Virus record (IMG/VR): IMGVR_UViG_3300013126_004149
Coordinates: 1 to 64,000 of that record
Strand: one strand, 5' to 3'
DNA from: a virus
DNA: 64,000 bases
The position numbers were made by a program, and so were the translations under genes. This document shows positions 1-64,000 of the stretch, one piece after another. Below the pieces are notes generated by a model. It made no database searches. It was not told where the DNA came from and saw nothing but the letters and a program-made list of their open reading frames with translations. Positions within the stretch are counted from its first letter, which is position 1, and the number at the start of each line of letters is the position of its first letter.

Positions 1-1
1 A

Positions 2-100
2 GACGATTACAGACATGGAGCTCAAATAAGACCAGTTAAAACTGGCACAAGCGTTGAAGTGTTTAAAAAGAAGGAGCTTACGTCTCCGGAAACACGTTAG
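2..100 (+). CDS. C-terminal end of an unidentified protein (partial)
   Basis: The frame is open from the window edge to TAG at 98-100 and encodes 32 residues ending EVFKKKELTSPETR. The start lies outside the window. The fragment is basic and polar; no family could be recognised. It converges on the small gene at 120-266 with only 19 nt between the stops. Being real rather than chance is supported only by the uninterrupted frame and gene-like spacing. Confidence 0.4.
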   Translation, partial: DDYRHGAQIRPVKTGTSVEVFKKKELTSPETR

Positions 101-119
101 TCTTTAGCTAATGTGTAGT

Positions 120-266
120 TCATCTACCTTGTCCTTTATAAGCTTTTTTATAATTTCTAGCTTTTTTTGATTTAGAAGATTTCTTCTTTGAATGAACTCC
201 AGGTCTTTTTTTGTGCGGTTTAGCAATGTGAGTTCTAACTGTTGAACTCTTAGTAGGTTTTGCCAT
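120..266 (-). CDS. small Lys/Arg-rich protein, 48 aa
   Basis: An ATG at 266 opens a 48-residue frame ending at TGA 120-122. The product is very basic (about a third Lys/Arg) and ends with YKKAYKGQGR, preceded by a Lys/Ser-rich stretch. I recall short proteins with a similar KNYKK.Y.GQGR ending in Bacteroidota genomes, but their function is not known to me. The composition fits binding to nucleic acid or ribosomes (inference). The perfect 18-bp AT palindrome at 305-322 lies about 40 nt upstream and could drive it. It may be host-derived. Confidence 0.7.
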   Translation of the reverse strand: MAKPTKSSTVRTHIAKPHKKRPGVHSKKKSSKSKKARNYKKAYKGQGR

Positions 267-304
267 AGTGATTTATTATTTTTTAAAAGCAGTTAAAAAC
301 TACC

Positions 305-322
305 TTTTAATATATATTAAAA
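305..322. promoter_or_regulatory. palindromic AT promoter-like motif, divergent
   Basis: TTTTAATATATATTAAAA is a perfect 18-bp palindrome between the divergent genes at 120-266 (-) and 327-494 (+). It contains the TTTTAATATATA motif on both strands, the same motif that precedes many genes in this window. It ends only 4 nt before the + strand ATG but about 39 nt before the - strand ATG. A role as promoter is inferred from recurrence and position. Confidence 0.55.
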
Positions 323-326
323 TTTT

Positions 327-494
327 ATGAAAAAAAAGTTAGATCTTCATGGTATTAAACATATAGACGCGGATAATATCATAGAAGATTATATCCTAAT
401 TACAAAACCACCATTTTCCATAATAACCGGAAATTCTATCGATTTATTTTTCATAATAAAAAAAACCACTCGAAAGAGTGGTTTTTTTTATTAA
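327..494 (+). pseudogene. truncated Smr-domain-like ORF, 55 aa
   Basis: The product begins MKKKLDLHG and contains PPFSIITGNS. LDLHG and ITGNS are the two hallmark motifs of short phage and bacterial Smr domains (MutS2 C-terminal nuclease-like fold). A full Smr domain continues for about 30 further residues after the TGNS motif. Here the frame instead runs through FFIIKK straight into the terminator hairpin at 458-489 and stops at 492-494, overlapping the 3' end of the FKBP gene. It is either a minimal form or, more likely, a gene that lost its 3' end. Confidence 0.5.
458..489. terminator. bidirectional terminator with GAAA tetraloop
   Basis: AAAACCACTC (462-471), loop GAAA, GAGTGGTTTT (476-485), flanked by A-run and T-run, so it works on both strands. 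It lies between the converging Smr-like ORF and the FKBP gene. The ACCACTC stem recurs at 32.6 and 43.9 kb and, with variation, at 52.9 and 55.5 kb. Confidence 0.85.
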
Positions 495-949
495 GCTTGT
501 TCTGTTTCTGTCTCTGTTTCTGTTTCTGTCTTAGTTACACTAACAACTTCGATATCAAAAACTAAATCTTTACCAGCTAATGGGTGATTTCCATTAATAA
601 CCACGTGGTCTTCATTAACTGCTTCAACAAGAACTCGAACTGGTTGTCCGTTTCCTGAGTCAGCTTGTAATTCTTGTCCTACTTCAACTTCACCTGGTAA
701 TTTATCAAATGGAACTTGTACGAAAAGGTCCTCTCTAACTTCACCATATGCTTCAGAAGCTGGAATAGTTACTTGAACTTTATCTCCAACGTTTTTTCCT
801 AAGATTGCATTTTCGAATCCTGGAATAACTTGTCCAACTCCAACGTCAAACTTTAGTGGTTCTCTACCTTCTGATGAGTCAAATGGTTGATCGTCATTAG
901 GATATCTTCCTGTGTAATGTACTTCTACTGTACTTCCTTGTGTAATCAT
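491..949 (-). CDS. FKBP-type peptidyl-prolyl isomerase, SlyD-like
   Basis: 152 aa. The N-terminal part has VEVHYTGR, FDSSEGREPLKF and GVGQVIPGFENAILG, the classic FKBP prolyl-isomerase pattern, split by an insert-in-flap type region (about residues 70-125) as in SlyD chaperones, and returns with HPLAGKDLVFDIEVVSV. It should catalyse cis-trans isomerisation of Xaa-Pro bonds and assist folding in the cytoplasm. The C-terminus is an unusual run of alternating Thr-Glu (about 133-150) encoded by a 6-bp microsatellite, in place of the His-rich tail of SlyD. The upstream AT motif lies at about 972-990. A chaperone could help fold phage structural proteins (inference). Confidence 0.9.
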   Translation of the reverse strand: MITQGSTVEVHYTGRYPNDDQPFDSSEGREPLKFDVGVGQVIPGFENAILGKNVGDKVQVTIPASEAYGEVREDLFVQVPFDKLPGEVEVGQELQADSGNGQPVRVLVEAVNEDHVVINGNHPLAGKDLVFDIEVVSVTKTETETETETEQA

Positions 950-1034
950 ATTTTTTTATTGTTTTTTATTTATATAGAGATATATTAAAAAGTTTTAATC
1001 TCCCCACACCTTATATATAGATTTTTTTCTTCTC

Positions 1035-1133
1035 TTATTTTTTTCTTTCTTTATCAATTTCTTTTGCTATTTGTTCTGAGAGTAATTTTGTGAGTTCACT
1101 TTCAATATCAACTGTTTTTTTAATTTTCTTCAT
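1035..1133 (-). CDS. 32-aa charged ORF coupled to the phosphoesterase gene
   Basis: ATG at 1133 overlaps the TGA of the upstream phosphoesterase gene in an ATGA arrangement (1130-1133), typical of translational coupling in phages. The product is Lys/Glu/Ile-rich, probably a single helix, and ends at TAA 1035-1037. No family recognised. Support is only the overlap and the full use of the space up to the FKBP promoter region. Confidence 0.4.
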   Translation of the reverse strand: MKKIKKTVDIESELTKLLSEQIAKEIDKERKK

Positions 1134-1870
1134 AATTTAACATAGTGTAATTCTATATCACCATCTATGGTTTCTATTATATATGAGCAACTTTCACAAA
1201 AGTCTCCGGTATTATAGTAATTTTTATCTTCTATCTTTTCAATAGATGGTGTGTGTATATGTCCAATCATAATTGAATTACAAGAGGTTTCATTTATTTG
1301 TATTAGTGCTAATTTTTTAAAATCGTTTATAAATGAAATAGCATCTTTAACTCTATTTTTTAGAAATTTGGAAAGAGACCAATATTCCAAACCAAATAAT
1401 TTTCTAAACCAATTATAGATATTATTTATCTTAAAACTCCACTCATAGGCAATGTCACCAATTAAATAAAGAATTGGATGTAATCTTATAAATCCATCAA
1501 ATTTATCACCATGACATATGTAAATACTTTCTTGTTTTTTTGTCCAGTAATATTTTTCATCACAAAGTTCAATATCTCCAATATTTATACTATTTTCTTT
1601 TATTAATCCTCTCAGATAGAAGTCATGATTACCTATTATGTAAGTCACTTTAACACCCTTTCTAGACATTCTTAGTATCTTTTGTATAACTGTTGAATGT
1701 TCTTCTTTCCAATAAAATTTTCTTTTTAGTGATGTTAGATCAATAAAGTCACCAACTATTATTAAATTTTCAAATTCTAAATTTTTAAATACCTCTAATA
1801 ACTTATCTGCTTGGCATTTTTTTGTTCCTAGATGCACATCTGATATAAAAAGAGTTCTAACTTTTTTCAT
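1130..1870 (-). CDS. calcineurin-like metallophosphoesterase, LpxH-like
   Basis: 246 aa. All metal-binding motifs of the family are visible in order: FISDVHLG (D-x-H, residues 8-15), VGDFIDL (about 39-45), GNHDFY (about 79-84), CHGDKFD and GHIHTPS (about 203-209). The arrangement and length resemble UDP-2,3-diacylglucosamine hydrolases (LpxH), which act in lipid A synthesis, though substrate cannot be read from sequence. It overlaps the 3' end of the glycosyltransferase gene by 14 nt, so the two form one unit; the pairing suggests action on a lipid-linked or surface sugar. Alternative: general phosphodiesterase or nucleotidase. Confidence 0.85.
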   Translation of the reverse strand: MKKVRTLFISDVHLGTKKCQADKLLEVFKNLEFENLIIVGDFIDLTSLKRKFYWKEEHSTVIQKILRMSRKGVKVTYIIGNHDFYLRGLIKENSINIGDIELCDEKYYWTKKQESIYICHGDKFDGFIRLHPILYLIGDIAYEWSFKINNIYNWFRKLFGLEYWSLSKFLKNRVKDAISFINDFKKLALIQINETSCNSIMIGHIHTPSIEKIEDKNYYNTGDFCESCSYIIETIDGDIELHYVKL

Positions 1871-2837
1871 GTATTTTTATTATATTTTCAATGATATCAT
1901 CGATTGGATTATACCATTTATAATCTATTTTATCCCAATTGTTTAACCAATCGCTTATTGAATCTGATGTGAATGAATCAGTTAATATTCCTATTTTTTT
2001 AAGAGAAATCGCATTACACAGTTGTTCATATTGTCCTCTTAATGGAATTGACCATAGTTTCTTATTCATTATAAGTGCTTCTGAAGTTGTTGAAAATCCA
2101 GAAGCTGTTATTATTCCAGTACAATTTAGCATATCGTTTTCAAATTCTTCTTTATTCAATTTTTTTAGTTCTATATTTTCAATTTTTTTACTTCTTTTAA
2201 TATCAGGTGAATATATTTTCCAATTTTCTTTTCTAAATTCTTTTAATTCTGTTATTATATAATCAGATGATAGTGATGGTAAATAAATTAAATAGAAGTC
2301 TTCATCTTTTGGTTCATTGGATAAAAATTTTTCATTTACAACAGGTTGGTATATGAAATCATCAAATTTTTCATATCCCAATGCTATGTTATAATCACAT
2401 TTTGCGAATTTTTTTAAAAACTTTTCAGAAATCTTATCCCTCTTTGAAGGTCTTGGTAAATTATTGGATAGAAATGAATATTGATTACCGAATCCAATTG
2501 AAGTTATTCTACATTTTCTGGCTGACCATGCTGATATGGGTTCAAAATCAGATATTACAATATCATATTTACTAACATCATATTTTATATCTTTTATAAA
2601 TTGTTTTACATTTGCTTTTTTAAATGTTTTTATCCAATCTATACTCCCTCTATTATCATAATACATTGATAATCCCTCAAAATGTTTAGTAATTTTAAAT
2701 GGTATTTTAAGTTGTGAATTATTTCCCGATGTGATAATATCCACATCGAATCCATTTTCTATCAAAGATTTGATCAATTGTGTTGATCTTGTTATGTGTC
2801 CATTTCCGGTTAATTGAATACCGTATAAAACTTTCAT
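1857..2837 (-). CDS. glycosyltransferase, MurG/GT28-like
   Basis: 326 aa. It starts MKVLYGIQLTGNGHITRS, with the Gly-rich donor-site loop near the N-terminus, and has the C-terminal UDP-sugar signature GIITASGFSTTSEAL followed by the GQYEQ.NA motif (about residues 235-275). This is the pattern of MurG-like family 28 transferases and their MJ1255-type relatives. It probably transfers a sugar to a lipid or surface acceptor. It is the first gene of a pair with the LpxH-like phosphoesterase (14-nt overlap). An AT motif ATAATATATAG lies directly before the ATG. Such a pair could alter host surface glycans; that is inference. Confidence 0.75.
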   Translation of the reverse strand: MKVLYGIQLTGNGHITRSTQLIKSLIENGFDVDIITSGNNSQLKIPFKITKHFEGLSMYYDNRGSIDWIKTFKKANVKQFIKDIKYDVSKYDIVISDFEPISAWSARKCRITSIGFGNQYSFLSNNLPRPSKRDKISEKFLKKFAKCDYNIALGYEKFDDFIYQPVVNEKFLSNEPKDEDFYLIYLPSLSSDYIITELKEFRKENWKIYSPDIKRSKKIENIELKKLNKEEFENDMLNCTGIITASGFSTTSEALIMNKKLWSIPLRGQYEQLCNAISLKKIGILTDSFTSDSISDWLNNWDKIDYKWYNPIDDIIENIIKIHEKS

Positions 2838-2900
2838 AAACTATATATTATTTCTATTTTATTTAAATTAAACTTTTCAAAAAAAATACTTAGAATAAAC

Positions 2901-3212
2901 ATGAATTTGTCTTACGAATTATCTGATATAACTTCTCACCTAAATGATATAAGGTATAACTACCTTATTGTTCCTATTTCAGTTCTGAATATTTTAGAGC
3001 AAGACACTAGATTTACATATATAGAATTTAGAGAGGTTAACAGTGGATTAAATAAAGTTGGTAATTTTATGTGGTATGAGGTTTATTTAGATATTTTAAT
3101 GCCACCTGATGAAATTTTAATCTACTGTGATAAATCTATTTTAAGAGACAACAAAATTGACTTTTTATTGAGTGATATTGAGTTGATAAAAGAAAAAAGA
3201 ATTATTGTATGA
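2901..3212 (+). CDS. hypothetical protein, 103 aa
   Basis: Not recognised. The product is a soluble mixed alpha/beta-looking sequence (MNLSYELSDITSHLNDIRYN at the start) without signal peptide or cysteine motif. Its TGA overlaps the ATG of the next gene (ATGA at 3209-3212), so both are probably one transcriptional unit. It is divergent from the glycosyltransferase gene across about 60 nt of AT-rich sequence. Confidence 0.6.
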   Translation: MNLSYELSDITSHLNDIRYNYLIVPISVLNILEQDTRFTYIEFREVNSGLNKVGNFMWYEVYLDILMPPDEILIYCDKSILRDNKIDFLLSDIELIKEKRIIV

Positions 3213-3631
3213 TGTATTCAATATTAGATTTTATTTTCAAATCAAAGATTGTAAAATATTTTCAAAATTATTATAAAGGAATAGTATTATTAAGAGAAAA
3301 AAGTTATTATTTAAATACATTATTATTAAAAATAATAATGATGTCAAAATCTATTTATATAACTAAGTGGTATGAAGATTTATACGATGTTTGTATAGAG
3401 ATTCAAAGTTCTACAAGATATAGTCAATCTATTTACTTAGATAATCTATCTTATGATGATCTAAACTCAATTGTTACTTCTATAAAAGAAAAATATGAAG
3501 AAGATGAAATAGAGAATGTTAATTTAGATTACTCAATATTATTTAAAGTGATTGACTTTTTATCTACTAAATTCAAAGAAAATAGTTTTGATAGTTCAAC
3601 TATTAGTGAAATAAAAAAGAGGTTAAACTAA
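3209..3631 (+). CDS. hypothetical protein, 140 aa
   Basis: Not recognised. The N-terminal 55 residues are hydrophobic and basic; the rest is acidic and probably helical, ending with a Lys-rich tail. Translationally coupled to the preceding gene by the ATGA overlap. Its TAA lies inside the 11-bp stem of the terminator shared with the converging DHH gene. Confidence 0.6.
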   Translation: MMYSILDFIFKSKIVKYFQNYYKGIVLLREKSYYLNTLLLKIIMMSKSIYITKWYEDLYDVCIEIQSSTRYSQSIYLDNLSYDDLNSIVTSIKEKYEEDEIENVNLDYSILFKVIDFLSTKFKENSFDSSTISEIKKRLN

Positions 3632-3640
3632 CCTCTTTTA
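3613..3640. terminator. bidirectional terminator
   Basis: AAAAGAGGTTA (3615-3625), loop AAC, TAACCTCTTTT (3629-3639): an 11-bp perfect stem with A and T flanks. The stop codons of both converging genes sit within it. Confidence 0.85.
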
Positions 3641-5331
3641 AAATTTTTGAAACTTGATATTCTAGATTCATTGCTTATTACATTTCCCTTATTATCAAGT
3701 TTAGTAACTTGTTCTGAGGGTATAACTTTATAATCCATATCTGGTTCTCTTCCAGTTCCTTCACCTTTTTCACTCCATTTTAGTCCAAAGTCCCATTTAA
3801 TTCCTGATAAGTCTCCAATTATTTTATTTTTGAATAAGTCGATATATCTTTTACCCTCATTATTCAATAATAATTTACTAACTTCCACTTTTTCACCATT
3901 ATCTGATTCTGTTTCGGTTTTAACTTGTCCAAAAACATTTGAGATTGATCCTATTCCACCATGCCCACCTGATACAGTAATTTCATCTTGTCCAATTGAT
4001 GTATCTGGATCATAATAGTTTAGGTATTCTTTAAAGTTGTTTAATAAATAAGTCATATAAACTCCTAAATCATTGATAGGATTACCATCTTTATATTTAG
4101 GTGGATTTTGAATTTCTTTAATATTACTGAATGCGCAAACTTGTAAAGTTCCTCCGTATTGTAGTAATATAAACTTAGGTAATTGTGGTATAGTCCAAAC
4201 ATTTCCATCCTTATCTACTCGTCTAGACATTAAATAAATTTCATCTTCTGATAAGAATTCTTTTAATTTAGATGTATTCATAGCATCTAATTTATCTAAT
4301 TTACCAGAAGATATAGCTTCTTGTATTTTACCCATTATAATTCCCATTTCATAATCTTCTTGTATGATAGTTCTGGCTCTTAAAGCATTAGCCCATGTTC
4401 CTGTTGGAACAAATGCCAAATCACCAATTAGTGCATAACCATCAGAGAATATATTAAATTCACTTCCGGCACCACCAGCCATTCTTTGGAAATCTGTTAA
4501 AAATTCAGATTGTGTTTTATAAACTTTCTTCATTTTTTTAGATCCTCTAGTTTGTCTTTCCATTCTTCTTAATCTATAGTCAGAATCTGATAAGAAATCC
4601 TTTTTCTTTCCTGTTCTTGTGAAAACATTATGTTCTGGATAAACTTTTTTCATAACATTGAAAATAGAATAAATAGATGCGTCTCTACAATTCTTAATAA
4701 CTGATATTAAAGTTTGGTGATCACCTCTTTTAAGCATTTGATTAAAAGCAGCTGCAAATTGTAATCTTATATTTTTTTGTTTTTTAATATCTGATAAATT
4801 ATAGTCTAATAATCTTTTCCAATCTACTTCATACTCATCATATTTAGCAGCATCAATCATTCTGATAACTGAAACTGTTAAATCATCCTGTGGTACTCCT
4901 AAATTTAAACAGATTGCTTCGTATGCAGATGCTGTTTCTGATTTACCCACTGGCATATCTTTATATTTTTTCTTTTGTTCTTCTGTAAATACTCCATGGT
5001 GGTCTAAGTAATAATCAATTATCTCGTCTCTTTCATCACCTGGCATATTGGCAAAGTCAACAACAACATTAATTAATTTAGGATCAACAGTTGTATATTT
5101 CCACCCATCAGAGTAATTAAGGATACCATATTTAACAATTTCAAATCCATTGTCTATAAGATATTTTTTTACTTCGATTGCGCTAAAAATACCATCCATA
5201 TCATCATGAGTGTATAAAGCAACTTTCTTACCATCTTTGTCTTTATTTAACCAATATTTTTCATCTTTTGGTAATCTAGGTGAGGCTTCTTCATTTACTT
5301 TAATAAAATTATTATATCTGTTAATTTTCAT
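3628..5331 (-). CDS. DHH-family phosphoesterase
   Basis: 567 aa. Motifs of the DHH superfamily are present: THDDMDG (about residues 41-47), VVVDFAN (about 89-95), YYLDHHGV (about 107-114) and, near the C-terminus, SGGHGG, matching the GGGH motif of the DHHA1 domain. Members cleave phosphodiester bonds in short oligonucleotides, cyclic dinucleotides or ssDNA (RecJ, NrnA, GdpP); which of these cannot be told here. The first 15 residues, MKINRYNNFIKVNEE, do not belong to the DHH fold and match the leader-like peptides of several other proteins in this window, so the enzyme may be a packaged virion protein (inference). The start is supported by the TTTAATATATAATAA motif just upstream. Confidence 0.8.
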   Translation of the reverse strand: MKINRYNNFIKVNEEASPRLPKDEKYWLNKDKDGKKVALYTHDDMDGIFSAIEVKKYLIDNGFEIVKYGILNYSDGWKYTTVDPKLINVVVDFANMPGDERDEIIDYYLDHHGVFTEEQKKKYKDMPVGKSETASAYEAICLNLGVPQDDLTVSVIRMIDAAKYDEYEVDWKRLLDYNLSDIKKQKNIRLQFAAAFNQMLKRGDHQTLISVIKNCRDASIYSIFNVMKKVYPEHNVFTRTGKKKDFLSDSDYRLRRMERQTRGSKKMKKVYKTQSEFLTDFQRMAGGAGSEFNIFSDGYALIGDLAFVPTGTWANALRARTIIQEDYEMGIIMGKIQEAISSGKLDKLDAMNTSKLKEFLSEDEIYLMSRRVDKDGNVWTIPQLPKFILLQYGGTLQVCAFSNIKEIQNPPKYKDGNPINDLGVYMTYLLNNFKEYLNYYDPDTSIGQDEITVSGGHGGIGSISNVFGQVKTETESDNGEKVEVSKLLLNNEGKRYIDLFKNKIIGDLSGIKWDFGLKWSEKGEGTGREPDMDYKVIPSEQVTKLDNKGNVISNESRISSFKNFKRG

Positions 5332-5348
5332 TATTTATATTTATTTTT

Positions 5349-5363
5349 TATTATATATTAAAT
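5349..5363 (-). promoter_or_regulatory. promoter-like AT motif before the DHH gene
   Basis: On the - strand TTTAATATATAATAA stands about 18-32 nt before the ATG at 5331. It is one of the many copies of the recurrent motif and faces a second copy at 5390-5403 in the opposite direction. Confidence 0.5.
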
Positions 5364-5389
5364 TATTTTATCAACTTTTTATTATATAT

Positions 5390-5403
5390 TTTTAATATAT
5401 AAA
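5390..5403 (+). promoter_or_regulatory. promoter-like AT motif before the homing endonuclease
   Basis: TTTTAATATATAAA lies 37 nt before the ATG at 5441, the longer of the two spacing classes seen for this motif. Confidence 0.5.
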
Positions 5404-5440
5404 GTATATTCATAATGATATAGAAAATTTAATTTAATAA

Positions 5441-7198
5441 ATGATATTAAGTGTTTGGAGACCTAGAACAAAATATATTGATAATAAACAAGTAATAATA
5501 TATTATGAGTTATGTAATATAGATGATATTTATAAAAGTGGTTCAAGTAATTTAAAGGTTATTTATATATGTGATAATGATAGTTGTAAAAACTCTAATA
5601 AAAAATATGCTATTAACAGACATCATTTATCTAAAAAACGTTCTAAAACAGTTAATGAAGAAATACAGATATGTCGTTCTTGTCAAACAAAGGGTGAGAA
5701 TAATCCTAGATATGGAGATAATAGAACCTGGGATGAAATACATGGTATTTATAAATCATCTTTGTTAAAGGAACATAAGAGAAAATTATTTATAGAAAAT
5801 AATCCGTCAAATAATATAGAAGTTATTAATAAGAAAAAAAAGAATAATTTAGAAAAGTGGGGTGTTGAGAATGTTTTTCAATTAGAATTTGTTAAAGATA
5901 AAATTAAAAAAACAAATTTAGAAAAGTTTGGATATGAATCCCCAATAAAATCTGAATTTGTTAAAGATAAAATTAAAAAAACAAATTTAGAAAAGTGGGG
6001 TGTTGAAAATGTCTTGCAATCTAAAGATGTTAGAGATAAATCAAAATTAACAAGTTTGTGTAGATATGGATTTGAATATCCACAAAAATCTGATATTATT
6101 AAAGATAAAATCAAAAAAACTAATTTAGAGAAGTTTGGAGTTGATAGTCATATGAAGGATGAATTTTTCAGATCTTCTTTTATAATTTCCAAAAATATTA
6201 ATTATATAAAATATTTAGAAAATGGAATATCTTTATTTAAGTGTGATATAGGATGTAATCATAATTTTGAAATAAGTTCTGATACTTTTTTAAGTAGAAA
6301 TAAAATTGGAACAAAATTATGTACAATTTGTAATCCAATAGGTGATTTTAAATCTTATAAAGAAATTGAATTATATAATTTTATTAAATATTCATATAAT
6401 AATGAAGTTATACAATCATATAGAGATGGTTTAGAAATAGATATATATTTACCTGAATTAAATTTAGGATTTGAATTTAACGGTTTATATTGGCATTCAG
6501 AAAAACATAAAGATAAAAATTATCATAAAAATAAAACAAATTATTTTAGGGAAAGAGGCATAAGAATTGTACATATATGGGAGGATAATTGGGTTAATAA
6601 AAATGAGATAATAAAATCTCAGATAAAAAACTTATTAAATAAAACCGAAATTAAGTTATTTGCTAGAAGGTGTGGGGTTAGAGAAGTCTCTTTAAATGAG
6701 TGTAGAGAATTTTTAGATAATAATCATATACAAGGATATGTTAATTCTAAAGTCAAAATAGGTCTTTATTATAACGATGAATTAGTTAGTTTGATGACAT
6801 TTGATCAATTTGAAGGTCGTAAAAAAATGGAAGAAGGTGGGTGGAATTTGTCTAGATTTTGTAATAAACTAAATACTAATGTTATTGGAGGAGCTTCAAA
6901 ACTCTTAAACTATTTTATCAAAACATATTTACCAAAGAGGATTGTTAGTTACGCTGATCGAGATTGGTCAGTCGGTAATTTATATTATAAGTTAGGATTT
7001 AAAATGATCAATGAATCTAGACCTGATTATAAATATATTATTTCTAATAAAAGAGTTAATAAATCCAGATATAGAAAATCTAATTTAATATTGGTAAATT
7101 CTAAAAATGTTGATTTATCAGAATCTAAAGAGATGTTAAATAGAAATATTTTAAAAATTTGGGATTGTGGTAAAATAAAATTTGAATTTACTCATTAA
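5441..7198 (+). CDS. homing endonuclease, Vsr-like (EDxHD-type) with repeats
   Basis: 585 aa. Residues about 125-245 hold four or five ~30-residue repeats of the NLEKWGVEN...FVKDKIKKT type, common in phage homing endonucleases and thought to bind DNA. Residues about 330-400 contain LEIDIYLPELNLGFEFNG, YWHS and VHIWEDNW, matching the very-short-patch-repair-like nuclease fold with acidic residues and a His. The C-terminal part (about 410-560) looks like an acetyltransferase-type fold (GWNLSRFC, YADRDWSVGNLYYKLGF) found in Hef-like phage nucleases. It is free-standing between two unrelated genes. A 43-nt stretch is repeated identically at 5885 and 5954, showing recent repeat expansion. Confidence 0.8.
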   Translation: MILSVWRPRTKYIDNKQVIIYYELCNIDDIYKSGSSNLKVIYICDNDSCKNSNKKYAINRHHLSKKRSKTVNEEIQICRSCQTKGENNPRYGDNRTWDEIHGIYKSSLLKEHKRKLFIENNPSNNIEVINKKKKNNLEKWGVENVFQLEFVKDKIKKTNLEKFGYESPIKSEFVKDKIKKTNLEKWGVENVLQSKDVRDKSKLTSLCRYGFEYPQKSDIIKDKIKKTNLEKFGVDSHMKDEFFRSSFIISKNINYIKYLENGISLFKCDIGCNHNFEISSDTFLSRNKIGTKLCTICNPIGDFKSYKEIELYNFIKYSYNNEVIQSYRDGLEIDIYLPELNLGFEFNGLYWHSEKHKDKNYHKNKTNYFRERGIRIVHIWEDNWVNKNEIIKSQIKNLLNKTEIKLFARRCGVREVSLNECREFLDNNHIQGYVNSKVKIGLYYNDELVSLMTFDQFEGRKKMEEGGWNLSRFCNKLNTNVIGGASKLLNYFIKTYLPKRIVSYADRDWSVGNLYYKLGFKMINESRPDYKYIISNKRVNKSRYRKSNLILVNSKNVDLSESKEMLNRNILKIWDCGKIKFEFTH

Positions 7199-7214
7199 TT
7201 CATTAATTAGAGTT

Positions 7215-8600
7215 TTATTTTGATTTACCAAATCCGGTAATTTTTCCATTCTTATCTCCTTTATCTTCTTCATCATCCCATCTGGTGTTAAAGAAGTTTT
7301 CGTGATCATTTACAATTTTAACATCTGAATCCATTGTTGCGAAAGGTCCTAATTGACCTGATCTAAATATACCACCAATCATATCACTATTTAAATATCC
7401 ATCCATAAAGAAACAGTTATTTAAATTAGATCCTTCTACTCTACAAGAGAGTATTTTAGTATTAATTAATTCGGTATGTTCTATAGTTGATTTTGATATT
7501 TGTGAATTTCTAACTTCACATCCTAGTAGAGTTGAGCTTTCAAATATACCGTTAAGATCACAATTTATAAACTCGTAGTTTTTAAGTGTTGATGAGGCTT
7601 TTATTTTAGCATCAACTATTTCTATAGTTTGTGTTAGAGTAACATAATTTATTATACATTCTTTTAAGTCTGTAGTCCCATCAATTAAATTATATAACTT
7701 TGGAAATATTTTATCATAATAAGATGATACAATATCATAATTACTACTTTGATCTATTTGTAATTGAATTGTTGGGTAATCAACTATAAAATTATCATAC
7801 TTTGAAAAATTATTAAATTGTTTAATGTTATTCTCCAAATAGTCCGCTAATTTATTAATATCTTCTGAATTAAATCCAACATCGATTGAGTTCCAAGTGT
7901 TTATGATAAATCTATCTAAGAAATAAATAAGTTGTCCTGGATTTTTTTCATAATCTTTACCACCAATATATCTATATTCTAATCTTTGACTTTTAACTTC
8001 ATTTGTAATATTTAAAAAGTTTATACCATAATATTTATCATTTGGAATTCTAATATTGTTTTTAACAACGCCAATTGGTATATTAAAAAAGTCATACTCT
8101 TTATATGGTATTATTTTTTTAATTGTTTTTGCATAAACATTATCTTTTCTAGATGGGAAATATCTATAAATTTCATCTTCATCTGTGTTTAATATTAGTT
8201 TTAATATATTTAAATCGTTTAAGTTTTTTTCTTCATCTTTAAAAGAAAGGTTAAAGTGTATGGAACATTTATCATTGGTATATCCGTACTTTTGTATAAA
8301 ATTTAGTATTTTTATAAAATAATACTTTGCATCAAAGTATTCAAGTGGTCCAGTTACTAGTTCTACTAGATTATTACCACCGGAAAGATCTGGTTCAATT
8401 TTAAAATTATCTTTATCAGGTGTAAAATCAGAATGATATTTTCTAAAACCCCAAACTTTAACTGGGTTTAATTCAATATTAAGCATTTCGAGAGTTTTAT
8501 AAAAAGAAAGATCTTTCATATAAAATTCAAATTCAAAACCTATTAGTGCATTTTTAAGTTTAGAAGATTGGTTTAAAAATTTATCAGAATATTTATTCAT
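7215..8600 (-). CDS. amidoligase-like enzyme with pentapeptide-like C-terminus
   Basis: 461 aa. The N-terminal part has GFEFEF (about residues 21-26), IEPDLSGGNNLVELVTGPL (about 68-86), CSIHFNLSF (about 112-120) and RLEYRYIGGKDYE (about 206-218). Paired acidic motifs, an E.vtgPl stretch and an HxN strand are what one sees in the glutamine-synthetase-like amidoligase family (COOH-NH2 ligases). The C-terminal ~130 residues form short repeats (ECNL-type: FINCDLNGIFESSTLLGCEV) resembling a right-handed beta-helix of pentapeptide type. If correct, it makes an amide bond using ATP; target unknown. AT motif upstream at 8603-8620. Confidence 0.6.
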   Translation of the reverse strand: MNKYSDKFLNQSSKLKNALIGFEFEFYMKDLSFYKTLEMLNIELNPVKVWGFRKYHSDFTPDKDNFKIEPDLSGGNNLVELVTGPLEYFDAKYYFIKILNFIQKYGYTNDKCSIHFNLSFKDEEKNLNDLNILKLILNTDEDEIYRYFPSRKDNVYAKTIKKIIPYKEYDFFNIPIGVVKNNIRIPNDKYYGINFLNITNEVKSQRLEYRYIGGKDYEKNPGQLIYFLDRFIINTWNSIDVGFNSEDINKLADYLENNIKQFNNFSKYDNFIVDYPTIQLQIDQSSNYDIVSSYYDKIFPKLYNLIDGTTDLKECIINYVTLTQTIEIVDAKIKASSTLKNYEFINCDLNGIFESSTLLGCEVRNSQISKSTIEHTELINTKILSCRVEGSNLNNCFFMDGYLNSDMIGGIFRSGQLGPFATMDSDVKIVNDHENFFNTRWDDEEDKGDKNGKITGFGKSK

Positions 8601-8602
8601 AG

Positions 8603-8620
8603 TATTATATATATTAAATA
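8603..8620 (-). promoter_or_regulatory. promoter-like AT motif before the amidoligase gene
   Basis: On the - strand TATTTAATATATATAATA ends 2-3 nt before the ATG region at 8600, the short-spacing class of the motif. Confidence 0.45.
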
Positions 8621-8699
8621 TTTATTTCCGATTTTTTTCAGGGAAGACTTTTTAGTTTATATATAATCAAATAGTAAATATAAAATTTTAAAAAAGTTA

Positions 8700-9089
8700 A
8701 TGAATTTTTTCTGTGTTTATGTTAAAACTCGTAAAAAGATTGATAAGTATATTAAGATCAATAGGGTTAAAAACAAATATATTATAGATATTAAAAAGAT
8801 AATTGAAGAAGAAGAATTAGACCCTAATGGAGACAAAACTTATTTAAAAATAATTGTTTTTAATAAAATACAACAGGCTATATCAAAAAATAAAGATATT
8901 TATTATATACCGGACTTTGATAATGAATTTTCAATTGAAAAATTATTAAATCTTAAAAAGATATTGGGGGAAAATCAGTTTAATGTTCTCATATTCTACA
9001 ATGAGTTTAGAAAAGATACATCTATAATCGATGATGTATTTGGAAATCTTTCGAAATTTACAAACAGTCAAATAATAAGAGACTATTAG
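8700..9089 (+). CDS. hypothetical protein, 129 aa
   Basis: Not recognised. The product is Lys/Ile/Asn-rich and soluble, with no cysteine motif or membrane segment. It sits 32 nt upstream of the first baseplate gene, separated from it by a TATTAATATATAAAAG motif at 9090-9105, so it may be transcribed separately. Divergent from the amidoligase gene. Confidence 0.55.
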   Translation: MNFFCVYVKTRKKIDKYIKINRVKNKYIIDIKKIIEEEELDPNGDKTYLKIIVFNKIQQAISKNKDIYYIPDFDNEFSIEKLLNLKKILGENQFNVLIFYNEFRKDTSIIDDVFGNLSKFTNSQIIRDY

Positions 9090-9105
9090 TATTAATATAT
9101 AAAAG
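9090..9105 (+). promoter_or_regulatory. promoter-like AT motif of the baseplate + strand block
   Basis: TATTAATATATAAAAG precedes the ATG at 9122 by about 17 nt. A second copy, TATTAATATATATTA, ends 1-2 nt before the ATG at 11342. Confidence 0.5.
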
Positions 9106-9121
9106 AAAATATTAATTTAAT

Positions 9122-11287
9122 ATGGCAACTATTAATCCTAATGATTCCGGTCAAGTTAGAATTTTAGGTGGATCACCACTTGGTTTGATAGGAGTTCAAT
9201 CAACACCTTATAGAGGTAGAAGTACATTTAATGGTGGTGGGTCTAGAAATTTTAACGTATCCGGATATAATGATTCTAAGAGTAATATTTATTTCGCAAA
9301 TGATAGTGGAAACTCATTACTGACCGGTAAGAGAGTTAATAATCCATGGCCACAAACTCCTTTTATTGATGATGGTTTCTATGATACGACTGGTTTAGGT
9401 GGTGATCAAAAAAGTTACAAAAGATCAGATGTTAATAAAGGGGATTCAGAATATGATACATCTGTTTTAAATATAATTGAAAAGTTAGCTAATACAAAGG
9501 CTGCTTTAAGACCAACCGATTTTGCATATTGTAAAAATTTAGGTGTTTATCCAAATAATAGATTGGTTGTAGTTAGAAGATTTTTGGGACCTTCAGAAGA
9601 TAATATATTTACAAAGTTGTCAGGGGGTGAATTGGGAGCACTAGCAGTTGTTATAAGTTGGGTTAAGGAAGATGAGGATTTTTTAAGTTTGGATTTTGGA
9701 GAGGAATGGGGAGAAGCTGAAGGTAGCTTTACTGGTATTATAAATAGCATAGGTGAAGATTTTGGTAGAAAGGCTTCCATGGGTTTGGGTACTATGGCTG
9801 AACAAGGTATGGGTGGATTGCCTTTCCCTGGTTTTAGTGAAATAATGACGAGGAAATTTATGGCTAAAATGGGTATCTTAAATGAAGATGAATCAATGCT
9901 ACCTGTTGGTAATCCAAATCTAATAAAACAAGCAAAAGTTAGAAAAACCATTGGATATGACGAAGTTGGTGCCGGTTTAAATACAACATTTAGTTTTAAA
10001 GTTACTGCAGAATATGAATTGAAATTTATATCAGGAATAGATCCAACTTTAGTTTGGATGGACCTTATTTCAAATTTTGCGAGATTTGGTACATCTAAGA
10101 GTGATACATTTGGATTGAGTAAAAAATTCTCTCAAAAAATGAAACAGTGGATTAATAATCCTAGTTTGCTTGTTAAGAATATGGCGTCTGGTTTAAAAGA
10201 TGTTGTTTTAGATTCTTTGGAAACGTTCAAAGAAACAATAAATGAGATGGTATCTAGTGATCCAGCTAAAGATTCAGAAAGTCCGGATGAAAGAATGAAG
10301 AATAAGGCTCTTGGATTTGTTGAAAAAATGAAGAATAATTTACCTAAAATACTTAAACAGATATTAGGAAAATATAAAATAAAGGCTATTGGTATTATAA
10401 ATGCATTATCTGGATTACCATCAACTCCCTGGCATATAACAATAGGAAATCCGATGAGACCAATATTCTCATCAGGTGATATGTATATGGATAGTGTTAA
10501 CTTAAAGTTGGGATCTCAATTATCTTTTAATGATTTACCTACAAATCTAACATTGGAATTCACTCTAAAAAATGCAAGGGCTTGGGGTATGCAAGAAATA
10601 ATGGCTAAATTCAACAAGGGTTATTTAAGGTCAGTTAATTTTACTTCAAAAATGCCTCTTTCTTATAATGAGATTAATGATACTAAAGTAACTGCTAGTT
10701 ATTCAACTCCAATTAGTGGTTCTTTCTCGGCCGCTAGTAATCCAGGTGCGATTAATAACACCCCTGGATCAGAAACGGCTGCGACGGTGGGTGGTGATAC
10801 TGGTGTTGTTACAGTTAAGGCGGAAAATAATAAAGTTCCGTTAAAGGGAACTAAAGATGATAAAGGGAATTTAAAATTCAATAATAACGAAAGGTTAGTT
10901 CTAACAGATAAAGCTAAAGATGGTAAAACAACATATAAGACTTATACTTATGTTAAAAATAAAGATGGTGGATATACTAGTTATATTTCTGGAAAAGACA
11001 AAGATGGTAAGAATGTAAACTCAACTAAAATAGTTGAGGCTGGATCAGCAGAGGCTAAAAAATTAGATAAATTGTTTGATACTAATGGTAATTTAGTTAA
11101 TGGTGCTCAATCGAGTGTCACAGGTAAAGATGCCAATGGTGGTATTACTGGAATTAATGATTGGGATGCGAGTGCTGCGAGTCAAAAAAATGCTCTGGCA
11201 AAAGCTTCTCAACCAAAACCAATTGTTTCTGATAATACAAATGTTTCTGTTGTTCAAGTTCAACCTATTAAATTTCCAAATAGTTAA
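9122..11287 (+). CDS. baseplate/tail structural protein, tube-like domain
   Basis: 721 aa. The first 60 residues are Gly/Ser/Asn-rich, as in proteins that join others by an extended arm. Residues about 425-510 contain STPWHITIGNPMRPIF, GDMYMDSV, LGSQLSFNDLPTNLTLEF and ARAWGMQEIM, which reads like a tail-tube or tube-initiator beta domain of a contractile tail (T4 gp48/gp54 role). The last ~170 residues are a low-complexity, Asp/Lys/Gly-rich tail. Slightly higher G+C than its neighbours. Position at the head of the baseplate block supports a structural role; the exact T4 equivalent is not certain. Confidence 0.55.
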   Translation: MATINPNDSGQVRILGGSPLGLIGVQSTPYRGRSTFNGGGSRNFNVSGYNDSKSNIYFANDSGNSLLTGKRVNNPWPQTPFIDDGFYDTTGLGGDQKSYKRSDVNKGDSEYDTSVLNIIEKLANTKAALRPTDFAYCKNLGVYPNNRLVVVRRFLGPSEDNIFTKLSGGELGALAVVISWVKEDEDFLSLDFGEEWGEAEGSFTGIINSIGEDFGRKASMGLGTMAEQGMGGLPFPGFSEIMTRKFMAKMGILNEDESMLPVGNPNLIKQAKVRKTIGYDEVGAGLNTTFSFKVTAEYELKFISGIDPTLVWMDLISNFARFGTSKSDTFGLSKKFSQKMKQWINNPSLLVKNMASGLKDVVLDSLETFKETINEMVSSDPAKDSESPDERMKNKALGFVEKMKNNLPKILKQILGKYKIKAIGIINALSGLPSTPWHITIGNPMRPIFSSGDMYMDSVNLKLGSQLSFNDLPTNLTLEFTLKNARAWGMQEIMAKFNKGYLRSVNFTSKMPLSYNEINDTKVTASYSTPISGSFSAASNPGAINNTPGSETAATVGGDTGVVTVKAENNKVPLKGTKDDKGNLKFNNNERLVLTDKAKDGKTTYKTYTYVKNKDGGYTSYISGKDKDGKNVNSTKIVEAGSAEAKKLDKLFDTNGNLVNGAQSSVTGKDANGGITGINDWDASAASQKNALAKASQPKPIVSDNTNVSVVQVQPIKFPNS

Positions 11288-11341
11288 AAGTTCGTTTATA
11301 TATTTATTCATAAGAGATAATTAACTATTAATATATATTAC

Positions 11342-11839
11342 ATGGATATTGAATATTTTAAATTAGTTAAATACTCAAATACTTTGGGTAGATATGCTTT
11401 GGAAACTCCTTCTCATATTTACGAAAATCTAATTCTGGATACTTATATTGTTCAGGAACATGAGGAAATGAGATTTGATTTAATTATGGAATCTATTTAT
11501 GAATCAAGTTTATATTATGAATATTTAGATGTTATATTATACATAAATAGTATAGATAATCCATTGAATGTTTTAAATGGACAAGTTATATTATATCCAA
11601 GTAAAGACGATCTAGATTCTTTTAGATTGAAAATACAGAGTACAGAATTTCTTGGAGAAACTCCGTCTATAAATGGAAATCACAGTAAGGTTAATAGAGT
11701 TGACCAAAATAGAATTGATTTTATTAATAATAATTACACATTAAATCCTGTTCAGTCAACAGATAATCAAAGTTCAATTGTACTTACTAATAGTAGTCCA
11801 GGTGGTGATGCTATGTTTACAATAAAAGGATTAAATTAA
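11342..11839 (+). CDS. baseplate wedge protein, gp53-like
   Basis: 165 aa. The segment DTYIVQEHEEMRFDLIMESIY followed by YLDVILYINSIDNPLNVLNG and VILYPS (about residues 35-100) follows the pattern of T4 gp53 and LysM-like wedge proteins (register of D-L-I, Y, N-x-I-x-N/D-P, G, I-x-Y-P). It would join the baseplate wedges. The gene lies 5 nt before the next gene in the baseplate block. The remaining C-terminal 60 residues are polar and Asn/Ser-rich. Confidence 0.5.
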   Translation: MDIEYFKLVKYSNTLGRYALETPSHIYENLILDTYIVQEHEEMRFDLIMESIYESSLYYEYLDVILYINSIDNPLNVLNGQVILYPSKDDLDSFRLKIQSTEFLGETPSINGNHSKVNRVDQNRIDFINNNYTLNPVQSTDNQSSIVLTNSSPGGDAMFTIKGLN

Positions 11840-11844
11840 AAGTT

Positions 11845-14800
11845 ATGGGTGAAAAAATAAACAAGTTTGTAGAGTCTTTTAATAAAGAACTAGATATTAG
11901 AGTTTCTAAGCAATTAGAAAATGATAAAAAATATAAAGAATTAAGAGATACTGCTATAAGAAATAGTAGTCTTAAACTAGGTAAATGGCCAGATGATCCA
12001 AATGTTAAAACTATTGGAGATTTACTTAAATATGTTTTTCCAGAAAATAGGTTTTCAAAATTTAGACAGCCTCAATCAGTTTTAGGTGGAACAACGGCAA
12101 ATCCAGAATATATTGACTTCATTAAAGATGTGAAAAACGATTCTGTAAGGGAATCTTATGAACAATTAATGAAATTAATTGGTGGAATTGATTATAATAA
12201 GTTTAAAACCAATGGGGGTGGTCAATATTGGTTTGATCTTTTTATGAAAAGTTTTTATGATATTGTAAGTAAGGATGACAATTTTATATCTAAGAGTGTT
12301 GATGAGATTAAAAATAATACAGGAAGTTATGCCATAAGTCGTTTTGATAATAAAATCAAAGATGGTACATGGATGATAAATAAAGGTAGAAAAACCTCTG
12401 ATTATTTAGACTATATTTTATTTTATTCATATCTAATAAATGAAAATGATCTTAATAATTATAGATCTATTGAGCTTAGTATATTGAATCTTGCTGAAAA
12501 GAGAGGTGGTTTAGATGATAATGAGGATGAAATTATAAAACCGGAAAATAAAGATAAAAGAAATTCGGATCTATTATATCAAGCATTTTTAGAAGCTGGT
12601 GATTCTTATTCTGGTCCAAATACTAAAAAAATAGATGATTTAAACAGTGATGAAGTAAAAGAACAATTAGTTGAAAAGGATAAAATATCCGAATCTGATA
12701 AGACTAAAAATTTAGAAGAAGTTCCTAAAGAAACAATATCTGGGACTCCAAGTGCTACAATATCTGGAACTCCAAGTTCTATAAATTCAGTGATTGAATC
12801 TAGTGGTTACATAGGAGTAACTGGTAAATACTCAACTATTTATATACCAGATATACCAAAAAATCACTCAACTGTTATAAGTGCTGTAATATTTTATCCA
12901 AGTGATCTAGTTAATAATAGGGAAAAGTCTAAACCGGTTGAATTAAAAGATTATAAAACATATAAATTGTCCGATAGTGTTAAGGGTGATTTTTATTTAT
13001 ATAAAGAAGACCCAATTTCTAAACCGAAAGATAAATCCGGGGCTACATTCTCATATGATCTTTATAAGAGCAAAACAATATATGGTAAATTTGAAAAAGG
13101 TGATTGGGGTAAAATTATTCTACCAACTTCTGGTGGTACTGCATCGGGATTAAGTGCATCTGGGACGGCTAGTGGGTGGATAATTAAAAGTTCTGTTGTT
13201 GAAAGACCCGAATATAACTCTATGTTATCAACTTTAACATCTATAATACCTGATTGGTTTAAAAAGTATGTAATTGTTATTCCAAATTCAGAAACTGTAG
13301 ATTATAAATCATTAAAAGCTGAAATAATAAGAGAAACTGAAAACAAGTATATAAAACATAAAGACTTGAATCTACTAACGGTTTCTACTTCAATAAATTC
13401 GGTGGATAATCAATTATCTGATTTTAAAAATATTATGATAGTTGATCCCTTTGTTTTAGAGTGGGATAGTTTTAAAAATAAAATAGATAAATTTTTAGAA
13501 ACTAATCAAGATGGAATATACATGATATATAATTTGGATAGTCAAATTAAATCAGATGTTATAAGTGGATCTCAAAGTGGTACTCAAAGTGGTACTCAGA
13601 GTAAGAGTAGTTTAAAATCAACTGTTTCAAAGAAGAAGAGTAAATCGACAGTTAAAAAAGAAAGATCATTTGGTGATGAATATACATCATTTCTTAAACA
13701 ATATGATCTTATATTAAATAATAAAATATCAGAATATTCATCTAAAATATCAGAATATAATAAAATTAAAATTGAAGCTATTAAAATATCAGATCCATAT
13801 ACTGATTCTACTGGTAAAAAAATAGATTTTCCAAAAGATTGTAATACAGTTGGTGAGGCATTTTCAAAGATATTTCCAGATAATGATAAGTATAGTAGGA
13901 ACGCATTTCCAACTTTAGAAGATCAAATAAAGATTCGAGATTTAATTCTCGATAAGTATAAAGTAGGTGAAATTGAAATTTTCAAAACTTTATATAAAAA
14001 TAGCAGTTCCTTTTTTTATATAAAAAATTTAAATCATATAAAAGATCATGGTGGCGCCATCTATTGGATGGATCTATTTTATAAGACATTTTCAGAGTTT
14101 ATAATTGAGTTAAGAACTAGTGATGAAGATATTAAAAAAATAGATTACTTTGACAAATTAAGAAATGATAGTAGTTATTATTATTTTTTGGAAAAATTAA
14201 AAAAGAGTTTTGATGAATACATTGATGTTACAATTAGTAATAGTTTTATTTCAAACACATCAGAAAACTCAATTAAGAGTTCACTTTTACAAGGTTCATT
14301 TTTAAATATTTATTTAAATAGAAATTCTCTACCATTTATTGATCCAACTGGGTTAAGTGCTTCTACTGTGGTTCCTGTTACTGATCTATCAAGATATAGC
14401 AATAGTAATAAGATTGAAGAATTACATGAGACCTTACTTTTAGGTAAAAACTCAGTATTGGTATCAGAAGAAAGTGATCCTTTAATTATGATGGAGGATT
14501 TTTTCAGTGCAAATAGATTGACTTTAGAAAATTCATTAACAACATTTATACCATCAGCTGATACTGAAGATAATAGAAATAAAGAAAGTGTTTTAGATGG
14601 TTCTATAAAATGTGACTTGAAAATAATTGGATTAGATGAGAATCCTAATGGAGATGGATATCATTTGGTTATAAATTCTGGTGAAGAATTGCCAGAAATA
14701 AGAATAGAATTAATTGCTAAATTTAATCCAGAAGATGAATATAAAATGTCAAGAATAAAAATTAATGGTTTGGGTGATGAATATTTGGATGATGATTATA

Positions 14801-15558
14801 TTATAGATAATACAAATATAAATGATAGTACAGGATCTTTATATACTGAAGAAGATTTAAAGGAATTCGAAGATAGTGGTTTTGTTGAAATCGGAATGTC
14901 TCTTGATGAACCAAAAAATATAATTGATAATAGTTCTTCATCTAACGATGTTACTAATTTAGAAGTTGGGAAAGGTCCAATGATGGGTAGTAAGTTACTT
15001 AATAAAGCTGGAGATTCTATGATAAATCTAGCTGGTCATAGATTGAAAAATATACCAGCTGATTTACAAAATTATTTAAGAGCTAATGGATTCCCAGGTA
15101 CAGTAATTGGAAGTAATGGTATAATGAGAAATCTAAAGGAGTCCACTTATCCAAATAGTAAAGCAAGAGTTCCGGCTAGTTTTCATGGTTGTGGATTAGC
15201 ACATGATTTGAAATTTAATATACCTGGTATTAGTTGGTCTGGTATTGGAAGCAATAGTAATTTAGCAAGTAATCAAAAGTTAAATTTAGTAATTTGGGAA
15301 TGGACTAAAAAACAGGGAGACTTAGAATGGGGTGGTCAATGGGGTGTTAATAAGGGTACTAATAATGACGCTGGTGTTGTAAACGGTTGGGGTGTAACCG
15401 AATATCATCATTTCCAAATAAAGCCTAAAATGAATTATAAGTATTGGGAACCTGTAAAAGAAGAGTTGGATAAATTAGGTTTTAAAACAACAGATTTTAC
15501 CGCAAATGGTAAAGGTTCTAATTTATACAAATTGATGATAAAATTAGCAGGTGGTTAA
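11845..15558 (+). CDS. large tail protein with C-terminal M15-like peptidase
   Basis: 1237 aa. Two copies of one domain are visible: GGGQYWFDLFMKSFYDIV (about residues 124-141) and GGAIYWMDLFYKTFSEFI (about 735-752), each preceded by a Phe-Pro-(E/D)-N segment, so the protein arose partly by internal duplication. Linkers are SGTPS and SGTQS repeats (about 295-310 and 573-590). The C-terminal ~170 residues have SFHGCGLAHDL and TEYHHFQI, matching the SxHxxGxAxD and (W/Y)HxF motifs of zinc peptidases of family M15 (peptidoglycan L,D- or D,D-endopeptidases). It could open the wall during infection. It converges on the next gene with a 4-nt overlap. Confidence 0.65.
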   Translation: MGEKINKFVESFNKELDIRVSKQLENDKKYKELRDTAIRNSSLKLGKWPDDPNVKTIGDLLKYVFPENRFSKFRQPQSVLGGTTANPEYIDFIKDVKNDSVRESYEQLMKLIGGIDYNKFKTNGGGQYWFDLFMKSFYDIVSKDDNFISKSVDEIKNNTGSYAISRFDNKIKDGTWMINKGRKTSDYLDYILFYSYLINENDLNNYRSIELSILNLAEKRGGLDDNEDEIIKPENKDKRNSDLLYQAFLEAGDSYSGPNTKKIDDLNSDEVKEQLVEKDKISESDKTKNLEEVPKETISGTPSATISGTPSSINSVIESSGYIGVTGKYSTIYIPDIPKNHSTVISAVIFYPSDLVNNREKSKPVELKDYKTYKLSDSVKGDFYLYKEDPISKPKDKSGATFSYDLYKSKTIYGKFEKGDWGKIILPTSGGTASGLSASGTASGWIIKSSVVERPEYNSMLSTLTSIIPDWFKKYVIVIPNSETVDYKSLKAEIIRETENKYIKHKDLNLLTVSTSINSVDNQLSDFKNIMIVDPFVLEWDSFKNKIDKFLETNQDGIYMIYNLDSQIKSDVISGSQSGTQSGTQSKSSLKSTVSKKKSKSTVKKERSFGDEYTSFLKQYDLILNNKISEYSSKISEYNKIKIEAIKISDPYTDSTGKKIDFPKDCNTVGEAFSKIFPDNDKYSRNAFPTLEDQIKIRDLILDKYKVGEIEIFKTLYKNSSSFFYIKNLNHIKDHGGAIYWMDLFYKTFSEFIIELRTSDEDIKKIDYFDKLRNDSSYYYFLEKLKKSFDEYIDVTISNSFISNTSENSIKSSLLQGSFLNIYLNRNSLPFIDPTGLSASTVVPVTDLSRYSNSNKIEELHETLLLGKNSVLVSEESDPLIMMEDFFSANRLTLENSLTTFIPSADTEDNRNKESVLDGSIKCDLKIIGLDENPNGDGYHLVINSGEELPEIRIELIAKFNPEDEYKMSRIKINGLGDEYLDDDYIIDNTNINDSTGSLYTEEDLKEFEDSGFVEIGMSLDEPKNIIDNSSSSNDVTNLEVGKGPMMGSKLLNKAGDSMINLAGHRLKNIPADLQNYLRANGFPGTVIGSNGIMRNLKESTYPNSKARVPASFHGCGLAHDLKFNIPGISWSGIGSNSNLASNQKLNLVIWEWTKKQGDLEWGGQWGVNKGTNNDAGVVNGWGVTEYHHFQIKPKMNYKYWEPVKEELDKLGFKTTDFTANGKGSNLYKLMIKLAGG

Positions 15559-17483
15559 TATTGACACCTAATAAAATGTTCAGTTAGTGCTCCTGATTTT
15601 TTAGTCACCGGTCCTTTATAGTTTGGTTTATTTTTATACTGATTTAATCCACGAGTATCACCATAGTGTCCCCAACCTCCTCTTCTATCCATGAGATAAG
15701 GTTTACCATCAGGCGATTTTAGTAAAGGTACACTTACGGTAACATTACCACCACTCACTGTCAATGATATATTATCAATATCCGGCATTAAATTATACTC
15801 TCTCAAATGTGGATTTATTTCTAGTGTTAATACATTTAATGTTTGGTGTGCAGTATCTCCAGAACCTCCAGTTCCGTGTTTTAATAAAAATCCACCAACA
15901 GGACCAACATAGTTTATAGTAAAGTTTGTTGTTGATTTACTAATTGTTATTTTTGGCACGGTTTTACCACCAATTGTACTGACTCCGTTCCAGAAAGATT
16001 CTTTTCCGTATTGAGTCCAACAATCATTGTTGGCACATTTTTCTTTTGGTTTTTCATGTTTTGTATTATTTTCAGTAGTTGTTGTAGAAATTTCGGTTTT
16101 TGGTGGTTGGTCTGTAGATTGGAGTTGTGAAACTTGTTGAGATCTTAACTTAGCTTCTTCTTCTTTTCTCTTTCTTTCTTCTTCTTTTACTATTTGATCA
16201 TCTCTATATGCTTTATCGTAATCATCTTTAGTTGCTAAAGTATATGTAAATTTATTACCATGTAATTCTGTGTGTTTTTTACATAATTCAAAAAATTCAT
16301 TTAGTGCATCTGCATTTTCAAAACAATGAGATCCGTCATCTGACCAATTACCAACCGATTTACCACCTGGTTGTCCAATATGTACATTAATATCAAAGTT
16401 AGAAGTACCGTCTCTGTTCTTTTTAGCAGGTTTTGTTATATTATTTGGATAAAAGTCTGGTCTATCATATGCATTATCATACCAAACCATTTGTTTTGAA
16501 AATTTGGTAGTAGTAAATGAAGTATATCCACCCCATCTGGAAGTTTGAAAAACATCTATATATTGTGATGGTACTAATATTTTAATACCTCTTTCTCGAT
16601 CAATTTTAAGATTTTTTTCGATATTGGTTTTATCTACAACATCTTTTTTATCATCTAACTTAGTATCAGCCGGCTTTATATTTTTTAGCAAAGCTATTCT
16701 TATATGATGAATTTTCATATCATCATCACTTTTATTATAATCACTAGTTAGAGATATTAAGTTTGGGTCTAAATTAATTTTATTAATAGATCCTTTCATA
16801 GATATTTCCCATGATGCGCCTTTTTCTCCAACGAAATACGATATTATGTATTTTCCAGCGAATTCGCCTTCTGTGTTTATATTCGCATCTGGTGATATTA
16901 ATGAAAGAACTGATTTGTATGCATCTCCAAAAAATTTAGAAAATCTATCTTTTTTTAATTTCTTTTCAAGTTCTGGTAATTGGTCTTCATATAATGTTAA
17001 TGTTAAAACTTGTCCGGGTTCTGGTAAATTTACTTTTTCTCTTTTTAGAGTATTCTTTTTATCATCTTTAGATATTTTATCATCTTTATCTTTTTTATCG
17101 TTTTCATTTTTTAATCTAGATAATGATGTGAATAGATTATTTAGACTTATTCCACTTCTTTCAATTTTATTTAGATTTTGTATAAAGTCATTACTGAGGT
17201 TTAATTTTGATAAATCCTTATCTTTTAAGTCTGACAATGAGGTGAAAACAATACCAGCTGCAATTATTTTTGAAATGTCATCATTTACTAAGTTCTTGTC
17301 GATTCCTAAGTTGGATATTGATTTAGATAGTAGGTTTATACTATTTACTAAATTTTTTGCATCGTTTGATGAACTACTATTGAATGATATATTGGATATA
17401 GAATTCAAATTTATAGAATTCCTCGGTTTTAGTAAATCATTACTAATTGATGACGATAATATCTTATTTATTTTAAATGACAT
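15555..17483 (-). CDS. tail protein with degenerate L,D-transpeptidase-like domain
   Basis: 642 aa. The N-terminal ~130 residues are Ser/Asn/Leu-rich and repetitive. Residues about 345-440 (INVHIGQPGG, GNWSDDGSHCF, FFELCKKHTELHGNKFTYTL) align with the domain of the 203-aa protein at 56801-57412 (INIHKAG, WSAGCQVF, FMKICKKAAKIHGNSFTYTL). The compact S-x-G-C motif is here disrupted to SDDGSHC, so catalysis may be lost. The middle (about 455-490) is Gln/Thr-rich. The C-terminal part has GWGHYGDTRGLNQY and no known match. It lies downstream of the gp5-like gene, in the same block. Confidence 0.5.
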   Translation of the reverse strand: MSFKINKILSSSISNDLLKPRNSINLNSISNISFNSSSSNDAKNLVNSINLLSKSISNLGIDKNLVNDDISKIIAAGIVFTSLSDLKDKDLSKLNLSNDFIQNLNKIERSGISLNNLFTSLSRLKNENDKKDKDDKISKDDKKNTLKREKVNLPEPGQVLTLTLYEDQLPELEKKLKKDRFSKFFGDAYKSVLSLISPDANINTEGEFAGKYIISYFVGEKGASWEISMKGSINKINLDPNLISLTSDYNKSDDDMKIHHIRIALLKNIKPADTKLDDKKDVVDKTNIEKNLKIDRERGIKILVPSQYIDVFQTSRWGGYTSFTTTKFSKQMVWYDNAYDRPDFYPNNITKPAKKNRDGTSNFDINVHIGQPGGKSVGNWSDDGSHCFENADALNEFFELCKKHTELHGNKFTYTLATKDDYDKAYRDDQIVKEEERKRKEEEAKLRSQQVSQLQSTDQPPKTEISTTTTENNTKHEKPKEKCANNDCWTQYGKESFWNGVSTIGGKTVPKITISKSTTNFTINYVGPVGGFLLKHGTGGSGDTAHQTLNVLTLEINPHLREYNLMPDIDNISLTVSGGNVTVSVPLLKSPDGKPYLMDRRGGWGHYGDTRGLNQYKNKPNYKGPVTKKSGALTEHFIRCQY

Positions 17484-17492
17484 ATATTTTTT

Positions 17493-19622
17493 TTATTTTT
17501 CAATTGCTTTTATGTGAAGTAGATCTATGTTCCCATTATTCTCTTTCAAGTATGTTGTATATTCTGTTGATGTTTTAATATTATTATTTACAACAAACTC
17601 GTTTATATTAGATGCTGCTATATTTGCTACTGATTTTGTTTTTGAAATAGAATTAGAGACAACAAATTTTTCTTGTGTAAATGATTTTATATCTTTATTA
17701 GCTATTTCTTTTTCGTAATCATTTTTTCTTAAAAATTTAATAACCTCTCCTTTATCCATTATTTTTATTAATGATTCATTTTTAACATCGCTAGTTGATG
17801 TATCTTTCCATTTAATTTTAACAACTGATATATAATTCTTTTTATCAGCTGATAAGTAAACTTTATCTTCTAAATCAGTATTTGAATAGAGAAGTTCTAT
17901 TTGTTTTCCTATAGATTTTGATAAATTTTTCGCAGCATCTTTTATGGATGCCTTTTTCAAATCTTCAAACATATTTAAAGTTGTTGAATCAATAGTATCA
18001 TTATTTGGATCCTTTTCTTTAGAAGATCTACCAAAAGTTATATACGTATTTCCAACTTTTGTAACCGTTGGAATTTGATTATTTAAATCACTCAGATCCT
18101 TCAAATCTGGTATTTTTGATATATCTGTATTTAAAACATTTATATCACTCTTATCATTTGATTTAGATTTATTAATTTCTGCTATTTCTATTGGACTTAA
18201 AATTGGTTGATTGAGTGCCAAACTATTATTACTTGATAAACTACCAAAAGAATTCAGAGATGAGTTATTAGCACTTAGACCTTTTACTTCTTTTAAGTCA
18301 TCCTTTTTAGTTAATAATGATTCATTACTTGGTGGTGGATCTATCTTTATTTTTGGTATACCTTTATAAAAATCCTTTAAAGTTATTTTAGTATTTAATT
18401 TTGTTTTCCAATATTCATTCTCCTCTTTTGGTAAATTTTGTTCATTTAACCAATTTTCTGTTAACGTAAATTCAGTACCAGGCATAGTTGAGTATTTATA
18501 TTTTTTGATGTGCCATTTTAAATAATCATCCTTATAAAATATATAGATGTTGTCAGAGAAGTCATTTGTATATTCTTTACCCTTTGATAAACATTGGTTT
18601 CTTATAGCTACTATATTCATCTCATAAGGTTTCTCGTAAAGTTTATAATTTTTATTCTTCAGCAATTGTTTCAAAACATCCACATCTGGATTAATTTCTT
18701 CAACCGCTTTTGGAATAAGATCTACTGGAGCTACCGGTTTAGCAGCATCTTCTTTTGGTTTGTCAAAAGTTTTATTACTTGGTCCATCAACTGGTTCAAA
18801 TTTCGCTTCTTCCTTCTTTGTTATATTATTTTTCTCAACAGTGGACTCCCATCCATCACCAATGGTTGGGTCGTAAAATCTAGTAGGTGATCCTATATAG
18901 CTAGTATCATCTTTTTTGGTTAGTATTTTAACATATTCATTATCTACAATATATACATTTTTCGATAATAATTTAGATGTTTTTGTACTAAAGTATTTTT
19001 GAATATGTGATATTAATGCTGGAGTTGCTTGAGTTGGTACTCCAAGATTACCAAGGAAACCTCCACCACTACCACCTAGTAGTATATTTAAAAATTCGTC
19101 AAACCAATTAGTAAAGTTATCTCCTAGTATTGCTCTCTGTGTTGAGTTTTGTGATCCGATATTAATCTTACCTAAATTATCTTTTAGATTAATATCTATA
19201 CTTTGTTCCTTTATATTAATATTATTAAATTTATGATCTATTTTAAGTCCTTCTCCATCGTTTACATACATTTGAGTTTTATGATCAAAAAATAAAGACT
19301 TCATGCTCAAATAATCAGCATCATTTAAAGATGCTAATTTTTTTTCTAAATTTATATTATAGTGATCCGATGATATGTATTCTGGGTTGTTTTTGTTACC
19401 ATTCTCAAATACAACGGTAACTACTTTTCCAGTATCTGGTATGTTAAATTGATTACCATTTAAATCTTTCCATGGTGATGCCCATGGGAGATCTTCATCT
19501 TTCATCCCATCAAAAATATCCATTACTCGAATTTTAACTCTTCCAGACTTTTTAGGATCATTATTATCAACAACCGGTCCTATATACGTTTTTTTCGGAT
19601 CAACATTGAGTGAGTTAGACAT
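17493..19622 (-). CDS. baseplate hub/spike protein, gp5/VgrG-like
   Basis: 709 aa. The N-terminal domain has GPVVDNNDPKKSGRVKIRV, LPWASPW, PDTGKVVTVVFENGN and PEYI (about residues 15-85), the OB-fold of T4 gp5 and VgrG proteins that caps the tail tube. It is followed by NFTNWFDEFLN and a Gly-rich stretch with TPALISHIQKYFSTKT (about 165-215), also typical of these spike proteins. The rest is Lys/Asp/Ser-rich with no visible lysozyme motif, so the wall-degrading activity seems to reside in neighbouring proteins. AT motif TTTAATATATAATAT upstream at 19643-19657. Confidence 0.75.
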   Translation of the reverse strand: MSNSLNVDPKKTYIGPVVDNNDPKKSGRVKIRVMDIFDGMKDEDLPWASPWKDLNGNQFNIPDTGKVVTVVFENGNKNNPEYISSDHYNINLEKKLASLNDADYLSMKSLFFDHKTQMYVNDGEGLKIDHKFNNINIKEQSIDINLKDNLGKINIGSQNSTQRAILGDNFTNWFDEFLNILLGGSGGGFLGNLGVPTQATPALISHIQKYFSTKTSKLLSKNVYIVDNEYVKILTKKDDTSYIGSPTRFYDPTIGDGWESTVEKNNITKKEEAKFEPVDGPSNKTFDKPKEDAAKPVAPVDLIPKAVEEINPDVDVLKQLLKNKNYKLYEKPYEMNIVAIRNQCLSKGKEYTNDFSDNIYIFYKDDYLKWHIKKYKYSTMPGTEFTLTENWLNEQNLPKEENEYWKTKLNTKITLKDFYKGIPKIKIDPPPSNESLLTKKDDLKEVKGLSANNSSLNSFGSLSSNNSLALNQPILSPIEIAEINKSKSNDKSDINVLNTDISKIPDLKDLSDLNNQIPTVTKVGNTYITFGRSSKEKDPNNDTIDSTTLNMFEDLKKASIKDAAKNLSKSIGKQIELLYSNTDLEDKVYLSADKKNYISVVKIKWKDTSTSDVKNESLIKIMDKGEVIKFLRKNDYEKEIANKDIKSFTQEKFVVSNSISKTKSVANIAASNINEFVVNNNIKTSTEYTTYLKENNGNIDLLHIKAIEK

Positions 19623-19642
19623 AAAAATATAATATAATTTAT

Positions 19643-19657
19643 ATTATATATTAAATA
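19643..19657 (-). promoter_or_regulatory. promoter-like AT motif before the gp5-like gene
   Basis: On the - strand TTTAATATATAATAT lies about 21-35 nt before the ATG at 19622, the longer-spacing class. Confidence 0.5.
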
Positions 19658-19683
19658 TTATTCGCCTATCGATATTTTAAAAT

Positions 19684-21333
19684 TTAAGATTTTGGCTTAG
19701 TTTCATAAATATTTTTAAATACAACGGTGTTGCTATTTGATAAAGTTTGATAATTACTAACTGGATCCTTTACTGTCACAGTTGATACTCCACTTTCAAC
19801 TTTAACTAATTGGTATTTATTTATAAACTTAATATAATCTTTATTTTTAGAATCATAGATATTAACATTTGGTAAATTTACTTTCTCTAAATTAGAATTA
19901 ACGGGAGTCCGAGTCATCTTTGTTAAACCGTTAAAATTATCAAATTTATCAATTATAATTAAATCATTATTGCGTAATTTTAAAGAGTCATTTGTTGAAT
20001 TAAAATAGAACTTAGGAACTTGTTTCCCATTTTTTTTCCAAATTGTCCCTGAATCATATCCAACATATTGACCATAATTACCACCATCTGATATCCACTT
20101 TTCGAACCTAACTGTAGAATATTTCCAATTCATTTCAACGTCTAATCCAGGTCCACCATCTCCATAAACTTTCGTATTTGATAAATCGATTATTTCATCA
20201 TGTGGTCTTTTATTGAAAAAGAATTGACACTCTTTTAAAGAATAGATATGTCTAGAGACATTATCTTTGACTATTTGTATATCACCACCAAACAATAAAT
20301 TATCTTTTATGGTTCTTTTAAAATTTCTAATTTCAGATATAATTATATCACAATTAAATCTTAATAAGTTTTCCGGTATTAAACTCTTACCATTTGGGAC
20401 GGACCAATAAAGTAGTTTATAAAGATGTGATAGTGCGCTTAAAGTACCAGAAACATCTTCATAAAATGATAGTGTTAATTTGTTTTTTGGCCATTCAGAA
20501 AAAGGCTTATGAGCTTCTGTTGAATTTCTTTCCGTTAATTGATCAAGTCCTGCTATTTTTTGTATATAGTGTGATAGATATGTTTTTTTACCATAAGTAA
20601 ATCTATTCTCAGAATTAAAAAATGATTCACTCCAAGCATATTCATCATAATCGGATGATTGTAATGCTTGGTTCGGAGCACTTGCAAAATCAATATTTAA
20701 CTTTGTTTTGAATAATTTTTTAAATTGTTGTTTAAAGTCAAATATAACTTGAGCTCTTGATCTTATTTCACTTATTGCGCTAAATTGTCCGATAAAATCT
20801 TCAACAGCACCATTTAATAATGGTGAGCTAATTGGATCCATTATAATTTCAAATCCATATATAACTGGATCTTCATTTTCAAAAGATGTTACAACATTAT
20901 TTTGAGGTTTTTGTTTCCCATCACTACCAATGTATGTATATTTAGCATTATCATCTTCTATAATTTGTCTAGTGTATCCATTTATATTCAAACGATGTCT
21001 AAAATAATCCTGGGATCTATCATTATAAATGATAAATGAGTCTCTTGTTGACGTATAATCATCATTCAAGTTCAAAGTCCATTTTAATTTAGTATTCATA
21101 CTTATTAACTTTGAAAAATCTGGGCTATTTATGTGATTACCTATTAAATTACCAACCCACCCCTTTTGTGGATCTAGAGGATCTCCGGATAATGCAAAAT
21201 TGTTTTTATCATTTAACGATTTTACATGAGCTTTAACATCTATTCTTCTTCCATTTGCAGTATCTATATTTGATTCTTGCCAAGCATCTAAAAAATTAAT
21301 ATCTCCTTGTAGATTAGATTTAAAAGTTCCCAT
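19684..21333 (-). CDS. baseplate structural protein, unassigned
   Basis: 549 aa. Not assigned to a T4 gene. It begins MGTFKSNLQGDINFLDAWQ and has a central region with many aromatic residues (FRHRLNINGYTRQ; SQDYF; LTLSFYEDVSGTLSALSHLYKLLYWSVPNGKSL), the latter resembling tube- or hub-like beta domains. No transmembrane segment, no catalytic motif. Its place between hub-like genes, in the same orientation with about 60-nt spacings, makes a structural role in the baseplate likely. Confidence 0.5.
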   Translation of the reverse strand: MGTFKSNLQGDINFLDAWQESNIDTANGRRIDVKAHVKSLNDKNNFALSGDPLDPQKGWVGNLIGNHINSPDFSKLISMNTKLKWTLNLNDDYTSTRDSFIIYNDRSQDYFRHRLNINGYTRQIIEDDNAKYTYIGSDGKQKPQNNVVTSFENEDPVIYGFEIIMDPISSPLLNGAVEDFIGQFSAISEIRSRAQVIFDFKQQFKKLFKTKLNIDFASAPNQALQSSDYDEYAWSESFFNSENRFTYGKKTYLSHYIQKIAGLDQLTERNSTEAHKPFSEWPKNKLTLSFYEDVSGTLSALSHLYKLLYWSVPNGKSLIPENLLRFNCDIIISEIRNFKRTIKDNLLFGGDIQIVKDNVSRHIYSLKECQFFFNKRPHDEIIDLSNTKVYGDGGPGLDVEMNWKYSTVRFEKWISDGGNYGQYVGYDSGTIWKKNGKQVPKFYFNSTNDSLKLRNNDLIIIDKFDNFNGLTKMTRTPVNSNLEKVNLPNVNIYDSKNKDYIKFINKYQLVKVESGVSTVTVKDPVSNYQTLSNSNTVVFKNIYETKPKS

Positions 21334-21377
21334 ACTTATTTATCGATTTATATTATATATAATTTATTTACAACTAT

Positions 21378-24300
21378 CTATAAATTTTTAGCATAATCTG
21401 GTATATATGATGGTTTACTTCCACTTAGTTCTATTCTAGCTTTAATTAAATTTATAACCACTGTACCAACTTCAGTATGAACTTTACTTGGGTTTACACC
21501 ATCCCCACCATAATAACCAGTGTTACCACCACCATTATCAAGGTTTGCAAAATTACCACTTTTTATAAACTTAGTTCTATTGGCTGTTGGTAATGATGCC
21601 CATACACCAGCTAATAGGGTTATCGCTTTTGCTAAATCTTCTTTAGATCCGGAATTTTTACCTTTTAAATAATTACCAGCGTGATTAAAAATTAAATATT
21701 CTCCAAATTCTTGTTGCATTTTAGCATCATATTTTCTATCCCACGAAATTTTATATTTATTTATATTTCCCTTTAAAGTGTCTGGAATTATTTGAAAAAC
21801 TCCAGTCGCCCATATAAGACCGCCAACTTTTGGATGTACTTCTTTAGTCATATATTTATAAAGTTCGCTTAGTGTCATATTATCAATCCTTACTGCATCC
21901 ATCATATCCTTTTTTGAGGCGTGGTATTTTGGTAAATAGTTAAATATACCGACTTTTCCGCCACTTTCACCTTTATAAATCATATTAATTACTCTTTGAG
22001 ATCCTGCCCCTCCATATAGTTGGAATTTACCAACTGGTGTTATTGTCCCATCATTAACTTCGACAACTGGTGGTGATCCTGGCTCATTGGTGACAGTTGT
22101 TGATGAAGGAACTGTAGCATTTAATTTTCTACTCTTCTCGATATATTGTTGATTTTCGAATGCTATCTCAAATGTTAAATCTGCCATTAAATCCTGTTGG
22201 TTTTTAAAGTGTTCGTCAGAATAATCAACTTCAGACTCTCCACCATATTCTTCTTCTGTATATTCGTCATCCAATCCATCAGGCATTTTACGTTCTATAG
22301 TATTAACATCACCAATTATTTTTAATTCACCAAAATCTTTGTGGTAAAAAATATTTTCTTTTTCAACATTGAATATCCATTCGCCATCTAGTTCTGAGTA
22401 TTTTGTTGTTAATATCGGATTTGATGAAGAATCTGGTTCTAATTTTTCAGCAAATTTATCTCTTAAAGCCAATTTTATATCCAAATCATAATCAACTTTT
22501 ATTTTATTTTGAAAATAGACCAAAGCTTCGTTACCTAATTTTATTCTATCTTCTGGTGTATCTGGTGATTGTGATGTCGTGTACATATACTCTGATGTTG
22601 TTACCACAACCTTTGTATTTGGATTCGTATAATTTGATGGCAAACCACTTATCTCACACATACCAGTTATTGCTGAGTTTGTTGACATGAAACCAATTTC
22701 ACCGGTTATCTTACTAGTGTTATCGTTTTTTGGACTTTCTACAAATATTGTAAAGTCTCCATCACCTTTTAATATAATCTCAACTGGTTTCTCTATCTTA
22801 GTTAAGAAGGTAATTATTTTTTGATTTAAACATTCTTTTTCTAAATCAATGAGTGCATTTGTAGAAAGTTTATCAATATCGGTAATAGGAGCCTCATCCT
22901 TTTTAGTTATAACATCAGTATTGACATCATTATTAATAACTTCTTTCTTAGTAATAGTTGCAAAATTTGGATATGTTGAATCTAATTTTTGTTTTAGACC
23001 ATTTATCACATCATCTGTTATTTTATCAACTGTTGAATCTTGAAATGGTGTGTTAAATTGTATAATAGCTCCTCCTTTTAGATTTTCTATTTTACCATAG
23101 CCAGATTTAAGATTGTCATTTTTAATGATAATAATTTTTGCAACAGGATCACCACCTTCTGATGAGTATGAAGTTCCTGGATTTAGATTTAGATCTATTA
23201 AACTTGGTTCTTCTTTTGGAGTTTCTACCTTCTTTTCCTCACTTTTATTGGATGTTAATTCTATTTTTTTATCAGATATACTTAATGTTGCTACATAATA
23301 AGGTTTTATTCCATCAGAGTATATTTTTATATTACCATTCACTAATGTTCTATCATATCCGAAAACAGGAACCCAAGTTTCATCACCAACAATTCCATCA
23401 ATTCTTATCTTTTTTGTCTTTTGAAAAGATTTTTGCAAATCTAGTATATTATCATGTGTTTTTTTTAAATATTCGGCTCCACTTAAACTGACTTTTTTAT
23501 TAATAGCTTCAACTATTCTACCTTTTGTTCCAACTTTAAATATACCGATTGGTTGTTCTTTACTAGGTGAAGATCCTTCTCCTGATATTTTAACATCGTA
23601 TTCGGCAATTAATTCTTCTTTTATTTCTGTCTTTTTTAATTCTGAGTTTGGTGTTTCTTTTTTACTAGATAATTCAATCTCATCTCTAACGACTTTTAAC
23701 TTTATATCTTTGTTATATTTAGACTTAAATTCGAATTCTAAAAGATTTATAACATTTGTTAATAGTTTTTCAAACTCTTCTATATCATCAGTTGGTTTAA
23801 ATGTATCTGGATTGGTACCTGTTTTTTCGAACTTAACAAGTAAATCCTTTGTTTGATAATTTTTATCAATCTTTTCATTTTCTTTATATCCATAAATATA
23901 TGAAGTCGAATTCAAATCGTATTTTAAACCTAGTGTTTTAATATCTTTAGTTATTTTTACGACTCCTTTTATGTCTTTTTCACCATCTTTAGGATTTATA
24001 ACTGTTAATTTATATTGTATATCTTTTATATCTGTTTTGGATTTATCTGTAAAAACATTATTTTCAATGTTAACAATTATATCTGGTTGTGTTATATTAA
24101 TATTTAACTTGTTTTTTAAATAGTCAAATATTTTATATTCAATAGTTGGCTTAAATAAATTAGCCACGAACATAAGAAATCCGTTATGTCCTCCTTCACC
24201 TTTATAAAATTCTTCTCTTGTTGGTTCGCTCTCAATTTCTATTGTTTTAGAATCGGAGAAACCTGATATTTTACAAAATAATTTAGTTTCTTCTCCTTTT

Positions 24301-24872
24301 ACATTTGGTTTTATAGTTCCATTTATTTTGATATTTTCTCCCATCGCTTTTGAGAAATTAGAATTTTCCCAGTCATCTTTCTTTAGTTTTAAACTTACTT
24401 TAAATTCTTCTATTTCGGTGGACTTTGAGTTTGGTAACAACTCTAATTTTGAATAGTTTGAATTAAATTGATTTATTTCTCTATTTCTTTCAATTAAGGT
24501 GTTAATCAAAGTTGAATTTTTAAAAATAGTTATATAGTCAAGATCTAAATCTGTTCCATTTGTAAAAATGACATCCAAATCTCCAAATATATCTAAAAAT
24601 CTTCTCTTAAATTTATTTTTATATTTGTTAAATATGGACTCAGTTTTTAGATCTTCTATCTTAACCGAACCATTTAAAACCTTTAATACACAGAAAAAGT
24701 ATGTGTCTATGAACTGTTTTGCTCCCAATGTCAATGCTGATATTATATGTGATTCAATATTATCCTTTACTAATGATTTTTTTATTTTATCATCAGTCAC
24801 CATTGATATATTCAATCTTAATTGTAAAAGATTTTGTTTAAATTCATCACTAAACTGTTCTATATATGCCAT
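21378..24872 (-). CDS. tail-associated lysozyme/transglycosylase, 1164 aa
   Basis: The C-terminal ~190 residues start with QRVINMIYKGESGGK and continue with NMTLSELYKYM, GLIWATGVFQIIPDTL and FNHAGNYL. A Glu in a G-E-S-G-G context, followed by an A-x-G-x-F/Y-Q-I/F-x-P-x-T-L block, is the pattern of lysozyme-like transglycosylases that cut peptidoglycan glycan strands. Near residues 470-500 LQKSFQKTKKIRIDGIVGDETW resembles a peptidoglycan-binding repeat, and it occurs after a related SLSGAEYLKK stretch. The N-terminal 450 residues are Lys/Asp/Thr-rich repeats of unknown fold. Probably sits on the baseplate and helps the tail tube cross the wall. Confidence 0.65.
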   Translation of the reverse strand: MAYIEQFSDEFKQNLLQLRLNISMVTDDKIKKSLVKDNIESHIISALTLGAKQFIDTYFFCVLKVLNGSVKIEDLKTESIFNKYKNKFKRRFLDIFGDLDVIFTNGTDLDLDYITIFKNSTLINTLIERNREINQFNSNYSKLELLPNSKSTEIEEFKVSLKLKKDDWENSNFSKAMGENIKINGTIKPNVKGEETKLFCKISGFSDSKTIEIESEPTREEFYKGEGGHNGFLMFVANLFKPTIEYKIFDYLKNKLNINITQPDIIVNIENNVFTDKSKTDIKDIQYKLTVINPKDGEKDIKGVVKITKDIKTLGLKYDLNSTSYIYGYKENEKIDKNYQTKDLLVKFEKTGTNPDTFKPTDDIEEFEKLLTNVINLLEFEFKSKYNKDIKLKVVRDEIELSSKKETPNSELKKTEIKEELIAEYDVKISGEGSSPSKEQPIGIFKVGTKGRIVEAINKKVSLSGAEYLKKTHDNILDLQKSFQKTKKIRIDGIVGDETWVPVFGYDRTLVNGNIKIYSDGIKPYYVATLSISDKKIELTSNKSEEKKVETPKEEPSLIDLNLNPGTSYSSEGGDPVAKIIIIKNDNLKSGYGKIENLKGGAIIQFNTPFQDSTVDKITDDVINGLKQKLDSTYPNFATITKKEVINNDVNTDVITKKDEAPITDIDKLSTNALIDLEKECLNQKIITFLTKIEKPVEIILKGDGDFTIFVESPKNDNTSKITGEIGFMSTNSAITGMCEISGLPSNYTNPNTKVVVTTSEYMYTTSQSPDTPEDRIKLGNEALVYFQNKIKVDYDLDIKLALRDKFAEKLEPDSSSNPILTTKYSELDGEWIFNVEKENIFYHKDFGELKIIGDVNTIERKMPDGLDDEYTEEEYGGESEVDYSDEHFKNQQDLMADLTFEIAFENQQYIEKSRKLNATVPSSTTVTNEPGSPPVVEVNDGTITPVGKFQLYGGAGSQRVINMIYKGESGGKVGIFNYLPKYHASKKDMMDAVRIDNMTLSELYKYMTKEVHPKVGGLIWATGVFQIIPDTLKGNINKYKISWDRKYDAKMQQEFGEYLIFNHAGNYLKGKNSGSKEDLAKAITLLAGVWASLPTANRTKFIKSGNFANLDNGGGNTGYYGGDGVNPSKVHTEVGTVVINLIKARIELSGSKPSYIPDYAKNL

Positions 24873-24886
24873 TTTTTATAATTATT

Positions 24887-27800
24887 TTAACCTAATTTAG
24901 ATTTAACTGAGTTCCAATATCCTTTATAATCTTTTGGGTGTAGGTAATCTGAACTTGGTTCAAATCCTCCTAAAAATTTAAATCCATAATCTTTTGAGGT
25001 CTTTTCTAACCAATCATTACCACCACTTAAATTTGGATTTTTTTGAGGATTATTAGTTATTCCAATTACATAAACTTTACAACTATTTGATTTTAAAATT
25101 TCAAATTGTTGTTTTATATAATTTTTTGAAGAGTCGGTTCCTCCACCGTTTGAATACCCAGATGATAGAATTACGATTTTATTATTTAAACTAAAAGAAC
25201 TATCCTTTAAATATTCTAAAATTTCTTTTGGATTTGCTCCCACTTTTGATATTCCTTTATCATCTTTTGTATAATCTCCATTTCCACCAGCCTTTCTATT
25301 TAAACCAAGAGCATTTTTAGCTATCCCTGCAGCAATACTATCTCCGAATATATAATTCCAACTACCATCTGGTTGTTTTGTTACTTTATCCTTATTATTT
25401 GTATCAATTTTGCTTCCAGCATTATAATATTTAGTGAATATTTCATCATATACCTTATCACTAACTATTTTATGACCTGCTTGTGTTGGATGTATACCAT
25501 CTTTAGTAGCTCCATTTAAATCATATATTGGTATAAACTTTTTAACATTTTTAATATTTGGTAATAGATTTTGTAATTCTATTTTTCTTTTTATAAATGG
25601 TATCCAATCTTCGCTTTTTTCTTGATATTTAGTCGGTTGCATTAATTTATAATTACCAAATGCTCCAGTTCCTTTAAAATTTGGATCTTCAAATTTATAA
25701 CCTAAGTTAACAAATACATCAGCTCCTTGTGCAACACACATATCAACCATTTTCTGAATATTGGAAAGTGTATCAGTGTTTTTACCCTTTTTACTAGCGG
25801 ATGGTGTTAAGCTTATCTCATAAGATGAATTACTTGCATCATTACCACCACCATAAAACATAACTATATCATATTTCGTCTTTAATTGACCTGGTAAGTT
25901 TTCTATCATCCATGCAGTTGTTTGACCACCCTTAGCTAAAACATCCAATTCAACTCCAATTTCTTTTAATTTTGTTTTTAACATATTAGGATATGTATAT
26001 GTTATTGCTCCTGAATCTCCTTTGATAGCACTTTGTGAATCTCCGATAATTAACATCTTCTTACCTTTTAAATCAACTCCGGTATTTTTATTACCATCTG
26101 TTGTTTGTGTGATTGGTTCAGCCGGTTGAAATGTTGATAAGTCTTTTTTCATAGCATTTAGTTCGGCATCTCCTTCGTTAACATCAATAGTACCCTTTGG
26201 AATTTCTGGTAATTTTTCCTTTACATATTTTCTATATTCATCTGTATTTGGAATTATTTCTTTTATTTTTGTAGTAACATCAATCCCGTTTGGATTTATT
26301 CCAGTTATTTCTAGTATGAATACTCTATAAGTACTCATATAATCAGACTGTGTTATACCTAGTGATTTTATTTCTTGGTAATTTGTATTATTTCTAACTA
26401 CAAACTTATCACCTATACTATAAATACTATTTGGATTATCTCCTTTAATTGTATCATCTAATTTAGCGCCGGGTGGTAATGGATTAGGTGAGTTGTCCGT
26501 TTTTTTATCTTGTTTTGGTTTAGTGTCTGGTGAGGCCATTTCCTCTAAATTTTTACCTAACTCTTTTCTAGAAAGTGATAATAATTGTACCAACTTTTTA
26601 TTACTCCACACAAAACTTATTTCTGTGACAATATATTCACCGCTTTTTCTCCAATTCATTTGATCTTGGTTAGACATAGATGGTACAGGATTAACAAATT
26701 TAACATCTATCTTTTGATATAAATAGATTGAATAATTTGGATTTGATAACTCTACATCAAGACGAATTTTTTCCAAATCTCTTAAATTTCTTCTGTTTTG
26801 TGTCTTTGTATAGTTATAATTTTTATGAACATTATCAGTATCTATTTTACCACTATAACTATTGATTACACTATCTTCAAATGACTTTTTATCGTTTTCA
26901 TCGCCTTTTAATATTAAAGACTTAGATCCATCTGATGTTGTACCATCGACATCAAATATTAAAAACATTTTCTTAACTTTATCATAGAATTTTGTTTTAG
27001 TTCTTATCCCATCAGTTAAGTTTATTTTTGATGAATTATTTATAAAATTCTTTTCTTTAAAATATCTATTAGAGTTTTTTAATTTAACACCATCATCGTT
27101 TGTTAAAAATAGGCTTACTTTTTCTGTCGCGCTATCTGATTGTATTGGAGTATCTACGCAAACATCATTTTTAATATCTCTATTCATTTCCTTTTCAACA
27201 TCTACGAAGTTTAAACAATAGTAATAATCAATGAATCCTCTCATAAAAGACTTCTCACTAACATATGAATGTTTTATTATATCGTTTATAAACTTATGGT
27301 ATTTATCACCTACATTTCGCCATGACATCAAATCATCACTGGTTGTTATATTAGAGTTAAAACCTATTTCAATCTTTTTACAAATTTGACGTAAAGCATC
27401 AACTGATGTCCCAAGATATGATTGATAATCAATTTTATATAAATCTGGAACGTCAAGTGTTGCTAAAATTTGATATTTAGATTTTGATAGATTTTTAAAA
27501 TCTGTTATCCTAAATTGCATATTTATTGATTTTATTGAATTATCACCAGGACTTAAATAAAATCTAATCTTTTTATCATCTGTTGGTGGATTATCTTTAA
27601 ATATACTATTTGCGTCATTAAATATCATTTCAATTGATGGTAATATTCCATCATGATATAATTTCAAATAAGATATATCTTTTTCTTTAATAACTGATTG
27701 AGAGTCTACTCCATTCAATCTAAAGTTATAAATTACAAATGGTACTACTCCTATACCGGATGCGACAGCTAAGTTATCATTATCATTTGTGCTTAGTTTT

Positions 27801-28831
27801 AAATTAACTTCAGGTACCTTTATAGTTGGTTGATCTATTTGTGTTATAAATGCTCTTTCACCTTCAATTTTAACTGGAACATCTGGTTTTATAGTTGATT
27901 CCGGTTTTGCTTCTAAAACTTTTATCTTTATAGTTTTTGGTAAAATGTTATTCACCGTACTTTTTATCGTAATTGTGTATTCACCTGGTTCTTTAAATTC
28001 TAATCCCTTAAAAGTAGCTACTCCTTTTATAATCTCAACTTCTCCAATACCTAAAACTGGTCCAGGTCCACTATCAACTTTAAATATCATTTTTCCAGTT
28101 ATTTCATCTACTAGATCTTGTGGATTCTCATATTGTTTATCCTCCCATTGTGAAGTATCAGTTGGTGTTATGTTAAATGAAAAACTTGTTGTTGATCTCG
28201 GTCCTGAGTTATTTATTACTGGACTAACAGCTGGTATATTATTACTCACATCAAGTTTATTATTAACTGCAAGATTTAATAGCACATACGTCGTAAGTCC
28301 ATTTTTTTCAAACATTGGTATGGTGTCATAATATTTCTCTGTTTCATTACAAACTTGACATCCAGCTGACCATTCTCCTACTGTTTCTTTTGTTGATGTT
28401 GAGAGAGAATTATAGTCCATACCGTGGAAGTTAATTCCATATAAACCTTTTATTGGAGTTCCTATTTCCTCACTTTTACTATCTTTATCACCATCGCGAT
28501 ATATAATTAATGGGCCGACTTGTCGCAATGCTTTCATTTTACCTTGATGCATTCCAAATTTCCAAACATCATAATACCATTCATTTGATTTAACAACTGC
28601 TGCTCCAACTTTATTATATTTTAGAAATCCACCAGTCAGAACTGGAGTTCCTGGGTTAGTTGAACCTGTTAAACTTGTTAGAAATTTCTCACCTTGAAAT
28701 ATATAAAACATATCATCTGGCTTATTAACAATGTCAGCATCGTTACGCACGCCAAGGATCCAAATATTTTCAGGCACTTTTTTAAATGAACTAAGACTTT
28801 TAGCCTTTTCTAATAATTCAGATGTTGTCAT
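24887..28831 (-). CDS. gp27-like hub fused to L,D-transpeptidase-like and two SGNH domains
   Basis: 1314 aa, four parts. Residues about 60-200 (HQGKMKALRQVG, GLYGINFHG, EWSAGCQV) match the L,D-transpeptidase-like protein at 56801-57412. About 205-320 are beta-rich linkers. About 350-560 (YLGTSVDALRQICKKI, WRNVGDKYHKFINDII, FIDYYYCLNFVDV) resemble tail-hub proteins such as T4 gp27. About 970-1170 form an SGNH/GDSL hydrolase domain (IGDSQS, GGGNDAS, DGIHPT), and about 1180-1314 a second one (FGDSIAAG, SSGYSNGG, YLHP). SGNH enzymes remove ester-linked acyl or acetyl groups from sugars, so this hub could trim host surface polysaccharide at the contact site. First gene of the - strand block. Confidence 0.7.
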   Translation of the reverse strand: MTTSELLEKAKSLSSFKKVPENIWILGVRNDADIVNKPDDMFYIFQGEKFLTSLTGSTNPGTPVLTGGFLKYNKVGAAVVKSNEWYYDVWKFGMHQGKMKALRQVGPLIIYRDGDKDSKSEEIGTPIKGLYGINFHGMDYNSLSTSTKETVGEWSAGCQVCNETEKYYDTIPMFEKNGLTTYVLLNLAVNNKLDVSNNIPAVSPVINNSGPRSTTSFSFNITPTDTSQWEDKQYENPQDLVDEITGKMIFKVDSGPGPVLGIGEVEIIKGVATFKGLEFKEPGEYTITIKSTVNNILPKTIKIKVLEAKPESTIKPDVPVKIEGERAFITQIDQPTIKVPEVNLKLSTNDNDNLAVASGIGVVPFVIYNFRLNGVDSQSVIKEKDISYLKLYHDGILPSIEMIFNDANSIFKDNPPTDDKKIRFYLSPGDNSIKSINMQFRITDFKNLSKSKYQILATLDVPDLYKIDYQSYLGTSVDALRQICKKIEIGFNSNITTSDDLMSWRNVGDKYHKFINDIIKHSYVSEKSFMRGFIDYYYCLNFVDVEKEMNRDIKNDVCVDTPIQSDSATEKVSLFLTNDDGVKLKNSNRYFKEKNFINNSSKINLTDGIRTKTKFYDKVKKMFLIFDVDGTTSDGSKSLILKGDENDKKSFEDSVINSYSGKIDTDNVHKNYNYTKTQNRRNLRDLEKIRLDVELSNPNYSIYLYQKIDVKFVNPVPSMSNQDQMNWRKSGEYIVTEISFVWSNKKLVQLLSLSRKELGKNLEEMASPDTKPKQDKKTDNSPNPLPPGAKLDDTIKGDNPNSIYSIGDKFVVRNNTNYQEIKSLGITQSDYMSTYRVFILEITGINPNGIDVTTKIKEIIPNTDEYRKYVKEKLPEIPKGTIDVNEGDAELNAMKKDLSTFQPAEPITQTTDGNKNTGVDLKGKKMLIIGDSQSAIKGDSGAITYTYPNMLKTKLKEIGVELDVLAKGGQTTAWMIENLPGQLKTKYDIVMFYGGGNDASNSSYEISLTPSASKKGKNTDTLSNIQKMVDMCVAQGADVFVNLGYKFEDPNFKGTGAFGNYKLMQPTKYQEKSEDWIPFIKRKIELQNLLPNIKNVKKFIPIYDLNGATKDGIHPTQAGHKIVSDKVYDEIFTKYYNAGSKIDTNNKDKVTKQPDGSWNYIFGDSIAAGIAKNALGLNRKAGGNGDYTKDDKGISKVGANPKEILEYLKDSSFSLNNKIVILSSGYSNGGGTDSSKNYIKQQFEILKSNSCKVYVIGITNNPQKNPNLSGGNDWLEKTSKDYGFKFLGGFEPSSDYLHPKDYKGYWNSVKSKLG

Positions 28832-28874
28832 TAGATAAAAATTCTTTATTTATTATATATATATAAAAGAGTTA

Positions 28875-29054
28875 TTAATTCATCAATAATTTATCTAATA
28901 AATTATTTCTTTTTATAGGTAAAATCTGAGATTCTAAATAGGATATTATATCTATCCCATTTTTTATATGGTTATATATGTTTGTCGCATTTAAATCTAA
29001 TTTGATTCCCTTATAAATAACCATATCATTTGCATCAAATAATAAATTTTTCAT
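28875..29054 (-). CDS. small hypothetical protein, 59 aa
   Basis: ATG at 29054, TAA at 28875-28877. The product starts MKNLLFDANDMVIYKGIKLD and looks like a small soluble alpha/beta protein. It fills the space between the helicase 3' end and the tail-hub gene. The AT motif TTTTATATATACTA ends a few nt before its ATG. No family recognised. Confidence 0.55.
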   Translation of the reverse strand: MKNLLFDANDMVIYKGIKLDLNATNIYNHIKNGIDIISYLESQILPIKRNNLLDKLLMN

Positions 29055-29078
29055 AATAGTATATATAAAATAACTAAC

Positions 29079-29342
29079 CTATAAATTGACTTTTATTATT
29101 TTATATGGATATTTCCTTTTAATATAAAAAGATTGTCTTTCTAAATAGTGTCTGTAAAGAGCGTTTCCTAAATCATCTTTTTTAAATATGTCTACTAAAT
29201 CAAAAATATTTACTTTATCTTTATCTGAATGTAGACGAAGACCCCTCCCTATTGATTGAATTATAATTTGTTCAGATTTAAATGAGTCTGCAAAAATAAC
29301 ATTGAATATTGCTCGTATGCTCACTCCTGTACTTAGTGTACC
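29079..29342 (-). CDS. uvsW: UvsW-like helicase, C-terminal piece (motifs V-VI)
   Basis: The frame gives GTLSTGVSIRAIFNVIF and, further on, IIIQSIGRGLRLH: motif V and the arginine-finger motif VI of SF2 helicases in the UvsW/RadD group. Coding similarity begins at GGT 29342-29340, right after the 17-nt gap, but the only start-like codon is a GTG at 29322-29324. Independent translation from that GTG would lose the first half of motif V, so joining to the upstream piece by recoding is more sensible. UvsW unwinds branched DNA and R-loops in T4 replication and recombination. Last piece of a four-piece gene. Confidence 0.75.
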   Translation of the reverse strand, partial: GTLSTGVSIRAIFNVIFADSFKSEQIIIQSIGRGLRLHSDKDKVNIFDLVDIFKKDDLGNALYRHYLERQSFYIKRKYPYKIIKVNL

Positions 29343-29359
29343 TTACTCCCTGGGGCTCA
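29343..29359 (-). other. 17-nt gap bounded by stop codons inside helicase motif V
   Basis: On the - strand the codons for VLVASY end with TAC. Then comes TGAGCCCCAGGGAGTAA, and immediately GGT ACA CTA AGT ACA resumes motif V (GTLST) in another frame. TGA closes the first frame; TAA directly precedes the resumption point in the second, so no simple frameshift bridges it. CTTACT and AGTAAG around the gap can pair, with CC/GG inside, and a perfect 10-bp hairpin (arms GGCGACTAAA and TTTAGTCGCC) ends 6 nt before the TGA. Confidence 0.75.
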
Positions 29360-29431
29360 GTAAGAGGCGACTAAAACTTTAGTCGCCCCTTCTTCCCTAA
29401 TTTCTTTTCTTTTATCTACTATTCTAGCCAT
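29357..29431 (-). CDS. uvsW: UvsW-like helicase, 24-aa piece before motif V
   Basis: ATG at 29431 to TGA at 29357-29359. The product is 24 residues, KRKEIREEGATKVLVASY at its end. VLVASY is the first half of helicase motif V, whose second half is in the following piece. The first residues (DKRKEIREE) duplicate the segment RKREEIKKQ near the end of the preceding piece, so the break point is flanked by a duplicated coding segment. On its own the peptide could have no activity. Confidence 0.6.
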   Translation of the reverse strand: MARIVDKRKEIREEGATKVLVASY

Positions 29432-29442
29432 TTTAATAGTTT

Positions 29443-30234
29443 TTATTTATTTTTTCTGATTTTATCAATAAAATTATCATCAATATCATCATTTTCATCA
29501 ATATCTGAAGCCATCTTCCACTCACCATTTGAAAGTAAAATTTTAAAGTCAGATCTAACATCTATTGTATAATCTCCAAAATTAAGTATTGTATATTCAA
29601 CTTCTTTTTTGGTTATTTCCATTTGTTTTTTAATCTCTTCTCTTTTTCTACCACTAACTTCACCATCAATATAGTAAAATTCTTTATCTGGTATTTCGGC
29701 ACTCAACTTATTAAATATTTTTTGCCCATTTTCAATTGTGTGGAATAAAAGTAGAGTGTTATTATCACATTTTTGAACTAACTTTTTTATAAACTCCAAC
29801 CTCTTATCTGATTGGTGGATATACATCTTTTCAAAATCAAATGCTGCTTTACCATCACCACCCTTTCTTATTATTTTCAATCTTTCATGAAATTCAGAAT
29901 CTTCGTGGTTCATTAAAACCACTTTTATCTCCATTGGAGTTATTATTCCCTTTTTCTTCAATTCATCAGCAGTAACCTCTGTTATTTTTGGACCTAAAAC
30001 TGATTGTATTGTTAATATCTCACAAGTATCATCTGGTGGAGTTGTTCCACTTACGCCGAATCTAGAATAGGCATGTCCAAATGTATTCTCTAAAATATTA
30101 ATATATGTTTTAGCTTTGGCTTGGTGACAATTACTAACACATAATCCATCTGCAAAGTAATTATGATTATCTTTTATTCTTAAATTATAGACATCTCCGT
30201 CATATTTTATTTTTTCAATTTTATTAATTTTCAT
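29443..30234 (-). CDS. uvsW: intein C-half + UvsW helicase middle + Hint remnant
   Basis: 263 aa. Residues 1-35 are the C-terminal half of a split intein (VYNLRIKDNHNYFADG and LCVSN at the splice site). Residue 36 is the +1 Cys of the extein, CHQAKAKTY, completing helicase motif II (DECH). The helicase domain continues with SRFGVSGTTPP (motif III region) and LLLFHTIENGQ (motif IV region) to RKREEIKKQME at about residue 205. The last ~50 residues (YTIDVRSDFKILLSNGEWK, ASDIDENDDI) are not helicase but resemble the end of an intein N-domain, like LVNGEWKRVDELNEYDDI in the first intein. Thus a second, incomplete Hint element follows. Confidence 0.75.
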   Translation of the reverse strand: MKINKIEKIKYDGDVYNLRIKDNHNYFADGLCVSNCHQAKAKTYINILENTFGHAYSRFGVSGTTPPDDTCEILTIQSVLGPKITEVTADELKKKGIITPMEIKVVLMNHEDSEFHERLKIIRKGGDGKAAFDFEKMYIHQSDKRLEFIKKLVQKCDNNTLLLFHTIENGQKIFNKLSAEIPDKEFYYIDGEVSGRKREEIKKQMEITKKEVEYTILNFGDYTIDVRSDFKILLSNGEWKMASDIDENDDIDDNFIDKIRKNK

Positions 30235-31059
30235 CTATTTGTATCTTTTTATTTTTCTGATAATATTTTCTTTATCTGGTTGTTCATCTAATTTATGAAT
30301 ATTATTTTCAAAGTTTTCTAATATCCATTTTTCAGTTATATACTCATATTTGAATCCATTTATCGAACACCATTCTTTGGCATATTTACTTTTTATTTTA
30401 TTTTTTTCTAAATTTATTGAAGAATTTGGTTTTATTTCATATAATATTTTGTTTTCACAATCAATGAAATCTACTATGTAATTATGATTTTTATTTTTGA
30501 ATTTATATGGAATTACAATATCTTCATATTTTAAATTTAAATTGCAAATGTGAAAAAATGCTTCCCATGATGATCTATATTTTATTATTTCCCCATTTAT
30601 TGTTAGATAAGAAAATCCTTTATGCCAACTATTTGTTATATTTGGTTTGAATTCACCATTTTTAATTTTTTCTATCATTATTTGTGAGTTTTTATTACAC
30701 ATAGATTTAAATGATTCATCACTCATTCTATGACATGTGTTATTTTCTCCTCTTTGACGAATTGATATATGTTTTTTATAACATTCGTATGAACAATATT
30801 TTTTAAAACCGAAGTCTGTTCTATTATTATTTCTAATCCCTATAAATTCTCTTTTATTTGTACATCCGGATATTAGACATGTATCATCTATATTTTTAAG
30901 ATATTTAACAACATTTGATATTGTGATATCAAAGTTGAATTTTATATCATTTTTATTCAAGAATGATATTAATCTATCTTCTTTTTTACTTGAATTAAAT
31001 ATAGAAAACCTATTTTTATATATTAAATCGTATATATAATCTTTTTGACTTTGTTCCAT
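30235..31059 (-). CDS. endonuclease inside the split helicase intein
   Basis: 274 aa. A Cys-rich part near residues 55-100 (CLISGCTNKREF, KYCSYECYKKH) looks like a zinc finger. Residues about 165-260 carry YRSSWEAFFH, HNYIVDFIDCENKILYEIKP, NKIKSKYAKEWC and YEYITEKWI, the TnsA-like PD-(D/E)XK nuclease pattern (D..., E-x-K). The gene starts 17 nt after the helicase N-piece and stops exactly one base before the ATG of the next piece. So it replaces the homing endonuclease domain of an ordinary intein as a separate gene. It should promote spread of the intein allele by cutting inteinless helicase genes. Confidence 0.75.
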   Translation of the reverse strand: MEQSQKDYIYDLIYKNRFSIFNSSKKEDRLISFLNKNDIKFNFDITISNVVKYLKNIDDTCLISGCTNKREFIGIRNNNRTDFGFKKYCSYECYKKHISIRQRGENNTCHRMSDESFKSMCNKNSQIMIEKIKNGEFKPNITNSWHKGFSYLTINGEIIKYRSSWEAFFHICNLNLKYEDIVIPYKFKNKNHNYIVDFIDCENKILYEIKPNSSINLEKNKIKSKYAKEWCSINGFKYEYITEKWILENFENNIHKLDEQPDKENIIRKIKRYK

Positions 31060-31076
31060 GAGACTACATTTTTTAT

Positions 31077-32174
31077 TTATATATTTAAATTGAAATCTAA
31101 TATATCGTCATATTCATTCAACTCATCAACTCTTTTCCATTCACCATTAACTAAACGAACTTTATGGTTGCCGGTTATGCGAATTTTTTGACCATTTTCC
31201 ATAGTTAATAAAAATATTTCATCGGTATTTGTCAAGTTTTTATAGACATATTCAACCTCCTTATTCTCAATTAAATTTGTTGTTTCGTTTATAGTCTTAA
31301 CAAAGTCACCAATTTTAACATCGGATATTTTTTTAGTACTACCATCTGCCATATTTATCAATGTGTCTGGATGAAGACATTCGTCTGTAATGACTGTATG
31401 AAATTGTTTAAAGAAATCTTTCGGCCATTTCTCAAGTGATTGATAGGTGCCAATATAAACATTTGGATTTTCAGTTCCTGTATATTTTCTTGGTCTATCA
31501 GACATAACTTCTTCAACTCTTACCTCACATGGTCCCATATCACCATCTAATAATTGAGATAGTTTATTATCTCTCATTTGTTCTAATGTATTAACACCAT
31601 AATTATATTCAACTATGTTATCGTAAAATTGCGTAACTAACGTAATAGATGGTACTATAATAAGAAACTTAGCATCTGGTTTAATCTTTTTTAAAGTGTA
31701 AAACATTACAATAGATATAATCAATGATTTACCACCTGATGTTGCAACTTCAGCCATACAAAATCTATTTTTAAGTATTCTATATGCTGCGTCTATTTGA
31801 TGATCGTAAGGCATGAATGGTATCCATTGCCCTTCTCCATTTTTAACTTTATGGTTTTTAAAGAATTCTTTACAAAAATTTTGTACATCTTCTAATGTTA
31901 TATCTCTGTTTATTGGAAAATCTTCTTTATTTTCTATTTGAAAAGAGACTTCTATTTCTTTACATCCTTTAAGAGCTTCTCTCCAAAGACCAAGATTTAT
32001 TCTCCCATTTCTAAAATATGATTTTTTACCATCCCAAACTCCCATTTTCACGGCAGGTTGAAATCTCCAACCTTTAACGTGGCGTGTCAACCAAAGTTCC
32101 ATTTGGTGGTATTCTATTCGAGTTGCTTCTGATACAACTAACTCTTCTTTAATCTTATCATATCTAAACTTCAT
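31077..32174 (-). CDS. uvsW: UvsW-like helicase N-terminal part + split-intein N-half
   Basis: 365 aa. The N-terminal ~60 residues (HVKGWRFQPAVKMGVWDGK) match the small DNA-binding domain of T4 UvsW. Then PYDHQIDAA (Q motif), VATSGGKS (Walker A, about 143-150), LIIVPSITLVTQF (motif Ia) and VITDE (motif II, about 261-265). At residue 266 an intein starts with CLHPDTLINMADGST and runs to the stop at 365, including GNHKVRLVNGEWK (block B). Splicing with the C-half downstream would rejoin DE and CH, the core of motif II. Start chosen at ATG 32174, where the UvsW N-domain begins. Confidence 0.9.
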   Translation of the reverse strand: MKFRYDKIKEELVVSEATRIEYHQMELWLTRHVKGWRFQPAVKMGVWDGKKSYFRNGRINLGLWREALKGCKEIEVSFQIENKEDFPINRDITLEDVQNFCKEFFKNHKVKNGEGQWIPFMPYDHQIDAAYRILKNRFCMAEVATSGGKSLIISIVMFYTLKKIKPDAKFLIIVPSITLVTQFYDNIVEYNYGVNTLEQMRDNKLSQLLDGDMGPCEVRVEEVMSDRPRKYTGTENPNVYIGTYQSLEKWPKDFFKQFHTVITDECLHPDTLINMADGSTKKISDVKIGDFVKTINETTNLIENKEVEYVYKNLTNTDEIFLLTMENGQKIRITGNHKVRLVNGEWKRVDELNEYDDILDFNLNI

Positions 32175-32282
32175 TTCATGTTATATTATATTTAATTGGT
32201 TTTGTTTTTTTTATAAAAAGATTGATTTTTTTTCGGAGGGAGAGTTATATAATGTATATATAATAAAAAAATAATAAAAAAT

Positions 32283-32603
32283 ATGAGTTTAATATCATGG
32301 TTTAAAAACCTTTTTAAGTCTGAAGTATCAGAAGTTAAATCTGAGGTAAAGGTTGAAGCTGTTGTTGAAGAAACAAAAGTTGAAGCTGTTGTTGAAGAGG
32401 TTAAAACTGAAGAAACTCAACCAATTGTTGATAGATTAGTTGAGGTTTCAGAGAAAAAGGTAACTGCTAAAGAGATTAAATCTAAATCTCCGAAAAAAGA
32501 AACTAAGTCTGAGGTTAAAACAGAAGGTGATGTTGTTGAAGCAAAACCTAAAAAGCCAAGGAGAAAGAAATCGGCTTCTAACCCAAAGTCGAAACCTGAG
32601 TAA
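32283..32603 (+). CDS. low-complexity protein with amphipathic N-terminus, 106 aa
   Basis: Residues 1-14 (MSLISWFKNLFKSE) form a likely membrane-touching amphipathic helix. Then come Val/Glu/Lys repeats (VKVEAVVEETKVEAVVEEVK; two copies of KVEAVVEE) and a basic Lys/Arg/Pro tail (KPKKPRRKKSASNPKSKPE). No enzyme motif. The layout recalls the N-terminal acidic region of FtsY-like proteins but no GTPase is present. Preceded by GTATATATAATAA and followed by a strong terminator, so it is its own transcription unit and probably strongly expressed. Confidence 0.6.
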   Translation: MSLISWFKNLFKSEVSEVKSEVKVEAVVEETKVEAVVEEVKTEETQPIVDRLVEVSEKKVTAKEIKSKSPKKETKSEVKTEGDVVEAKPKKPRRKKSASNPKSKPE

Positions 32604-32622
32604 TTTGTATATTACCGTAAAT

Positions 32623-32652
32623 AAAAAACCACTCATTTGAGTGGTTTTTTTA
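32623..32652. terminator. bidirectional terminator, ACCACTC stem
   Basis: AAAAAACCACTCA (32623-32635), loop TT plus breathing ends, TGAGTGGTTTTTT (32638-32650). It separates the low-complexity gene from the converging dehydrogenase gene. Confidence 0.85.
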
Positions 32653-32668
32653 TTTTATGAAGTTTTAG

Positions 32669-33652
32669 TTAAGAAACTAAACTAAAATTTTCTACAATTA
32701 TATCAACAATTTCTTGTCCAATTCTATCTTGAGCTTCATTTGTAGCAGCTCCGATATGTGGTGTTGATAAAATATTAGGATGTGATAATAACTCTTTCAT
32801 TGGAGTTGGCTCATTTTCAAACACATCTAATGCTGCTCCAGCAACTTTACCATTATTTAAATATTCAATCAATTCTACTTCATTAACTACTCCACCTCTT
32901 GATGTATTGATAATTCTAACACCATCTTTCATCATTTCAAACTCTCTTTTACTAAAAACAGAATTTCCATTTGATTGTTTAGGAACGTGTAATGAAATAT
33001 AATCACATATTGGTAAAATCTCATCAATATTTGTTTTAACATTAATGGAATAAGAGTGGTGATTTTGAACTTGTTCTCCGGTGGATGATGTCCAATTAAT
33101 ACTCATTGGTATATAAACTTTTTTATCTTCAATGTCAATAGCTACTACTTTCATACCAATACCAAGTGCGTAAGAAGCTAAAGTTTGTCCAATTCTTCCA
33201 AATCCAACAATACCTAAAGTTTTACCTCTTAATTCAACACCTGTTCCGTATTCTTTTTTAAGTTTATTAAAGTCTCCGTTTTCAATATTCTTAGCTGACT
33301 TTCCAATAAATCTTGAAATAGCAAACATATTACCGATTACTAATTCAGCAACTGATTGTGATGAAGATGCTGGTGTGTTAAAAACGAAAACTCCTTTTTC
33401 TCTAGCATAGTCAACATCAATATTATCAACACCTACTCCACCTCTACCAATAAATTTGATGTTAGGACAACCATCAATAATATCTTTTCTAATTTTAGTT
33501 GCACTTCTAACTAAAATACCTTCATAATTTTCTTCATTGATTTTAGTTATTAAGTCTTCCTGGTTTACTTTTTCTGTAATTACTGTGTAGCCTTTTTCTT
33601 CTAATTGAATTTTAGCTTCGTTTGAAATTCCATCATTCGCTAATATTTTCAT
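32669..33652 (-). CDS. serA: D-3-phosphoglycerate dehydrogenase-like enzyme (SerA-type)
   Basis: 327 aa. The NAD-binding motif GIVGFGRIGQ (about residues 148-157), VGVDNIDVDYA, and the catalytic Arg (NTSRGGVV), Glu (ENEPTP) and His (STPHIGAAT) are all present, so it should be active as a D-2-hydroxyacid dehydrogenase. The length and motif register fit the short SerA without ACT domain, the first enzyme of serine synthesis (3-phosphoglycerate to phosphohydroxypyruvate). Other 2-hydroxyacid substrates are possible. Its start overlaps the end of the methyltransferase gene by 20 nt. A host-derived metabolic gene. Confidence 0.85.
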   Translation of the reverse strand: MKILANDGISNEAKIQLEEKGYTVITEKVNQEDLITKINEENYEGILVRSATKIRKDIIDGCPNIKFIGRGGVGVDNIDVDYAREKGVFVFNTPASSSQSVAELVIGNMFAISRFIGKSAKNIENGDFNKLKKEYGTGVELRGKTLGIVGFGRIGQTLASYALGIGMKVVAIDIEDKKVYIPMSINWTSSTGEQVQNHHSYSINVKTNIDEILPICDYISLHVPKQSNGNSVFSKREFEMMKDGVRIINTSRGGVVNEVELIEYLNNGKVAGAALDVFENEPTPMKELLSHPNILSTPHIGAATNEAQDRIGQEIVDIIVENFSLVS

Positions 33653-34409
33653 AATTTAAATTTTTATTTTTTAATAATTCTATAGATTTATTATAGTGAT
33701 TTGTATCTATTTCTGATCCTATAAAGTTTAGTTTATTTTTAAAACATGCTCTTGCTGTTGTTCCAATTCCCATAAATGGATCATAAATTAAACTCCCCTC
33801 AGGGAAATAAATATTAATAAGTTTTGTAACAAGGTCTTCTGAATATGTTGCTTTTAATTTTGTTTTAATGCCATCGTTATTTTTAGCATCTATTAAGTTA
33901 ACATAATTCTTATAAAACTTTTGTCCTGTTTTTTCGTTTATTTTGCTAATCTTTTTATTAGCTTTAAAGTCGTGAAGGTGTTTTTTCTTAACAATAACAT
34001 ATATTTGTTCGCAAATTCTAGATAGTTTAGTAGGACTTGTCTGAAAAGGTAGTGATGTTGATTTCTTCCAAGTTATCATATCTGCTAATGTTAAATCTGT
34101 CTCTTGGTGAATTCTAGTCATTAAGAGAGTTGGTAATATTGGGTTTTCATTATGATATGAAAGATTATAACATATTACACCTCTATCATTTAAAATTCTA
34201 GAAAACTCTTTAAATTCAGCAACTCTGATATCTAAATACTCGTTTTCTGGGAGACCATCTAATTGCGAATACCCATTATCATAATAGGTATCTTTTCTCT
34301 TTGTACTTATATTATATGGTGGACTAGTTATTACCCCATCAACAGTACCATCTAATATTCTATACATGGTTAAAATATTACTTTCATTATAAATTCTATT
34401 ATTTTCCAT
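33633..34409 (-). CDS. DNA methyltransferase (N6-A or N4-C), beta class
   Basis: 258 aa. Motif IV TSPPYN lies near the N-terminus (about residues 38-43), and the AdoMet motif I region DPFMGIGTTARAC near the C-terminus (about 217-229), with SEIDTNHY following. That order is typical of beta-class amino-methyltransferases. TSPPY is shared by N4-cytosine and some N6-adenine enzymes. It may protect phage DNA from host restriction. It overlaps both neighbours (11 nt upstream, 20 nt downstream). The adjacent 149-aa gene shows no restriction-nuclease motif, so it looks like an orphan enzyme. Confidence 0.85.
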   Translation of the reverse strand: MENNRIYNESNILTMYRILDGTVDGVITSPPYNISTKRKDTYYDNGYSQLDGLPENEYLDIRVAEFKEFSRILNDRGVICYNLSYHNENPILPTLLMTRIHQETDLTLADMITWKKSTSLPFQTSPTKLSRICEQIYVIVKKKHLHDFKANKKISKINEKTGQKFYKNYVNLIDAKNNDGIKTKLKATYSEDLVTKLINIYFPEGSLIYDPFMGIGTTARACFKNKLNFIGSEIDTNHYNKSIELLKNKNLNYENISE

Positions 34410-34848
34410 TTAATATATTGTCTATTTTTTTATTTCTTGTTTCTCTAACGATTGCTGGTAAGTCATCCAAAACAGCAAATCTAAAGAGAATTTCATCTTT
34501 TTGTAGATAATCATCTGGTTGAATTGACAAATTATATATTATAAAAGAATTGAATTTATATTCTTCACTATTTATAATATTAATTAAGCTAACAATATCA
34601 TTAGTTTTAATAGTAGCCGTTGATGTTGATTTTGAAAGTCCATCTTTTGTTTTATATTCAAATGATGGTGATGGTGTAATATGACTAAACTTATCCCATG
34701 TTTTATCAAAAAAGTCAGATAGTAATACACTATTAATTGGCTTTGATTGTCGAGATGAAACTAATGAGCTTTGATTTTTATTGATTAAATCAAAAATTAA
34801 TGTTTTTATTCTCTCATCTTTGTCTAAATATGATATATCGTTTAACAT
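34399..34848 (-). CDS. hypothetical protein, 149 aa
   Basis: Not recognised. The product is mostly alpha/beta with a Ser/Thr-rich middle (DGLSKSTSTATIK) and a C-terminal end RNKKIDNILNGK similar to the RDKKIDDIFDEF end of the 73-aa protein at 45513-45734. It lies between a GIY-YIG endonuclease gene (4 nt upstream) and the methyltransferase gene (11-nt overlap). A role linked to the methyltransferase is possible but nothing in the sequence shows it. Confidence 0.55.
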   Translation of the reverse strand: MLNDISYLDKDERIKTLIFDLINKNQSSLVSSRQSKPINSVLLSDFFDKTWDKFSHITPSPSFEYKTKDGLSKSTSTATIKTNDIVSLINIINSEEYKFNSFIIYNLSIQPDDYLQKDEILFRFAVLDDLPAIVRETRNKKIDNILNGK

Positions 34849-34852
34849 AAGA

Positions 34853-35722
34853 TTACTTTCTATTTTTTCCTAAAAAGGTGTACCAATCAATCCAATTCTC
34901 CAATCTATGAACATTTATCAATAAATTATTAGACTTTGCAAATTCAATCCATTTCAAACGTGAATTTATTCCATTTTTCTTTGATATATCAGAGTATTCT
35001 GATAGTGTTAAATTATGATATCTACCTAACTTCCATCCATTTTTTAAATATCTATCTAAATCTGTATTTTTAATATATTTCTGTTCCAAATCTTTAGATA
35101 TCCATTTTTTATCCAAATGTATGTTGCTACCAAATATCCATCCATTTTTTAAGTACTCTTTGACTTCTTCTTCTTTTATATATTTTATTTCACCATTCTT
35201 AATAACCCATCTACTACCTGTTAATGTTTCTGATATTTTATTTTTAATATCATCCATTTTATATATTTTTGTAATATATTCTTTTACCTTTGCTGTTTTA
35301 TAGTTATCTCTCTCTTTGCGAGTTTTAACCATTTTAATAGCGGCTCTTTGAAAATGATTCAATCCATTCTCATCAATATCATTGAGTCTATTCTCAACAG
35401 ATTTTTTGTGATATCCACCATAAGATTCATTTGTTCTATTATAAAAAGAATCATTGTTTTCAACATCATACTTTATTAGATACTCTTTTTCTATTCTTCT
35501 TATTTCAGAATATTCTGAAACTAAGTGATATGATAGAATTTTTCTTTCAAAATCATTTGGCCTTTCTTTATATTCTTTTTTAATATCTATACCACCAAAT
35601 AAATAACCATCATTAACTTCACCATAATGTGAACCAATATAAAATTTATTTAATCCTCTATCGAACCATTGGTAGATAAAAGAATTGTAATAATTACCTT
35701 CTTCATTTATAAATTTTTCCAT
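34853..35722 (-). CDS. GIY-YIG homing endonuclease
   Basis: 289 aa. The GIY-YIG core is near the N-terminus: FIYQWFDRGLNKFYIGSHYG (residues 14-33) followed by DGYLFGG, with ERKILSYHLVSEY and the conserved N after RTNESYGGYH. The C-terminal half has repeats like RWVIKNGEIKYIKEEEVKEY and YLKNGWIFGSN, YLKNGWKLGRYH, DNA-binding modules known from phage homing nucleases. It begins a run of four tightly packed genes. AT motif (TTTTATATATACTATATG) touches its ATG. Confidence 0.8.
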   Translation of the reverse strand: MEKFINEEGNYYNSFIYQWFDRGLNKFYIGSHYGEVNDGYLFGGIDIKKEYKERPNDFERKILSYHLVSEYSEIRRIEKEYLIKYDVENNDSFYNRTNESYGGYHKKSVENRLNDIDENGLNHFQRAAIKMVKTRKERDNYKTAKVKEYITKIYKMDDIKNKISETLTGSRWVIKNGEIKYIKEEEVKEYLKNGWIFGSNIHLDKKWISKDLEQKYIKNTDLDRYLKNGWKLGRYHNLTLSEYSDISKKNGINSRLKWIEFAKSNNLLINVHRLENWIDWYTFLGKNRK

Positions 35723-35760
35723 ATAGTATATATAAAATATTCATCAACCTATCATAGTAT

Positions 35761-36438
35761 TTATTTTCTATTTTGTATGATTTCATCTATTAATCCATAT
35801 TTCTTTGCATCATTTGAATTCAACCAATAGTCTCTCTCGCTGTCTTTATAAACTTTGTCATATGTCTGTCCGGTTTTTTCTGAAATTATTTCGTATAATT
35901 CTTTCTTCAAAGAATTTATCTCTTTTGCCTCGATTTCTATATCGGTTGCTTGAGAGTACCCGCTATACGTACTCGGTTGGTGGATCATGGTCCTGCTTCT
36001 TCTGAGAGCTTTTCTTTTACCCTTTGTTCCAGAGCAAAGAATAACTGCTGCCATCGAAGCAGCTAACCCGGTGTTAACTGTTACGATATCAGGCTTAACG
36101 AAGTCCATAACATCTAATAATCCTAGACCAGAGTAAACACTACCACCCCCTGAATCAATATAAATTTTAATATCTTTATCGCTTTCCAATTCTAAGAAAA
36201 GAAGTTGAGCTTTAATTAGATTGCATGTATAATCATCTACTTCTGTTGAAAGAAAAATAATTCTATCATCTAAAAGTTTAGAAAAGACATCAACTTGCAT
36301 TCCATTTCCTTCGATAAGGAGTGATGTATTATTGTTTTGGACTCTTTTATTTACTACTTTAAAATAATCATCAAAAACACTACTAGATACATTATTATCT
36401 CTCATATGAGATTTTAACATTCTTTCTATTCTATTCAT
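35761..36438 (-). CDS. clpP: ClpP-like serine protease
   Basis: 225 aa. The catalytic triad context is complete: GLAASMAAVI (Ser128), RTMIHQPS (His153) and an Asp near 204 in RDYWLNSNDAKKYGLID, plus IDSGGGSVYSGLGL for the oxyanion region. It would form a barrel-shaped peptidase. No Clp ATPase gene is visible here, so it may use a host ATPase or act alone. Because no separate prohead protease is seen in this window and the divergent neighbour is an acidic core-like protein, a role in head maturation is possible, as ClpP-like folds serve so in other phages (inference). Confidence 0.85.
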   Translation of the reverse strand: MNRIERMLKSHMRDNNVSSSVFDDYFKVVNKRVQNNNTSLLIEGNGMQVDVFSKLLDDRIIFLSTEVDDYTCNLIKAQLLFLELESDKDIKIYIDSGGGSVYSGLGLLDVMDFVKPDIVTVNTGLAASMAAVILCSGTKGKRKALRRSRTMIHQPSTYSGYSQATDIEIEAKEINSLKKELYEIISEKTGQTYDKVYKDSERDYWLNSNDAKKYGLIDEIIQNRK

Positions 36439-36480
36439 TTTGTATCTTTTTTACTTTTTTATAAATAAGTGGTATAAAAG

Positions 36481-36493
36481 TTTTAATATATAA
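36481..36493 (+). promoter_or_regulatory. promoter-like AT motif before the acidic protein
   Basis: TTTTAATATATAA at 36481-36493, 58 nt before the chosen ATG at 36551. Between them lies another AT run, AATATATATACAAA. The region is divergent to the ClpP gene. Confidence 0.5.
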
Positions 36494-36550
36494 ATAACCA
36501 AAAAATAGTTTTTGGAAAATAATATATATACAAAAAATAAATTAAAAATT

Positions 36551-36880
36551 ATGAAAACTACTGTAGAAGTTAATGGATATGAAATCGTAATCGAAGAAAA
36601 CGATGGATTAATCACTGTATCAGCAATGAAAGATGATGAAGTTGTTGAAGAATTTGAATTAGAATCTGGTGAAGAGTCTGGTGAAGAGTCTGAAGAAGGT
36701 GAAGATGTTCAAGATTTTGATTCTTTTGGACAAGACGAAGAAGAAGAATTTGAAGGTGATGATGAAGAAGAGTTTGAAGACGAAGATTCTGAAGAAAATG
36801 AAGAAGAGTTTGAAGACGAAGAAGATAATAATGAAGTTAAATTAGAATCTTTTCAATCTTTTATCAATAAAAGAAAATAA
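36551..36880 (+). CDS. strongly acidic protein, 109 aa, core/scaffold-like
   Basis: After a folded-looking N-terminus (MKTTVEVNGYEIVIEENDG) about 60 residues are nearly all Glu/Asp with SGEE and EEEFE repeats. The C-terminus ESFQSFINKRK is a copy of the leader-like motif found at the N-terminus of other proteins here. Acidic small proteins with protease-cleaved ends build the prohead core of T4 (gp67, gp68). By analogy this could be a head-core protein; there is no homology to prove it. An ATG 39 nt upstream in frame exists, but the A-rich region before 36551 and the MKTT start fit the other genes better. Confidence 0.6.
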   Translation: MKTTVEVNGYEIVIEENDGLITVSAMKDDEVVEEFELESGEESGEESEEGEDVQDFDSFGQDEEEEFEGDDEEEFEDEDSEENEEEFEDEEDNNEVKLESFQSFINKRK

Positions 36881-36884
36881 TAAT

Positions 36885-37280
36885 ATGAAATTTGTAAAAA
36901 CTTTTGAAGAGTTAAATCCTGAAGTTTATAGAAAGGTTGCTGATATTAGAGAAGGTGATGGTGATCCTTATATGACAGTTGATGATTTAAGAAAACACGC
37001 TGATTTAATTGAGGATAAATCTCGTGTAATTTTAAATGATATAAGAGAGGGAAGACGAACTTCAAAGTTAACAAAAAATGAGAGGAATTTACTAATTGAT
37101 TATGGGATTTGGTGGTTAAAGTATGAATATACAAATTTGAAGTATAATGATTCGAATGAGCATATACATGCTGTTGGTTATTGCCCAAGATGTAGTAAGT
37201 ATGTAGTTTTATCCACCGAATTAGGTGGGGTTAAAGTTATACCACAATGTCATCTTTGTTTTGTTAAAAATAAATCTTAA
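36885..37280 (+). CDS. protein with leader-like peptide and zinc ribbon, 131 aa
   Basis: The N-terminus MKFVKTFEELNPEVY fits the recurrent leader-like peptide. The C-terminus has CPRC near residue 103 and CHLC near 124, a plausible four-Cys zinc ribbon (GYCPRCSKYVVL ... PQCHLCFVKNK). The middle is helical and basic. It lies 4 nt after the acidic protein and 3 nt before an endonuclease gene, so it belongs to the same transcript. Function unknown; the zinc ribbon suggests contact with nucleic acid or protein. Confidence 0.6.
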   Translation: MKFVKTFEELNPEVYRKVADIREGDGDPYMTVDDLRKHADLIEDKSRVILNDIREGRRTSKLTKNERNLLIDYGIWWLKYEYTNLKYNDSNEHIHAVGYCPRCSKYVVLSTELGGVKVIPQCHLCFVKNKS

Positions 37281-37283
37281 AGA

Positions 37284-38018
37284 ATGTTAATAGATAATGA
37301 AATTAATATTAGAATAAATAATTTAAATAGGGATATTTATCCAAATAATAATTATGGTGAATATATAAATATAAATATAAAAGATTTACCTATCGGTAGT
37401 GGTATTTTAGTTAATGTTAAGTGTGATTTTTGTGATTTTATTAAAAAAATTCAATATAGAAAATATGTTAAAAATACTAAAAACTTCACGGTAGAATATT
37501 CTTGTTCTAATAAATGTTCAATATCAAAATATAGAAAAACATGTTTAGATAGATATGGTGTAGATAATACTACAAAATTACCAGAAAACTTAGAAAAGAT
37601 GAAAAAAACATGTTTAGATAGATATGGTGTGGATAACCCATTAAAAGATGAGTTTATAAAAAATAAAGTAGTTACATCAAGAATTAAAAATGGTAAAAGT
37701 TCAGGTAAAGTTTCTGAATATTCTAAGTTTAGGAATAAATGTAGAAATATAACTTTTTCAAAAAAGAAAGAATTATTATCTCTCTGGGATGGATATGATT
37801 ATTATGATGGTGAATATATAGGTAATAATTGGGGAAAATCCCCTTTAGATGCAAATTATCCTACAATTGAACATAAGATATCAATATTAGAAGGATTTTT
37901 AAATAAAATAGACATTAACATAATATGTGATATTAATAATCTGTGTTTTTGTAAAAGATCTATAAATTCATCTCTAAATTCTCTGACTTTTGGTGAAAAA
38001 TTAAAAAAAAATGAATAA
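37284..38018 (+). CDS. HNH-type homing endonuclease with repeats
   Basis: 244 aa. Two repeats KTCLDRYGVDN (about residues 89-130) are the DNA-binding type seen in phage nucleases. A Cys pair in KCDFCDF and CSNKCS may bind zinc. The C-terminal ~90 residues (WDGYDYYDGEYI, YPTIEHKISILEGF, NNLCFCKRSINS) carry the H, N and N of an HNH core. It is homologous over its length to the protein at 49852-50952. It sits as a cassette between the zinc-ribbon and HAD genes with only 3 and 2 nt of spacing. Confidence 0.75.
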   Translation: MLIDNEINIRINNLNRDIYPNNNYGEYININIKDLPIGSGILVNVKCDFCDFIKKIQYRKYVKNTKNFTVEYSCSNKCSISKYRKTCLDRYGVDNTTKLPENLEKMKKTCLDRYGVDNPLKDEFIKNKVVTSRIKNGKSSGKVSEYSKFRNKCRNITFSKKKELLSLWDGYDYYDGEYIGNNWGKSPLDANYPTIEHKISILEGFLNKIDINIICDINNLCFCKRSINSSLNSLTFGEKLKKNE

Positions 38019-38020
38019 AT

Positions 38021-39079
38021 ATGAATAAAATACATATAGAGTATTCGTGTTTCGATATAGATGATAATCTATTACATATGCCAACAAAAATAAATATGAT
38101 TAATTTATCAAATGGTGATAAAGTTGGTGTTTCATCAGAAGAATTTGCTGAAATAAGAGGTGATAAAGAAAATTGGAAATTAGCAGATGATGCTTTTATT
38201 GAATTTAGAGATAATGGACCAAGAGGGGATCGGGCTTTTATTGAAGATATGATATATTCAATTAATAATAAAAATTTCGCACCATCATGGTATAAATTTT
38301 TAAATACTCTTAAAAATGGATTTTTATTTTCTTTAATTACCGCCAGAGGTCATAAACCTGATACTTTTAAAAGAGGAGTTGAATGGATAATAGATAATGT
38401 ATTTAGTGAAGATGATAAGTATGAAATGTATAATAATCTTAAAAAATATATACATTTATTTAGAGGATCTCAATCATTAATTAATACAAAATCTGATGAA
38501 ATATTAAAAAGTAAAAATGATGAAGATAATTTTAAAATTGATAAAATTGATTATAATAATTTTTCAAAAAATTATATAATTCAAAATTATTTAAATAATT
38601 GCTCTTTTTATGGTGTTAGCTATGAGGGTTTTATAGAAAAACATAAATCAGGTGGTGCTGATTCACCTGAAATTGGTAAAGAAATTGCTATAAAGGAATT
38701 TAAAAGAAAGATCAAGGATTATGCTGATAAAATAGGAGCTACAATTAGTTTTGGAATGAGTGATGATGATATGAAAAATATTACACATCTAGAAAATGTT
38801 TTTAAAGAGTTGAAAAGTGTTTATCCGGATACTATATTTAGATTATATGACACATCTAAAAGAGGTTATATAAAAAGAGTAATAGAAAAAAGAATAAAAA
38901 CATTTGAAGAGTTTTCATCAGCGGTTTTAAACCTACCAAACGCGGCTATGTCTGGTGGTATGAATAGTCAGAATCCATTTGAAACATCAAAAATTCAACA
39001 ATCGAAAATATTAAAAAAATTATCTGAAGATATTTTTGGAAAACACAAAAATAAGAAAAAAGGGGATAAAAAAAATTAA
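38021..39079 (+). CDS. HAD-like phosphatase with internal leader-like motif
   Basis: 352 aa. HAD motifs: FDIDDNLL (D-x-D, residues 12-19), SLITARGH (motif II, about 104-111) and SFGMSDDDMKNI (motif IV acidic pair, about 243-254). The enzyme class hydrolyses phosphate esters; the substrate is unknown. Residues 290-309 (KRIKTFEEFSSAVLNLPNAA) contain the leader-like K.F..F motif, followed by a polar ~43-residue tail ending in Lys-rich sequence. This tail could be a separately cleaved or targeting segment (inference). The ATG follows the endonuclease stop by 2 nt. Confidence 0.7.
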   Translation: MNKIHIEYSCFDIDDNLLHMPTKINMINLSNGDKVGVSSEEFAEIRGDKENWKLADDAFIEFRDNGPRGDRAFIEDMIYSINNKNFAPSWYKFLNTLKNGFLFSLITARGHKPDTFKRGVEWIIDNVFSEDDKYEMYNNLKKYIHLFRGSQSLINTKSDEILKSKNDEDNFKIDKIDYNNFSKNYIIQNYLNNCSFYGVSYEGFIEKHKSGGADSPEIGKEIAIKEFKRKIKDYADKIGATISFGMSDDDMKNITHLENVFKELKSVYPDTIFRLYDTSKRGYIKRVIEKRIKTFEEFSSAVLNLPNAAMSGGMNSQNPFETSKIQQSKILKKLSEDIFGKHKNKKKGDKKN

Positions 39080-39090
39080 TATATAAAAAT
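39075..39090 (+). promoter_or_regulatory. promoter-like AT motif
   Basis: ATTAATATATAAAAAT, about 15 nt before the ATG at 39105, overlapping the stop region of the HAD gene. Confidence 0.45.
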
Positions 39091-39104
39091 AAAAAATAAA
39101 AATT

Positions 39105-39326
39105 ATGACAGTTAGATTATTAACAGAAGAACAAAAAGATCAATTAGTTGGTCAAACTTATGACGGGGTTCAATTTTTTAACCCAACTCAAGATGCTGAT
39201 GGAAATTGGTTTATCTCAAATGAAGAAGTTGCACAATGTGTAAATTTTGAATGGGTATCTTCTTTACCTGAAATTGAATACAAACCAGTAGTTGTTGAAT
39301 TACCTACAACACCATCTGCTGAGTAA
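39105..39326 (+). CDS. small hypothetical protein, 73 aa
   Basis: Not recognised. Soluble, acidic, with aromatic residues (YDGVQFFNPTQDADGNWF; NFEWVSSLPEIEYKP) and a Pro/Thr-rich end. Better codon variety (more G/C) than adjacent genes and its own AT motif suggest strong expression. Could be a small virion or accessory protein; no evidence beyond that. Confidence 0.6.
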   Translation: MTVRLLTEEQKDQLVGQTYDGVQFFNPTQDADGNWFISNEEVAQCVNFEWVSSLPEIEYKPVVVELPTTPSAE

Positions 39327-39374
39327 TAAATTATTTATAAAAATTAAAAAGATCTTTTTTTTTATATATACATT

Positions 39375-41222
39375 ATGAAACTATTTAATTATTTTGAGTT
39401 CTTATTTGAATCCGATAGTAGTGGTAAAATGAGAATATTTTATTCTGATGAATTTAGAAATCTTCTGAAAAAGATTTCAGATAATAAAAATGTGGAGAAT
39501 GAAACTCCAAGAGTTATATCTGAAAAATTGCTTAGTTCTGAAGCAAAAAGTGAAATATTAGACACATATACTTTAATTGATATCACTGATAAAAATGATA
39601 AAATCTCTTATGTGCAAACAAATAGAATTTTAAGAGATACCGGATTAAAAGATATATCTGGATTTCAACCTGGATCAGACTATAAATTCTGGAAAGAAGG
39701 AAGAACTCCTGAGTTTGGTATAGGTAGATGGGTTAGAAGAGTTTTTGCTGAAGTTATAAAAGCTCCACTTACTGATCCAAAAATAGAACTTTTTGTTAAT
39801 GCTTACAAGTCAGTTTATGATTCAAGAACAGCTATTGATTTGAGTGTTGTTGAAGGTGAAGATATTAGAACTAATTATTTAGAATCCAATTATTTAGAAA
39901 TTAAAGGTCAATTAGGTAACTCTTGTATGAGATATGAAGGATGTCAATCTTATTTAGATATTTATGTCCAAAATCCACAAGTTTGTAAACTACTTGTCTT
40001 AAAAGAAGGTGGTAAAGTTAAAGGTAGAGCTCTTCTTTGGAATCTTTCTAATGGTAAAAAATACATAGATAGAATTTATACTATACAAGATTCTGATAAA
40101 AACATCTTTAAGGAGTGGGCTGAGAGTAATGGATTTGATATAAATTATGATATGTCAACCTCTAATCTTAATTTATCAGTTAACTTAAAAACCAGTAGCT
40201 TTGATAAGTATCCTTATATGGATACATTTGAGTATTATGATGATCAAAATGGTATTCTTTATGAAGAGATTCCTGATATGCATGAAGATAAAGAAATTCT
40301 AAGATTGAAAAGTACAAGTGGTGTCTATGAAACAATATCTGGTAGTCATGAAGGACAAGTTCGTGATATTGAAGGTGAGTGGATTGATGAAGATGATGCT
40401 CGTTGGTGTGATGATGTTGATGGGTGGGTTTGGTATGAAAATACTTATTGGTTAGATTATTTAGATATATATGTTTCTGAAAGAGCGGATGTTAGATATA
40501 GTGAATATCACCAATCAGATTTTTATGCAAATGATGTTATACATAATGAAGAAACAGATGATTATTATTACCCTGAGTATGATGATATAGTTGAGTATTT
40601 CATAAGACCGGATGAGACTTCTTGTATACCTAAGAGTGATTTACAATATTATTTCGAATTTGATGAAGAAAGATGGTCTAGAAAATCTTTCGTGATAGAT
40701 CCATATAACGGTGAATTACATTGGAGAAAAAAGGAGATTGATGGTAAAAAATATGAAGATATTTTAGATGAGAAAATAAAAGCGGAGTTAAATCTACCGG
40801 ATAGATTTCATACAATTGCTAAATTAGAAAATTTCAGAATTGAGATGGCTAAGGATATGATTGAAAGCTCTCAATTAGCTAAAACTGAAATAAAAAGAGT
40901 TAGAGATATTTACAAAAGACGTAATGATAAACTTGATAAAAATTGGTATTATTTTTTAGCACCAATTATCTATATAAGTGTTTGGGGAGCCACATCTGGT
41001 CACCCGCGAAACTATTATCGAGATGAAGATAAATTAAAAATATCATCAATTGTTGATATGTTAGGTTATTCTGATAATACTAAAAAAGATATAAAAAAAT
41101 GGTTAGATAATAGATACAGAGAATATTATTTTAGTACAAATATGTTTACGGTTTGTAATGCTATTGAACCAACTTTCTTTGGTGATAAAGTATATAAGAA
41201 GTACTTATACTTAAAGATGTAA
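39375..41222 (+). CDS. large hypothetical protein with leader-like N-terminus, 615 aa
   Basis: The N-terminus MKLFNYFEFLFESDSSGK matches the leader-like peptides (K..F..F..E-S). A conserved-looking block NSCMRYEGCQSYLDIY followed by VCKLLVLKEGGKVKGRALLW (about residues 183-222) is of a type I associate with phage proteins of unknown role. Residues 300-470 are very rich in Tyr, Trp, Asp and Glu, with repeats like EGEWIDEDDARWCDDVDGW, suggesting several short beta modules. The end is helical and basic. No catalytic motif recognised. It may be an internal head protein. Confidence 0.65.
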   Translation: MKLFNYFEFLFESDSSGKMRIFYSDEFRNLLKKISDNKNVENETPRVISEKLLSSEAKSEILDTYTLIDITDKNDKISYVQTNRILRDTGLKDISGFQPGSDYKFWKEGRTPEFGIGRWVRRVFAEVIKAPLTDPKIELFVNAYKSVYDSRTAIDLSVVEGEDIRTNYLESNYLEIKGQLGNSCMRYEGCQSYLDIYVQNPQVCKLLVLKEGGKVKGRALLWNLSNGKKYIDRIYTIQDSDKNIFKEWAESNGFDINYDMSTSNLNLSVNLKTSSFDKYPYMDTFEYYDDQNGILYEEIPDMHEDKEILRLKSTSGVYETISGSHEGQVRDIEGEWIDEDDARWCDDVDGWVWYENTYWLDYLDIYVSERADVRYSEYHQSDFYANDVIHNEETDDYYYPEYDDIVEYFIRPDETSCIPKSDLQYYFEFDEERWSRKSFVIDPYNGELHWRKKEIDGKKYEDILDEKIKAELNLPDRFHTIAKLENFRIEMAKDMIESSQLAKTEIKRVRDIYKRRNDKLDKNWYYFLAPIIYISVWGATSGHPRNYYRDEDKLKISSIVDMLGYSDNTKKDIKKWLDNRYREYYFSTNMFTVCNAIEPTFFGDKVYKKYLYLKM

Positions 41223-41225
41223 AAA

Positions 41226-41477
41226 TTGAAAAAGATTAATATAGAAAATTTACCGGAAATTGAGGGTGATAAAGCAAACCATTTTATTTATGGTTTGCTT
41301 ATTTATTTTATATCATCTTTATTATTTGGTGATGTTGTTGGTTTATCTCTTTGCTTTATATCAGCTGTTGGTAAAGAGATTTATGACCATTTGAGTCCAT
41401 TACATAAATGGTGTTGGTGGGACTTAATATGGACTATAATGGGTGGTTTAATTGGATTTTTAATCCATATTAATTAG
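41226..41477 (+). CDS. small membrane protein, VanZ/YfiM-like, TTG start
   Basis: 83 aa from a TTG at 41226; no in-frame ATG is near, and the gene follows the previous stop by 3 nt, so coupling may permit TTG. Three hydrophobic segments are visible (about residues 18-38, 40-52, 66-82) with KANHFIYGLLIYF and GKEIYDHL between them; the H....G and KE..D pattern resembles small VanZ- or YfiM-like membrane proteins. Function in phages unknown; a lysis role is one option. It converges with the stress protein gene with a 4-nt overlap. Confidence 0.6.
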   Translation: MKKINIENLPEIEGDKANHFIYGLLIYFISSLLFGDVVGLSLCFISAVGKEIYDHLSPLHKWCWWDLIWTIMGGLIGFLIHIN

Positions 41478-42250
41478 TTCCAAAAACTTGAAATATGGTG
41501 AACTGGATTAACAACCAAAACTGGTAAACCTAATTCGTTTAAGATAAGACGTTGTTCATCACTAAAGTAAAGTGGTGAAAATGAGTCACCTGTTTCGTTT
41601 ACAATAGTAATTAAATTACATTCTTTTTCTTTAGCAACTTCAATAATTGATTTATCAAAATCTTCGTCTCTAACTTCTAGCGTGTAAGGTATAGAATATT
41701 CATTAAAAAACTTCTTAATAAACTTTTGAGAGTTTTTATTTCCAGGTAAACCCTTTCTCATAAGAACCACAACTTCTGATTGGAAGTTTTTAGCAATTCT
41801 AGTAACGTGTAGTAACTTTTGTTTACTAGTATCTGTACTATCTATAGGTACTAAAATTTTTGTATAGGGTTTGGTATTTCCCTCCTGTACTATAATAAAG
41901 GGAGAATGGTTTTCTTCTTTATTTAGGATTTTAAATATATCACTACCCGTGATGTATTTTTGCCAGATATTTAAGCTATGTACTCCTATGAAGGTATATT
42001 TAGCGTGTATTTCATGTGAAAAGTTAACAATATCTTCAAATATATCACCAACTCTAACATGTGAAATTACTTTATCATAGTTAGGAATTTTTTGAAATTT
42101 CTTTTCTGTTTTCTCTATATCTTTAACATCTTCTATAATGTGTACAATGTGTACTTGAGCTCCCATTTTTTCTGCGGTCATTAAAGCGTGTTCAACTGCG
42201 GTCTCTGCTGTTTTTGTAAAATCGTAAGCAACTAGGAAATTTGTTTTCAT
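41474..42250 (-). CDS. universal stress protein, two-domain
   Basis: 258 aa. Two tandem Usp folds: the first begins TNFLVAYDFTKTAETAVEHAL with IHAKYTFIGVHS and SPFIIVQEG (about residues 1-125); the second begins YTKILVPIDSTDTSKQKLL and ends LGLPVLVVNP. The usual G-x-x-G ATP-loop is only partly kept (VHSLNIWQKYITGSD). Universal stress proteins bind nucleotides and modulate stress responses in bacteria; their role in phages is unknown. Probably acquired from a host. The - strand start follows an AATATATAG motif about 35 nt upstream. Confidence 0.8.
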   Translation of the reverse strand: MKTNFLVAYDFTKTAETAVEHALMTAEKMGAQVHIVHIIEDVKDIEKTEKKFQKIPNYDKVISHVRVGDIFEDIVNFSHEIHAKYTFIGVHSLNIWQKYITGSDIFKILNKEENHSPFIIVQEGNTKPYTKILVPIDSTDTSKQKLLHVTRIAKNFQSEVVVLMRKGLPGNKNSQKFIKKFFNEYSIPYTLEVRDEDFDKSIIEVAKEKECNLITIVNETGDSFSPLYFSDEQRLILNELGLPVLVVNPVHHISSFWN

Positions 42251-42311
42251 ATCTTTTATTTTATTTTGTATAATCTATATATTGATACAAAATTACAAAA
42301 AAAAGTGAATA

Positions 42312-43508
42312 TTACAAGTATTTTAAATTATTAAATTTTTTATTATAATCAACTTCTTCCGAGTATCTCTTAGTTGATTTTGGTTTTGGAATCCATTTAA
42401 CATCTAATTCATCTTTACTAAAAAAATCTGATAGTCCTAATTTAGAAAAAGCATTTTCAACAAGTGTTGAGAGTTTGTTTAAATCCTTTACTTTACTTAT
42501 TCTGTGTAGTAATTTATATGGATCGCTATCATTTTTTTTATCTACAATATCTTCAAATAGTTTTTTCCATAGAAAAACAGCCCATCCTTCTTTTATTTTT
42601 TGTTCTGATTTTCTCCAACCGGCATCATCATTATCAAAAAAGTATTGTAAATCCAACTCATTATTCTCTAAGAATTTAGAATCTGTGTTAACGCCCACCA
42701 TTCCAATTGAATTTGGAAAAAATAATGAATCTATATAACCTTCAAAAACTGTTATTTTTTCTATAAAATTAATATTTAAAATATTAAAATAGTAAGATAA
42801 TTTATTATAAATAACTAATTTGCTTATATCTAAATCAATTGGATTTTCTTTACCTATATTAACCCACTCCAATATGTTTTCATAGTTAAATATTTTAAAC
42901 ATTCTTCTTTTACCTTCTTTCAAGTTTCTTATTTGAAGTCCTAAGACTTTATTATCTCTTCTATTTAACATAACAATAATCCACTCGCTTTCATCTTCAT
43001 TTTTCCACCACTTAGCTTGGTAAATATTCTTATGTAAGTGTGGTTGTATTCCTCTACCAACTAAATATTTATAAACTCCACTATTTGTTTGTATTGGTTT
43101 AAAGTCTGATATGGGAGTTAGATCTTGGTTAAATACTCTTTCTAATTCAGAAATTTCTATTAAATCATCCAATTTAGCATCAACAAAATCCCCTTCATAA
43201 TCAGAATAAGTCATAACACTATTTAAGTGTTCTATCATTTCCAACTTTTTATCTGGATCAATTTGCTCATTAAAATCTTTACAAAATTTATCTAATGTTG
43301 TTTTTCTATTGCAATTAAAGCAAACATAAAGCAGTTTATCAAAATAGAGATTTCCTCTCTTAGCGTATTTATTTTTATGTGAATCTCCACAACATGGTGC
43401 GCAAAAGTTTATTCGATTATTATAGTCTACAATTTTTCTTCTAGCTGGGTCAACGAATTCTTTATCTAGTATTTTTTGTATTAAACTTTTAATGTAGTTT
43501 TTATCCAT
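42312..43508 (-). CDS. DNA primase with zinc finger and TOPRIM
   Basis: 398 aa. Residues about 34-65 carry CAPCCGDSHKN, RGNLYFDK and VCFNCNR, the zinc-binding domain of DnaG-like primases. The TOPRIM domain follows: ITVFEGYIDSLFFPN (Glu) and QYFFDNDDAGWRKS (D-x-D) at about 243-300. Thus it should make RNA primers at the fork, the role of T4 gp61. The C-terminal ~70 residues (SDPYKLLHRI, LVENAFSKLGLSDFF) could contact the helicase. It is isolated from the polymerase and clamp genes by several small genes. Confidence 0.8.
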   Translation of the reverse strand: MDKNYIKSLIQKILDKEFVDPARRKIVDYNNRINFCAPCCGDSHKNKYAKRGNLYFDKLLYVCFNCNRKTTLDKFCKDFNEQIDPDKKLEMIEHLNSVMTYSDYEGDFVDAKLDDLIEISELERVFNQDLTPISDFKPIQTNSGVYKYLVGRGIQPHLHKNIYQAKWWKNEDESEWIIVMLNRRDNKVLGLQIRNLKEGKRRMFKIFNYENILEWVNIGKENPIDLDISKLVIYNKLSYYFNILNINFIEKITVFEGYIDSLFFPNSIGMVGVNTDSKFLENNELDLQYFFDNDDAGWRKSEQKIKEGWAVFLWKKLFEDIVDKKNDSDPYKLLHRISKVKDLNKLSTLVENAFSKLGLSDFFSKDELDVKWIPKPKSTKRYSEEVDYNKKFNNLKYL

Positions 43509-43536
43509 ATTGGTTTTATCATTATTCTATATTTAA

Positions 43537-43551
43537 GTTTTAATATATAAA
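43537..43551 (+). promoter_or_regulatory. promoter-like AT motif
   Basis: GTTTTAATATATAAA about 12 nt before the ATG at 43563. Confidence 0.5.
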
Positions 43552-43562
43552 AATAAAAAGTT

Positions 43563-43868
43563 ATGAAAAAAATTAAATGGTTTTTTAAAGAGTTATTACT
43601 TATTTATTCTAATAAGCCTTCTTTTTTCTCTAAGAAAAGAATAGAATCTGGTATATCATATTTAATTGCCCAAATTGGTATGATATTCTTTTTATGTGCT
43701 AAATATGATACTTTAACTATGGGTGAATTTATTTTATGGGCTGGTGCTGAGTTTGCAGTAGCTGGATATATTATAAATAAAATTCAAAAAGAAAAGAGTT
43801 TAGAAGAAGTTACTGGTGATTTAGAAGAATCGGTAGATGATGAATCTAGTGAAGAAGAATTAAAATAA
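43563..43868 (+). CDS. small membrane protein, possible holin
   Basis: 101 aa. A basic, aromatic N-terminus (MKKIKWFFKELLL) is followed by two hydrophobic segments (about residues 33-47, ISYLIAQIGMIFFL, and 55-72, GEFILWAGAEFAVAGYI) and a charged acidic C-terminus (SVDDESSEEELK). This is the topology of class II holins and of several other small phage membrane proteins. No endolysin gene is adjacent, so the holin idea is weak. Own AT motif upstream and a strong terminator downstream make it a one-gene unit. Confidence 0.55.
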   Translation: MKKIKWFFKELLLIYSNKPSFFSKKRIESGISYLIAQIGMIFFLCAKYDTLTMGEFILWAGAEFAVAGYIINKIQKEKSLEEVTGDLEESVDDESSEEELK

Positions 43869-43896
43869 AAAACCACTCAATGAGTGGTTTTTTTTA
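43865..43896. terminator. bidirectional terminator, ACCACTC stem
   Basis: AAAAAACCACTCA (43867-43879) and TGAGTGGTTTTTT (43881-43893), almost a perfect palindrome. Between the membrane protein and the converging gene at 43897. Confidence 0.85.
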
Positions 43897-44649
43897 TTAT
43901 AATTTAGTTCTAAATCTATTTCTATAACTTTTAGATTCATTTCTAACTCCAGTCTCTTCAACATCAACTACTACACCACTTCTTGCCTCAGCTTCTGGAT
44001 CTTGACCAGTTTGAGTTTCAAATTTAGGAGTTTCATCTTCATCTGGTAAATTTTGATCAGCTGGTAATTCTTCAGTTTCTGTTTCAATTGTGTCTTCTGG
44101 GTTAAAATCTAAAGACTCTCTTTTTGCTTGAACTTGAGCTTGTGCTCTTTGAGCTTGAGCTTGAATTCTTCTTTCTTGTTTAGCTTGAGCTTCTGATTGA
44201 GCCTCTGGGTTATTTAAATATTCAATTACATCTTCTGCTGAAGAAGTTGGAACTAATTTAGTACCTTCTTTTTTAATTTTTCTAACACCATCAACTTCAA
44301 ATTCACCTGTTTCTGAAGGTAAAGTAATTTCATGTCCTTGGTATTTAAGAATATTGTTCATTAATTCAGATCCTTCTAAAGTATCATGTAAATATTCTAA
44401 GTTATCTTCAACACCTTCTTCAGAAACTTCTAAAGTATCATTTGAGTTATCCTCAGCTTCAGCATTTGGATCTGGGTTAACTGATGGAGTTGGAATAGTA
44501 TATCTCTCTCTTCTCTTATCAGGAGTTTCTGTTGGAGTTTCTGTTGGAGTTTCTGTTGGAGCGGTCTCTGGTTTAACAGGAGCTTCGGTTTCTTGATTTT
44601 CATTGATTTTTATAAAATCATTATATCTTTTTAATAAATTTTTTCTCAT
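43897..44649 (-). CDS. disordered acidic protein with leader-like N-terminus, 250 aa
   Basis: N-terminus MRKNLLKRYNDFIKINENQE fits the leader-like peptide (F..F/I-x-x-NE). It continues with TETP repeats coded by a 12-bp tandem repeat (ggagtttctgtt on the + strand, about 44523-44560), a Pro/Asn/Glu-rich region, a short folded part (YQGHEITLPSETGEFEVDGV) and Gln/Ala repeats (QAQAQRAQAQVQ). The end SYRNRFRTKL is basic. Such a disordered, acidic sequence with repeats fits a scaffold or internal head protein. No enzyme motif. Confidence 0.6.
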   Translation of the reverse strand: MRKNLLKRYNDFIKINENQETEAPVKPETAPTETPTETPTETPDKRRERYTIPTPSVNPDPNAEAEDNSNDTLEVSEEGVEDNLEYLHDTLEGSELMNNILKYQGHEITLPSETGEFEVDGVRKIKKEGTKLVPTSSAEDVIEYLNNPEAQSEAQAKQERRIQAQAQRAQAQVQAKRESLDFNPEDTIETETEELPADQNLPDEDETPKFETQTGQDPEAEARSGVVVDVEETGVRNESKSYRNRFRTKL

Positions 44650-44683
44650 TTTTTAATTTATTTTTTTTTTATATATTAAATTT

Positions 44684-45160
44684 TTAATCCCTATTTTGAT
44701 CTATTTCACCTATAACATAATCTAAAAAATTATCCAATTCATATTCATATCCTCTACATAATGTGAATATGTCTTCTTTTTTACCACTATCATTTAAATA
44801 GAATTCTGGCATAACGAATCCAGAGTTATCATGATAAAGTATATAACCATTTAGTAAATAGGTATTTTCAGTTTTTGGCTCTGTATAGTAGATATTCCCA
44901 TGGTATTTGATATATTCATCATCTATTTCTTTGTTTTGAAATTCAAACTTAAACATATCAGAATCATCATTAAAAACATTTTCGCTTTCAGATTTTATTA
45001 ATTCTTTATGTATTTCTTCTTCTGAACCTGTTTTATGAGCATCTAAAAAATCCTTTTCAAGTTGTGAAAGTGATTTAATACCATGTTTTGATATTTTATC
45101 AAGTAAATCATCAACTCGTTGTTGAGTTGAATATCCTTCATATCTCATTAGATGTTTCAT
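44684..45160 (-). CDS. hypothetical protein with leader and LDKI motif, 158 aa
   Basis: It begins MKHLMRYEGYSTQQRV (leader-like), followed at residues 18-38 by LLDKISKHGIKSLSQLEKDFL, the recurring LDKI..GI.SL..EK motif. The rest is acidic and ends LDYVIGEIDQNRD, without recognisable domain. It is the only protein carrying both recurrent motifs. Short AT motif TTTAATATATAGATT directly before the ATG. It heads a small group with the next two genes on -. Confidence 0.6.
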   Translation of the reverse strand: MKHLMRYEGYSTQQRVDDLLDKISKHGIKSLSQLEKDFLDAHKTGSEEEIHKELIKSESENVFNDDSDMFKFEFQNKEIDDEYIKYHGNIYYTEPKTENTYLLNGYILYHDNSGFVMPEFYLNDSGKKEDIFTLCRGYEYELDNFLDYVIGEIDQNRD

Positions 45161-45175
45161 AATCTATATATTAAA

Positions 45176-45544
45176 TTATATATTTACTTTTCCTTTAAAA
45201 TCTCGGTATAGGGGATCATAGTTGGATTTTAATATTATTTTTTCTTTTATAGATTTATATGTCTCCATAACATATCCATTTGTTAAATAAATAGCAACTG
45301 TATTTTTTTCTATTAAATCTGGATCAAATTTATCATCTATATCATATAGGATATTTTTTATTTTTTTATCTCTTCTATACTTAATAACTTCATCTTTCCA
45401 AGATTTAATAAAAAATATTAGAAATTCACCGGAATCATCATTGTGTTTTCTAATCATTTCAAAATCTATACCATCATAGAAATAAATATCATAATTCATA
45501 TGGTTTATTTTTTCAATCAAAGTCAAACTCATCGAATATATCAT
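45176..45544 (-). CDS. hypothetical protein, 122 aa
   Basis: Not recognised. Starts MIYSMSLTLIEKINHMNYDI; 32-nt overlap with the upstream 73-aa gene, so an internal Met (about residue 5 or 16) may be the true start. Soluble alpha/beta type with many charged residues (KYRRDKKIKNILYDIDDKF). Confidence 0.5.
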   Translation of the reverse strand: MIYSMSLTLIEKINHMNYDIYFYDGIDFEMIRKHNDDSGEFLIFFIKSWKDEVIKYRRDKKIKNILYDIDDKFDPDLIEKNTVAIYLTNGYVMETYKSIKEKIILKSNYDPLYRDFKGKVNI

Positions 45545-45734
45545 CTATTTTTTTATCTCTATTGCTTTTTATTTGCTCTCCTTCAAAAAGTCTATCTTCC
45601 ATTTTAATTTTAAAACTCTCAAAGCAATCTCTACTTATCTTCATAAGAGCATAAGCTCCTTTTGATATTTTACCATCGTTTAACTTCTCACCTAAATAAT
45701 TTAGATAAAGCGGATATAATTTTTCATTTTTCAT
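45513..45734 (-). CDS. small hypothetical protein, 73 aa
   Basis: Not recognised. Helical, with the acidic end NRDKKIDDIFDEFDFD, similar to tails of other small proteins here (RNKKIDNILNGK at 34.4 kb; RDAKIDEILDD within 61977-62654). Divergent from the nuclease gene at 45767; AT motifs in both directions share 45735-45766. Confidence 0.55.
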   Translation of the reverse strand: MKNEKLYPLYLNYLGEKLNDGKISKGAYALMKISRDCFESFKIKMEDRLFEGEQIKSNRDKKIDDIFDEFDFD

Positions 45735-45766
45735 ATTTTTATATATTAGGAGTTAATATATACATT

Positions 45767-46642
45767 ATGAAAATTTTTAATTATAAGCAGTTTAATGAAT
45801 CCGACTTATTTACTGGTAGTGGTATAGATTCATATGATTCCTCTATAAAAGGAGTAGCTAATAGAAAATATATTATAGATAAAATATCAGGTCTAAAATA
45901 TTTTTTAGTGGATGATCTCGAATTAAAAAGAGATATAATGAAATTATTAGAAGAGTTAGGAACTTCAGCTGATAGAAATGATGATTATCAATTAGGTCTT
46001 TCTATTTTATATAAAACTGGTAAATTTAAAGATATAAAATTTGAAAATGGTCGATATGAAACCGATAAGTTTAAAAACTTATTTCAAGTTAAAACCGAAA
46101 GCGGTGAATATGATCCTGTTAATAAATTAAATACTAATTATAGTGATTTAGCTGAATTAATATATGATATTTTAGAAAAAGAAGGTAAAATTGAATTTAT
46201 TGAAAATTTAGATGTGCAAAATCTAAAATCTTGGTTGTTAAATTTTATTAAAAATAACTCAATTATTGATTTAATAAAAAAATGGAAAATTAACCTCAGA
46301 AAATATATTTCAAATAATAGAAGAAATAGTGAGCTTGGTGAAGCTAATGAGAACTTTGTAAGTGAAAAATTATCTGAATTAGGATGTAAAGTTTTATATC
46401 AAGGTGGTGATGGTGACTTCGTTGATATGATATATGGTATTGATTTGATAGTTGAAAAAGAAGTATCAGGTGAGATGAAAATATTTCTAGTTCAAATTAA
46501 GTCATCTGAAAAAGATATTCAATATGCTCTTAATAAATTTCAATATAATAATATTGATTGGTTCGCTTGTCCAGTTTGGGTAGATAGAAAAAAAGTTGTA
46601 AAGATATTCTCACATAGGAATAGAGTGGGTAAAATAATATAA
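45767..46642 (+). CDS. putative PD-(D/E)XK nuclease with leader-like N-terminus
   Basis: 291 aa from ATG 45767, chosen over an upstream in-frame ATG because it gives the leader-like start MKIFNYKQFNESDLF and follows GTTAATATATACATT. Residues about 190-270 carry GEANENFVSEKLSELGCKV, YGIDLIVE and FLVQIKSSEKDIQ: an acidic Glu in a helix, Asp, then Q-x-K, the order of PD-(D/E)XK nucleases and Holliday-junction-resolvase-like domains. If the leader marks packaging, this would be a nuclease carried in the virion and injected. Restriction-like or repair roles are alternatives. Confidence 0.6.
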   Translation: MKIFNYKQFNESDLFTGSGIDSYDSSIKGVANRKYIIDKISGLKYFLVDDLELKRDIMKLLEELGTSADRNDDYQLGLSILYKTGKFKDIKFENGRYETDKFKNLFQVKTESGEYDPVNKLNTNYSDLAELIYDILEKEGKIEFIENLDVQNLKSWLLNFIKNNSIIDLIKKWKINLRKYISNNRRNSELGEANENFVSEKLSELGCKVLYQGGDGDFVDMIYGIDLIVEKEVSGEMKIFLVQIKSSEKDIQYALNKFQYNNIDWFACPVWVDRKKVVKIFSHRNRVGKII

Positions 46643-46672
46643 AAAAGAGGGTTATTTCTAACCCTCTTTTTT
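46641..46672. terminator. bidirectional terminator
   Basis: AAAAGAGGGTTA (46643-46654), loop TTTC, TAACCCTCTTTT (46659-46670), between the nuclease gene and the polymerase 3' end. Confidence 0.85.
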
Positions 46673-47879
46673 ATTTTCCAAATCCACTGAATATGTCCAT
46701 CACAATAGATAATCTCTCTGTTATCTCCGGCATTCCCAATGGTTCAATAATTGAGTTTATTGGGGATAAGATACTCTTAGCAAACTGGAGGTCATAATCA
46801 ATAAGAGGGGCGAACTCTATTGGATATGATCCCCTTATATAAGCAAAAATATCACCATTTGATTTATTCTTACAATAATAATATTTAATCTTTGTTCCAG
46901 ATTTAATCATTTCATACTTATCAGCATACTTTTTATTTGTATGTAAAAGATAATTATAAAGAGCTGCAGCCTTAACTGCAAAATGAGATCCACCCACAAA
47001 CTCAAGCGGTAATGTCTTATCATTAAGAACCTTATTCTCATAATTTGAACAAGATGATTGCATCGCTATATCATCAATATCAGCTAACTCAAACTCTTTT
47101 CTTAAATCTTTAACTAATTTAAGTAAATCTTTAATGTTAAATGTATCTGGATGTTCAAATAAATACCTAACAATTCCAACAATTTTCTCTCTAGCAAAAA
47201 GAGGAGTTGACGATCTAACTAATTCCACACCTTTAGGGAATAAATAGTTAAATCTATCAAATGGAATACCATCTTCATAAAGAATATGTTGAATATATTT
47301 CTTCTTAGCGATTGATATAATCGATTCAGATATCCTCTCTAACTCAAAATCCTCTTTATTCTCTACACCAAATCCAGCCGCATATTCCTCTAAACACTTT
47401 TTAAAATACCCACCATATCTAAAATGATCTATACCCTGTATATAATCTAACTCACTAGACCAATTCCATTGTATATCACATGTAAATACTCCAGAATCTA
47501 TTAATTTAATTAAATCCCAGTTTTTAACGAAATGACCATCTATTATTATCTCTTTATAATCCAACTTTAACAACTCCTTAAATTCATCTATGTTTTTTGC
47601 TATTCCTAAACATTTATCATTATCACAATTTATCTCATTATTTGTTAAAATAATAAAATTATTCTCTTTCCAGTCTAAATCATTAATTATTAAATCTCTC
47701 CAATTTGAATGATCCATGGCTGGTTTAAATGATACAAAAAGTGAATTATGAACTAATATATCATTAGCTATAAAAGTATGTGTCTCATCATCAACTTCCA
47801 CATCATATACATACTCATCATCAAAAAATCCAATTTGCTCACAAGACTCAATTTCCTCTATTATGTAATTTTTATTCAT
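46671..47879 (-). CDS. split-intein C-half + DNA polymerase C-terminal part
   Basis: 402 aa. Residues 1-45 are an intein C-half: DEYVYDVEVDDETHTFIAN (block F) and ILVHN at the splice point, with Ser46 as +1 residue. The extein SLFVSFKPA continues polymerase motif C right after the YADTDS of the N-piece. KKKYIQHILYEDG (about residues 205-217) and FAREKIVGIVRYLF belong to the palm-thumb region of gp43-like B-family polymerases. It ends DIFSGFGK, a plausible clamp-binding tail. It overlaps the nuclease gene by 8 nt. After protein trans-splicing the active site (DTDS) would be complete. Confidence 0.85.
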   Translation of the reverse strand: MNKNYIIEEIESCEQIGFFDDEYVYDVEVDDETHTFIANDILVHNSLFVSFKPAMDHSNWRDLIINDLDWKENNFIILTNNEINCDNDKCLGIAKNIDEFKELLKLDYKEIIIDGHFVKNWDLIKLIDSGVFTCDIQWNWSSELDYIQGIDHFRYGGYFKKCLEEYAAGFGVENKEDFELERISESIISIAKKKYIQHILYEDGIPFDRFNYLFPKGVELVRSSTPLFAREKIVGIVRYLFEHPDTFNIKDLLKLVKDLRKEFELADIDDIAMQSSCSNYENKVLNDKTLPLEFVGGSHFAVKAAALYNYLLHTNKKYADKYEMIKSGTKIKYYYCKNKSNGDIFAYIRGSYPIEFAPLIDYDLQFAKSILSPINSIIEPLGMPEITERLSIVMDIFSGFGK

Positions 47880-48981
47880 ATATTTCCTTTATTATTTTAT
47901 CAACCGTTATATCTATACCATCTCTATTTAAATCATCTTCCCAAATTATAATTAATTTTTTTAGTTTTGTTCTTAAAAAATCATTCTTAATTCTATCCTT
48001 TTCCCATATATCCTTTGCATTTAGACCACTTTCTAATGGAAATGGCATATCATCTGATTTATATTTTTTTGGATTAGCATGCCAAATATCTCCATTAAAC
48101 TCTATCCCTATATTTAATTCTCTTATGAAAAAATCTATTAGATAATATTTTTTATTTTCCTTATCATATGAGTACCACTCTTTATCCTTATAATAAATTC
48201 TATATGTTCCTTTATCTTGAATTCTAGATATCAATTCATCAAATAGTTTTATAGATAATTTTGAATAACCACTATTGAATAGTCTTTTTTTGCAAAAATC
48301 ATCATATATATTTTGACCGGCAAAATCGCCATGTTTTTCCATGAAATATTCAACAGTTGTTGTGTATTTTTGTCTATCGCAATAATCCATCCATTTTTTT
48401 AAACCCAATTCTTCTCCATGTCTATTTACTAAATTTTCAATAGTTACAGATCTTGATTTATTATATTCTTTAAATTCTTCTTTGGTCCAACCATATTTTT
48501 CTCTTTTATATTCAAATGTGTTTGTTAAAGCTTGTTTATCTCTATAAACTTTCCATTTTTTTGAACCTATTTCACTTCCCCATTTTTTAATTAGATTTTC
48601 TTCAGTTATAGCATACTTGTTTTTCATCCATATTAAAGCAGTTTCATGATCTATACCAAATGCGTATTCTGTAATATAATTCATCTGATTAAAAACCCTA
48701 GATTTATTCTTTTCAGAATACTCTGGATATTTTTCGGTTAAACAATCTTCACAAACATTTAAATAATAACACTTATCGACATTTTTAGAAGTTAAAAAAG
48801 ATTTACCCTTTGGTTGAATTTCTTTTGATTTAAAAGTAAATGTAGAATCATAATAATATATTATATCATTACAAATTCTACATTTTGGTTTATCTGAAAA
48901 ATATTGATTAAATATTTCTCTATAACTATCTTTACTTTTATTTTTATTAAAATATTCTATAAATTCTTTATTAGTTTTCAT
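47872..48981 (-). CDS. Vsr-like endonuclease inside the split polymerase intein
   Basis: 369 aa from ATG 48981 (a GTG lies 2 codons upstream). The N-terminal part has CRICNDI and VCEDC, a possible zinc site; the middle has repeats NLIKKWGSEIGSKKWKVY and NLVNRHGEELGLKKWMDY. Residues about 275-350 carry YYLIDFFIRELNIGIEFNG, IWHANP and LIIIWEDD, the EDxHD/Vsr-like nuclease fold, as in the gene at 5441. It lies exactly between the two intein halves, with its own promoter-like motif TTTTTATATATACTAA. This is the layout described for fractured genes, where the nuclease gene is free-standing between split-intein halves. Confidence 0.8.
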   Translation of the reverse strand: MKTNKEFIEYFNKNKSKDSYREIFNQYFSDKPKCRICNDIIYYYDSTFTFKSKEIQPKGKSFLTSKNVDKCYYLNVCEDCLTEKYPEYSEKNKSRVFNQMNYITEYAFGIDHETALIWMKNKYAITEENLIKKWGSEIGSKKWKVYRDKQALTNTFEYKREKYGWTKEEFKEYNKSRSVTIENLVNRHGEELGLKKWMDYCDRQKYTTTVEYFMEKHGDFAGQNIYDDFCKKRLFNSGYSKLSIKLFDELISRIQDKGTYRIYYKDKEWYSYDKENKKYYLIDFFIRELNIGIEFNGDIWHANPKKYKSDDMPFPLESGLNAKDIWEKDRIKNDFLRTKLKKLIIIWEDDLNRDGIDITVDKIIKEIYE

Positions 48982-49029
48982 ATACACAGATACTTTTATT
49001 AGTATATATAAAAACTAAAACTGTCCCTT

Positions 49030-49650
49030 TTAAAAAACTGATAGTATTTTATCTGTTTTTAAAACTTCCGAAGGTTTAACTTCAATTTTAACACCATCTC
49101 TAAATACTATCATTGAATGATCATTAGTTACTATAACTTCTTTACCTGACTTTGTTTTTAATCTCCATTTAGCTTTACTAACCTTATGTCTTATAATCCT
49201 TTTAACAGGTGCATAATATAAATTACCATCATCCGAATAGTTTAATATCCTATCAATAGTTAATACCGATTCGTGTCCTTTAAGTGTTTCTCCTGCGGAA
49301 CCATTTTTAATATTGTTATTATACCATTCTTCAATGGTTAATCTACCATTTTCGGTTTGTATAATTGATCCTGAAAAACAAGAATCCGTATCAGCATAGA
49401 TGCTCACAGGCTCAGTTTTATTAACTTGTGTTATGTTTTTGATGCACAAATTTTTATGTAATTCGTGATCTAAGTGCCATTGGTTATACCAATAGTCCTC
49501 ATTTACTTTATCCATTGTTTTAGTTAGGTCTCTTCCTTGGGCTGTTATTGTGCCGGCGACCCAATTATTAAATAGAATAAAGTATGGTGTTGCAAATGCT
49601 CCATAAGAGCCGTTAAGAACGCGGTTTTTCCTCCCCCCATGATTACTCAC
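49030..49650 (-). CDS. DNA polymerase middle part (motifs B-C) + split-intein N-half
   Basis: The frame opens at a GTG (49650), but polymerase similarity starts at VLNGSYGAFATPYF (motif B) and goes to IYADTDS (motif C, residues 84-90). Residue 91 starts an intein, CFSGSIIQT, with GKEVIVTNDHSMIVFRDG as block B, running to the stop (116 aa). Between the helical part of the fingers and this piece lies the 43-nt gap. Without the gap the sequence would read ALKLVLNGSYG, the exact K-x-x-x-N-x-x-Y-G motif B. Family: T4 gp43-like B polymerases, which copy the phage genome. Confidence 0.85.
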   Translation of the reverse strand: MSNHGGRKNRVLNGSYGAFATPYFILFNNWVAGTITAQGRDLTKTMDKVNEDYWYNQWHLDHELHKNLCIKNITQVNKTEPVSIYADTDSCFSGSIIQTENGRLTIEEWYNNNIKNGSAGETLKGHESVLTIDRILNYSDDGNLYYAPVKRIIRHKVSKAKWRLKTKSGKEVIVTNDHSMIVFRDGVKIEVKPSEVLKTDKILSVF

Positions 49651-49663
49651 AGGGGGAGTATCA
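49621..49663 (-). other. 43-nt gap between matched GTT codons in polymerase motif B
   Basis: On the - strand: AAG CTG GTT, then TGA opens a 43-nt segment, then GTT CTT AAC GGC resumes motif B. GTT stands both as last codon before and as first codon position of the resumed frame. The segment holds a 7-bp hairpin CTCCCCC/GGGGGAG (GC-rich in an AT-rich genome), and the perfect hairpin CAGCTT-TG-AAGCTG ends directly before the first GTT. The layout equals that of the T4 gene 60 bypass (matched codons, stop after take-off, hairpin in the gap). Confidence 0.8.
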
Positions 49664-49774
49664 AACCAGCTTCAAAGCTGTTTGGATGGCATTATAATAA
49701 TCTGCCTCCTTTTTCAGCTCCGAAGCTTTTATTCTTAATGACTCTATCTCTTTTAATTTTTCATCCTTAGTCAT
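49661..49774 (-). CDS. DNA polymerase fingers piece, 37 aa
   Basis: ATG at 49774 to TGA at 49661-49663. The product (MTKDEKLKEIESLRIKASEL, ending ADYYNAIQTALKLV) has the helical character of the fingers of B-family polymerases; Y-x-A-x-Q-x-A-x-K directly precedes motif B in this family. An in-frame stop lies 18 nt upstream of the ATG, so this is where the coding unit starts. No exonuclease/N-terminal half is present upstream; it must be elsewhere in the genome. Divided gp43 (43A/43B) is known in T4-like Aeromonas phages. Confidence 0.65.
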   Translation of the reverse strand: MTKDEKLKEIESLRIKASELKKEADYYNAIQTALKLV

Positions 49775-49821
49775 TTTAATTATAATTTTTTAAATTTTGT
49801 CCTAAATGGGACTTATGATAT

Positions 49822-49838
49822 TTTATATATAATATAAA
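49822..49838 (+). promoter_or_regulatory. promoter-like AT region between polymerase and endonuclease
   Basis: TTTTATATATAATATAA, in the 77-nt space between the divergent polymerase piece and the HNH gene starting at 49852. A second AT run, AGTATATAGTTTATATG, touches the ATG. Confidence 0.4.
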
Positions 49839-49851
49839 GTATATAGTTTAT

Positions 49852-50952
49852 ATGATTAAGGAAAGTAAAGTTTTGGTTAAAATAAATATTAGAAATAAGA
49901 GTCATTATTTAAATTTAGGGTATTTAATATCTAACGAAATAGAAGTGAAAGTTGATGACTTACCAAATGGTTCTAAAATTAAAATAACTGCTATTTGTGA
50001 ATTATGTGGATCTGAAAATTATATACCATATTCCAAATATTTAATTAATAAAAATAGAAAAGATAAAGGATATTACTCTTGTTTTAGTTGCAAAAATCAT
50101 ATTAAAGAAAAAACATGTATGGAAAAGTGGGGAGTTAAATCATATTCAATGACTGATGAATTTAAATTATCTGAAAGTTTTAAATGGAAAGGAATTAAAA
50201 AAGGATCTGAAAAGGGTAAAAAAACTATGATGAGTAAATATGGTGTTGATTCATATTTCAAAACTGATGAAATTCGTGAAATGAATAGAAAGTGGATGTC
50301 TTCTGATGAATTTAAACAAAAATCTAAAAATACTTTAATTAATAAATATGGTGTTGATTCTTATTCAAAAACAGATGATTTTAAATATAAATTAGAATTT
50401 AAAATGCATGAAACAGTAGAAAAAATTAAAAATACATTTAAAAATAAATATGGTGATGAATATTTATCAAAAACAGAATATTGGAAAGAGATTTTTAAAT
50501 CTAAAGTAGAAAGTACTATTGAAAAGTGTAAAGAAACTTGTTTGAAAAAATATGGTGTTGATAATGTTAGTAAGGTTGAATTTATTAAAGATAGGATAAA
50601 AAATATAAAAGAAGTAAGTGGTATTATAATACCTGATTCTGAAATTGATGCCTGGTCTATGTATAAAAGAAATGTTAGAAGAATAACAAATAATAACAAA
50701 AAGAAACTTTATGAAGATTGGACAGGATATGATTATTATGATGATGAATATATCAAAGGATATTTATCTAACACACATACTCATAGATTTTATCCAACAA
50801 TTGATCATAAAATATCTGTTTATTATGGATTTAAAAATTCAATAGATCCCAGTATAATAGGATCTATCGATAATCTATGTATAACTAAGAGATTTATAAA
50901 TTCGACTAAATCAAAATTAACAGAAAGTGAGTTTAATTATAAAGAATCTTGA
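49852..50952 (+). CDS. HNH-type homing endonuclease with repeats
   Basis: 366 aa. The N-terminal part has two Cys pairs (ICELCGS and SCFSCKN), then five repeats of the CLKKYGVDNVSK / MSKYGVDSYFKTDE type (about residues 90-250). The C-terminal ~90 residues (WTGYDYYDDEYIKGY, YPTIDHKISVYYGF, DNLCITKRFINSTKS) hold the HNH core. Homologous to the protein at 37284-38018, with more repeats. It stands at the 5' side of the divided polymerase gene, where it may have caused the split. Its end overlaps the converging membrane-protein gene by 16 nt. Confidence 0.75.
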   Translation: MIKESKVLVKINIRNKSHYLNLGYLISNEIEVKVDDLPNGSKIKITAICELCGSENYIPYSKYLINKNRKDKGYYSCFSCKNHIKEKTCMEKWGVKSYSMTDEFKLSESFKWKGIKKGSEKGKKTMMSKYGVDSYFKTDEIREMNRKWMSSDEFKQKSKNTLINKYGVDSYSKTDDFKYKLEFKMHETVEKIKNTFKNKYGDEYLSKTEYWKEIFKSKVESTIEKCKETCLKKYGVDNVSKVEFIKDRIKNIKEVSGIIIPDSEIDAWSMYKRNVRRITNNNKKKLYEDWTGYDYYDDEYIKGYLSNTHTHRFYPTIDHKISVYYGFKNSIDPSIIGSIDNLCITKRFINSTKSKLTESEFNYKES

Positions 50953-51299
50953 ACAATTGTTTGTATAACCTCTGGTTTTTCAACAATTGGTTTTTCAATT
51001 TCTTTTACTTTAACTTCTTTTTTTATAATTTTCTTCTCTATTTTAATTTCTTTTTTCTCTTTTTGACTTTCTTTTTGAGTTATTACCTGTGGAGTTAGGT
51101 TATTTTTTAGTTTATAATTTTCTTCTGATAATCTTTTAATTTCGGACAGGTATTCATCTGTTTCATTTTTAAGATATTTATAATCTTTCCATAGGTTATT
51201 GCATATGAAGGTCATAATAATAATAATTATTATCAGTATTCCTCTCCAAGTTTTATAAGTATCGATTACTTGGTTTCTGTTATAGTTATAATTTTTCAT
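50937..51299 (-). CDS. single-pass membrane protein with coiled coil, 120 aa
   Basis: A hydrophobic segment of Ile/Met/Phe at about residues 21-34 follows a basic, Tyr/Asn-rich N-terminus. Then comes a probable coiled coil (YLSEIKRLSEENYKLKNNL) and a Lys/Glu/Ile/Val-rich tail. This topology is seen in inner-membrane spanins, but also in many phage membrane proteins. It lies just downstream of the clamp gene (11 nt) on the same strand. Confidence 0.55.
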   Translation of the reverse strand: MKNYNYNRNQVIDTYKTWRGILIIIIIIMTFICNNLWKDYKYLKNETDEYLSEIKRLSEENYKLKNNLTPQVITQKESQKEKKEIKIEKKIIKKEVKVKEIEKPIVEKPEVIQTIVQDSL

Positions 51300-51310
51300 A
51301 TTATTAAAAT

Positions 51311-52099
51311 TTAAATATCTTCATCAGTCCAGTCCTGCTCGAAGCTGAGCATCAAATTTGATTCTCTGTCTTTGATTAGCATGAAATTATCGAATATGTT
51401 AAATATTATTTCATTTTCATCATTTATAGAGTTTAGGAATCTTTTGTTTAAAACAAGGTTGGTTGTTTTGTCTTCATTTATATCATCTATATCTAATTCC
51501 CATGTGGAAGTTTCTAGTATTTTAACTTTTCCATCTTTAACATTGATATTTAATAATTTTGTTCCATTGATGGAAGATAGTTTTTTTATATCAGTGAAGT
51601 CTTCTTTTGATATTTTAAAGGACCATCTTTTATTTTTAATATCTAGTCCTTTTTCCAGTGATATTTTATTCATATCTCTAATTTCATAATGTTCTCCAGT
51701 TAGTAGGTTTATTTTTAATTTACCTCCTGATATTTGTATGGTTCTTGCGTCCATAACATCATCATTATCTGGATTTTGTTTATATGATATTTCGAATGTA
51801 ATTTTATCATTAGATTTAAGGAATTCTAAATTTTTAACAAATTTTTTACCTTCAATAACTACTATATCGAATGTATTTTCGAGATCTTCATTTAGCACAA
51901 ATAGTTCATTTGTTTTAAATATATAGTTTTTAAAGGCTAGAACTGCTGCTTTACCTAGTACTGAGTAGGCTAGTATATCATTATTATCTATTTTAATTTT
52001 TAGAGTTGGTGATATTTTTGTTAGGTCTTCTAGTTTATCAACAAAATCTACAAATTTATCTTTATTTACTTTAAATTTTATCTTTTTAGTAGTGCTCAT
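51311..52099 (-). CDS. sliding clamp, gp45-like
   Basis: 262 aa. The order of short beta strands and charged loops (FVDFVDKLEDLTKISPTLKI, ILAYSVLGKAAVLAFKNY at the N-terminus; DNFMLIKDRESNLMLSFEQDW at the end) resembles T4 gp45-type clamps, which are poorly conserved in sequence. Length (T4 gp45 is 228 aa) and position near the polymerase gene agree. It would form a ring on DNA that holds polymerase and also activates late transcription in T4. The match is by pattern, not by a signature, so moderate confidence. Confidence 0.6.
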   Translation of the reverse strand: MSTTKKIKFKVNKDKFVDFVDKLEDLTKISPTLKIKIDNNDILAYSVLGKAAVLAFKNYIFKTNELFVLNEDLENTFDIVVIEGKKFVKNLEFLKSNDKITFEISYKQNPDNDDVMDARTIQISGGKLKINLLTGEHYEIRDMNKISLEKGLDIKNKRWSFKISKEDFTDIKKLSSINGTKLLNINVKDGKVKILETSTWELDIDDINEDKTTNLVLNKRFLNSINDENEIIFNIFDNFMLIKDRESNLMLSFEQDWTDEDI

Positions 52100-52163
52100 A
52101 ATTGTATTTATATTCTACATGATATATGTTAAAAAGAAGATTTTGTTTATTAATATATAGTAT

Positions 52164-52904
52164 ATGATTAAAAAATGGAAAGTGTTTAATGAGGAGTTAA
52201 TTTTGAACTCGCCTAGTTTAATTGATGCTAAAATGCAGGAATTGAATGATTTGGTTAGGAGTATTGGTGATGAGAATTCTTCCAGTATGATATATGAATG
52301 GGAGAATAAGGATGATCATCATTTGATTATTAACTTCACTAAAGATGATTTATCTATAAGATATGAGTTCAACATTGATGACCTTTATATTTCAAAATTT
52401 GCAGGTGATGTTATTGATTTTGAGAAGTCGGTTGAATCTGTTGATGAAGGTTTAGATATAATAGAAGGTGATATTCATTTAATATTGGATATATCTGAAA
52501 AAATAAATAATAGTAAAATGAGAGTAATTAAAGAGTTTAAGAATTTTAGTCCAAATCCAGAGGATAGGTTTCCTCAATTAGATGATGTTGAATCTAATAA
52601 TGATGAATTAGAGAGAGAAGAAATGGAAGAACCTCTTGAGGTTATTTCTGGATTCGAAAAAGATGAGTTAGAGGATATGCCTGATGAAGAATTAGAGGAT
52701 ATGTATTCAGCATTAGAAAAAGATGTTGAAAAAAGAAATGAAGGTTTTATCAAAACTTTTGAAAGTTTTAATGAAGATGCTAGTATTCATATACCATCAA
52801 ATTATAGTGGTGTAAATGATGATGATGAGATACCTACAGATGTAATTCTTGATGAATTGAATTATGCAATTAGTTTAGATAATGATGAAGGTAATAGAGA
52901 TTAA
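52164..52904 (+). CDS. acidic protein with three leader-like motifs, 246 aa
   Basis: The N-terminus MIKKWKVFNEELILNS, an internal MRVIKEFKNFSPNPED (residues 119-134) and FIKTFESFNEDASIH (195-209) are three copies of the K..K.F..FNE pattern in one protein. Segments between are acidic (EELEDMPDEELEDMY). If the motif marks a processing site, the protein would be cut in three, as head-core proteins are in T4. No enzyme domain seen. AT motif TATTAATATATAGTAT ends next to the ATG, terminator downstream. Confidence 0.65.
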   Translation: MIKKWKVFNEELILNSPSLIDAKMQELNDLVRSIGDENSSSMIYEWENKDDHHLIINFTKDDLSIRYEFNIDDLYISKFAGDVIDFEKSVESVDEGLDIIEGDIHLILDISEKINNSKMRVIKEFKNFSPNPEDRFPQLDDVESNNDELEREEMEEPLEVISGFEKDELEDMPDEELEDMYSALEKDVEKRNEGFIKTFESFNEDASIHIPSNYSGVNDDDEIPTDVILDELNYAISLDNDEGNRD

Positions 52905-52908
52905 TTAT

Positions 52909-52943
52909 TAAAAAACCACTATTTTTAAAATAGTGGTTTTTCT
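52909..52943. terminator. bidirectional terminator
   Basis: AAAAACCACTATTTT (52911-52925) and AAAATAGTGGTTTTT (52927-52941), a 15-bp stem, related to the ACCACTC family. Between the acidic protein and the converging aminotransferase. Confidence 0.85.
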
Positions 52944-54028
52944 TTTGAGAACATCTTATCAAAATATTCTTTGAATAATTCGTGTCTAACAGCCACTGAT
53001 ATTCTGCTACAATTTTCATGTTCTCTTTTTTTCATATTTGCAAAATTATTAAGAGGAACGCTAGATATTCTCCAATTTAACAATTGTTCATATCCAACAT
53101 TAATAACAGCAAATGGTCCAATTGGTCTTTGTGTATAGTTATCAAATAAGAGGTTATTATCTTCTAAATAATCTATATTCTTTTTAATATTTTCAATTGT
53201 TTCATTTTTATAATTCTCTACTACTTTTTTATCATCTAATAATTTTGATATAACATATTGTGGTAAAATAGAAGTAGAATTCCATTTATAAAGTGCTTTT
53301 GTTCTTAAAACTTTAAATAGTGTTTTGTTTTTTGTTGCTATATAACCAACTCTATATCCAGACAATCCCAATGATTTAGAAAAAGAACTAACTAATATTA
53401 CATTATCATGTAATGATTCTACAAGACCATCATCTCCTTTATTAAAAAGATGGTAATATGGCAGATCTAATATAACAGTTGTATTATTTTCTTTTGTCCA
53501 ATTAAGAAAATCTTTTATAGTTTCTAAACTTGGTGTATATCCAGTTGGGTTTGATGGATAACAAAGCATAACTATACCATCTTTTCTATGTTTATAAGAA
53601 TCTATAAATGGTTTCAAATCGAAATCATCAAAAGTGTATATTTTTTTATTATGTGTTTTTAATATCTTATTCCAAGATCCCCAATGGAAATTAGGTATAT
53701 AAACATTCTCATCACCTAATGAATTAATAATTAAGTCTAGAGCTGCCATTCCACCTGGTGTTACTATAACTTGGTGATTTTCTAAATTAAAATTATCTTT
53801 TATTTTTTTTACCAATTCTGGGTATCCATCGTTACCTGTGTATTGTTGTAATTTTGGATCGTTAAAATTTAATTTTAAATTTAAGGAATTGATATCTATA
53901 TTTGTGACATCCATAACTCCTCTGTGTAATTTTAAGTATTTAAGTCCTGATTCTTCTTCTAATTTCTGGACATCTTCACCTATTTTAACTATTGATGAAT
54001 AGGTTACATTTATTTCTGGTATATTCAT
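52925..54028 (-). CDS. PLP-dependent aminotransferase, fold type I
   Basis: 367 aa. YTGNDGYPELVKKI, PGGMAALDLII, CYPSNPTGYTPS, ILDLPYYHLF (Asp that holds the pyridine ring) and SFSKSLGLSGYRVGYI (Lys that binds PLP, about residue 225) are in correct order for class I/II aminotransferases. The C-terminal Arg that binds substrate may be that in SRISVAVRH. It moves an amino group between an amino acid and a 2-oxo acid; the substrate is unclear. It is not a SerC-type enzyme by motif. Coupled to the upstream 118-aa gene by a 4-nt overlap. Confidence 0.85.
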   Translation of the reverse strand: MNIPEINVTYSSIVKIGEDVQKLEEESGLKYLKLHRGVMDVTNIDINSLNLKLNFNDPKLQQYTGNDGYPELVKKIKDNFNLENHQVIVTPGGMAALDLIINSLGDENVYIPNFHWGSWNKILKTHNKKIYTFDDFDLKPFIDSYKHRKDGIVMLCYPSNPTGYTPSLETIKDFLNWTKENNTTVILDLPYYHLFNKGDDGLVESLHDNVILVSSFSKSLGLSGYRVGYIATKNKTLFKVLRTKALYKWNSTSILPQYVISKLLDDKKVVENYKNETIENIKKNIDYLEDNNLLFDNYTQRPIGPFAVINVGYEQLLNWRISSVPLNNFANMKKREHENCSRISVAVRHELFKEYFDKMFSKEKPLF

Positions 54029-54381
54029 AATAAATCTGGTATATTTTCTTGTAAAAATTTTTGTATTGTTTTTAATTTATTCAAAGATGTATTTACATCT
54101 AATTGTATTCTCCACTTTTTTATTTCATTATCTTTATCTTCTGGTATTTCTTGAACCACTAATTCCAATTTATCTTCGGATATTGGTTCAAATAGCAAAT
54201 CATCACCATTATTTGCTTTTAACATATCATCAAAAGACATATTTGTTTTTCCACCATTTATTGGATTTTCGATTATATAATTACCTTCTTCATTAGGTGT
54301 AAAAATATGACCTGCATCATATATTTTCACTTTATCAAAAAAGTCTTCTAAATACCAATCATTTTTTAATCTAAATTTCAT
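54025..54381 (-). CDS. hypothetical protein, 118 aa
   Basis: Not recognised. Soluble: MKFRLKNDWYLEDFFDKVKI at the start, a DAGHIFTPNEEGNYII beta stretch and a C-terminal helix. Its TGA/ATG overlap with the aminotransferase gene (4 nt) points to a common transcript and possibly common function, but no domain supports this. Confidence 0.55.
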   Translation of the reverse strand: MKFRLKNDWYLEDFFDKVKIYDAGHIFTPNEEGNYIIENPINGGKTNMSFDDMLKANNGDDLLFEPISEDKLELVVQEIPEDKDNEIKKWRIQLDVNTSLNKLKTIQKFLQENIPDLL

Positions 54382-54448
54382 AAAGATTATATATTTTTTC
54401 CTAACTTTGTTTCCTAAACAATAATTGTTATTTATTATATAAAAATCT

Positions 54449-55540
54449 ATGAAAGTAAATGAAAAATTTTTAGAAGAGTATTTAAACTCTAATGCACCGA
54501 CAGGCTTCGAGTGTGAGCTTGGTGGACAAGGCGTATGGGTAGACTATCTTAAACAATTTGTTGATAAGGTAGAAATTGATAACTATGGTACCGCATATGG
54601 TGTTATGGGTAATTTAGAATCTGATTTTAAAGTTGTAATTGAAGCCCATGCTGACGAGATCAGTTGGTTTGTAAAATATATTGACTCCAAAGGATTTATT
54701 AAAGTTACAAGAAATGGTGGATCTGATGCACAAATTGCACCTTCAATGAGAGTTGTATTATGGGGTGATAAAGGACCAGTAGATGGTGTTTTTGGACATC
54801 CTGCAATTCATATCTCATATCGTAAAAAAGATGTAGATATGGATTCTATTTTTATCGATGTGGGTGCTTCTAGTAAGAAAGAAGTGATTGATATGGGTAT
54901 TAACATTGGAACTGTTATCACATTTAAAGATGGTTTCATGAAATTAGGTGAGAATTTTTATGCAGGTAGAGCACTTGATAACAGAATTGGTGGTTTCATG
55001 ATTGCAGAGGTTGCAAGGAGATTAAAAGAAAAAGGTAAAAAATTACCATTTAAACTTTATATTGTGAATTCTGTTCAGGAAGAAGTTGGTTTATGTGGGG
55101 CTACTATGATCACTGAAACTATTAAACCTAATATTGCTATCATAACAGATGTTTGCCATGAAACTTCAGCACCATGTTACACACCAAGTAAAGAAGGTGA
55201 TAATGTAGCTGGTGGGGGTGGTGTTATTACAAGAGCTCCGGCTGTTCATAATATTTTAAGAAAATTAGTATTGGATACTGCTACTAAAAAAGAAATTCCA
55301 TTTCAATTGGCAGCAAGTTCAAGATCAACTGGAACAGATACAGATGCTTTTGCTTTCTCTAATGGTGGCGTTCCATCTGTTTTGATATCATTGGCTCTCC
55401 GTTACATGCACACAACAACTGAAAGCTGCCATAAAGATGATGTTAAGAATGTAATTAAGTTAATCTATCACACTCTATTAAATATTGAAGAGAATCACAA
55501 CTTCAAATATGAAATGGGATCTTATCACAAATCATATTAA
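54449..55540 (+). CDS. M42-family metallo-aminopeptidase
   Basis: 363 aa. Metal ligands in order: IEAHADEISW (His, with the Asp after it), RALDNRIGG (bridging Asp), VQEEVG (general base Glu and ligand Glu), TDVCHE (Asp) and YMHTTTES (His). This is the full set for di-zinc/cobalt M42 peptidases (PepA/FrvX/TET type), which remove N-terminal residues from peptides. The codon use in the first 30 codons is richer in G/C than in neighbouring genes, hinting at recent acquisition from a bacterium. Single-gene unit with own AT motif and terminator. Confidence 0.9.
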   Translation: MKVNEKFLEEYLNSNAPTGFECELGGQGVWVDYLKQFVDKVEIDNYGTAYGVMGNLESDFKVVIEAHADEISWFVKYIDSKGFIKVTRNGGSDAQIAPSMRVVLWGDKGPVDGVFGHPAIHISYRKKDVDMDSIFIDVGASSKKEVIDMGINIGTVITFKDGFMKLGENFYAGRALDNRIGGFMIAEVARRLKEKGKKLPFKLYIVNSVQEEVGLCGATMITETIKPNIAIITDVCHETSAPCYTPSKEGDNVAGGGGVITRAPAVHNILRKLVLDTATKKEIPFQLAASSRSTGTDTDAFAFSNGGVPSVLISLALRYMHTTTESCHKDDVKNVIKLIYHTLLNIEENHNFKYEMGSYHKSY

Positions 55541-55542
55541 AA

Positions 55543-55574
55543 CAAAAACCCACTCAATGAGTGGGTTTTTTTTA
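55543..55574. terminator. bidirectional terminator, CCCACTC stem
   Basis: AAAAACCCACTCA (55544-55556) and TGAGTGGGTTTTT (55558-55570). Between the M42 peptidase and the converging UvsY-like gene. Confidence 0.85.
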
Positions 55575-56078
55575 TCTACCTAAATAATTGAGTAATTCGG
55601 TCATATTTTTTATTGTATAACCAAAGCTTTCTAAATTTTTAACGGTGTCTCTTAGGAATGTTATATAACTCTCAATGAGTTCCAAACACCTATCATTTTC
55701 AGCGATATGTCCATCAATTAGAATTGCTTTTTCACCCATATTGGTTTTAACACCAAAGCTTGTTGCATAAAATATAAACTTATCTTGTCTAAGTTTTTTA
55801 ATTTTAGTTGTTTCTCTACTCCTTCTGTTTAAGAAGTAATTTATATTCTCGTTAATTGCTTGTTTAAATGAGAGAGCAATTGATTGGGCTTCTAATATAT
55901 CCTTTAGATTGGATGGGTTTGAAAGATCTACTGTAAGTACTTTAAAAAGTGGTTCTACATTTTTATTCCATTCAGCTCTTTTATCATTAAAAAACTCTTC
56001 TAATTTATCATTAGTTTCTCGGGCCTTTTGTATTCTGTCTAATTCTTCATTGTTATAAAGATTCATCTTCGTCATCAA
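55572..56078 (-). CDS. uvsY: UvsY-like recombination mediator
   Basis: 168 aa. The C-terminal half reads DKFIFYATSFGVKTNMGEKA, CLELIESYITFLRDTVKNL and ends SFGYTIKNMTELLNYLGR; T4 UvsY ends with the comparable SRGFAIKHIQDM block after a similar helix. Residues 20-90 form long helices. UvsY loads UvsX recombinase onto ssDNA coated by gp32. No uvsX or gene 32 is seen in this window. Its start lies within the 3' end of the previous gene (26 nt overlap), so M5 could be the start. Confidence 0.55.
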   Translation of the reverse strand: MMTKMNLYNNEELDRIQKARETNDKLEEFFNDKRAEWNKNVEPLFKVLTVDLSNPSNLKDILEAQSIALSFKQAINENINYFLNRRSRETTKIKKLRQDKFIFYATSFGVKTNMGEKAILIDGHIAENDRCLELIESYITFLRDTVKNLESFGYTIKNMTELLNYLGR

Positions 56079-56493
56079 ATATTTTTTTCATTTTCCAATC
56101 TCTATGGAAATCTTTCCTATAACAACTAGAAAATGTAGTTTCTATCATTTCATCGATATCTCTATCATATATATTATTTAAATGATCTTCTATGATTTGG
56201 CTCCATTTATTTACTAAATCTATATCTTCATCTATAATTGTTTTATTACCTATTGCGTTAATACATTCATTTCGATTATCTATATGTATGGTTATTGCAT
56301 TCCCATAGTTTAATTTAAATGGTAATCTATAGATAGAATTTGATTTTAAATCTTCATCTTCTTCTGGTTTTTCGTCTATTTCAAATTTGATATAGTAGTT
56401 TCTATATCCATATTTTTTATCTTTGGATATGGATATTCTATCATCATTTTTTCTTTCCCAGAGAAATTCTATTAATTCATCAATTTTTTTCAT
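56053..56493 (-). CDS. hypothetical protein, 146 aa
   Basis: Not recognised. The start MKKIDELIEFLWERKNDDRI is followed by an alpha/beta body, and the end FHRDWKMKKIFDDEDE is similar to the end FIRDYKLEKILDNEKN of the next gene upstream, so the two may share a tail by duplication. Overlaps its upstream neighbour by 14 nt and its downstream one by 26 nt. Confidence 0.55.
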   Translation of the reverse strand: MKKIDELIEFLWERKNDDRISISKDKKYGYRNYYIKFEIDEKPEEDEDLKSNSIYRLPFKLNYGNAITIHIDNRNECINAIGNKTIIDEDIDLVNKWSQIIEDHLNNIYDRDIDEMIETTFSSCYRKDFHRDWKMKKIFDDEDESL

Positions 56494-56734
56494 TGTCTAA
56501 TATTTTTTCTAATTTATAATCACGGATAAATTTTTTAACGTCGATATCGACATCACTATCAAACTCAATTGAATTTAGAATATTATTCATATGTTCAGAT
56601 ATTTTATCTATATCTTCAATTGGATTGAATTTAAATGTCTTAATTCCTTTTGATAGGTGATAAAATTTTATCCAATGGTCAGTCATATAATCAATATACT
56701 CCTTTATCTGTTCTATTCGTTCGTTATTATCCAT
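56480..56734 (-). CDS. hypothetical protein, 84 aa
   Basis: Not recognised. All-helical and acidic, with the C-terminal tail FIRDYKLEKILDNEKN shared with the next gene. First gene of a group of three overlapping genes on - ending with the UvsY-like gene. Confidence 0.55.
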   Translation of the reverse strand: MDNNERIEQIKEYIDYMTDHWIKFYHLSKGIKTFKFNPIEDIDKISEHMNNILNSIEFDSDVDIDVKKFIRDYKLEKILDNEKN

Positions 56735-56767
56735 ATTAATTCTATATGGATATTTGTTTATAGTTTA

Positions 56768-56800
56768 CAAAAAAACCTCTCAAATTGAGAGGTTTTTGTT
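56768..56800. terminator. bidirectional terminator-like hairpin
   Basis: AAAAACCTCTCAA (56771-56783) and TTGAGAGGTTTTT (56785-56797). It lies after the L,D-transpeptidase-like gene (- strand) and before the 84-aa gene's upstream region, so it chiefly ends the former. Confidence 0.85.
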
Positions 56801-57412
56801 TTATTTTATATCTTTACTTTCTAATAGTGTATATGTAAATGAGTTACCATGAATTTTTGCAGCTTTTTTACAAATTTTCATAAATTCATCAAAATCTTTT
56901 ACTCGTTTAAATACTTGACATCCCGCCGACCAATTTTCCACCCAAGTTGAATCTTGTCCAGCTTTATGAATATTTATACCATAAATACCTTCAGTTATTT
57001 TATCTTCATCATATTCTAAATCGAGATCACTATCTCTATATACTTTGACCTTACCTAATCTTTGGCAAAGAGCTTCGTATTTACCTTGGTGTTTATCTAT
57101 TTTCCAAGTTGATCTATATTGTCCTGCGACTAATCTAGCACAACCACCAGTTATTCCCATTTTTTTCCACTCTAGCATAGATTTTTTACCAGGGTCAGTT
57201 GTATTCATCCAGCAATAAAATTGCCAAACTCCTTTTTCATCTTTAAATGATATAGTTAAGTGATCATCAAAAACGTTAGTTACTTTTTGTCCTGTTGATG
57301 AATTTCTAATACCTACAATATTTACATCATAGCTTTTGTTTGCTTTATCATCAAACCAAACATATCCTTTAGCTTTTACAGCTGTTTCAATTTGTTCTCT
57401 TGTATAAGACAT
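56801..57412 (-). CDS. L,D-transpeptidase-like protein, 203 aa
   Basis: The C-terminal ~120 residues have STWKIDKHQGKYEALCQRLG, VYRDSDLD, GIYGINIHKAG and NWSAGCQVF. A His in an I-N-I-H-x-x-G strand followed after ~15 residues by S-x-G-C is the catalytic pattern of YkuD-type L,D-transpeptidases, enzymes that act on peptidoglycan stem peptides. The same domain is fused to the tail hub (24887-28831) and, degraded, to a tail protein (15555-17483). The N-terminal 75 residues are a separate beta-rich domain. It could be a virion-bound or lytic wall enzyme. No signal peptide. Confidence 0.6.
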   Translation of the reverse strand: MSYTREQIETAVKAKGYVWFDDKANKSYDVNIVGIRNSSTGQKVTNVFDDHLTISFKDEKGVWQFYCWMNTTDPGKKSMLEWKKMGITGGCARLVAGQYRSTWKIDKHQGKYEALCQRLGKVKVYRDSDLDLEYDEDKITEGIYGINIHKAGQDSTWVENWSAGCQVFKRVKDFDEFMKICKKAAKIHGNSFTYTLLESKDIK

Positions 57413-57441
57413 ACTTTTTTATTTATTTTTTATTTGAATGA

Positions 57442-57783
57442 TTACTGAAAATCTTCAAATCCTTTTACATTATCATCTTCCCCAGATGATTCTGTTCCAT
57501 CTAATAATTTGTTTTCAGTTTCTTCACCAGTTTTATTACCAGCTAAGAAATTAAAAACATGTTCTATATTTTCAGTTGCAACTGAAATGTGATCTGATGC
57601 CCAATCATGTTCTGTTAAAATTGAATCTAATTCATTCTCATTCATTTCCAACATTTCATCAACTAATCTTTTAATAGTTTGTAAGTTTCCAAAAAACATA
57701 TAATTTTTAGTTTCTTGGTGTTCTCCAATCCAATTTTCAGAATTCACTCTGTTAAATGAATCAAAATTTTTAATATTATTCAT
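57442..57783 (-). CDS. hypothetical protein with leader-like N-terminus, 113 aa
   Basis: It starts MNNIKNFDSFNRVNSEN (leader-like), and the C-terminus VKGFEDFQ again has F..F. In the middle YMFFGNLQTIKRLVDEML and EHDWASDHISVATENIEHV look like a conserved helical domain, with EHDWA.DHI a possible metal or catalytic site. No name can be given. AT motif TTTTAATATATATAAC about 20-36 nt upstream, shared with the divergent gene at 57832. Confidence 0.6.
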   Translation of the reverse strand: MNNIKNFDSFNRVNSENWIGEHQETKNYMFFGNLQTIKRLVDEMLEMNENELDSILTEHDWASDHISVATENIEHVFNFLAGNKTGEETENKLLDGTESSGEDDNVKGFEDFQ

Positions 57784-57800
57784 AACAATTTTTATTTTTT

Positions 57801-57819
57801 GTTATATATATTAAAATTA
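57801..57819. promoter_or_regulatory. promoter-like AT motif, divergent
   Basis: GTTATATATATTAAAATTA on +, TTTTAATATATATAAC on -; it lies 18 nt from the - strand ATG (57783) and 13 nt from the + strand ATG (57832). Confidence 0.45.
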
Positions 57820-57831
57820 GAAATCTATTTT

Positions 57832-58311
57832 ATGAAGAAGATATTTAAAATAATTTCAAACTATACTCAGGAGCAAACAGAGGTAGGGTCTATTAGATTA
57901 ACTAGTGATGAGGTGGCTAAGGTTGAAAAAATACTTGATGAGAATGTTTTCCTAAAATATGATGGTAAAGTTTGCCATTGGGAAAGGGGTGATTTGATGT
58001 ATGCTATTATGATTACTGATGATGATGGTATTTCTGAAATGATGAGAATAGATAATAAGATGCATAAGGGTTTTGAGGGTTGGACTGAGTTTGAAGATAT
58101 AACTGAAGAAGTTCTTTATGATAAGTTTGATACATCTGTATTTGGTTTCTTTGAGAATGAAATGATATATGATTTTTTTATTTGGAGATCTCAAAATTTA
58201 ACAAAGGATGATGTTTTAGATAAGATATTAAAATGGGGTATAGATTCTTTAACTAAAAATGATAAGTTAGTTTTAGAAGATAAAAAAATGGTTTTACCTT
58301 TTGATATTTAA
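57832..58311 (+). CDS. hypothetical protein with LDKI motif, 159 aa
   Basis: Start chosen at ATG 57832 (MKKIFKIISNYTQEQTE), since the upstream in-frame ATG lies in the AT motif. The C-terminal VLDKILKWGIDSLTKNDKLVL is the LDKI..GI.SLT motif. The N-terminal 120 residues share their layout with the next gene (SLSREEEKKI; LTSDEVAKVEKIL), so the two are tandem paralogues. Function unknown. Confidence 0.6.
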   Translation: MKKIFKIISNYTQEQTEVGSIRLTSDEVAKVEKILDENVFLKYDGKVCHWERGDLMYAIMITDDDGISEMMRIDNKMHKGFEGWTEFEDITEEVLYDKFDTSVFGFFENEMIYDFFIWRSQNLTKDDVLDKILKWGIDSLTKNDKLVLEDKKMVLPFDI

Positions 58312-58348
58312 AATAATTTATTATATTTGTTAAACAAAAGATGAAAAG

Positions 58349-58744
58349 ATGAAAATATATAAAATATCAACAAATTTAACAGAAGAAAGAAATGAATATT
58401 TATCAGATAGTTTATCTAGAGAAGAAGAAAAGAAGATTTTTAGATATTTTGAAGATGGTAATATTTGTTATGATTTAGTAGAAGAAGATGGAACTATAAC
58501 TTCTTATTTTATGTGTAGTATAGAGGCTTTAGACTATGTAACATCTTTATTTCATAAATATGAAATTAAATTTAAAATTAATGATATTACAAATGATTTT
58601 TTAATTGGAAAGGTTAATATTGATGATAAAGATTTTCAAAATTATTTATTAGAGAATTTAGATATTGATACTATTTTAGATAAAATAAATGAATTTGGTA
58701 TTGGATCTTTAACTGAAGTTGATAAATCTATTTTAAATAAATAA
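58349..58744 (+). CDS. hypothetical protein with LDKI motif, 131 aa
   Basis: MKIYKISTNLTEERNEYLSD at the start resembles the start of the previous gene; the C-terminal TILDKINEFGIGSLTEVDKSIL is again the LDKI motif. Tandem paralogue, 37 nt downstream, followed directly by a terminator. Function unknown. Confidence 0.6.
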   Translation: MKIYKISTNLTEERNEYLSDSLSREEEKKIFRYFEDGNICYDLVEEDGTITSYFMCSIEALDYVTSLFHKYEIKFKINDITNDFLIGKVNIDDKDFQNYLLENLDIDTILDKINEFGIGSLTEVDKSILNK

Positions 58745-58779
58745 AAAAAAGAGATACATTATTGTATCTCTTTTTTTTT
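58743..58779. terminator. bidirectional terminator
   Basis: A-run plus GAGATACA (58751-58758), loop TTAT, TGTATCTC (58763-58770) plus T-run. Separates the LDKI pair from the converging 138-aa gene. Confidence 0.85.
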
Positions 58780-58782
58780 ATA

Positions 58783-59199
58783 TTAAAATTTTCTACCTCC
58801 AGGTCCGCCTTCTGCGTCACCAACAGCTGTAACGTCTTTCCATTTATCACCTTCCTTTTTAACAGTTTTACATCTATCAAAATGGATTTTAGCAAATTCT
58901 TCTTCTATAACAGTTTTAGAATCTGCATTTTTATAAATATAGTTATAAACAGTTGGAGCAAATTTGGCACCATAAACTAAACTCTTCTTTTCATCAAATC
59001 CAAAACTTTCAGCCCAATCAATAAATTTCTTTTTAAGAGATTCTTTAGATAATTTACCAGCTTGTAAAGAAGTCCAATTTGTATTAATATCTTTTGACCA
59101 CTCACCATCTTTTGGACTGAAAAGTCCCTTTAAGAATTCTTCGTTCATAGAATCGTTTTCTGTGTATGAAAACGATTCGAATGTTTTTAAATGTTTCAT
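58783..59199 (-). CDS. protein with clear leader-like peptide, 138 aa
   Basis: The N-terminus MKHLKTFESFSYTENDSMNE is the best example of the recurrent peptide. It is followed by a helical, Lys-rich domain (SLKKKFIDWAESFGFDEKKS; YKNADSKTVIEEEFAKIHFD) and a Gly-rich end (GDAEGGPGGRKF). Small basic proteins with such a start and a cut-off leader are like the internal proteins of T4, which are injected with DNA. AT motif GAATTAATATATACTA about 25-40 nt upstream. Confidence 0.65.
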   Translation of the reverse strand: MKHLKTFESFSYTENDSMNEEFLKGLFSPKDGEWSKDINTNWTSLQAGKLSKESLKKKFIDWAESFGFDEKKSLVYGAKFAPTVYNYIYKNADSKTVIEEEFAKIHFDRCKTVKKEGDKWKDVTAVGDAEGGPGGRKF

Positions 59200-59223
59200 A
59201 TTATTTATTATTTTTTATTTTTA

Positions 59224-59239
59224 GTATATATTAATTCTA
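59224..59239 (-). promoter_or_regulatory. promoter-like AT motif
   Basis: On the - strand AATTAATATATACTAA, about 25-40 nt before the ATG at 59199. Confidence 0.45.
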
Positions 59240-59251
59240 AAAACCTTTTTT

Positions 59252-60154
59252 TTACATTTTTTTATCAAAAATATAAAGATCATATAAAGAATTTCCTTTT
59301 ACATTTTTAATACTCTTTAAAATATCTCCAGTTATAGAATCTAATACCTTAAAATTACCCAAATCTACACCCTTATCTGTTTTAACTTTAACTGTGTTTC
59401 CTGGTTGTCCTAAAGCACCCAGAACAGCTACATATTTATTTCCATAAATACTCTTTAAAAAAGATATTCTAAGTGTTTTAATATCTTTAGAATCTTTTAT
59501 ATAAGAATTCTCCATTGCTTTCATTAAATCTAATTGAGTTTCTGTTTCTTTTACTATAATTGATGATGATTTATTTTCTGCTGTTCCTAAAGAAACCTCA
59601 TCTCTATTTACAATTTTATTTTGATTAACTAAATTTTGTTGATTTCTTCTAATTTCATTAAAATCTGCTCTAACTATAATACCACCTCTCATTCCTTTAT
59701 CATACATATTATATCCAGCTGGTGCCAATCTATAAAATGATCCAGTAAAGGTCATGGATAAAATTCTATCAGTTCTAAATAATCTCCATATTTTATTAAT
59801 GTGTCTGTTATTAGAAACTGACCACCCATTCAAATGCCATCCTCTAAGTAGTGTTTTTCCTTTTGATGATCTACCCAAAACCATTGGATAAATTACTCTC
59901 TCATGACCAGAAAAATGTGTATCTTCCTCACCTTTATAATTTATTAAGAATATGAGACCATATTTAATCGCTTTAATCATAACTTCATCTGAATACTTAA
60001 TAGGTTCATTGATAGGAATATTCGCAATGTCCTTAACATTCTTTAATGAAAATCTAGGAACAAATTCAGAATTTTCTTTAATTCTATAATGTTCTTTGAT
60101 TACATATTCAACTGGTTTAAGATTGAAATAATCTCTAGTTTGTTTTAAATTCAT
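59252..60154 (-). CDS. WYL-like domain protein, 300 aa
   Basis: Residues about 60-165 read IKYGLIFLINYKGEEDTHF, VIYPMVLGRSSKGKTLLRGW, LFRTDRILSMTFTG and AGYN. This order (I-x-Y, P-x-x-L-G, L-R-G/A, F-R-x-D-R-I) is that of WYL domains, which bind ligands such as ssDNA or nucleotides and often sit in regulators. No helix-turn-helix is visible at the N-terminus. The C-terminal 100 residues have LGALGQPGNTVKVKTDKGVD, perhaps a small beta-barrel. Could be a regulator or a DNA-end sensor; unsure. Confidence 0.5.
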   Translation of the reverse strand: MNLKQTRDYFNLKPVEYVIKEHYRIKENSEFVPRFSLKNVKDIANIPINEPIKYSDEVMIKAIKYGLIFLINYKGEEDTHFSGHERVIYPMVLGRSSKGKTLLRGWHLNGWSVSNNRHINKIWRLFRTDRILSMTFTGSFYRLAPAGYNMYDKGMRGGIIVRADFNEIRRNQQNLVNQNKIVNRDEVSLGTAENKSSSIIVKETETQLDLMKAMENSYIKDSKDIKTLRISFLKSIYGNKYVAVLGALGQPGNTVKVKTDKGVDLGNFKVLDSITGDILKSIKNVKGNSLYDLYIFDKKM

Positions 60155-60190
60155 AATCTATATATTAAATGTTTATTTTATAAAATATAA

Positions 60191-60206
60191 TTTTAATATA
60201 TATAAT
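60191..60206 (+). promoter_or_regulatory. promoter-like AT motif
   Basis: TTTTAATATATATAAT, about 18 nt before the ATG at 60224. On the opposite strand TTTAATATATAGATT touches the ATG at 60154. Confidence 0.5.
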
Positions 60207-60223
60207 AAAAATTAGATTTTTAT

Positions 60224-60913
60224 ATGATTAATAATAGAGAAGATGCTAATAAATATTATCAACAAGTTAACGAGTTAATTGATGATTATATTGATAAATG
60301 GAAAATTAAACCTTCTAACCTAGGAAGATACTTAAAAAATGGTTCAGATAGATTTAATAAATTCCTAAAAAGAAATAACTTAAAAGAAGTTAATGGTATT
60401 GATAGAGTTCTTTCTGATGTTATAGAAGATAGAATTAACATGGAAAGGGATGCTGTTTTAACTTTTGAAAATTTTAAATTTTTTGAATCTGATGAATTTA
60501 AAATAATTGATTTGAAAAGTTGTTTGGAAAAGGGTATTGAAAAAGCGGATTTAAATATGGAAAAAGCATTGGCTGACGCATTTGATACAAATTTAAGTTC
60601 TATAGAAATAATTGAAAGTAATAAACATCTATTTAAAGTTGATGGATGGAATGAATTTGAAATAGTAATTTATTCTAGTGAAGATTTAGAAATTATTAAA
60701 AATAACTTAGTTGATTATTTAGTTGAGGATTTAAAATCTAAAAAAGTAAATCTAGGTGGTATTATTGAATTTTCTTTAAAAGATATTACTAGTGATGTTG
60801 GTTTTATAAGATTCTCAATTGGTAGAGAAATTGAATTAAAAAGTGTTATAAGTAAATTACTAGAAATGGAACATTATAAATCTTTTAATGGGTATGAAAT
60901 ATGGAAAAAATAG
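60224..60913 (+). CDS. hypothetical protein with internal leader-like motif, 229 aa
   Basis: The N-terminal 75 residues are helical and basic; then VLTFENFKFFESDEF (78-92) matches the leader-like pattern; the remaining C-terminal domain (EIIESNKHLFKVDGWNEFEI onwards) is alpha/beta. The motif stands between two domains, which would fit a cleavage site. Not recognised otherwise. Confidence 0.55.
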   Translation: MINNREDANKYYQQVNELIDDYIDKWKIKPSNLGRYLKNGSDRFNKFLKRNNLKEVNGIDRVLSDVIEDRINMERDAVLTFENFKFFESDEFKIIDLKSCLEKGIEKADLNMEKALADAFDTNLSSIEIIESNKHLFKVDGWNEFEIVIYSSEDLEIIKNNLVDYLVEDLKSKKVNLGGIIEFSLKDITSDVGFIRFSIGREIELKSVISKLLEMEHYKSFNGYEIWKK

Positions 60914-61025
60914 CACTCCATATAGATTGTTTTTATTATAGGTTTAGAAAAAACATGTAACATCATGATATATATATACCCCCTTGTGGAACTAGAATTT
61001 TCTAGATAAAAAATAAAAATTTAAA
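60914..61025 (+). promoter_or_regulatory. endolysin leader region
   Basis: 112 bases without a gene. It holds TGATATATATATACCCCC (AT run followed by a rare C-run) and the inverted repeat CTAGAA-TT-TTCTAG about 30 nt before the endolysin ATG. The TTTTAATATATA motif is absent here, so the endolysin may be under different control from its neighbours. The inverted repeat could be an operator or RNA hairpin (inference). Confidence 0.4.
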
Positions 61026-61826
61026 ATGTTATTAAAGTTAGGATCAACAGGGAAAGAAGTTAAACTTTTACAAGAAAAATTAGGTCTTAAAGGAGATGGT
61101 AATTTTGGGCCTAAGACTGAAAGTGCTGTAAAAAAGTGGCAAAAAGAAAATGGTTTAAAAGATGATGGAGTTGTAGGTGATATCACATGGGTGAAAATTA
61201 ATGAAAGTGTTGAATCTCAATCACCTTTGTCTTTTATAAATAAAATAAAAGGTCATATTCCAGATTCAGTATTTCAACAAATACCTTCTACATGTTCATC
61301 GTTTAATATAATTACACCTTTAAGGTTAGCTCATTTTCTTTCTCAATGTTCTCATGAGAGTGGTAATTTTAAATCTGTTTTTGAAAATTTGAATTATTCG
61401 GAAAGTGGACTATTAAATACATTTAAAAAATATTTTACACCTGAATTAGCTAAAAAATATTCTAAAAAACCAGAAATGATAGCATCTAGAGTTTATGCTA
61501 ATAGAATGGGTAATGGTTCTGAAGAAAGTGGTGATGGGTGGAAGTTTCGTGGTAGAGGATATCTACAGTGTACTGGTAAATCAAACTATGATTCTTTATC
61601 TAAAAAATTTGGAGTTGATTTTTTATCAAATCCTGATCTACTATCTACTGATTATCCGCTTTCATCAGCTGGTTGGTTTTTTGATAAAAATAAATTATGG
61701 TCTATTTGTGATAAAGGTTCAACTGATGATGTAGTTAAAGAATTAACAAAAAGAATAAATGGTGGTTATTTAGGATTAAATGATAGGATAGAAAAATTTA
61801 ATAAATATTATAACCTTTTAAAATAA
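61026..61826 (+). CDS. endolysin: peptidoglycan-binding + GH19 domain
   Basis: 266 aa. Residues 1-62 are a peptidoglycan-binding type 1 domain with two repeats (LGSTGKEVKLLQEKLGLKGD, FGPKT; LKDDGVVGDITW). From about 75 the GH19 chitinase/lysozyme-like domain: LAHFLSQCSHESGNF (catalytic Glu), YANRMGNGSEESGDGW (second Glu) and FRGRGYLQCTGKSNY. It cleaves the glycan strand of peptidoglycan for host lysis. It has no signal peptide, so a holin is needed. Strong terminator downstream. Confidence 0.9.
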   Translation: MLLKLGSTGKEVKLLQEKLGLKGDGNFGPKTESAVKKWQKENGLKDDGVVGDITWVKINESVESQSPLSFINKIKGHIPDSVFQQIPSTCSSFNIITPLRLAHFLSQCSHESGNFKSVFENLNYSESGLLNTFKKYFTPELAKKYSKKPEMIASRVYANRMGNGSEESGDGWKFRGRGYLQCTGKSNYDSLSKKFGVDFLSNPDLLSTDYPLSSAGWFFDKNKLWSICDKGSTDDVVKELTKRINGGYLGLNDRIEKFNKYYNLLK

Positions 61827-61857
61827 AAAAGAGAGTCTCAATTGACTCTCTTTTTTT
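61824..61857. terminator. terminator after the endolysin
   Basis: A-run, GAGAGTC (61831-61837), loop TCAATT, GACTCTC (61844-61850), T-run. The following ~120 bases up to 61976 hold no gene, no tRNA and no AT promoter motif. Confidence 0.85.
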
Positions 61858-61976
61858 GGTTAAAAAGTAATCAAGTTACTTCATTCCCTTACCATCCGAA
61901 TTTGTTTAAGAAATAATCATTGTTAAATCATTCACATAACAAATATACAAATAATTTTATTATTTACAAATTATTC

Positions 61977-62654
61977 TTAAAATAAATATTTTAATTTTAT
62001 ATCTCTCACTAAAGATTTTAGTTCAGAATCTCCTATTATATCTTTTAAGTAATTATATATTCTTTCTTTACAAAAGAATCCATTGTAATTTACTTCATTA
62101 CCATTTTCATTTATTCTTCTTAAAGATATACGAAGGTTTGGTTGTAATCTTAATATGATTTTACCACTTTCAATTATAAGAAAGAAACTTTGTTCAAACT
62201 CTGGTCCGTAATTAGCAAAACCTGGTTGGAATCCAAATTCATTTAAAAATTTAATTACATGATTATATCTTTCATATCTACCTAATAGTTTAGTATCTGT
62301 ATCATAGTAGGAAAATCTCGATGGCATTCCATCAAACTCATTTTCATCACCAATGTAGTATTGAATAGTATCATCTAGAATTTCATCAATTTTAGCATCT
62401 CTAATTTCTTCGGTATTTTTTATATTATTACGATTAATTATATTTTTAATATTTTTATCAAAAATAAAATGTATTTTACCTGTTTTTTCTGCGATAAAAT
62501 TACAATCATCTATTAATGATTTTGGGATTTCACTATTTTCATGTTTGAATATTTCTAAATTCTCAACATGATCAACTGGATTACTACCATCATTAATTTC
62601 TATATCAGTTGTTCCATCAGGGAGAGTTACTGTATTAATTTGAATTTCGTTCAT
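61977..62654 (-). CDS. hypothetical protein, 225 aa
   Basis: Not recognised. Starts MNEIQINTVTLPDGTTDIEI; contains KTGKIHFIFDKNI, RDAKIDEILDD and YGPEFEQSFFLIIESGKIIL; ends LVRDIKLKYLF, similar to the tail of the small proteins at 56 kb. Overlaps the previous gene by 20 nt. Soluble, alpha/beta. Confidence 0.6.
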   Translation of the reverse strand: MNEIQINTVTLPDGTTDIEINDGSNPVDHVENLEIFKHENSEIPKSLIDDCNFIAEKTGKIHFIFDKNIKNIINRNNIKNTEEIRDAKIDEILDDTIQYYIGDENEFDGMPSRFSYYDTDTKLLGRYERYNHVIKFLNEFGFQPGFANYGPEFEQSFFLIIESGKIILRLQPNLRISLRRINENGNEVNYNGFFCKERIYNYLKDIIGDSELKSLVRDIKLKYLF

Positions 62655-62874
62655 TATTTAATGTGTAATTTTTTTTATGATCAAATCTCATATTTATATA
62701 ATTTAGAATAAATTGGCATTTTTCATATTCTTCTCTACTTTGGTAGTAGAAAATCATTTCATTTAGGAATTTTTGATCATATAATTTAAACTTTTCGTCA
62801 AAATGTTTTCCATTTTGTATTCTTTGAAAGTTGCTATTGATTAGGTTATCATAGCTTTTTAAAACTTTAATCAT
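62635..62874 (-). CDS. hypothetical protein, 79 aa
   Basis: Not recognised. Helical, with many Tyr/Phe/Asn residues (FYYQSREEYEKCQFILNYIN). It overlaps the next gene by 20 nt and follows the membrane-anchored gene by 1 nt, so they form one operon. Confidence 0.55.
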   Translation of the reverse strand: MIKVLKSYDNLINSNFQRIQNGKHFDEKFKLYDQKFLNEMIFYYQSREEYEKCQFILNYINMRFDHKKNYTLNNERNSN

Positions 62875-62875
62875 A

Positions 62876-63502
62876 TTAAAGGTTTTTACTTTGGTTATTT
62901 AAGAAGTTTAATTCTTCTAAAGATAGTGATTTTAATCCAGATTTAGAAATTTTATCTAAAATTTCATCTGTATCGAATTTATTTATATTTTCTTTATTAA
63001 TAGTATCTATTTCTGATTTTTGATCTAAATCTATATCTTGTAGAGCATTGGGATTGTTTTGGTTCCACTTTTTCATTTCTTCCATTTTTATTTGGAATTC
63101 TTCTTTTGAGATAGTCATGCCCATTATATTAACAACATCATTTATTTGTGAATTAAATCTATCATTCAATTCCATTAAGAGTTCAGATGCTAGATTTGTA
63201 TCTACTGATTCTGTTGTGTAGAGGCATTGATTATCTTTAAATATACAAAGTACTCCTTTATCCATTAAATAAACTAGATTAACAACATCTAGGTTGGTTA
63301 TTTTAGTATCAACAATAACTGTGTGGTTAACTCTACTAACAAATACAGCTTTTCCTTTTTTTAGATTAGAAAGAACTTCTCTAAATTTGATAGAGATATC
63401 GCCTATCATTTTTTTATGATCTAAGTTTTTCTTAATTAGAGTGTAATATCTTGTTGATAATATACCTAAAGCGGTACCCCATAATAATCCTAGTATAAAC
63501 AT
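62876..63502 (-). CDS. membrane-anchored protein with LDKI motif, 208 aa
   Basis: Residues 1-17 (MFILGLLWGTALGILST) are hydrophobic and could be a membrane anchor or uncleaved signal. A beta-rich domain follows (KAVFVSRVNHTVIVDTKI; LMDKGVLCIFKDNQCLYTTE), then helices, and a C-terminal EILDKISKSGLKSLSLEELNFL, the LDKI motif. Similar short C-terminal motifs end Bacteroidota membrane proteins such as some rhomboids, so it could serve membrane-linked contacts. Function unknown. Confidence 0.6.
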   Translation of the reverse strand: MFILGLLWGTALGILSTRYYTLIKKNLDHKKMIGDISIKFREVLSNLKKGKAVFVSRVNHTVIVDTKITNLDVVNLVYLMDKGVLCIFKDNQCLYTTESVDTNLASELLMELNDRFNSQINDVVNIMGMTISKEEFQIKMEEMKKWNQNNPNALQDIDLDQKSEIDTINKENINKFDTDEILDKISKSGLKSLSLEELNFLNNQSKNL

Positions 63503-63525
63503 TTTTTCTTTAGTATTTTTTAATT

Positions 63526-64000
63526 TTATATGTTATATATATTTTTTCTTATTTTGATTAGTAATTCATTAACAAATTTTTTATCTACATTATCTGGTAG
63601 ATTGGAATTATTAAATAATTCATCAATTTCAATAATATCTTTTTCAACATCATTTATTAGAGTTTCTAAATCTATTTCTCCCCTTCTAATTGAGATTAAA
63701 TAGTCTGTATCATTTCTTCTAACATTGATACCCTTTCCTTCAGCAATTTCTTTAGCCATGGAAATAAGTCTTTTACAATGCATCATATTCTTACCATCAA
63801 TTTTTTGACCGTGTGATTTAACATCTACCCATCTTGCTTCGTTTTTATTCTCTAACCAATCCTGGTATGATTTATAATCTTTACAATGTTCTGAATATCC
63901 ATCTTTATTATAAACAATATTACAAATAGGGGTTTCACCTTTTGGAATAGAAGAAAGTCTGAGAGAATTTGACTCAGCGACATTCTGACCTTCTCCAGTT
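63526..64000 (-). CDS. nucleotidyltransferase-like protein, C-terminal part (partial)
   Basis: The frame is open to the window edge, giving 157 residues; the start lies beyond 64000. The text WVDVKSHGQKIDGKNMMHCK, INVRRNDTDYLISIRRGEID and LETLINDVEKDIIEIDELF follows the C-terminal pattern of predicted nucleotidyltransferases of the RlaP type (a His/Lys-rich helix, R-x-D, YLxxIRxGE). The catalytic G-S...D-x-D part would be upstream of the window. It could add nucleotides to RNA or protein. An ATG inside (63786) is not the start since the domain extends beyond it. Confidence 0.6.
   Translation of the reverse strand, partial: TGEGQNVAESNSLRLSSIPKGETPICNIVYNKDGYSEHCKDYKSYQDWLENKNEARWVDVKSHGQKIDGKNMMHCKRLISMAKEIAEGKGINVRRNDTDYLISIRRGEIDLETLINDVEKDIIEIDELFNNSNLPDNVDKKFVNELLIKIRKNIYNI

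What the first reader, a model, noticed from the sequence alone, without database searches (positions are those of the whole stretch)
29443..32174. Helicase split intein exactly inside motif II (DE|CH)
The intein interrupts the DECH box: VITDE then CLHPDTLIN (100-aa N-half), and LCVSN then CHQAKAK. A TnsA-like PD-(D/E)XK nuclease gene with a zinc finger lies between with 17 nt and 0 nt spacing. It uses a different nuclease family from the polymerase intein, so two independent fractured genes occur in one genome. Such fast split inteins are of interest as trans-splicing tools.
Basis: partly seen in the sequence, partly recalled or inferred. Interest (0 to 1): 0.75.

Follow-up and report, generated by a model that had tools for sequence, protein, structure and literature searches.

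The report
Phage helicase gene in broken pieces
In an uncultured huge phage, one helicase gene is cut by a split intein (two protein pieces that splice themselves together) and, further on, by a stop codon that the ribosome apparently has to hop over; related phages carry about 30 similar hop signals in their helicase and DNA polymerase genes, whereas phage T4 gene 60 has long been the only well-proven phage example.

Summary
In detail: uvsW is interrupted at DE|CH by a split intein (100-aa IntN, 35-aa IntC), with a TnsA-like PD-(D/E)XK endonuclease gene between the halves. As a system this is not new. The same arrangement sits at the same codon in Salmonella phage S16, Proteus phage PM2, Prevotella Lak-B phages and other huge-phage contigs.

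It ends in a foreign 55-aa tail. A new ATG then starts a 24-codon ORF ending VASY, followed by TGA plus a 17-nt gap, after which coding resumes at GTLSTGV in another frame. Eight further lineages have the same break with gaps of 4, 6 or 7 nt. All nine have a perfect 11-13-bp hairpin just before the stop, and the cassette is scattered over the UvsW tree. In 24 contigs, window included, the DNA polymerase gene carries 36-48-nt inserts (21 distinct) with a stop, a hairpin and a landing codon, usually synonymous with the take-off codon.

Best explanation: trans-splicing plus T4 gene 60-type ribosome bypassing, spread as mobile cassettes. Nothing was tested at the bench. The intein alone is ordinary; the bypass family is a new variant of a known kind and highly interesting.

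The parts
31380..32174 (-). UvsW N-extein, 265 aa, to ..VITDE
   Evidence: DEAD 2e-11, UvsW_N; contiguous homologue in LR756502
31077..31379 (-). split intein N-half, 100 aa, plus stop; Cys1, TGNH block-B motif
   Evidence: PF14890 and TIGR01445; homologous to DnaB and NrdJ-1 intein structures
30235..31059 (-). TnsA-like PD-(D/E)XK endonuclease, 274 aa, with zinc-finger cysteines and catalytic E-D-ExK residues invariant in homologues
   Evidence: PF08722 2e-7; residues invariant in 5 homologues; Foldseek top hits TnsA
30130..30234 (-). split intein C-half, 35 aa, ends VSN; +1 Cys of extein at 30127-30129
   Evidence: PF14890 and TIGR01443
29611..30129 (-). UvsW middle extein from CHQAKAK to ..KKQMEIT
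   Evidence: tblastn to huge-phage UvsW
29443..29610 (-). foreign 55-aa tail (KKEVEYTILNFG..IRKNK) plus stop; found only in fractured or ex-fractured uvsW; distant similarity to IntN
29360..29431 (-). head ORF of UvsW C-fragment, MARIVDKRKEIREEGATKVLVASY; take-off codon TAC 29362-29360
   Evidence: conserved in 9 other loci
29362..29391 (-). 13-bp 5' stem-loop AAGGGGCGACTAA[AGTT]TTAGTCGCCTCTT abutting the take-off codon
29343..29359 (-). 17-nt non-coding gap TGAGCCCCAGGGAGTAA (UGA stop first; TAA triplet before the resume codon)
   Evidence: same point in 8 other lineages
29079..29342 (-). UvsW C-terminal 87 aa, GTLSTGVSIRAIFN.. (motifs V and VI), resumes in another frame
   Evidence: phrog_9690 6e-18; purifying selection
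49618..49663 (-). second candidate bypass: 46-nt gap in the DNA polymerase gene; take-off GTT 49666-49664 then TGA; 12-bp GTAA-loop hairpin 49658-49631; landing GTT; resumes CTTAACGGC (LNGSYGAF)
49664..49774 (-). head of the polymerase C-part gene, MTKDEKLKEIESL..AIQTALKLV (37 codons)
   Evidence: contiguous with LNGSYGAF in 14 intact relatives
46671..49617 (-). rest of the polymerase: YADTDS|C split intein, second nuclease ORF 47872-48987, IntC + polymerase C-part 46671-47879

Best explanation
This uvsW is one helicase encoded in pieces. (1) A split intein with a TnsA-like homing endonuclease has homed into motif II. The two halves should trans-splice after translation to give ..TDECH.. (inferred). 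(2) A second mobile cassette has invaded motif V. In relatives it carries an HNH homing endonuclease; here the nuclease gene is gone. It leaves the upstream piece with a foreign tail and starts the downstream piece at a new ATG; the pieces presumably assemble non-covalently (inferred). (3) The downstream piece can be completed only if ribosomes that reach UAC-UGA stop decoding, slide over 17 nt and resume at GGU. The stem-loop just 5' of the take-off codon would re-zip behind the ribosome and push it forward, as the 5' stem-loop of T4 gene 60 does (inferred from anatomy and comparison). The insert plausibly arose, or is kept, because it destroys the nuclease's target. DNA polymerase genes of the same phage group carry a sister class of bypass element with the hairpin inside the gap and a cognate landing codon. 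The break, its recurrence, the hairpins, codon matches, purifying selection and mobility are shown; splicing, assembly and bypassing are inferred.
For: Intein and nuclease. Empty sites in relatives. Second break. Nine lineages break at the same codon, with 4-, 6-, 7- or 17-nt gaps (net shift +1, 0, +1, +2) but the same resume residue. Hairpin MFE is -16.1 to -23.1 in gap loci, against mean -3.5 and minimum -7.8 in 39 intact uvsW controls; 0-6 of 4000 codon-resampled versions were as stable in seven loci, 48 and 64 of 4000 in the other two. Pairing 97.4% against 37-57% when slid. Downstream codons: pN 0.12-0.27 with pS 0.68-0.99. Gap loci scattered on the UvsW tree, single clade rejected p-AU 1e-39. 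Third-position identity of the head's first half exceeds that after the gap in 36 of 36 locus pairs. No second uvsW copy in 11 records. Polymerase: 21 distinct inserts, all three frames, product consensus restored to 22-23 of 23, stop within two codons in 18 of 21, hairpin always present, take-off/landing synonymous in 15 of 21 against about 6% by chance; downstream pN/pS median 0.18. T4 gene 60 anatomy; PMC5009743, PMC3014915, PMC11194080.
Against: No protein, RNA or ribosome data exist; all records are metagenome assemblies and mostly incomplete. In uvsW the triplet before the resume codon is a true Tyr codon in only 2 of 9 loci; in the others it matches TAY at two of three positions. Four of the seven distinct gap sequences (the 4-nt one and three of the 7-nt ones) could also be read by a simple +1 frameshift. 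No nascent-peptide signal could be tested, and the 24-codon uvsW head is shorter than the 46 codons of gene 60. The window's own 17-nt gap is a single record whose sequence was found in no other viral contig.
Confidence: 0.75

Rival explanations
1. Split intein only: the first reader's model, in which trans-splicing of two halves gives a complete UvsW and nothing else is unusual.
For: True for other intein-bearing loci such as L017, whose C-half runs uninterrupted to the end of UvsW, and for L040 and L050-L053, whose C-half ORFs are open to the end.
Against: In the window the C-half stops after a 55-aa tail and the last 87 aa lie beyond TGA and a frame change.
Confidence: 0.05
2. Programmed +1 frameshift (RF2-like, UAY UGA N) instead of a hop: the ribosome slips by one base at the stop and reads one or two extra residues.
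For: Would join the frames in the loci with TGAC, TGAGGAC, TGAGAAC and TGAGTAC.
Against: Impossible in the window (17 nt, wrong frame), in L072/L073 (TAG in the +1 frame) and in L099 (two in-frame stops); adds residues inside motif V; cannot explain the 36-48-nt polymerase inserts in all three frames.
Confidence: 0.08
3. Decay or artefact: uvsW is a dying pseudogene, or the break is an assembly or sequencing error.
For: Single metagenome contig; the exact 17-nt sequence was not found in other viral contigs.
Against: Eight other lineages have a break at the same base, with conserved hairpins and strong purifying selection on both sides; 21 analogous polymerase inserts.
Confidence: 0.05
4. The C-terminal piece is a separate polypeptide made by reinitiation after the stop.
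For: A GTG lies at TGVSI in the window, L010 and L011.
Against: No conserved start codon: GTA in L049 and L069, GTC in L090 and L099. It would separate the two halves of helicase motif V, and the head ORF would make no sense.
Confidence: 0.04
5. The inserts are removed from the mRNA, for example by hairpin cleavage and ligation, rather than skipped by the ribosome.
For: Hairpins are present; phages can carry RNA ligases (general knowledge).
Against: Stops directly at the take-off point and landing codons cognate to take-off codons are not expected for RNA excision; uvsW gaps of 4-7 nt are too short for a known intron.
Confidence: 0.04

Closest known systems
T4 gene 60 programmed translational bypass with the mobA cassette
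   Same: A stop codon follows the take-off codon; stem-loops; cognate landing codon in the polymerase class; coding resumes in another frame; lies 24-43 codons into the C-part of a split gene; in uvsW linked to an HNH homing endonuclease (EKHHILP, like EIHHILP in T4) and to a gene fractured in a conserved motif (PMC5009743, PMC3014915).
   Different: uvsW gaps are 4-17 nt, not 50; take-off is UAY, not GGA; one long 5' stem-loop abuts the take-off codon with no gap hairpin. The polymerase class has 36-48-nt gaps with the hairpin in the gap. There are dozens of elements, not one.
Mitochondrial bypassing elements (byps) of Magnusiomyces
   Same: Many short inserts, take-off and landing codons sometimes imperfectly matched (PMC5009743).
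   Different: Those are in yeast mitochondria with relaxed decoding; these are in phage replication genes with stop codons and homing endonucleases.
Fractured genes with split inteins (gp41-1, NrdJ-1 type)
   Same: Split intein at a conserved motif with an endonuclease gene between the halves (general knowledge; IntN profile matches the NrdJ-1 structure).
   Different: TnsA-like PD-(D/E)XK nuclease with zinc finger; in this gene combined with a second fracture and a bypass.
uvsW split intein of Salmonella phage S16, Proteus phage PM2 and Prevotella Lak-B phages
   Same: Same gene, same codon, same nuclease family (32-39% identity) and same gene order.
   Different: Those uvsW C-halves continue in one frame through motif V.
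Fragmented NrdA of phage Aeh1 (mobE)
   Same: A homing endonuclease splits a gene and the pieces reassemble (PMC2988022).
   Different: No bypass is known there.

Membership tests
split intein in a fractured gene | IntN with Cys1 and block-B T-x-x-H | tested here: met
   Cys1 and TGNH invariant in 8 homologues; HMM hits
split intein in a fractured gene | IntC ending in Asn followed by a +1 nucleophile | tested here: met
   ..VSN|C; TIGR01443. The penultimate His is Ser here, but His in S16 and PM2
split intein in a fractured gene | halves on separate ORFs at one extein point, absent from relatives | tested here: met
split intein in a fractured gene | trans-splicing activity | not testable with these tools
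   needs a bench assay
TnsA-like PD-(D/E)XK endonuclease | E..D..ExK core and TnsA-like fold | tested here: met
   PF08722 above cut-off; core invariant; TnsA top Foldseek hit, prob 1.00 but E 0.015
homing endonuclease | cleaves the intein-free site | not testable with these tools
   bench assay
T4 gene 60-type translational bypass | non-coding gap with a stop directly after the take-off codon, coding resuming so that the conserved protein is restored | tested here: met
   uvsW 9 of 9 loci; polymerase 18 of 21 within two codons, protein restored in 21 of 21
T4 gene 60-type translational bypass | landing codon matches take-off codon | tested here: inconclusive
   polymerase: 15 of 21 same amino acid; uvsW: 2 of 9 a Tyr codon, the rest match at 2 of 3 positions
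T4 gene 60-type translational bypass | stem-loop at or near the take-off site | tested here: met
T4 gene 60-type translational bypass | nascent-peptide signal | not testable with these tools
   the 24-aa head is conserved, but its role is unknown
T4 gene 60-type translational bypass | fused protein product shown | not testable with these tools
   needs mass spectrometry or reporters
mobile HEG-bypass cassette (T4 mobA type) | horizontal spread with an endonuclease gene | tested here: met
   scattered on the tree, p-AU 1e-39; complete HNH HEG in L010 and L011, remnants in others

The most novel reading that the evidence does not exclude
Huge phages carry a mobile family of ribosome-bypass elements: short-gap, 5'-hairpin elements in uvsW and 36-48-nt, gap-hairpin elements at six different codons of DNA polymerase motif B. 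They insert, are lost and reinsert in replication genes and are tolerated because ribosomes hop them. In this one record the helicase and the polymerase each need both protein trans-splicing and a ribosome hop.
Probability: 0.75. Interest if true: 0.93.

Novelty: new variant of a known kind. Interest (0 to 1): 0.87.

Why it matters
T4 gene 60 has been described as apparently unique among T4-related phages, and a 2016 review says counterparts with shorter gaps and matched codons have long been presumed to exist (PMC3014915, PMC5009743). About 30 natural elements with different gap lengths, take-off codons and hairpin positions would turn a single case into a comparative system. They would show which features bypassing really needs and would make the link between homing endonucleases and bypass inserts testable. 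They also mean that gene callers break essential phage genes at these points. Ten literature searches in an open-access library found no earlier report; subscription papers were not searched.

Tried and rejected
An exact search for the window's 17-nt junction found no other viral contig. Pattern hits L101, L103 and L114 were chance. The 55-aa tail has no hit in the GenBank phage collection, no credible Pfam hit and none in PHROGs. A suspicion that it is a degenerate intein half got moderate support (hhalign prob 87%, pairwise E 4e-6) and remains open. A genome-contig scan with the tail found nothing. Relatives of the HNH nuclease in other genes: none beyond the two known loci. An AlphaFold model of the fused L013 UvsW was too poor in the tail (pLDDT about 25) to use. 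Other CCCC..GGGG hairpins in the contigs look mostly like terminators or lie inside open frames; none showed a further bypass. A first pN/pS run downstream of the polymerase element was misaligned and discarded; the corrected run is. A changed genetic code is rejected: TGA ends three window genes, and a reassigned TGA would not repair the frames. A second intact uvsW copy was not found.

Full report
OBSERVATION. On the minus strand, ORF 32174-31077 encodes the UvsW N-part to VITDE followed by a 100-aa intein N-half. ORF 31059-30235 is the nuclease. ORF 30234-29443 opens with the 35-aa C-half ending VSN and continues with CHQAKAK. Intein HMMs hit both halves and TnsA-like_N hits the nuclease above cut-off. 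The catalytic E-D-ExK residues and four zinc-finger cysteines are invariant in homologues. The nuclease model's best structural neighbours are TnsA and then I-Bth0305I, with modest scores. The intein N-half profile matches DnaB and NrdJ-1 intein structures. The closest records, LR756502 and LR745206 (642 and 635 kb), have an uninterrupted TDEAHGAKAK.

NOT A NEW SYSTEM. The same gene order at the same codon is in Salmonella phage S16 and STP4-a, Proteus phage PM2 and Prevotella Lak-B phages. It is also in further huge-phage loci: L040/L041, L050-L053, L060 and L017. The unit is a recurrent mobile split intein.

THE GENE IS BROKEN AGAIN. After the intein, the helicase runs to KKQMEIT and then into 55 foreign residues and a stop at 29443. 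A new ATG at 29431 starts MARIVDKRKEIREEGATKVLVASY, then TGAGCCCCAGGGAGTAA, then GGTACACTA.. (GTLSTGVSIRAIFN..) to 29079 in another frame. Intact relatives read straight through ..KVLVASFGTLSTGV. Related contigs share the tail, the head and the break. L010 and L011 have a complete HNH homing endonuclease between tail and head; others have a remnant or none. Gap sequences are TGAC, TGAGGAC (twice), TGAGAAC, TGAGTAC (twice), TGAGTAG, TAGTAA and the window's 17 nt. L012 is split without a gap, and L013 has the tail fused in frame without a gap.

WHY RECODING. Gap lengths of 4, 6, 7 and 17 give three different frame relations but one resume residue. A +1 shift fails in the window, L072 and L099. 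There is no conserved restart codon. Codons after the gap are under strong purifying selection: pN 0.12-0.27 with pS 0.68-0.99. None of 11 records holds a second uvsW, though they are incomplete. Every gap locus has an 11-13-bp hairpin whose 3' arm abuts the take-off codon. MFE is -16.1 to -23.1, against mean -3.5 and minimum -7.8 in 39 intact controls. Against 4000 codon-resampled versions, 0-6 were as stable in seven loci and 48-64 in two; the no-gap L012 hairpin is not exceptional. Pairing is 97.4% with compensatory changes, against 37-57% when slid. A hairpin that re-forms behind the ribosome is the proposed engine of forward sliding in T4 gene 60 (PMC5009743, PMC11194080).

MOBILITY. Gap loci are scattered across the UvsW tree: 7 changes, and holding all fractured loci as one clade is rejected at p-AU 1e-39. 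The first half of the head is more alike at third positions than the codons after the gap in 36 of 36 locus pairs. Both fit a cassette that moves and ends at the gap, like the T4 mobA / gene 60 pair (PMC5009743).

DNA POLYMERASE. A hairpin scan of the window led to a second break. In the polymerase C-part gene..AIQTALKLV (GTT) is followed by TGA and a 46-nt gap with a 12-bp hairpin, landing GTT, then LNGSYGAF. Fourteen relatives are uninterrupted there. Twenty-four or more contigs, window included, carry 21 distinct inserts of 36-48 nt after codons 33, 34, 37, 40, 41 or 42. Removing the insert restores 22-23 of 23 consensus residues. Frames are 8/9/4 for lengths 0/1/2 modulo 3. A stop lies within two codons of take-off in 18 of 21. 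A stem of 8-12 pairs beginning with a C run starts 6-8 nt into every gap, and pairs beyond the fifth vary freely while staying paired. Take-off and landing codons encode the same residue in 15 of 21, against about 6% for random gap triplets; the other six are all Tyr take-offs, and five of these land on AAC, GAC or TAA. Downstream pN/pS has median 0.18. Sister contigs carry the insert at different codons or lack it. GenBank phage records listed for this gene match in one piece, so no cultured phage with the insert is known to me.

INTERPRETATION. The most economical reading is that UvsW in this phage needs protein trans-splicing, reassembly of two chains and a ribosome hop, and that short bypass elements are a mobile family in this phage group. 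Shown: breaks, recurrence, hairpins, codon matches, selection and mobility. Inferred: splicing, reassembly, hopping and the endonuclease-immunity role. Limits: metagenome assemblies, no host, no expression data, and literature searched only in open-access papers.

Noticed in passing
29446-29610: The foreign 55-aa tail aligns to the end of the IntN profile (hhalign prob 87%, pairwise E 4e-6) without block A or TGNH: possibly a decayed intein half that now joins two chains.
   Followed up: partly
L010 5693-5760, L011 5680-5730, L118 about 4920-4958: A decayed copy of the exon (..TLSTGVSIN-like) sits just before the HNH nuclease start, so the cassette insertion duplicated the target region.
   Followed up: partly
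47872-48987: The nuclease of the polymerase split intein looks Vsr/EDxHD-like by eye (EFNGDIWHANP); no HMM hit was found in Pfam.
   Followed up: no
5441-7198, 37284-38018, 49852-50952: Three ORFs share PF24308 (DUF7487); the last lies next to the polymerase bypass head. They may be homing-type genes.
   Followed up: no
33633-34409, 35761-36438, 52925-54028, 54449-55540: DNA methylase, ClpP protease, aminotransferase and M42 peptidase genes; 32669-33652 looks like a 2-hydroxyacid dehydrogenase by eye.
   Followed up: no
24887-28831: 1314-aa protein downstream of uvsW with a GDSL lipase domain.
   Followed up: no
L012 5700-7070: Unrelated ORFs have been inserted into the HNH nuclease remnant of the uvsW cassette.
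   Followed up: no
L017 3241-3444: An extra small ORF lies between the TnsA-like nuclease and IntC.
   Followed up: no

Follow-up and report, generated by a model that had tools for sequence, protein, structure and literature searches.

Our comparative analyses indicate that a 43-nt gap in the DNA polymerase gene of a virus, located in the 64,000-nt stretch of DNA analysed here (hereafter the window), is very probably a programmed translational bypassing element residing within a mobile homing-endonuclease cassette. Judged by comparison with related loci, the gap is an insertion that carries two conserved and covarying helices (H1 and H2) and has matched codons at most of its insertion sites; the polymerase is intact on either side of the gap, and the element is associated with a homing endonuclease and has spread between phages. 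A reading of the window sequence alone had presented the element as an isolated case; the element itself is real, but it is one member of a large family (28 polymerase loci). The inserts of this family are apparently small, structured and mobile, and ribosomes most likely jump over them.

The interrupted DNA polymerase gene of the window

The window forms part of a 70-kb virus record; among its kin are phage records of 460-740 kb and IMG/VR contigs of up to 597 kb. On the minus strand, ORF1 (MTKDEKLKEIESLRIKASELKKEADYYNAIQTALKLV, positions 49664-49774) comprises the first 37 codons of the gene for the C-terminal part (C-part) of the polymerase and has conserved homologues in kin both with and without the gap. 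It starts with an ATG at 49774, reads MTKDEK...IQTALKLV and closes with the take-off codon GTT (Val, 49664-49666), which is adjoined on its 3' side by the stop codon TGA (49663-49661). The non-coding gap (49621-49663) has no counterpart in 20 relatives and has counterparts in 27 others. Directly after a second GTT (49620-49618), the landing codon, LNGSYGAFATPYF... picks up in a different frame, decoding restarting at CTT 49617. The resulting ORF2 (49381-49617) extends from polymerase motif B to motif C (LNGSYGAF...SIYADTDS), matches the Pfam family DNA_pol_B and is under purifying selection in kin. Because 43 nt separate the two GTTs, the skipped length has to be 46 nt (46 mod 3 = 1), and joining the two GTTs yields K-x3-N-x2-Y-G, which is motif B of family B DNA polymerases. 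The take-off at GTT-TGA, the gap, the landing GTT, the change of frame and the restoration of motif B (KLV-LNGSYG) by removal of 46 nt had all been proposed in the sequence-only reading, and each was confirmed at these positions.

The gap is an insertion in a polymerase under selection

Searches with the 80-residue stretch that separates motifs B and C recovered about 75 loci, a number that includes distant and repeated ones. Gaps are present in 28 distinct polymerase loci (the window included), and motif B is unbroken in 20 distinct close relatives. The segment is an insertion, as the sequence-only reading had supposed, since it is missing from these 20 relatives, whose motif B is continuous. 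Five insertion points are found within motif B of the polymerase (viz. LA^LK in 5 loci, AL^KL in 13, LV^LN in the window, GS^YG in 1 and SY^GA in 8). The gaps are 36-48 nt long, landing triplet included, and in the 27 loci tabulated their lengths cover all three residues modulo 3; hence, the whole segment must be removed or skipped, and the kin give no sign that the gap is translated. A simple frameshift or readthrough was also considered and is ruled out in 12 of the 27 loci, where the gap contains a stop codon in the frame of ORF2. Re-initiation is excluded in about ten loci, as their first ATG, GTG or TTG in ORF2 comes only after motif B, 87-114 nt downstream of the gap. Sequencing error is ruled out because 28 distinct loci carry gaps and 20 relatives read through.

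The C-part is a separate gene in all 20 records searched, gapped or not, and in most of them the N-terminal part (N-part) is located elsewhere. No second polymerase C-part was found in these 20 records, and the possibility, raised earlier, that another intact polymerase gene accompanies a dead one finds no support there. The dN/dS ratio of ORF2 between gapped pairs is mostly 0.03-0.13, pairs interrupted by an intein excepted, and by this comparison the gapped polymerases are under strong purifying selection. The insertion, the purifying selection and the single C-part support the original bypass reading; bypassing itself we infer from such comparisons.

Take-off and landing codons

The first two bases of the take-off and landing codons match in 20/20 polymerase gaps outside the Tyr-Gly site (viz. 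the LA, AL, LV and GS sites), the pairs observed being GCT/GCT, GCT/GCA, CTT/CTA, CTG/CTA, GTT/GTT and TCT/TCA. The chance of such a two-base match within the gaps is about 3.5%; the 20 loci are related, but four different sites obey the rule. Take-off and landing codons are identical in the window (GTT/GTT), and most matched pairs elsewhere agree in just two of their three bases. At the SY^GA site, a TAT or TAC take-off codon faces a landing triplet of AAC, AGC, GAC, CAA or TAA, which is a mismatch; the eight loci concerned (L024, L027, L029, L031, L034, L081, L088 and L099) keep the remaining architecture. Two-out-of-three pairing or a landing position set by the hairpin are possible explanations of this mismatch. 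The stop codon, which adjoins the take-off codon in the window, is placed one codon later in most relatives and is missing after take-off in L021, L031 and terminases of the L268 type. Gapped and ungapped kin have similar ORF1 peptides, in which a nascent-peptide signal of the T4 style (KKYK-type) is not recognisable.

Two conserved helices, H1 and H2

The helix H1 of the window consists of 13 bp formed between a 5' arm within ORF1 (AGCTTCGGAGCTG, 49715-49727, minus strand) and a 3' arm (CAGCTTTGAAGCT, 49668-49680, minus strand) that is flush with the take-off codon. It has a z-score of -5.7, none of 300 synonymous recodings being as good, and its kin display covariation. A hairpin CAGCTT-TG-AAGCTG had earlier been proposed for this position; that pairing is wrong because its loop would be only 2 nt, and the segment 49680-49668 is instead the 3' arm of the long-range helix H1, whose partner is 49727-49715. 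The second hairpin of the sequence-only reading, GC-rich and inside the gap, is real: H2 (49631-49658, minus strand) is a 12-bp hairpin, CTCCCCCTGTGA-GTAA-TCATGGGGGGAG, in which 49658-49647 pairs with 49642-49631 around a GTAA loop, and it occurs in kin in 26 distinct versions with compensating pairs.

H2 is present in every gap (28 loci) with a length of 9-17 bp. Its base is mostly CCCCC...GGGGG, the pairs above vary with compensation, and some loops are GNRA or UUCG. The foot of H2 usually lies 5-6 nt past the take-off codon, and 4-10 nt (median 6) separate its 3' end from the landing codon. We looked for a stem-loop enclosing the take-off codon and found none, and the start of ORF2 showed no excess structure that would represent a 3' stem-loop.

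H1 arises from pairing of the 3' end of ORF1 with a stretch farther upstream in the same ORF. In 27/28 loci its 3' arm stops 0-3 nt short of the gap, and the position of this arm shifts with that of the gap. The mean z-score of H1 against synonymous recodings is -4.5, with some SY^GA loci individually weak, and in ungapped relatives, tested at all five sites, it is about 0 (n=19). In a gap-free alignment of 18 loci, six pairs of H1 have changed on both sides, with 0/500 shuffles as good, and this signal collapses when the alignment is slid by one base. At the SY^GA and GS^YG sites the 3' arm of H1 pairs with a far-upstream segment (e.g., GAGTCATTAA); an initial indication from 60 nt of sequence that the Tyr-Gly class lacks H1 was overturned once the full ORF1 was folded in. 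The sole locus without H1 is L027 (SY^GA, near 8019-8067), which has a 17-bp H2 that extends back as far as the take-off codon and has no endonuclease nearby.

Elements of the same design in terminase and glycosyltransferase-like genes

A pattern scan of viral contigs for a stop codon followed by a C5/G5 hairpin, filtered without any condition on codons, returned the polymerase and also the large terminase genes of other phages, the latter identified by Pfam Terminase_3C and PHROGs. These terminases are interrupted inside the Walker A loop (viz. GGTSAG^KT, GGTSSS^KT and GGTSA^GKT) by elements of 36-44 nt (L185, 4577-5800; also L246, L268, L319, L414, L586, L595, L639 and L641), and most terminase homologues found by homology are continuous across Walker A. 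A further 44-nt element with GGT as both take-off and landing codon is located in a glycosyltransferase-like gene (L568, 1312-1355), a distant homologue of which reads on at the insertion point; a possible endonuclease remnant is found just upstream of this element. The first two codon bases match in all terminase and glycosyltransferase-like gaps with no codon condition applied, the terminase pairs being GGT/GGA, GGG/GGA, GGA/GGA, TCG/TCA, TCG/TCT, TCT/TCT, GCT/GCA and GCC/GCA. H1 in this set again ends 0-3 nt before the gap, with a mean z-score of -3.8 (17 loci including the glycosyltransferase-like one, several of them singly weak) versus -0.6 in an ungapped comparison (n=30).

Applied to bacterial genomes as a negative control, the same scan yielded 49 hairpins, none of them marking a convincing coding gap, and a protein search of bacterial genomes found no relative. 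Within about 2.7 Mb of phages of this kind, the polymerase was the only interrupted gene found, the other sites being terminator-like. In the phage collection no isolated phage bearing the element was found, its kin there being Flavobacterium phage terminases only.

Association with homing endonucleases and apparent mobility

A divergent homing endonuclease gene encoding 366 aa (49852-50952, plus strand) is located beside the gap in the window. Such genes are found only with gaps, and we propose this one as the mobile partner of the element. Its product has an HNH-like C-terminus with zinc-finger-like cysteines, and the alignment of its homologues exhibits an invariant D-H-K...N-L-C-I-T-K...N-S-x-K signature. 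It matches PHROGs homing endonuclease families and has no HNH match in Pfam; a fold search with its AlphaFold model (pLDDT 81, pTM 0.36) matches an HNH nicking enzyme weakly. An endonuclease homologue or remnant is present within 1.3 kb upstream in 19/28 gapped versus 0/20 ungapped loci (Fisher 6e-7, the relatedness of the loci being left uncorrected). This link between endonuclease and gap is an addition to what had been read from the window sequence.

The presence or absence of the insert switches at least 15 times on the C-part tree, and its clustering is no greater than that of shuffled labels. The empty locus L013, which lacks an endonuclease, and the filled locus L024 share 88-100% identity past the insert, and their similarity drops before it; L015 and L031 encode C-part proteins that are identical past the insert, yet their inserts differ in sequence and site. 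Both patterns are as expected from homing with a short conversion tract. Decayed endonuclease copies are found beside intact gaps in L021, L025, L097 and L029, as would be expected if the endonuclease gene decays once it has invaded.

Other kinds of nuclease gene may occur in comparable positions. In L176 (Chryseobacterium phage MA9V-2, 1079-3610), an annotated fragment of DNA polymerase B has a TnpB-family gene immediately upstream, which suggests that the same split is exploited by another kind of nuclease gene. In L035 and L092, ORFs of about 254 aa that open with YYIYAYLDP or DYYVYVYMNP end approximately 180 nt upstream of the gap or motif in the C-part, and these are possibly GIY-YIG endonucleases placed where other loci have the HNH-like one.

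Proposed mechanism and alternative explanations

Under bypassing, the ribosome would translate ORF1 to the take-off codon (GTT in the window) and there meet the stop codon and H2 just ahead. The peptidyl-tRNA would release, the ribosome would slide across the gap without decoding, and the tRNA would re-pair with a similar codon (GTT) a few nucleotides downstream of H2, where decoding would resume to give KLV-LNGSYG. At take-off the 3' arm of H1 would be inside the ribosome, and H1 may refold behind the ribosome and push it forward as a motor; H2, refolding behind the ribosome in turn, may act as a spacer that fixes the landing distance. A filled site would be protected from cutting by the endonuclease. 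The sliding, the roles of H1 and H2 and this protection are what we infer from the architecture. Bypassing accounts for the free length of the gap and for codon matching with no other common 3' boundary. It also explains why a stop codon and a hairpin follow closely on take-off and why selection acts on a helix able to reform only behind the ribosome. The observations against it are the mismatch at SY^GA, matches that mostly extend to two bases, the frequent displacement or occasional loss of the stop codon, the absence of H1 from L027 with its statistical weakness in a few single loci, and the lack of a recognisable nascent-peptide signal of the T4 type.

The main rival to bypassing is the splicing of a tiny intron of about 40 nt, cut from the mRNA by a ribozyme or by a nuclease and ligase guided by H1 and H2, which we consider unlikely. 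Such an intron would be equally indifferent to gap length and frame, its junctions would be structured, the association with a homing endonuclease is typical of introns, and the SY^GA site without matched codons would be explained. Group I and group II introns were rejected, there being no Rfam match and no ribozyme core; more generally, no Rfam intron family matches, 40 nt is below the size of any known self-splicing core, and the inserts share no common 3' boundary, their last triplet instead tracking the take-off codon (CTA, GCA/GCT, GTT, TCA and GGA/GGT). It is similarly improbable that the inserts form a new class of structured phage mini-introns of about 40 nt with H1 and H2 as the recognition structure; were this the case, the Tyr-Gly site would need no special explanation.

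Far less probable is that ORF1 simply stops and ORF2 re-initiates, which would add another break to the polymerase. In favour of this, all relatives already have a split farther upstream in this protein, phage polymerases made as separate parts can be functional (PMC2988022), and the window has an in-frame GTG at 49650. Against two polypeptides stand the first ORF2 start codons, which in the approximately ten loci described above lie beyond motif B, and the cuts themselves, which would break the motif B helix or the Walker A loop of terminase at several different residues; the matched codons and H1 would also be left without a reason. A dead gene or sequencing error is barely credible, for although the sequences are metagenomic only and the window record is a 70-kb fragment without the N-part, this explanation is already refuted for the family by dozens of contigs from different samples, by compensatory changes in H1 and H2, by ORF2 dN/dS values of mostly 0.03-0.13 and by the absence of a second C-part copy.

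Comparison with known systems and significance

The bypassing proposed here most resembles that of T4 gene 60, which is the only phage translational bypassing observed so far according to a 2020 review (PMC7576135). In both cases, a gap (about 50 nt in gene 60/mobA of the topoisomerase gene 39/60) lies near the start of the downstream part of a split gene, a stop codon follows take-off (directly in the window), the codons are matched and a 5' stem-loop is present, and a homing endonuclease lies alongside, which is mobA, of HNH type, in T4 and a putative HNH enzyme here (PMC5009743, PMC11194080, PMC2988022). The 5' stem-loop of gene 60 is thought to act as a motor, and gaps of less than 56 nt are crossed at constant processivity (PMC5009743, PMC11194080), a range that includes the gap lengths found here. 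Reviews regard the T4 homing endonuclease and bypass sequence as one mobile cassette (PMC5009743, PMC4592705, PMC2988022). Unlike gene 60, the present family occurs in other genes (PolB, terminase and glycosyltransferase-like) and numbers dozens of members spread over several sites; its H1 directly adjoins the take-off codon, and H2 lies past that codon rather than containing it; no 3' stem-loop was detected, there is no recognisable KKYK-type peptide signal, and the Tyr-Gly site is mismatched. The inserts thus apparently represent a large and differently built variant of programmed bypassing and not a plain copy of the T4 system.

The byps of Magnusiomyces capitatus mitochondria comprise 81 inserts that are largely independent of mRNA context and involve an unused codon (PMC5009743, PMC4592705). 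They are likewise numerous, short, located in conserved genes, in part imperfectly matched in their codons and thought to be mobile (PMC5009743, PMC4592705); they differ in being mitochondrial, whereas the phage family has one insert per scanned genome, strong H1 and H2 helices and a homing endonuclease. Mobile group I introns of phage polymerase genes share the endonuclease-linked insertion at conserved catalytic motifs and differ from the present inserts, which are about 40 nt long and have no ribozyme core.

No report of bypassing in a polymerase was found in the open-access literature searched. The inserts hit catalytic motifs of two essential phage genes (polymerase and terminase) as well as a third gene, and the polymerase element of the window belongs to a giant phage. 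Gene finders will call such essential genes truncated. The dozens of natural variants, with silent changes that preserve helices in coding regions, constitute a natural mutagenesis experiment bearing on what take-off and landing need (viz. codon match, stop codon, hairpin spacing and 5' helix), and the proposal that bypass sequences are mobile parasites travelling with homing endonucleases becomes testable.

A further interruption of the window polymerase

At motif C (YADTDS^C), the window polymerase also contains an intein (46671-49380, minus strand), the N and C halves of which are on separate ORFs. The ORF of 371 aa between these halves is probably a free-standing endonuclease. The polymerase of the window would hence require a split gene, a hop and protein trans-splicing.
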